Notes under the pieces: generated by a model
What the model saw: only the letters and a program-made list of their open reading frames with translations
What the model was told of the DNA's origin: nothing
The model's database searches: none
Assembly: GCA_001275005.1 (NCBI GenBank)
Contig: JWZX01002895.1
Span: forward strand, 1-23,135
Source of the DNA: Chrysochromulina tobinii
Taxonomy: Eukaryota; Haptophyta; Prymnesiales; Chrysochromulinaceae
Reading direction: 5' to 3'
DNA length: 23,135 nt
Part shown: positions 1 through 23,135 of the stretch, one piece after another
Layout of the letters: each line of letters starts with the position of its first letter
Position numbering within the stretch: the stretch's first letter is position 1
Translations under genes and position numbers: made by a program

Positions 1-291
1 GGGGAGTGGCAGGGAGTAGGCAACGACGACGCGGGAGGTGAGTGTGCAGGGAGTAGGAATTTGTGGTGTGGGTGTGTACATGTGACGATACGTGTTTATA
101 GCAGCGGCTGGGCGAGAAGGGAGGGGCGGGGTCTATCGCCCCGCACCAAAGACAACAGTGATCTCCGATTGCTAAAATTCACAGTGAAAAGCCGAACTTC
201 CACTGAAGTTTGGGTTTCTATCCTCCCCATGGGCTCCGTTGATTGGGTCCACAGTGGCTTATAAGAACAATGCTAAAAACAGCTACGCGAG
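1..291. other. Non-coding flank downstream of the rhomboid gene
   Basis: I see no convincing gene here. The stretch lies 3' of the minus-strand rhomboid gene and probably holds its 3' UTR. A 12-base direct repeat, gcagggagtagg, occurs at 9-20 and 46-57. A 67-codon open frame at 61-264 has no recognisable domain and looks like chance. Confidence 0.5.
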
Positions 292-3200
292 CTAGCACCC
301 CCGGCACAGTCGCTCGCACATGAGGTTTCGGCTCGCTCGGTCGTCAGGATCCCATTGGCATCGAGGTCCCACATCGCAGCTCGCCTCAAAGGAAGTGAAG
401 GTGCCCGTCACGTTGCACTGCGCGGTCAGGATCGTCTGGTTGTGGTCCTCGAAGCGCAGCGCGCAGCTGCCCGGCACGCTCGAGAGGCAGCATGAGTACC
501 AGTCCAGCACCTCGACGCAGTTGAGCAGCTGGCAAACGTCGCACCGTTGGAAAAAGGCGCGCACCGCGGGATCGCCGATCACAGTGGCGGCGACGACGCA
601 GACGAGGAGCAGCAGCACGCCGGACGCCATCGCGATCGCACGCTGTGCCCGAGTGAGCCCACGACGCGCCCGCAACGACGCGATCGTCACACGGAGGTGC
701 CGTGCCCAATCACTGAGGCGATCATTGAGGCGATCCCTGAGACGCTCCTCAGTGGTTGCAACCTGACGGTTGGCCTGACGTGCCGCCTCAATGAGCTCGA
801 GGCACTGCGCCAGCTGCCCGGCGTCGGCTTGAGCGATCGCGAGGTGCGTGGGCTGCCCGCCGGCATCAGCACCGCCTTGATGCGCGTACTCGAAGCCTAA
901 CGAGCGGAGTAGCGCAACAGCCGCCAGGTATTGGCCTAGGCGAGCGTGGAAGGCGGCGTTGGTGAGTCTGACCGTCCTGTACTTGGTCTCCTCCGGATGG
1001 GTTAGCACGTTATGCACGAGTGTAGCGACGGTGGACAGCGCAAGCTCGAAGGCTTCAGGGCTCGCTGCCTCAGCGCGCAGCTGGCGAATGAAAGCGAGCG
1101 TGCGCTCCGTGCCACTCCACTGCGCCGGAGCTGCCGAGCCTGCCACCGCCGAGCCTGTCGCCGCCGCCGCGTGGGCAGCTAGGGAGGCGTCGTCGTGGGC
1201 AGCCAGGGAGGCGTCGTCGTGGGCAGCCTGGGAGGCGTCGTCGTGGGCAGTCTGGGAGGCGTCGACGGCCGATGTGGTGTCCGGGAGGGTGACCGGTACT
1301 GAGGCCTGAGGCCTGAGGGCTCGAGGCGCCGTCGTGGGCCTTGTGTGCACCGGTACGGCGTCCATCTGCCGCGGATGCACCGCGCTCGTGACCGGTGCTC
1401 GCTTGCATGCGTCGGCCCGATGTGGGCGTGGCGGCACGGGAGGTCGAAGTAGCTGCCGCTGTGCATGCATCAGGATGCCGATCAGCACACCGGTCACGAG
1501 CCCACCCAAATGCATAAAGTTGTCCACCCATGGAGTGAGGCCAATCACCTGATGAGGGAGGCCATCAGTCGCAATCAATGAGCGTCGTCATCACCTGAGG
1601 CCAATCACCAAATGAGGGAGTTAGGCCAATCACCAAATTAGGGACGGTTGCAAAGAGAAGGCCGCCCACGCCCGCGTGCCGAAGCGTGCCGCGCGAGCAG
1701 TAGTTGAAGAGGACGTCGGCCCAGTAAGCGCCGAGGAGCCCAAACATGGAACCCGACGCTCCCACCGAGATGACCCCTGGCAAGAAGACTGTCGAGCAAA
1801 CGGTACCGAGGAGGCCGGAGACGATGTAGAGCAGGGCCGTCTGCACAAACCCGAAGGCGCGCTCGAAGCCCACTCCGAGGGATAGGATCCCGAGCAGGTT
1901 GAGGAGCAGGTGGAAGAGGCCAGAGTGCAGCCAAGAGGAGCTGAACAGACGCCACCACTCGCCTCGGCCCACGCCCCAGCCAAAGATGGCTTCGTCATTC
2001 TTGGCGCCCATACGGTTGAGCACCCGAATGGGCGGGCCAAGCATCCAGTTCGGCTCACAGGGCGTGCCGTCCGCATACGTAGGCAGCCCCGTCGCGCTCG
2101 CCTCAGGGCACACGAACGGCGCGACAGTCCATCCATTCTCGCGTACCTGATGAGGGAGGCCATCCGAGGCCATCAGAGGCCATCCGAGGCCATCATAGGC
2201 AATCCGAGGCACTCCACGTACCTCGAAAATGAAGACGATCGTGCACGCGAGCGTGCTCAACATGCAGAACCACGGCTTGTGATCGACGTGAGTGGGCAGC
2301 ACCCATGTCGAGTACTCGCGTTGGCGCGAACGTTCGCGCTCCTTTTGCGAATGCTCGCGCTCCTGACGCGAATGCTCGCGTCGCACTTCGCGATGGCGCG
2401 AATGTTCCTTTAGAGCTTCGCGATGCATCTCCATCTGGTGGCGAAGGAAGCGCGAGGGCGACGCGAGCTGCTCTTGAAGCTGCCCGCCGAGCGCCATGGT
2501 GAGCGCGCTCGTGCTTCGGGCGATCGCCTTGAGAGAGGGCGACGTACCGAAGTGCGAGGGTGAGCGCCATGGTGAGCGCCGGTGCGCTGAGTGCCTGTGA
2601 CGGCCTCCCTGAGTGCCTCGGAGTGCCTCGAATGGCGAGGTCCAGTGCGAGCGGTGTGCCACCATCGCCCTCAGCTTCGCGGCAGCTCGCTCCTCGTCCT
2701 CCTCCTCGTCGAGCCGTCGCTCCTCCTCGTCGAGCCGTCGCTCCTCGTCGTCCATATCGCCGAGGTAATCTCCGAGGTAATCTCCGGTAGCGGAGGCCGC
2801 CGCCGCCTCTGCTTCCTCGGGGGTGCGGATGGCGGGTGGGCGCGTCGTCTCGGGCGAACGCATCGGCGCCGTGATCGCACCGCTCCCCGTTCCCGAAATC
2901 GACGAAATCGACGAAATCCTCGCCGCGCCCGGATCCAAACTCGACGCCCTCGACGCCCTCGACGCAAGTGATGACGTCGCCGGCATCCCCACATCGCCGG
3001 TACGGTTTCCGGCACGCTTCTGAGCCTTGAGCTCTGCCTTAAACCTCTTGAGCTCGGCCTCGATCTCCGCCGCCGACTCCGCCTTGGCGACCGCCGCCTT
3101 TGCCTTGGCTGCTGCCGCCGCCTTGATCGCCTCTGTCTCAGGAGCATACTCTGCAAACGAGTGCACGGCCGGTGGCGATGAGTCGGGTGCGTGCCATCCT

Positions 3201-4024
3201 TGGAGCTTCCAGTAGCGTCGCCTCGCCTCGTCGATGCCCTGGTACAGCTCGACGAGCTGCACGATGAGCTCGCGGTCCGCTATCGTGCCGCCACGCAAGA
3301 TGCTCAAGATTCGTGGCTGGGCATCCTCCAGCGGCGGCAGCATCTGTGCCAGCCGCTGACGCTCGTTCCCGCTGATGCTGATGCCGCTGCTGCCGCTGCT
3401 GCCGCTGCAGTCTCTGCGGTTTCTGCTGTCTCTGCTGTCTCTGCCACCGCCCGCGCTCTTGCCGACACCTGGGACGGCGCTCTTTCCGCCGCCCGGGATG
3501 TTGGCTCGATTGAGAGCGGCCACGAAATGATTGAGCTGCGCCATGAGCGCATCCACCTTCACCTGGAGGCGTGCGGTGCGTGTCGGGCCGAGCTTGGGCA
3601 CATCGGCAGCTGCGCCCTCGGCGAGCGCGAGGCCAAGCTCATCCGTCTTAATCGACGCAGACGGCTCCTCCTCCGCACGCCGCTCCTCCTCGACCGGCTC
3701 TTCGACATGCAGCGACGACGATGAGAGACGCTCAAGTGCCGAAGCTGCCATATCCCATAGCGAGCCGAAGCCCGACCATGGCGAGTCGCGCGGCGGCCCA
3801 CCCTGCAAAGGTGAGCGTGGGTCCTCGGCATCAATAGGCTGCCGGGACGCGTGGCGCGATGACGTGGGTTGCCTGGCTGGCACGCCCATCGGAGGCGCCG
3901 GCGCCGGTGGCCGCTCCCGCGCATGCTGCTGCTCGCGGTAAAGCGCCTCGAGCTTGGCCTCCGCGGGCGGCCGCGGCGTGTCCTGCACGTTGAAGGCCGG
4001 GGCGGCGCTGGACCGGCCAAACAT
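292..4024 (-). CDS. Rhomboid-family intramembrane serine protease with C-terminal PUB domain
   Basis: Spliced model: exon 1 4024-2222, exon 2 2146-1634, exon 3 1548-292, giving 1,190 residues; the phases agree. The start is the first ATG of the open frame. Residues 1 to about 575 are low-complexity, charged and Ser/Ala-rich, probably cytosolic. The protease follows: TM1 about 583-600, a loop containing MLGPP typical of eukaryotic secretase-type rhomboids, HLLLN (H680, N684, oxyanion side), the GASG nucleophile motif (S732), and the TM6 histidine H785 in MHLGG. The S732 to H680 spacing matches GlpG, so catalysis is expected. After TM6 a linker of 8-residue repeats leads to a PUB-like domain (about 938-1030, motif KYRTVRLTNAAF, then LLRSLGFEYA). 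A TM helix (1075-1097) and a tail with 12 Cys and two N-glycosylation sequons (NQT, NVT) follow. Known: PUB domains bind the p97/VCP tail. Inferred: the PUB domain faces the cytosol and the tail faces the lumen. Confidence 0.88.
775..1053 (-). other. PUB domain coding segment of the rhomboid protein
   Basis: About 93 residues resemble the PUB domain of peptide:N-glycanase and UBXD1. There is a helical run AFELALSTVATLV, then HPEETKYRTVRLTNAAF, where PNGase has NPNDEKYRSIRIGNTAF, then a helix ending in LLRSLGFEY, where PNGase has CLFEMGFEE. The C-terminal LAQCLELIEAAR helix also fits. The match rests on remembered family sequence, not on a search. Confidence 0.8.
1171..1266 (-). repeat. 24-base coding tandem repeat, four units
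   Basis: Units at 1171-1194, 1195-1218, 1219-1242 and 1243-1266 share the plus-strand core gtgggcag..gggaggcgtcg with one to three substitutions each. They encode 8-residue repeats of the type DDASxAAH in the linker between the rhomboid core and the PUB domain. The phase is kept, so copy number could change without breaking the protein. Confidence 0.9.
1549..1633 (-). other. Intron 2 of the rhomboid gene (85 nt), introner-like
   Basis: The donor GTGATTGG and acceptor CCCTCATCAG flank an 85-base intron whose removal is needed to join the two rhomboid frames (NLV-IGLTPWVDNFMH), so it is well supported. The sequence GTGATTGGCCT occurs at the donor (1633), again inside the intron (1608) and immediately after the acceptor (1548). 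The intron is thus bounded by a direct repeat. The inner copy is a possible alternative donor, which would shift the frame. Its last 18 bases are identical to those of intron 1. Confidence 0.9.
2147..2221 (-). other. Intron 1 of the rhomboid gene (75 nt), introner-like
   Basis: The donor GTACGTGG and acceptor CCCTCATCAG are bounded by the direct repeat AGGTACG. The body is a tandem array of about 10-base units (plus strand: gaggccatcc, gaggccatca and variants). Splicing joins TM1 (FIFE) to the loop (VREN). The intron is 75 bases with no in-frame stop, so retention would insert 25 residues rather than truncate. The intron call rests on the consensus ends, the repeat content and the 3' end shared with the certain intron 2. 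Confidence 0.78.
2611..2630. repeat. Two copies of the intron decamer inside a coding exon
   Basis: The plus strand reads gagtgcctcg twice in tandem, preceded by ggcctccct. Both strings also occur in intron 1, but there on the minus strand, so here the element lies in opposite orientation relative to the gene. In this exon it is translated as part of the low-complexity N-terminal tail. Confidence 0.6.
2701..2742 (-). repeat. 21-base coding tandem repeat, two units
   Basis: Two identical 21-base units (2701-2721 and 2722-2742) encode the acidic/basic repeat EERRLDE in the N-terminal tail of the rhomboid protein. A neighbouring 12-base repeat near 2762-2785 encodes GDYL twice. These are in-frame low-complexity expansions. 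Confidence 0.85.
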
Positions 4025-5119
4025 TGCACACGACAATGTCGTGTTAACGTTCACACCACGTCCCTTCTTTTTCAACAGAGAGTTGGTGTCTTCTCGGGTC
4101 GCCGAAGCTTGCGGAACGTACGCAAGCTTCCGGCTCACAGCCGTTTCACACAGTGCTGAACAAGTTGCGCGGCGTAGCGGGCGTGAGCCCGTGTGAACGA
4201 CGGTTTCGGACGTGTGCCTGCATCTCGATCGTGTCCTCTCTCCTCTGCCTCTACACGCACAGCACAGCACAGGAGACACGACCCACACAACAAACGGAAG
4301 CACTGGCAACCGTCACAAACCTGACACGGCCGAGCCGCGAGCCCGCGCCCCGCCCGGGACGACGCGAGGCGACGCGCGATATTAACATATATCGTCAAGC
4401 TTGTAGCTTCAACGGCACACGCATGTCGCATCACGCGGCGCGAGATGCGAGATGTGTGCCGGTGCGCTTTGCCTCTGGTGCACACATCACTCGCGCGTCG
4501 CCTCTGGGCCACCCAATCCACTTGTCGTGTACGCAGCACGTCTGCATGGTTCCGCACCACATGCCAGATCAGCGTCGACCCATGTCGACCCATGCCAACA
4601 CGTCAAATACCCTCTTGTACCTGTTCGGTTCGCGCTCACCCGGCACGCGGCATGCATGTTGAATGCCGCGGATCAGGTTGGGTACCCCACAACACCACGC
4701 CCCTCTCGCCGGATCGGGGTTCCCCACATTCACACATTCCCCACATTCACACCCCTCCCTCCGCTCCCGCTCTCGGAGGACACGAAGGCGAGACGCCCCA
4801 GCCGCCCTCCCCCCACCGCCTCGCCCGGCAGGCCCCCCTCGCTCCCACATTGCCAGCGCCCTTAAAGGGCGCACGTGGCAATGGGAGTCGGCCACCCATG
4901 CATGCACGGAGATGTAGCACGCACGCACGGTTTGTACGTGGCCGTGGTCGCCGCCATGGCAGTGGGGCGGGGCGCACTGAGCTGTCCTACTTTGTAATGA
5001 GCACGAGTTGCTGGCAAGGCCGCACAGTTCGTCACGTCCCAGCCGGTACGCGAGAGCATCCAATGCGAGCACTCTTGCCATGGAGAGGCAAGAATGCAAG
5101 CTCATCAGTGCATGCATGC
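4025..5119. promoter_or_regulatory. Intergenic region, presumed rhomboid promoter and GT25 3' flank
   Basis: About 1.1 kb separates the rhomboid start from the stop of the upstream GT25 gene, both on the minus strand. No coding region with a recognisable domain is seen. Features visible are an AT-rich inverted repeat, gatat-N6-atatc, at 4378-4393, the most AT-rich spot in a GC-rich region; a 16-base direct repeat, ttccccacattcacac, at 4720-4735 and 4737-4752; and a doubled gtcgacccat near 4575. The open frame continues upstream of the rhomboid ATG without another ATG, so the 5' UTR or an upstream exon could extend here. The promoter role is assumed from position only. Confidence 0.4.
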
Positions 5120-6688
5120 TCACTTCTGTACGTCCCACTTGTACACGTTCGTGTGCTTGATGTCGCCCTTGGCGTAAGGGTCGCGCTGCTCAACAAGGCA
5201 GGGGGAGGCGACGACCGCGGTGACGAAGCCCTCGAGCACGAGCTTCGAAATGTAGCAGTCGGTCGGGCAGTCGATCGGCAGGTGCGCGAGCAACTCCTTC
5301 GCGGCGGCTGGCCAAATGATGTACGACGACGTTTGCCAGAGGTACTCGGCCTCGCGCAGCTTCATCACGGGCGGGCCCTCGACGACGACACGGCGCGAGT
5401 CGCGCCACTGCACGACCTCGCATCCCACGTACAGGATGACCGGCGTGTTCTCAACGTCCCAGCACTGCGGAGCGCGCGACAGCGGGCGGAGGCACTGGCG
5501 GTCAGCATGGCCGAGGGCGAGGGTGGCAAGGGCGAAGGTGGCAAGGGCGAGGGTGGCAAGGGCGAGGGTGGCAAGTGGCGAGTGCCAACCAGGCATTTGG
5601 CGGGCGCACGCAAGTGGCGAGCGCCAACCCTCCCCTTGGCCTCCCTCGCCGCCCCGCCACACGCACGCGCGCGAGCACAGCTCCCGCGCACCTGCTCGAC
5701 TGCGTCGATGAGCCGCTGCGTCAGCTCGGGGAACTTGATGCCCGAGCGCTCCCAGAGCACGGCATCGTCCTCAAGGATGAGCATGGGCTTCGACGGGTCG
5801 TTGCGCCGCAAGCACTGCTTCCAGAGCGCGATGTGCGAGCCCGAGCAGCCACGCTCGCCCTTCGACATGTCGTGCAGCGCCGGCAGCGTCTTCTTGTCGT
5901 ACAGGCAGTTGAGCTTCGAGTGCCACTGCCACGTGACGAGCGAATCCTTAACGTCGTCGCCCATCTTGGCCGAGAACCGCTGCCCCTTGAGGCCCTGCGC
6001 CTTCATCTCCGCCTGCATCAGCTTCCTGCGGTCCAGGCGCTTGTCTAGGTTGATGTACTGACAGCTGAAGCCCTGCTCGCCGTTGAACTCGTCCTCCTCC
6101 TCGATCGACATGGGCGAGCCGCGGCCGCTACCGTTGGGCGAGCTGCGGCCGCTCCTCTTCTTCTTCGAAATGCCAGGGAGCGTGATGCGCTCCGGCACTA
6201 CGCACGAGGAGCACACGGGAGAGGGTGAATGGGGTGCACCGCCGAGGGTGGCCAGCGACAGCATGCACGGTCGGCTGTGCGGCGTCACGCAGCGTGCGGG
6301 CGGGCGACGAGGCAGCGGCAGGCTTCAGGGCATCGAAAGGCACAGACTCAGCACGCCGGCGCTTACATTTGTGCAGCAGTGACCTCGCCACCATGTGCTC
6401 ACGCCATGCCTTGAGGCCGTTGAACTGGCCGCCGCAGCTGCAGGTGTAGAGCGCAGAGCGCGGCTTTTCGCCCTCAGATTCACTCAGCACGCACGTTGGC
6501 TTCACCTTTGGCATCGGCTTCCGCTGCGTTCGAGAGCGTGCGGTGGCGCACGAGGTGGTCGGCCGGGGGCTCTGGTCCGGCGTACTGGTGGCTGGTGAGT
6601 GATCACCTCCTGTGGATTCCCGCCGCGTTGCCCAAGACAGCGCGAATTTCTGGGAATCGTGTACAATGTAATTAACCCTGACCCTCAT
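5120..6688 (-). CDS. Glycosyltransferase family 25 protein with N-terminal Cys/His motif
   Basis: Spliced model: exon 1 6688-6367, exon 2 6197-5692, exon 3 5464-5120, 390 residues. The GT25 core is clear: YINLDKR (155-161), GERGCSGSHIALW (221-233), the metal/sugar-nucleotide acidic motif LEDDA (EDDA 250-253), then WDV, ILYVGCE and the C-terminal helices to the stop. GT25 enzymes transfer hexoses, galactose in the LPS and procollagen members; the substrate cannot be told here. Exon 1 holds C83-x-C85-x12-H98-x7-H106, a C2H2-like but atypical zinc-finger spacing, after a Ser/Thr/Pro-rich start. I see no signal peptide or membrane anchor, unusual for an ER/Golgi GT25. Exon 1 is joined by a GTAAGC donor in the right phase, but it could belong to a separate transcript. 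An ATG at residue 59 is an alternative start. Confidence 0.82.
5465..5691 (-). other. Intron 2 of the GT25 gene (about 227 nt)
   Basis: The donor GTGCGCGG follows codon 276 and the acceptor CTCCGCAG at 5465 restores the GT25 frame at WDV. A second acceptor at 5495 (CCGCCAG) would add ten residues in the same frame. The conserved domain runs across the junction with no gap, which supports splicing. The intron holds the 15-base tandem repeat listed separately. Confidence 0.85.
5516..5575. repeat. 15-base tandem repeat in GT25 intron, four units
   Basis: Four units of ggcgagggtggcaag stand head to tail; the second unit has one substitution. The repeat is entirely intronic. On the transcribed strand it is pyrimidine-rich and lies just upstream of the acceptors. 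Confidence 0.95.
6198..6366 (-). other. Intron 1 of the GT25 gene (169 nt), predicted
   Basis: A near-consensus donor, AAAT|GTAAGC, and the acceptor GTGCGTAG, preceded by a pyrimidine-rich tract, share phase 1. Removal joins the zinc-finger-like exon to the exon carrying the GT25 core. Without it the GT25 frame has no ATG start farther upstream than 6264. This is a prediction from splice signals and phase. Confidence 0.65.
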
Positions 6689-7008
6689 CCTAGAGCTCTA
6701 CCCTCTACGTGAGCGTCGCACCGGCCCGTCGGCTTCGGCTATCTCGTCACCTTCCAGCCCTGAGTGCTTCCTGCGCGCGTGGTACATGTACGGGCTTCGT
6801 GCTCTTTTGTCAATAGTACGTCAAGAGAGTCTCGAGAGTGTCTCGAGTCATTCAGAACCTGGTCCGACCATCCTCGGCACAGCTGTGATGAACGGACTAA
6901 TTAAAAAGAAAGCGAACGCGAGCGTCCCAAGGGGTACCTCCGACGACGAAGGAGAGCACGAAAGAGAGCACGAAAGATTGCCAACTTCGGGGTCCTTGGA
7001 GACGCGCT
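6689..7008. promoter_or_regulatory. Divergent intergenic region between GT25 and the giant gene
   Basis: About 320 bases separate two divergent start codons, so both promoters and 5' UTRs probably lie here. An AT-rich stretch, ctaattaaaaag, at 6897-6908 stands out from the GC-rich surroundings about 100 bases before the giant gene's ATG. An upstream ATG at 6888 opens a 44-codon frame that ends at 7022, overlapping the main start in another frame, so it would be an upstream ORF if transcribed. A 12-base repeat, gagagcacgaaa, occurs twice near 6952-6975. Confidence 0.45.
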
Positions 7009-10000
7009 ATGGCGATGAATGAACAGCCCGAGGACGGTCCATCCCGTCTAGAACTGCCTGCTTTCGTGACGCACGGCCCCAAAGGGAACGAAGCGAAGTA
7101 CATCTCGACGCTTTACGCGCTCGCCCGAAGCCTCGACGATGAGCTGTGTTCTGAGCAGGCTTGGGTGGCAAAGCGCCTCGTAAGCTTGCGCCTTACACAC
7201 TCCACCCCGTATTTCGAGCTGAGTTGTGTTGACGCCGCCGTGCAATTCTCCTGAGCGGCGCACCTTTGACTCTTACCCTGTGACTCGTACCCCGTGACTG
7301 TACCCGCAGCTGCCTTTCGGCGATGAGGTCCAGCCTGGAGACGGCAAGTCCCAGAACACGAACCGCATTAAGAAGGCGAGGGCAAAGCGCATAGAGCGGC
7401 TGCGCTATCAGGTCAGCACGTACTGCCAGAGAGCACTCAACGGTTCCGCCGCTTCGGCCAGCCCTTCACGTCTCGAGCAGTCGGCTACGGACTTCTCCAG
7501 TAGCTTTGTCATGGTGGAGAACCACAGCTTCGGCTCCGGCGAGCTGCAGTTGCGGGAGCCGAGCTTGGCGAGTGTCATCGGTCCGGACCCCGTCGCTCTA
7601 GACTCGGAGCATCTCGCCAAGCAACTCGAGACCATGCTCGATGGCTTCACTAGACCAGACAAGATGATCGGCTCGATGATCAGCCTCGGCAGCTTCTCAT
7701 GCGCCTCAAGCCCGGCGAGCATGGAGCTGGACCAGGCGCTGCCGTTTCTTGATGAGCTGTCCGAGCTCGAAGCCATCGCAAGTCAGTTGCAAGCTGCGGA
7801 CTTCGACAGCTTCGAGACTAAGGTGACTGCACCTCTCGCCCCTCTCGCCCCCCTCTCGCCCCCCTCTCGCCCCCCTCTCGCCCCCAACTCTGTGCTCAGC
7901 ACAACCCTGCGATGGAGCCCGGCCACATTCACTAGCGCCAACGTCCGAGTGCCTCTGCTCGTGCTCCCACTCAGTGCACTCTTGTCGCTTGCCCTCAGCT
8001 CCAATCGGTGGACTCGACGGCCTTCTGCCATTTGCCGCCGCCTCGTCCGGGCTCGGTGTTGACCCACACGATGCTGCCTACTCCCGTGGCCAACATGCTC
8101 AAGGAGCTCATGAAGCCGACGCTCAATCCGGGAACGCGCTCCCTGACGATGCTGCAAGAGCTCGGTGTGCTTGCCGTCGGCTTCGTTGGTGTAGAGGATC
8201 ACGAGCGCGTCCTCTTCATGCCCGGTGCGCCCGAGAGTCGCCGGCTCGACATGAAGAAGAAGCTGCGTATCATGATGGCGGAATATGAATGCGAGCAAGA
8301 GGAAAGGAACGAGGTGGCGAAGCCCGGCTGCACTGCACTCGTCGTTTACTTCGACACCGAAGAGGGCGTCGAACCGACGCCCGAGGTCGGCAAGGTGCTC
8401 AACACCAACTTTGCGCTCATCATGCTCTCGCAGGCGCGAGATAAGGGAATACTACTTGAGGCTACGCACATGCAGATGATCGAGGACCACGAGCGCCGCC
8501 GCGACAAGCTCGAGCTCGCTGAAGACACTCTCGCAAGATCCTACGAGCTCGTTGGCAGCAGCGCCTCGTGGATGTCGTCGCTGGGGGTGTCTTTGAATCC
8601 ATCCACACCGGCCGGCTCGCGCCAGCTGCCGACCTCCAATGTGTGCCCGCAACCGTCGACGACGACGAGCCTTCTCGAGGTGATGGCCAGCACTCTCCAG
8701 GAGGGAGAGATCTCGCCGTCTTACCCCTGGCAGGGCACGACCTCGGAGGTGTTAGGGCCACCGTCGGAGACGACGAGCCTGCGCGAGGAGAATGCCGGCG
8801 CCCTCAAACTGACCAAGCAGCCTCAACTACTGAGCGTGCCAACGCCTCCACCTGTCCAGCCCAAGACTCGGGCGCTGGCTGCGGGCCCTACCCGTGATGT
8901 TGATGATGAAGACGAGGAGGGCTATACCATGCTCGCTCGGCAGCCGGTGGCTCGGCAGATGGAGACCAAGCGCTCCGCGCCGCCCCTCCCGCGGAGGATC
9001 GAAGACAGCCGCTCGACCGGCGACGCCTTCGAGGAGCTCACCTACCCGCACGCGCCGTCGACGCAGCTGGTTGCAGAGCTCGACGGCTTGCGCCATCACA
9101 CGCGGTCGCGCCTGCCAGCCCCTTCATCGGCCATGGCCCTCAACGAGCATCTCAAGCGCGTCGGCGCAGAGATTGACGGCGAGCAACCCTTCGAGATCAT
9201 CGGCGAGAACATCGAGGATGACGAAGAGAAACCGATCCTCGACAAGGTGATCAAGGAGCACCACGATGAGCACCACCGCTACGAGAAGTGGGCGGGTGTC
9301 GCGCATGAGCGCTGGGTCGAGTACCTACATGGGGGGCGCCTGCTGCTCAACGACGAGACCATCACGACCGTCCAGGAATGCATGACGAACGGCCAGAAGC
9401 TCGAGTTCACGGGCTCGACGGACGGCTGTCCGTACGGTGTGATCGCTCTGCACGTGCATGGCTCGGGCACCTCTGCAAATCGGAAGCGTGTTGCAGAGGT
9501 TCTGGTCAAGTGGCTGCTCGATGTCGGCGACGCTTTCGTCTTCTATGGCAAGATGTTGCGCGACTGGGTCCGCTGGGACCACGTGGCGCCTAACGTCCAG
9601 ACCTGGGACGAGCTGATGGCCTACTTGCGCGACTCGTTCGCCTACCTCGAGTACACCGCCGCTGACTGGCTGCTATACGTCGCGGTCTCACACGTCTTTG
9701 GGCCCGTGCTCATCTTCTCTGGCCGCCTCTCGCGTGCCATGCGCTTCGTAGCTTCCGACGCGCGACGCTCGGAGCACCCGACTGACAGCGAAATAGCCAA
9801 CCTGAATCTGCGTGGCTACGTTGATGCAGCACAGCTGCCAGCTTGGAGCGAGACGTGGCTCCGACTCGGCATGCTCGAAAATGGCCACTTCGTGCGCTGT
9901 CGCTCGAAGCAGCTCAAGTCGGAGCTCATGCTGCAGATGTGCAACGCGCGTGATGCCGAGCTGCGGAAGCAGCTCAGTGTGGAGGTGCCACACGCGGTGA

Positions 10001-13000
10001 TCTTCCAGGGACCCTCGAAGGCGGGCAAATCCACAATCATGAACGCGCTGGCGCGCAAGGTGCTCTACGACTCGGCTCCTCCCACGCCGAAAAAGGGCGA
10101 GAAGAAGGGAAGCAAGGTGCAGCCCGAGCTCGCCGTGCTCGGCGCGCCAGTGCCGGGCTCGGAGATTGGCCGCGGCATGGAGTCGGAGACGCTGCTCGTC
10201 AACTCGATGGTCATCCACACGAATGACGATGACACGCCGAAGTTGCAGCTGCTCGACACACCCGGCATGTTCGACTCGCGTGGACCGCTCATCGAGGTTG
10301 TCAACGCCGTCTCGATCGCCAAGTGCATGGCTCGCTTCAAGTCCCTTCGGATCGTTGTCATGGTGCGCGAGGAGGCCCTCAATGGCACGGGTGAGGGCTT
10401 TGCCAACACGGCCGAGGCAATGAGCAAGTTGTTCTCGATGAATGGCGGTGGCAGCGCCTCGGCCAAGAAGAATGTGCTGCTCTGGATCAACCCTCACAAG
10501 CCCGAGGTGGACTACGGAGAAAAGGGTATCATCGAAGAGATCAAGAAGATGAATGCCGCACGCCCGGAGATCCGCGACTTCCTTCGGATGATTGAGGGCC
10601 AGTATAGCTCGCGCAAGGTCGTACACATGCTCGAATACACTCCGGAGACGGCACAGGGCGATGAGCGCGAAAAGATTGTGCGCGCGCGGCGACAACGCTA
10701 TCCCGACTCCGACCCCGACGCGCCGGTCACCAAGGCCGTCTTCGACATCGATGGTCTCATCATGCAGCTTGTCAACCTCAACCCGATGCAAAACCCTGCG
10801 GAGAAGTGCGGCCTGCCCCTCACCGAGAAGGCCATCGCCGAGATTGTTCGGCAGGCCAACGAGCTGCATGACTATGTGTCGCTTCGCTCCGAGCTGCACG
10901 ACTACAGGAGCCTACTGAAGTACCTCGATGTGCTGCAAGCTCTTTGTACGCACATGCAGGCCGGCTCCAGGTCCACGCAAGGCCAGAACCGGTTCGATTC
11001 GACGTATCAGACATCGTTGGCGACCGTTACGGAACGCCTTCAGTCAGTGTGCGGCAAGATTCGTATGGAGACGCTTTGCCTGCCGATCGAGCAGCCAGTA
11101 GCCTTCAAGGCGACAGACCTCAATGACATCTGCTTCGCCATGCGAGCGGCCGCCGCTGCGGCCGTGCTCGAGCCCCACCTGAGCCGCCTTCTCGGCTCGT
11201 CTTGGAAGGAACTTGGCGTCGAGACGTGCTGCGGAATCGTAGCCAAGCAGGTGCAGTCGGCAAGCGAGGTCAGCCGCAAGCTGCTTTGCGACCATTTCAT
11301 CACCGGATCGTCAGGCCTCCAGGCGGCTTACAACGTCTTTGGCCAGCAGATCAAGCTGATGCTCAATAAGCTGCAGCAGATGAAGGAGTATTTCAGCCTC
11401 GAGGCTGAGGTGAACGCCGAGCTTACTCTCGAGGCGAGTGCGAACTTTCAGCGTATCGCAACGGAGGCTGGCAAAAACCTCGACCTGCTCTATAAGACGC
11501 TGCACCAGGCAGTCGACACACAAACTAAGGCTGCCGCTGCGCACATCACGCGTGGGCTCGACGAGGCCGCGCGTGCAGTATCGCAATACCTGAAGTCTCT
11601 GTGCATCAAGAATGACTCGGCGCTTGATTTGGTGTCGTCGGCAGCGCCAAGCGTCAGCCCGTTTGACGCCGCTGCCAACGCGCTCGACGTGATCAAGACT
11701 GCCGAGGAGTCGCTCGTCGGCCTTGTCGAAGAGATCCGCGGCGCGTATTCGTCGTCACGCAGCCATGTCATCTCGGTGGTCGAGAAGAAGTGCCAGGAGA
11801 CGTGCTCGCTCATTGAGCAGGTCAAGGTGGACGCATGCACTCGGCAGCCGCTGGCAGAAGAGCTCGAGCTGATGCTTGCGTCGCTGCTCTTCCTGCTGCA
11901 CTCGCGCTCCTCGAGCCTGCGCAAGCATTGCACCAGCGGAGGCATGTCCGATGGTGCCATCGATGCCCTTGCCCGTCTCGACGCATGCTATGAGGAGCCT
12001 GTCGCTAAGGTCGTCGAGTGGCACGCCGAGCTTGTCAAGGGCGTGCTTGAGGGTGCGAAGCGCAGCAACGACTTCAACTTTGTCAAGAATCTGAGCGACT
12101 TCCGGTCCCATGTTGAGCTCTCAACTGAACTGGCCAAGCTGGCAGCAGTGGAGAAGATTCAGTCCGATCAACGTGCCACGCGACCGTGCCCTAAGTGGGG
12201 TGCCCTTCAAGCAAGTGCCAATGACCTCAGCCGTAAGATTGAGGTCGCGCTGCAGACTTTCGGCAATAGTGTCTCTTCGCGGCTGCATGAGCACAGCGTC
12301 ACGATCAACAACGCTCATCTCGATGTGGTCGAGTCATACGACTACAAGGAGCACGCAAGAGATCTACTGGTCCTCGAGAACGCGCGGTGGTGCGATGCCA
12401 TTCTGGCCGAGCCCACCATCGAAGCTGCCATCCTCAACGTGTGGCAGGCCTTCGAGAAGCACATGAAGCGGCTCGCGAAAGGCGAGGACGGCGCCATTGA
12501 GCTGCTGCACAAGGGCAACTATAAGGACGCACGCACGCTCCTCGTGCAAATCCACGGCATGGAAGTGCTCTTCGATGAGGCGCTCGTCGCCGATGTTGAA
12601 GTGGCACAGCGTGTCAAGGAGATGCACGACGAGGCGCACAAAGTGGCCAATGACGTGATTGCCACCAAGTGCGACGAGGCTCGTACCAGGGTGCTCGAGC
12701 GCCCTTGCCCGACCGGCAAGCGTGAGCGATGGGACTGGTGGATGGTCATCGGGGTGCAGGACGCAAATTTCACCGACGCGTTGTGGCACCTCAACTCGCT
12801 TCTCGACCTGGCGAACTGGCTTATCACGGCGTCGAAGGGGCACAATCGCCTCCGTGGCTGGCTTGACCTTGAGAGGCTTGAGAAAGTACATATTGATTGC
12901 GCGAACCGTGCCAAAGCTCTTATCCATCGGCTGCACTCACGCGTTCAGTCATTCTTCGCAGCCGTCGGGTCGTGCCGATCGCAAGCAATAGACGCGGCCG

Positions 13001-16000
13001 TCCTCGAGTTGACGGGCGATCAGATGTGTGATCAGATATGTGCGACCGCAGAGATGGGCTCGATGGGCTCGGAGGGCACAGCGTCTGATGAGTTGTCCGG
13101 CATGAAGTCTGCTAAGGTTGCGTGCCGTGAGGTCAAGGATATCCTCATGCTTCTGTCACGACCTGGAACGTACTCGGCTCTCTTTGCTGCTGCTGCGCAT
13201 GGCGAGGCGGGCTCCGACTTTACGGCGGCCCATGGCATCCATGACCTGGAGCGTCTCTTCCAGGCCACCTACATGGAGTGCCAGATCAACTTTGGAGATG
13301 AGGAGACGGAGCCTGTTGCGCGGCAGGGGGCTCTCAACATCTACTTGGAGTTCGATCGTTCTCTACCGTTTGAAAAGATTTTCGAGGGCTTCAAGAAGAC
13401 ATTCCAGAGCCACTATCAACTGCTCGTGAGTGCCCACCAACAGGCCAAGAAGGGAGAGAAGAATGCCCTGCATGCCGCCTTTGCGTCATACGAGTTCAAT
13501 GAGGACACGTACCGCATGATGGACAACCTGCGCAAGTCGAAGGTGGCTGACCCCAAGTCGCGAGTGGCATACGATGAGGCTTGCAGCAAGCTGTCTGGCT
13601 CCGTGCGCTCACTGCTTGAGTACGTCTCGATGAATTTCTCCCATCTCAAGCACTCAGATCAGAGCTTCCGCGCCCAAGATCATCTCGTCAAGCCATGGAA
13701 CCAACTCCAGGCAGCACGCACACACGTCGAGTTCCTCAATGAAGTCCCGGGCTCCACGCAGATCAGTCTCGATGGTGAGCTTGCTCAGATGGTCCAGAGG
13801 TTCGAGGCAGTGTTCAAGGATGAAGTTTTACAGCCGTTCGCCAAGATGTTTGACATGGGCGACTACCTGAAAGCGGAGGGCGATACCGCCTTTGGGCTCA
13901 AGCGTGTGCACATCCTCACAAGCCAGATCCAAGCGCACGGCGGCCAGCTCGGCCAGATAGCGAAAGCGGCGCTCAATGAAGAGCGTGAGCGCCAGAAGCT
14001 GGCGCTCCAGAGCCTCCATCTTCTGCCATTTGAGAGGAAGTTCGAGCTGCCGCAAGACGAGGAGGATACTACGTTTCTCAACGAGAGACTTCGTGTCGTC
14101 CATGGGTTCCTGATCAAGAGCTTCGAGCGCATCGCACAGTTGTGCCAATGCAAGGGCGACTTTGTTCTCGTTCTCGAATACAAGGCAGCACACGACAACA
14201 TCCTCAAGGAGGTGGGCTCGTTCTTGCAGAGCGAGTTCGGGCCTCTCTTCAGGGATGACTACCTCAACATGAGGATGATGCACGTCAAGTATCTCGAACA
14301 AGTGCTCGACCAGATGGGCATCGGAGGCTACGCACCTGACGCAGCCAAATTGCTCAATTGCAGCCTCGCGAAGTCTAACATCGAGATGTTCCTGAAGCTA
14401 ACTGACCACCAAGATCAGGAGTCATTTTCTTCGGTGTCGCCAGGCCAGCAGGCCGAGATCATTCGCCGCACGTCGCCGCAAAGCAAATCGTACGTCACGA
14501 TCGTCCAAGAGTTTGGCGTGGCGCATAAGAATGCAGTTCAGCGCGCCGACAGCCTGCTGCGCAAAGCTTCCTCTGCTTCCGAAGTGCTTCCGGGCGAACT
14601 GGAGGAAGTATTTGCGGAGGTGCGCACTCGGGCGGAGTGTGCGCATGAGCTCAAGGGCATCAAGCTCGATAGGAAGGTTGTCGCTGATCTCGAGGTGACC
14701 CTTCGTACCTGCCGGGCCAATCTCGAGGGTTGGCTGACTACCAACCAGCAGAGCCCTCTGCTGTTCTCGAGCGGGGACCCATCAACATCGGCTGTTCGGG
14801 ACACGCAGCTGCTTCGCACCATCCATACGTACAAGTCGCTCGTAAAGCTTGCGCCTGTCAAGACTCATCTGTCGTCCGGCGCCATGCACAGCCCGCCGGC
14901 AGCGCCCCCGGTGACTAAGGAACCTATGGTCGACAAACCCATCGACGAGGATGGGCCCGTGAGTCATGAGGGTGGGTTCTCCTCGATCCTCATGGGTGGT
15001 GTCAAGGATGTGGTGTCAAGGATGGGTGGTGTCCTGGGTGGTGACTTTCTGCAGGGCAATCACGGTTCTGCAGGGCAAACACGGGCAAACAAGAACCAAG
15101 CTAAGGAGATGAAGAACCCGAGCGCCGCCGCCGCGCTGACGCCTGATGCCCTGGAGGTATGTCCCAACGAGGCCGTTGCCAGCTCCCCGGCGGGATCCGA
15201 CAGCTCCCCACAGCTCCGTTCATACCCCTACAGCTCCCCGGCGGGATCCACGCAGCGCTCATCTGCAGATGGCTTTACAACTGGGCCAAGGTCCGCTGGT
15301 GCACAGGTCATGGAGCTGCTTCGCGCCAAGCTGAATGAGACGGTCAAGCAGTGGGCCGATGCGCCCGAGGCTGCGCAGCACATTGGCCTCAAGCACCAAG
15401 CGCTGCTTCGCCTGCAACGCTGGGAGCCGGATGAGAACGCCGGCAATGGCCCAACCGGCCCCGTCTCCATCTTCGACGCTGCTGCTGAGCTCGAAGTGGC
15501 GCTGATCGAGGAGGGTGCCCTGGCAGCCAGCCAGCAAGTGACTATTCGCCCGGTCCCGCACGATGTGCGTGTCTCCAAGACGTGTGATGAGATCATGCAA
15601 CTGCTCTTCAAGGCCAAGGCGAGTATCGAATTTGTCGCCCAGTTCGATCCCGATGGGAACCAGCCGCCGATCGATCCCAAGCCCTTTGAGATGATCCTCT
15701 CTCGCGAGATGGCTGAGCTCTGCCAACTTGTGGACCACCGGTTCATGCATGACATTGAGTCTCTGAAGGAAGAGGTCGCCAAGTGGGCCCAAGGTATCTT
15801 GAGTGATGTCACCAAGCTTCTCGCTGAGCGAAAGAACAAGATCGCGGACCGTTGCCTGAGAACGTGGACGTATCTTGAGCCGCTCACGTTGTTGGGGGCT
15901 CTCAAGCACCTGCCAGGCTCTGCCGCGTTCGATGCACAGCTGCAGGCCCACGCTTCCAAGCTGGGTCAGCTGGCCAAGATGGCTGTGCAGTCGAGCGATA

Positions 16001-18939
16001 AGAAGGACGGCTGGGAAAAGGCCGTCACCATGCCTCTGCTGCACCTCGCCAAGTTTGGCTCGGACATCTCACGAGCGGCTGCCTTCTCAAACGAAGCACT
16101 GGCCGAGGCCCTGAGCGCCGCCGAAGCCAAGTTTGGCGCTCACGGCATGCAGACGCTCGCGGCAGAGCTGCGCGAGCGCGAGCCGGCACTTGGGAATGAG
16201 GTCATCTCATCTTCGGACGCATTCATTGCGGTGGCGGTCGCTGACTTCAACCAGAAGACGCAGCGCGATATCAGCGTCGTCAAGCAGCTTTACGCCGAAA
16301 AGAACAAGGACGCCGAGAATAGCGTTTGGCGCAAGTACGACGAGTTCGAGCGGGAGTACAATCGTCTTCTTCGGCATTGCACTGACGGTCTTGAGCATAT
16401 GGACGACCCGCTCGCCTTCCTCGTGGAACAAGCCAAGAAGAAAGCTAGGGAGGACAAGGGCATCATCTACGAGAGTCAGGAGCACATTCCCAAGGTGCTC
16501 GCTGCCATCTTTGCGTGGTGGTCCATCGACTTCCTAGAGAAGCTGCGCAAGCGCCACCCCCACCTCAAAGCCGAACCGAAGAAGCTGCGTCGTGCCAACA
16601 ACGGGCAGGTCGTGTGTATCCTCCGTTTGCTCGGATGCTCAGCGGAGTACACTGGAATCGGCTCCAAGTTCAAGAACCACCTAGCAGAGGTGCCGACTGG
16701 GGAGGGCAAGTCGGTTGTCATCGGCGTTTTGGCTACGACGCTGGCGCTGTACGGCTTCCACGTTGACTGCGTCTGCTACTCGTCGATGCTCTCGAGCCGT
16801 GACCGCGACGACTTTATGCAACTGTTCAAAGCTTTTGGCCTCACGGACCGCATTCGCTACGGGACGTTTGATACGCTTTGCGAGGAGCTCCTCACCGAGC
16901 AGTATGGCGATCTTCGCCAGGCCGCGCGGGACTTCATCACGACTGGCAAGTCGACTCGGAGCGCACTCGCCGCTCCACCCAAGCGCGCGCTCGTCATCGA
17001 TGAGGTGGACGTCTTTTGCTCTGAGGCCTTCTTTGGCGGTGCATACTGCCCGGCGCTCACCCTCCAGAATGATGAGATCGCCGAGCTCATGAAGCATATC
17101 TGGGCGAGCCGCTCCGCCGTTCAACCCGGCATGGATCAAGCATTCGATCTGTCTGCAATCCAGCAGCACCCGACGTACCAGGCAGTGCTCAACAGCGGCA
17201 TCCTCGCGGATGGGAACGAGTGGCTCCTCGAACGTGCCGTGCGCGAGATGGACAAGGCTGCGCGCGCCTACTCCCCTAACGTGCGCGAGCATATCGTACG
17301 CGGTGGCAAGATCCTCTACAAGATCGAGGGGCGTGACGAGTATGGGCCCTGGGCGTTCGACTACGAGACGAATGCCGAGTACCTCGCGGCGTACGACAGC
17401 GGCAACCTCGATCTGCAGCAGCTCAAGGAGGGCCTCTGCATCTACGTGCGCTGTGGTGAGTTCTCATTCGCTGCGCTTCCGTCTATGTTTGAGCACATCC
17501 TCGGCGTCACCGGCACGCTAGACAGCGAGAGGCTGCCGCCGCAGATGCACGAAGTCCTCAAGACGGAGATCAAGATTGAGAAGTTCACCTACTGCCCCTC
17601 GATGTACCACGCGCAGAAGCGCGACTTCAAGCCGGACAACCCCGCGTACGTCCAGCTTGCAAAGGATGTCGATGAGCACTACAACCTCATTGTCGACGAG
17701 ATCGACAGCCGGCTGTCGCCAACGATTGAGATGGAAGGCCAGCGCTCGGTCATCGTCTTCTTTGCGAGCGCGGAGGAGCTGCACAAGTTCCGAGACTCGA
17801 GCTACTTTGGCAAGTTCCGCGACAAGGCGAAAGTGCTCACCGAGCTCACGGCCTCCCGTCGCGATGACCGCGATAACATCATCAGGACCGCGACTCGGCA
17901 GGGCGCCGTAACGCTCGCTTCCCGCATGTACGGCCGCGGCACCGACTTCAAGATCTTCGACGACCGCGTGGAGAAGGCGGGTGGCATGCATGTGCTTCAA
18001 ACGTTCTTCTCCCGCGATCTGAGTGAAGAGGAGCAGATCAAAGGCCGCTGTGCTCGCCAAGGCAACAAAGGCTCATACTCGTTGGTGCTCCTCAGTGCAT
18101 CGGCCGCCAAGGACTTCGACCTGACTATCGAGACGGTGCAGGGCTGGCAGCCAGCCGAGGTCTACGCCAAACTCTCTCAACTGCGCGCCAACTCCGGCAC
18201 TGCGGAGGTGAAGCCCCTGCGCGAGATGGCTGCCATGCGGCTCAAGGAGCACGGTATGCTCGCCGACTCCCTTCAGAACTTCCACGCCGGCAAGAATAAA
18301 GGAGCGTTTGGTAAGCTGATGAAGCGCTACAACTTGCCCGGCGGAATGGCTGTCGGTCCGAACGGCATGCACGTCATCTTCTGCCTCGACGAGAGCGGCT
18401 CGATGTCGTGGTGCCTTCCGTTTCAAAGGTCTCCGTGGAACGAGCTCATGGACGCCGTCGCCGTCTTTTGGAATCAGTCGGCGGACCAGCCGGGACCACC
18501 AATGTTCGTCTCGGTCGTTCAGTTTGGCAGTGACGCTCGTGTCACGCAGCAGATGGTCCCACTCCAGGGCAAGGTGCCGAAACTTGAACCTAATTGGAGC
18601 GGCACGTCTTTCCTACCTGCCGTGGAGGCTGCGGCCAACCTGGTCAATAATGTGGCGGGCCCCGCCAATGGTTACACTGCCGTCGTCATCTTCATGTCCG
18701 ACGGTGCAGCAAGCGACTCGGCACCTGCGGCCCGCGTGCTTGGGAGCCTCGCCCAGACGCACGGCAACCAGTTCTCGAGTTATACCGTTGGCTTTGGCTC
18801 CAGTGCCCCGCGGACGCTGGAGCAGATGGCCTTTGCGAACGGCGTGCTGGAGAAGAACAACTACCGCGCGGCCAGTGTGGGCAATCTCGCCGAGGCCTTC
18901 TCGGCAGTCGCGAAGAGCATCGCGCCCGGCCGCCTCTGA
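7009..18939 (+). CDS. Giant GTPase / SecA-type motor / vWA-domain protein
   Basis: Spliced model: exon 1 7009-7179, exon 2 7310-7822, exon 3 7999-18939, about 3,874 residues; exon 3 alone is 10.9 kb of unbroken frame. The start is ATG ATGGCGATGAAT with an acidic N-terminus (MAMNEQPED), so no plastid transit or signal peptide is seen. Domains: a P-loop GTPase (GPSKAGKST 899-907, DTPG 981-984, degenerate G4 NPHK 1059-1062); a mostly helical region of about 2,000 residues with a Pro/Ser/Gly-rich linker near 2540-2650; a SecA-like motor (PTGEGKS 3127-3133, DEVD 3229-3232, GVTGT 3397-3401, GRGTD 3540-3544, GRCARQG 3577-3583); and a C-terminal vWA domain with complete MIDAS (DESGS 3692-3696, T3764, D3796). 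Known: SecA uses these motifs for ATP-driven protein movement. Inferred: a cytosolic ATP- and GTP-dependent machine acting on protein; its substrate is unknown. I recall SecA-domain/vWA proteins annotated in other protists but none characterised. Confidence 0.92.
7180..7309 (+). other. Intron 1 of the giant gene (130 nt)
   Basis: The donor CTC|GTAAGC and acceptor TACCCGCAG|CTG are both phase 0 and join two frames that otherwise stop (VAKRL to LPFGDE). The 3' half holds an imperfect tandem repeat of about 15 bases, of the type gtgactcgtacccc, running into the acceptor. Confidence 0.88.
7823..7998 (+). other. Intron 2 of the giant gene (176 nt)
   Basis: The donor AAG|GTGACT and acceptor TTGCCCTCAG|CTC are both phase 0 and join FETK to LQSVD. 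The frame of exon 3 is closed by a TAG at 7933-7935 upstream, so a splice is needed. The intron contains a pyrimidine-rich 10 to 11-base tandem repeat (ctctcgcccc type, five units, about 7833-7885). Confidence 0.88.
7833..7885 (+). repeat. Pyrimidine-rich tandem repeat in intron 2 of the giant gene
   Basis: About five units of ctctcgcccc(c) stand head to tail, with small changes in the length of the C run. The repeat begins ten bases after the donor. Confidence 0.9.
9982..10554 (+). other. P-loop GTPase domain of the giant protein
   Basis: Residues about 890-1080. The beta-strand HAVIFQ leads into G1 GPSKAGKST; G3 is LLDTPGMF; the strand RIVVMV follows; and KNVLLWINPHK occupies the place of G4, where NKxD would be expected. 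The order suggests a translation-factor-class GTPase of the AIG1/septin/dynamin-like kind, but the weak G4 leaves nucleotide specificity open. Confidence 0.75.
10960..16480 (+). other. Long helical middle region of the giant protein
   Basis: Roughly residues 1216 to 3056 lack a domain I can name. The sequence is rich in Ala, Leu, Glu, Lys and Gln with recurring amphipathic patterns, consistent with helical bundles or a solenoid. Few prolines occur except in the linker at about 14935-15300. That linker contains short DNA duplications (agctccccggcgggatcc at 15181 and 15232; ttctgcagggcaa twice near 15047-15078). A GTATGT donor-like site at 15157 makes a small in-frame intron conceivable (acceptor at 15213, 57 nt). 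Confidence 0.6.
16486..18144 (+). other. SecA-type DEAD/helicase motor of the giant protein
   Basis: Residues about 3058-3610. Motifs in order: a Q-rich entry (NNGQVVCILRLLG), Walker A PTGEGKS (SecA normally TGEGKT), YGTFDTLCEELL at the place of SecA's YGT motif, Walker B VIDEVD, ILGVTGTL (SecA AGMTGT), MYGRGTDFKI, GGMHVLQT and the arginine-finger motif IKGRCARQGNKGS (SecA RGRSGRQGDPGS). The 165 residues between Walker B and GVTGT are close to the spacing that holds the preprotein-crosslinking domain in bacterial SecA. Confidence 0.93.
18361..18936 (+). other. C-terminal von Willebrand factor A domain of the giant protein
   Basis: Residues 3683-3874. HVIFCLDESGSMS gives the first metal-ion site loop, SGTSF the threonine and FMSDGAASDS the aspartate, so the MIDAS site is intact. 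The central strands (FVSVVQFG, TAVVIFMSDG, YTVGFGS) fit the fold. The protein ends 78 residues after the MIDAS aspartate. Confidence 0.93.
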
Positions 18940-19573
18940 AGCGCCCGGCTTCTGAAGGTACAATCATGGAGTGCGAGGTGGCGTGCGGAGAGATGGAACA
19001 GCCGTTGTGTAGTGCGGCGTGCGGAGAGAGATACCAAGTTGGCCATGATTCGAGAGAACATCTGGGGTGAGTGCGTGCGGTGATGCCGCGATGCGGGATC
19101 CGGGACAGTGCGGTGGACTCGCTCTCCGGTGTCTGTACTTCTGCGCGGGGATGTCCATTCTCCGTTGGGGGGACTAAGCGAGTGACGTGCGGCAGGGTTC
19201 GCTCCTCATGGATGTGAGTTAGGGAGAGTGTGCTGAGACTGCGTGTCGATCCACGATCGTCGTGGGTTATGCGTGTGTCACACTGTGAATCAAAGTGACT
19301 GCTGTTGTGTACACGGCGCTCGCCTTGAACTGCAGGCCAAGGAGGACACGTGAAGCTGTGGGCCGGGCGGGTTTCGTGTGATTCCGACACGACGTGGGTC
19401 GGCTCGATCAGCTACGATCAGCTAAGTAACCGAAGACGTGAAAGCCGCGAAGCTAGTACGACACCTCGTACGGTCTACAACGTATCGATCCTACTAAACT
19501 AACCGTTTAGACTTAGTTTCCTAGAAGGACATGCTCATGCAGCCTTCGTGCCAGCGTGACGCGCGCAACGTCG
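18940..19573. other. Convergent intergenic region, 3' ends of the giant and HPS5-like genes
   Basis: No gene is seen. It probably holds both 3' UTRs. Visible structure: ggcgtgcggagaga repeated at 18980-18993 and 19016-19029; gatcagcta repeated at 19406-19414 and 19416-19424; inverted repeats gtacga-cacc-tcgtac at 19456-19471, ctaaac-taacc-gtttag at 19494-19510, and the overlapping aaactaa/ttagttt pair at 19496-19519. The hairpins sit near the AT-rich part and may relate to 3'-end formation. Confidence 0.45.
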
Positions 19574-22500
19574 TCAAGCCGGCACCTCGAACGGTAAGTC
19601 GTGCTCGAGGTCGAGCCCGAAGGCCCCCTCGCTCTCGGGCGCCGCCTCGACGGCGCCCACGACGGCGCCCCTCGAGTGCTCGCGCGCGACCGCTCTCAAC
19701 AGCTCGACGTAGCCGCGTGGCGGCAGCGCCTCGGCAAGGCGAGGGGCGCCGCGAAGAACGCCGAGGCACACCGTCGCCGCCTGCGCCTTGAGCATGCCTC
19801 GCAGCACGAGGAGTGTCGCGCGCCCATTCGCGCCCGGGACGGCGCCGGGGAGGGGTCGCGGTGCGCCCGGGACGGCGCCGGGGAGGGGTCGCGGTGCGCC
19901 CGGGACGGCGCCGCGACCCGCCTGCTCGCCCTCGGCGTCGCTGGACTCGCCGCGCTTGCCGCCGCCGCCGCCCGCCGCGGCTGCCACGCTCACGCCGCCG
20001 TGGGCGGCAGTGCGCCGCCTGCGCCGCCGTCGGCGGGCGTCGTCGAGATGTTGAGCGAGACGCAGCATCGCTTGCCACTGCTGCAGCCTCAGCCGCGCGC
20101 CGAGTTGAGCAAGGGCTCTGCCGAGGCACCCGTCGCGCCATCCTGTGGGGAAACCGATGAGTGCGGTCGCCACCAGAGCGAGTGCGGGCTGTGCCGCGCC
20201 CAGCGAACGCATCGCCGCGGCCGCCGCCTCTCGAGACGCCACGTCACGTGCTATTACCTCGCCCTCGCCGCGAGCGGCGGCGGCGCCGCACTGGGCCCTT
20301 TCGCCGTCGTATGCACCGCCATACGCGACGTAGTCGGCCTCGTCATACGCGACGTATTCCGCTTCATTGATGGCGAGTGGGCGTGGCGTCGGCAGCGGCT
20401 GCGATGCCAGCCCGTTGGCGTGCAGTGCGCGGCTGAGCCCTTCATACCAAGTCAAGGGAGTTGCCAAATTAGGAAGCTCCCCATCGAAAAGCGCCGCCAC
20501 CGTCGCCTTCGCCTTCGCCGCGGGCGCAACGGCCGCGTCCCCTCCCGTAGCGAGGCGCCGTGGTGAGCGCATGCATGCAAGGACGTCAGGCGCAACGGCC
20601 GCGTCCCCTCCCGCCGCCGCCGGAGCCGCGCAGTCCATCGCCGCCGCGGCCATGCCTGCCACGTCTGCCCTGGCCTCGTCCGCCGCCTCGATCGAGATCT
20701 CGCGCTCGGAGATCTCGAGCTCGGCGATCTCGATCTCGCGCACCACTGCCACCTCGCGCGCGCTCGACACGGCGCGGCGGCCGGTGGCGGCGGGCGAGCG
20801 CCGCGCCTCGAGCGCCGTGTCGGGCGAGCGCTGCGCCTCGAGTCGGCGCTGCTCGACACGGCGCTGCAGCTGCTGCAGCACGTGGCTGCTCACCGCCGCG
20901 GGCGCAAAGTCCGCAACGTCCGCAGGCGACGGCGGCGCAACGTCCGCTACGTCCGCAGGCGACGGCAGTTGGAGGCTGGTGGCGACAGTTGCCGTGGCCG
21001 CAGAGGTGGCTACAGTGGCCGTGGCGTCCTCGGGCACACCGACGGGCGCGACGTCCCCCGTCGTGCCCGTCGCGCCAGTGGCAGCGGCGGCGCTATCCTC
21101 GGCTGCGCTGTCGTACAGAGGCGGCTCCGCGGCAGCCTCGTCGAGCGCCGCGTCGAGCGCCGCGTCTTTTGGGTCGCAAGGCTTCTCCGTCTCCTCCGCG
21201 CCACATAAGTCTTCGGGGCGCACGGGCAGCTGCACATGGGAGAGGCGAGGCGCCGTCCCGTGCACGACGGCCAACTGAAGCGACCAGCGCGCGTCGTGCC
21301 GAGCAGCGTCACGCTGCTCGGCCTCGACTAGCCCGAGGCATGCGACGCTGCGGACCGGCGCCTCAAGCGTCACGGCCGCGACCACGGCGACCTGCTGCAC
21401 ATCGACGAGGCACACGCACCCATCGTGGGCGCCGTCTTGGGCGCCCGTGCCCTCGCCCGCGGAGGTCTCCCCCTCGGCATGCAAGTGCCCAGTACGGCGC
21501 TCGGCGTGCAAGTGCCCAGTACGGCGCTCGGCATGCACTTGCCCAGCACGGCGCTCGCCCACGGAGGTCTCTCCCCAAGAAAGAAGCAGCCGCAGACCGC
21601 TCACCACACGCAGCCGCCCGAGTGCGATGGCGTCGTGCTGGGCGAGTGCTATGGCGTCCGCGACGGCGGCGTCGGCGGCGTCGGCGGCGACGGCGGCGAC
21701 GGCGGCGACGGCGGCGTCGGCAGAGGTGGCAGGCGGCGCGGAGAGGCGCAGTGTGGAGAGCACGTTACCCACAGCATCCACAAGCCACAGCCGCCGCCCC
21801 GGCCGCGCCGCCACCAGTATCGCCTCGGGGCTTACCGGTAGCCTGCCTTCGACGAAGCACGCCCCGAAGGCGCCGTTGCGCTTCGCTCTGCCAATCGGGT
21901 GTGGCGGAGGCAGAGAGAGCGGGGGCAGGAGGAGGGCGGCGGCGGCAGCGGCGGCGGTCACGGCCAGGCTCGCGGCAGCCTCCGCCGCGCGCGCCGCCGC
22001 GGTACCGGTAGCCGACGCGGCGACGTGGCTGACCGGTACCGGTACGTGGCTGACCGGTACCGGTACGTGGCTGACCGGTACCGGTACGTGGCTGACCCTG
22101 GCCGCTGAAGACGCAGCCGAGAGCGTCGTCCCGAGCACCCTCGGTCCGGGCAGGTTCAGCAGCAGAGAGCGAGCCCACGTCGACACGAGCACTCGGTCGT
22201 TGCGCACGTCGAGCTGTACGATCGGCGAGCCTTCGGCCGGCAGCAGCGCCAAGGGAGACTGCATCGATCCTCGGCACGTGCCGTCAGGTGCGCCCGAGGT
22301 TACGAGCGACGCGTCGGCAAGTTTTCCGTCGTCTGCGTTGGGCACGAGCCACAACCAGACGGCACCGTCCTCATCGCCACCGAGCAGCCGCAGCGAAGTG
22401 GCACTCAGCCGCCAAGCTAAGCTGCGCGCTGGGCACGTGAGCCGCGCCCGCAGCAAGCAAACGAGCACCACGCCGCCAAGCTGACCCGTGCGCGTCGCCA

Positions 22501-22855
22501 GGGCGGCGCCGAATCGGTATGCCCGCACGCCTCCGCCCTCATCGGCCCATGCAACCAGCTTGCCGTCTTCGCTGAGGCGCACGGCCACTGCCCGCGGTGG
22601 TGACGCTCCGATCTCCTCGTCGTCAGCGAGCATGGCAACGTCGATGAGGCGATGCCAGCTCACAGCTGCGATGACGACGAGCCGAGCAGGTGCGAGCGCG
22701 AGTGCGAGAAGCGCGTGATTCGCATCGAGCGCGACGACGGTGCGGGCATCAATATCGCCGCCTATCAAGGCTTGAAAAGCCGAAAGGGACCGCGATGAGG
22801 ATGGGCTTGGAGAGCCAACCATTTTAGTTGCGAACTCTCGCGTCGTGGTGTTCAT
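19574..22855 (-). CDS. HPS5/TECPR2-like beta-propeller protein
   Basis: A single open frame of 1,093 residues from ATG at 22855. The N-terminal half has WD40-like strands (AVRLSEDGKLVAWAD, LGGDEDGAVWLWL) and the signature of the HPS5/TECPR2 propeller: SPIVQLDVRNDRVLVST (210-226), NGAFGACF (327-334) and AARPGRRLWLVD (349-360), each recognisable in human HPS5. HPS5 is a BLOC-2 subunit for traffic to lysosome-related organelles; TECPR2 works in autophagy and ER export. The C-terminal half is Ala-rich, with an acidic/basic coiled stretch (about 690-760) and an Arg run, and I cannot name a domain. Several in-frame tandem repeats lie in poorly conserved loops. A long Ala/Leu/Pro insert at about 252-322, ending in a pyrimidine-rich stretch and GGCAG, may be an unspliced intron. 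HPS5 versus TECPR2 is not decided. Confidence 0.75.
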   Translation of the reverse strand: MNTTTREFATKMVGSPSPSSSRSLSAFQALIGGDIDARTVVALDANHALLALALAPARLVVIAAVSWHRLIDVAMLADDEEIGASPPRAVAVRLSEDGKLVAWADEGGGVRAYRFGAALATRTGQLGGVVLVCLLRARLTCPARSLAWRLSATSLRLLGGDEDGAVWLWLVPNADDGKLADASLVTSGAPDGTCRGSMQSPLALLPAEGSPIVQLDVRNDRVLVSTWARSLLLNLPGPRVLGTTLSAASSAARVSHVPVPVSHVPVPVSHVPVPVSHVAASATGTAAARAAEAAASLAVTAAAAAAALLLPPLSLPPPHPIGRAKRNGAFGACFVEGRLPVSPEAILVAARPGRRLWLVDAVGNVLSTLRLSAPPATSADAAVAAVAAVAADAADAAVADAIALAQHDAIALGRLRVVSGLRLLLSWGETSVGERRAGQVHAERRTGHLHAERRTGHLHAEGETSAGEGTGAQDGAHDGCVCLVDVQQVAVVAAVTLEAPVRSVACLGLVEAEQRDAARHDARWSLQLAVVHGTAPRLSHVQLPVRPEDLCGAEETEKPCDPKDAALDAALDEAAAEPPLYDSAAEDSAAAATGATGTTGDVAPVGVPEDATATVATSAATATVATSLQLPSPADVADVAPPSPADVADFAPAAVSSHVLQQLQRRVEQRRLEAQRSPDTALEARRSPAATGRRAVSSAREVAVVREIEIAELEISEREISIEAADEARADVAGMAAAAMDCAAPAAAGGDAAVAPDVLACMRSPRRLATGGDAAVAPAAKAKATVAALFDGELPNLATPLTWYEGLSRALHANGLASQPLPTPRPLAINEAEYVAYDEADYVAYGGAYDGERAQCGAAAARGEGEVIARDVASREAAAAAMRSLGAAQPALALVATALIGFPTGWRDGCLGRALAQLGARLRLQQWQAMLRLAQHLDDARRRRRRRRTAAHGGVSVAAAAGGGGGKRGESSDAEGEQAGRGAVPGAPRPLPGAVPGAPRPLPGAVPGANGRATLLVLRGMLKAQAATVCLGVLRGAPRLAEALPPRGYVELLRAVAREHSRGAVVGAVEAAPESEGAFGLDLEHDLPFEVPA
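19831..19912 (-). repeat. 33-base coding tandem repeat, 2.5 units
   Basis: Identical units at 19831-19863 and 19864-19896 with a partial third to 19912. They encode an 11-residue Gly/Pro/Ala/Arg repeat (GAVPGAPRPLP) near the C-terminus of the HPS5-like protein. Perfect identity suggests recent expansion. Confidence 0.95.
20523..20613 (-). repeat. 25-base direct repeat with 66-base period
   Basis: The sequence ggcgcaacggccgcgtcccctcccg occurs at 20523-20547 and 20589-20613, spaced 66 bases (22 codons), so the frame is kept and GGDAAVAP appears twice in the HPS5-like protein. The spacer is not repeated. This is the layout of a direct repeat flanking a short insert, as at the rhomboid introns. 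Confidence 0.85.
21476..21556 (-). repeat. 27-base coding tandem repeat, three units
   Basis: Units at 21476-21502, 21503-21529 and 21530-21556 with few differences. They encode a 9-residue basic repeat (AERRTGHLH type) in the HPS5-like protein, probably a surface loop. Confidence 0.93.
21661..21718 (-). repeat. GC-rich triplet-based tandem run
   Basis: A run of gacggcggc / gtcggcggc units encodes alternating Ala and Asp/Val (AADAAVAAV style) in the HPS5-like protein. It is low-complexity sequence between propeller motifs. Confidence 0.85.
22023..22097 (-). repeat. 21-base tandem repeat, 3.6 units
   Basis: Perfect units of acgtggctgaccggtaccggt at 22023-22043, 22044-22064 and 22065-22085 plus a partial copy to 22097. 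Translated they give VSHVPVP repeats just before the Ala-rich insert between two conserved HPS5-family motifs. Each unit contains the palindrome accggtaccggt. The repeat may be coding or part of an unrecognised intron. Confidence 0.95.
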
Positions 22856-23135
22856 TTATGCGTGAAATCGCCGTGGCCCGGTGACTCGTCCTGAAAGCTT
22901 CGGTGATTTGCTGATTTCATCGCATGTTCAACTTCGCGCCCATGACGACGCCCCAACATTCGCCATTAACGAAACTAGACGAGCCCCGCGGCGCAAAGCG
23001 CCGCGGCGGTGAACTGAAGTCTCTACACGCATCATGATAGGTTCCTAATACAGACACAGTCACATTATCATGACACAGTCACAGGATTTTTGTTCCTGTT
23101 CGCTTACATGTAGAACATGTCCACAGGATAGACAG
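22856..23135. promoter_or_regulatory. Upstream region of the HPS5-like gene
   Basis: No coding sequence is seen. The region lies 5' of the minus-strand HPS5-like gene, so its promoter is expected here by position. It contains a perfect 9-base-pair hairpin at 22986-23006 (ccgcggcgc-aaa-gcgccgcgg) and a 12-base repeat, gacacagtcaca, at 23053-23064 and 23072-23083 in an AT-richer stretch. Confidence 0.4.

Follow-up and report, generated by a model that had tools for sequence, protein, structure and literature searches.

A three-exon gene of the haptophyte Chrysochromulina tobinii encodes a giant protein in which a P-loop GTPase domain, a SecA-type motor and a vWA domain follow one another along a single chain, and its motor belongs to a widespread, apparently undescribed protein family that forms a clade of its own beside canonical SecA. 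The gene was found in the window, that is, the whole stretch of 23,135 nucleotides that was analysed (contig JWZX01002895.1, forward strand). We propose, with confidence that is evenly balanced, that the product is a eukaryotic giant remodelling motor: a Sec-independent, GTPase-gated puller of polypeptides that would be midasin-like in its logic.

A single gene encodes the giant protein

Splicing of the window across two GT-AG introns, both in phase 0 and 130 and 176 bases in length, joins three plus-strand exons between positions 7009 and 18939 into a coding sequence of exactly 3,874 residues (429 kDa) with its sole stop at the end, in agreement with an earlier note on this DNA that had proposed one gene of about this size (Table 1). 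The plus-strand frame from 7936 to 18939 holds 3,667 open codons. All three exons have counterparts in an environmental relative, P0004 (3,778 residues): exon 1 is matched by its residues 2-43 (tblastn, E 1e-6; 19 of 43 identical), exon 2 shares 49 of 141 aligned residues with it, and exon 3, of which the start was compared, shares 79 of 206. A further relative, P0002, has 3,706 residues; aligned at full length it shares 67% identity with P0001, and over the last 828 residues 77%. Since P0004 aligns across all three exons and P0002 shows this degree of identity, we regard the locus as a single gene that is conserved in the environment. The earlier treatment of exon 3 as part of one gene is likewise borne out by the GTPase-SecA order in single proteins of other species, including a Chrysotila protein (P0012, without a vWA domain) whose sources include MMETSP transcriptomes.

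The N-terminus is acidic, as had been claimed, with a pI of 4.87 for the first 60 residues. The mean Kyte-Doolittle value barely exceeds 1.6 in three 19-residue segments, the highest being 1.65; one is upstream of the GTPase and two lie in the motor directly after Walker A. This hydropathy profile makes membrane association possible, not strongly indicated. Elsewhere in the window, the minus-strand frames 292-1578 and 1565-4309, which are possibly one gene, match a rhomboid (E 1.5e-23) and a PUB (E 2e-15) domain; the minus-strand frame 5365-6288 matches glycosyltransferase family 25 (E 1.8e-17); and a 1,093-codon frame at 19574-22855, also on the minus strand, has an HPS5-type beta-propeller match (E 9.2e-18), its product being perhaps a lysosome-related trafficking protein.

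Table 1. Exons, domains and motifs of the giant gene, in positions of the window.
Feature	Position	Strand	Remarks
Exon 1	7009..7179	+	57 codons; acidic N-terminus; spliced model
Exon 2	7310..7822	+	171 codons; GT-AG introns on either side, phase 0
Exon 3	7999..18939	+	3,646 codons and stop; single uninterrupted frame
TRAFAC-type P-loop GTPase domain	9982..10794	+	
G1 / Walker A, GPSKAGKS	10009..10032	+	both residues of GK unchanged across all 32 aligned rows
G3, DTPG	10255..10266	+	D, P and G unchanged across all 32 aligned rows
Middle region, about 1,770 residues	11036..16332	+	no Pfam family over cut-off
SecA-type motor, both nucleotide-binding domains and the insert between them	16570..18123	+	
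Motor Walker A, GEGKS	16699..16713	+	G, G, K and S invariant in 31 of 31 rows
Walker B, DEVD	16999..17010	+	invariant in 31 of 31 rows
Insert where SecA has its PPXD (preprotein-binding/cross-linking domain)	17020..17502	+	placed by Walker B to GxTGT spacing
Motor motif GVTGT	17503..17517	+	from sequence
Motor motif GRGTD	17932..17946	+	from sequence
Motor motif VI, QIKGRCARQG	18034..18063	+	from sequence
Lone long helix following the motor, where SecA has its helical scaffold helix	18151..18285	+	model residues 607-651
vWA domain	18361..18936	+	Pfam VWA E 1.5e-8, over cut-off
MIDAS motif, DESGSM	18388..18405	+	joined downstream by the WSGTSF Thr and the FMSDG Asp; alignment columns

A P-loop GTPase domain lies far upstream of the motor

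The GTPase region matches Pfam MMR_HSR1 at E 0.015, which is under the Pfam cut-off, and its AlphaFold model has a P-loop GTPase fold with a mean pLDDT of 83. Of the 62 family proteins of the set P0001-P0095 that have at least 1,900 residues upstream of the motor, 52 carry a G1 and G3 pair far ahead of it, where shuffled sequences would give 0.04, and 10 do not; the distance of the pair from the motor Walker A has a median of 1,966 residues (1,285-2,252). The recurrence of this pair together with the modelled fold makes the identity of the domain as a GTPase firm despite the sub-cut-off Pfam score. The TRAFAC features G1, switch I Thr and DxxG are all present in the window's protein. The 'intact P-loop GTPase entry' described in the earlier note therefore stands for G1 and G3 and fails for G4: a canonical [NT]KxD for guanine was not found in the window's protein, which reads WINPHKP, and most aligned relatives have FTK or FTH. 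Because G4 is not canonical, guanine specificity of the domain is only putative. In a structure comparison of the model, GIMAP (GIMAP2/7), Era, Toc34 and HflX tied in Z, so we claim no subfamily; the Foldseek match list for the model also includes GBP1. The domain thus resembles GIMAP, Toc34 and Era-type GTPases in fold, G1 and G3, whereas its G4 departs from the canonical form and its subfamily is tied.

In the middle region of the window's protein, Pfam gave nothing over the cut-off, with Tim29 (E 0.0013) and others falling below it, and a PDB profile search with a haptophyte alignment (A5) gave no match at E 0.01 except SecA and the GTPase (HflX).

The motor keeps the SecA ATPase core and leads into a vWA domain

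The known role of SecA is to drive protein export through SecY. In the giant protein, Pfam SecA_DEAD (E 3.9e-8) and P-loop_SecA (E 1.2e-7) score over the cut-off, and all of the core SecA ATPase motifs claimed previously (Walker A, DEVD, GxTGT, GRGTD and QxxGRxxRQG) were recovered. The spacing from Walker B to GxTGT was scanned in 95 proteins and, from eleven loci, in 39 open frames, many of which lack a motor. It has a median of 160 residues (153-203) in the 99 rows of the family in which the motifs were found; in canonical SecA it is 162-185 in 13 of 16 rows and 272-289 in the remaining three. A profile of the insert by itself compared with the canonical PPXD (hhalign E 0.11), and a profile of the tail after motif VI compared with the canonical tail (E 0.068), were both not significant, so that the PPXD-like clamp and the scaffold helix are candidate assignments based on size, place and model. 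Structure alignment extended beyond the motor proper, matching 557 residues with 3jv2 at an rmsd of 7.8, compared with 378 with the motor-only 3bxz; many rows of the whole-SecA superpositions have an rmsd above 5.

In canonical SecA, motif VI is followed by the scaffold, the helical wing domain and the two-helix finger, the last of which is thought to act on the chain, and the protein continues for 265-362 residues beyond motif VI in the 16 rows compared. In the giant family, 73 rows have a tail of sufficient length to hold a vWA domain. In 60 of them a vWA motif occurs 113-143 residues past motif VI; the other 13 do not show D.[ST]GSM, so that the vWA domain is not universal, and 8 further rows stop 96-123 residues after motif VI, leaving no room for one. 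In the model of the window's protein, one 45-residue helix runs straight into the vWA domain. Judged by tail lengths and by this model, the helical wing domain and the two-helix finger were not found in the family motor, and the absence of these SecY-engaging parts is consistent with work outside the Sec translocon. The giant protein shares with bacterial and plastid SecA both nucleotide-binding domains, all core motifs, an insert at the PPXD place and, in the model, a single long helix after the motor; it differs in having no helical wing domain, two-helix finger or SecA C-tail, in being preceded by the GTPase and about 3,000 residues and followed by a vWA domain, and in belonging to a separate clade. 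The C-terminal vWA metal site, described earlier as intact, has its DxSxS (DESGSM), Thr and Asp residues all in place, and from these MIDAS residues metal binding is predicted.

The giant family is separate from canonical SecA

The window's genome has its own canonical secA of 872 codons (L001) on the AT-rich contig C1598, with a GC content of 0.344 around the gene. A neighbouring stretch of this contig (L094) has a GC content of 0.354, five tRNA genes and genes that look by eye like atpB, psbB and cbbX, and C1598 reads by eye as the plastid genome. A second canonical SecA, in exons, is found on C820. On C1978, positions 8845-9273 (L005) give a weak SecA_DEAD match (41.8 bits), and the 806-residue frame of this locus matches E. 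coli SecA at only 19 bits.

For phylogenetic analysis, cropping gave 195 SecA stretches, and discarding 26 copies that overlapped or were truncated left 169; from these, rows hand-picked for named origin and spread were used in a first tree of 119, a second of 67 and a third of 41 rows. In the tree of 41 rows, the giant family forms one clade with 100/100 support and canonical SecA another, also with 100/100, and L001 groups with bacterial housekeeping SecA. The motor of the window's protein falls inside the family clade (100/100), as do all of the 53 proteins that were placed in a tree from the 95 of the family set (P0001-P0095, chosen by score). Forcing L001 together with the giant family was rejected (delta lnL 55, AU p 1.3e-4) in a test that left out the nuclear plastid SecA of C820 and cyanobacterial SecA. 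This rejection, in a genome that has its own plastid-type secA, upholds the view that the giant protein is not the plastid translocase SecA, and the separate clade of protist SecA-vWA proteins envisaged in the earlier note was found with full support; its interpretation, tested on both of these points, is therefore supported, the cytosolic setting and the protein remodelling that it also put forward being putative.

The family is widespread and has a J-domain sister clade

A search with the C-terminal query returned at least 107 proteins at E <= 1e-5, and a second search, with the piece alone, at least 41 shorter proteins at E <= 1e-10; these counts are lower bounds because scoring in the protein searches was limited to the candidates with most words in common. 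Members are named from haptophytes (Chrysotila, Emiliania and, from the second search, Calcidiscus), diatoms (Nitzschia, Pseudo-nitzschia, Epithemia), ciliates (Tetrahymena, Blepharisma), Pelomyxa, the green alga Cymbomonas and the rotifers Adineta, Rotaria and Brachionus. In the window's genome, C1914 and C2182 carry further members, and C309 and C1190 carry partial ones. The family is thus widespread; its architecture places the GTPase some 2,000 residues ahead of the SecA motor and, usually, a vWA domain behind the motor. No description of a eukaryotic GTPase-SecA-vWA family was found among the open-licence PubMed Central papers searched; this accords with the earlier statement that no characterised member was known, and as far as these papers show the family is apparently undescribed. 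In viral contigs, a SecA-vWA profile yielded 130 stretches that matched a pattern, none of which was confirmed as a relative, and a search of viral contigs with plastid-type SecA found nothing.

At least 14 proteins of the C-terminal search bear the PF00226 (J domain) label, and in 11 of these 14 an HPD lies 429-456 residues before the motor Walker A, the other three having no HPD. In P0042, for which the position of the HPD within the J domain was checked, Pfam DnaJ (E 6.5e-9) spans it. The J domain belongs to a sister clade that has a paralog in the window's genome, on C2182 (L093, 17501-27400), where DnaJ matches at E 7.3e-7 and the HPD lies 459 residues before Walker A; this paralog also has a SecA motor and a VWA_4-type vWA domain, and a separate upstream frame holds a P-loop. 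Pfam found no J domain in the window's own protein. An environmental member, P0053, has an N-terminal ubiquitin-like domain (residues 16-76), which is of interest because the MIDAS of midasin binds ubiquitin-like domains, and one Pelomyxa member ends with a kinase. These partners (J, ubiquitin-like and kinase domains) point to protein handling. The J domain of the sister clade was missed in the earlier note, as were the members on bacterial contigs and the replacement of the wing and finger by the vWA domain.

Some members lie on bacterial contigs

The family profile, run against prokaryotes at one genome for each species, found 46 loci, of which 44 were aligned (L056 and L057 were left out) and nine (L015-L023) fall inside the family clade. 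Those of a Legionellales MAG (L015), a Gammaproteobacteria MAG (L016) and a Chlamydiae MAG (L017) are single frames of more than 3,000 codons with a P-loop, a motor matched by Pfam SecA_DEAD and a vWA-like motif, D.[ST]GSM, 114-130 residues after motif VI; a DTPG-type motif was not found in L017, and the GTPase match in L015 is slightly under the cut-off. No Pfam VWA was found at E 0.05 in the three whole proteins. Their tails alone gave VWA_2 at E 0.0096 (L015) and 0.07 (L017), both under the cut-off, and none for L016, so that the vWA of the bacterial members is a weak, motif-level prediction that is sub-threshold in Pfam.

That the bacterial members stem from eukaryotic contamination was rejected for five of the nine loci because their neighbours are of bacterial type by Pfam: the C-terminus of DNA polymerase III alpha and an HI0933-like protein beside L015, a GGDEF-EAL protein beside L016, RNase E/G beside L019, DNA polymerase III beta and a RecF/SMC-type protein beside L020, and an NhaA-type Na+/H+ antiporter beside L023. 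The neighbours of L018 (ThiC and a GST domain) are of types also found in eukaryotes, those of L017 are one kinase-like protein and one without a match, and L021 and L022 are short contigs. Two genes from the giant gene of L015, an ankyrin-repeat protein with a PARP domain is encoded on the minus strand at 12802-15132. Placing the nine loci in one clade was rejected (delta lnL 311, AU p 5e-76). Five of them sit in an early branch with three environmental rows, and four (L015, L016, L017 and L023) lie among mainly eukaryotic rows; the nesting of these four has marginal support (pulling them out gives AU p 0.043), and grouping L015 with the other three was not rejected (AU p 0.34).

Other SecA-like proteins, from Amoebophilaceae, Cardinium, Rickettsiales and some animals, fall outside the family clade. 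Several of these bacterial lineages are intracellular. Six SecA-like proteins (P0097, P0100, P0105, P0108, P0145 and P0146) are attributed to axolotl, fish, Daphnia, a nematode and mosquitoes; the first four of the six join the SecA-like proteins of intracellular bacteria in the tree. The SecA-like giants of Amoebophilaceae, Cardinium, Rickettsiales, axolotl, fish and Daphnia resemble the family in being large, in having a SecA motor and in being, many of them, host-associated, but no GTPase P-loop or vWA pattern was found in those scanned (P0096-P0108 and the listed loci from L024-L058). PMC3482391 mentions effectors of Amoebophilus that have SecA-like and GIMAP-type GTPase domains.

Discussion

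The acidic start and the lack of a strong membrane span suggest that the giant protein works in the cytosol, where it would act without SecY. The GTPase may arm the machine on a surface or complex, acting as a switch or as a device for assembly. The vWA domain, by analogy with the ligand-gripping MIDAS of midasin/Rea1, could grip an acidic group of a client or adaptor, upon which the SecA motor would close on an unfolded stretch of the client and pull by ATP hydrolysis, resulting in extraction or unfolding. In the J-domain clade the unfolded chain might then pass to Hsp70. The near-invariant ATPase motifs, the insert of PPXD size at the PPXD place, which nucleic-acid motors are not known to have, the loss of wing and finger, the MIDAS residues and the J domain of the sister clade speak for such a remodeller, whereas the non-significant profile comparisons of insert and tail, the missing two-helix finger, the lack of a J domain in the window's protein, the vWA domain that is not universal and the non-canonical G4 speak against it. 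Midasin (Rea1, Mdn1), the nearest working analogy, is made of six AAA+ modules rather than a SecA motor and is not known to have a GTPase; Pfam did not find six AAA+ modules in the giant protein, its AAA labels being weak, single and below the cut-off, and the motor is of SecA type. What the two have in common is a giant motor, a long linker and a MIDAS vWA domain, which in midasin grips clients and binds UBL domains (PMC11603028, PMC6624252). The SecA clamp and the movement of polypeptide by SecA are treated in PMC3685266 and PMC6599042.

The main rival, which we consider possible but unlikely, is that the protein is an NTPase of host-microbe conflict: in protists and rotifers it would be a cell-autonomous immunity protein combining a GIMAP- or GBP-like GTPase switch, a remodelling motor and a vWA domain, and the copies in host-associated bacteria would act back on the host, so that proteins might still be pulled, with defence or counter-defence as the role. 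The patchy, multi-copy distribution and the presence in bacteria, where the nine loci in the family clade are not one clade, fit this reading, as do the ankyrin-PARP gene near the L015 member, the tie of the GTPase model with GIMAP2/7, the listing of GBP1 by Foldseek, and two precedents: the Amoebophilus effectors (PMC3482391) and the MoxR-vWA conflict systems (PMC8195603). The latter ternary systems likewise couple an NTP-driven remodeller to a vWA domain, although MoxR is an AAA+ protein and the components are encoded in separate genes. However, PADLOC, run on three proteins, gave at E 1e-3 a sole match, a weak one of LeoBC to the window's GTPase (E 6.5e-6, 23.5 bits), and the J domains point to general proteostasis.

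The remaining alternatives appear progressively less probable. That a repurposed SecA/SF2 core now acts on nucleic acid or ribonucleoprotein is improbable. A variant of plastid SecA that feeds a thylakoid or envelope Sec translocon is very unlikely, as it is contradicted by the AU test on L001, the missing wing and finger, the acidic N-terminus and the naming of family members from rotifers, ciliates and Pelomyxa, none of which has plastids to our knowledge. Least probable, to the point of being nearly negligible, is an annotation artefact in which exon 3 is several genes or a misassembly: just one genome assembly was read, but independent relatives of similar length (P0002 and P0004) and the GTPase-SecA order of the Chrysotila protein contradict it.

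Returning to the remodelling motor, we tentatively extend the proposal, at a confidence somewhat short of even, to hosts and their associated bacteria: both may share cytosolic, Sec-independent SecA machines in which GTPase-armed, MIDAS-guided threading of polypeptides extracts or unfolds clients, with hand-over to Hsp70 in some lineages, and these machines may have moved between hosts and bacteria more than once. If this is true, a protein-threading engine besides AAA+ proteins and Hsp70 would be at work in the eukaryotic cytosol. The occurrence of members in rotifers, ciliates, diatoms and haptophytes makes the proposal testable in cultured species, and the members on bacterial contigs of host-associated lineages link the family to the biology of hosts and their symbionts.
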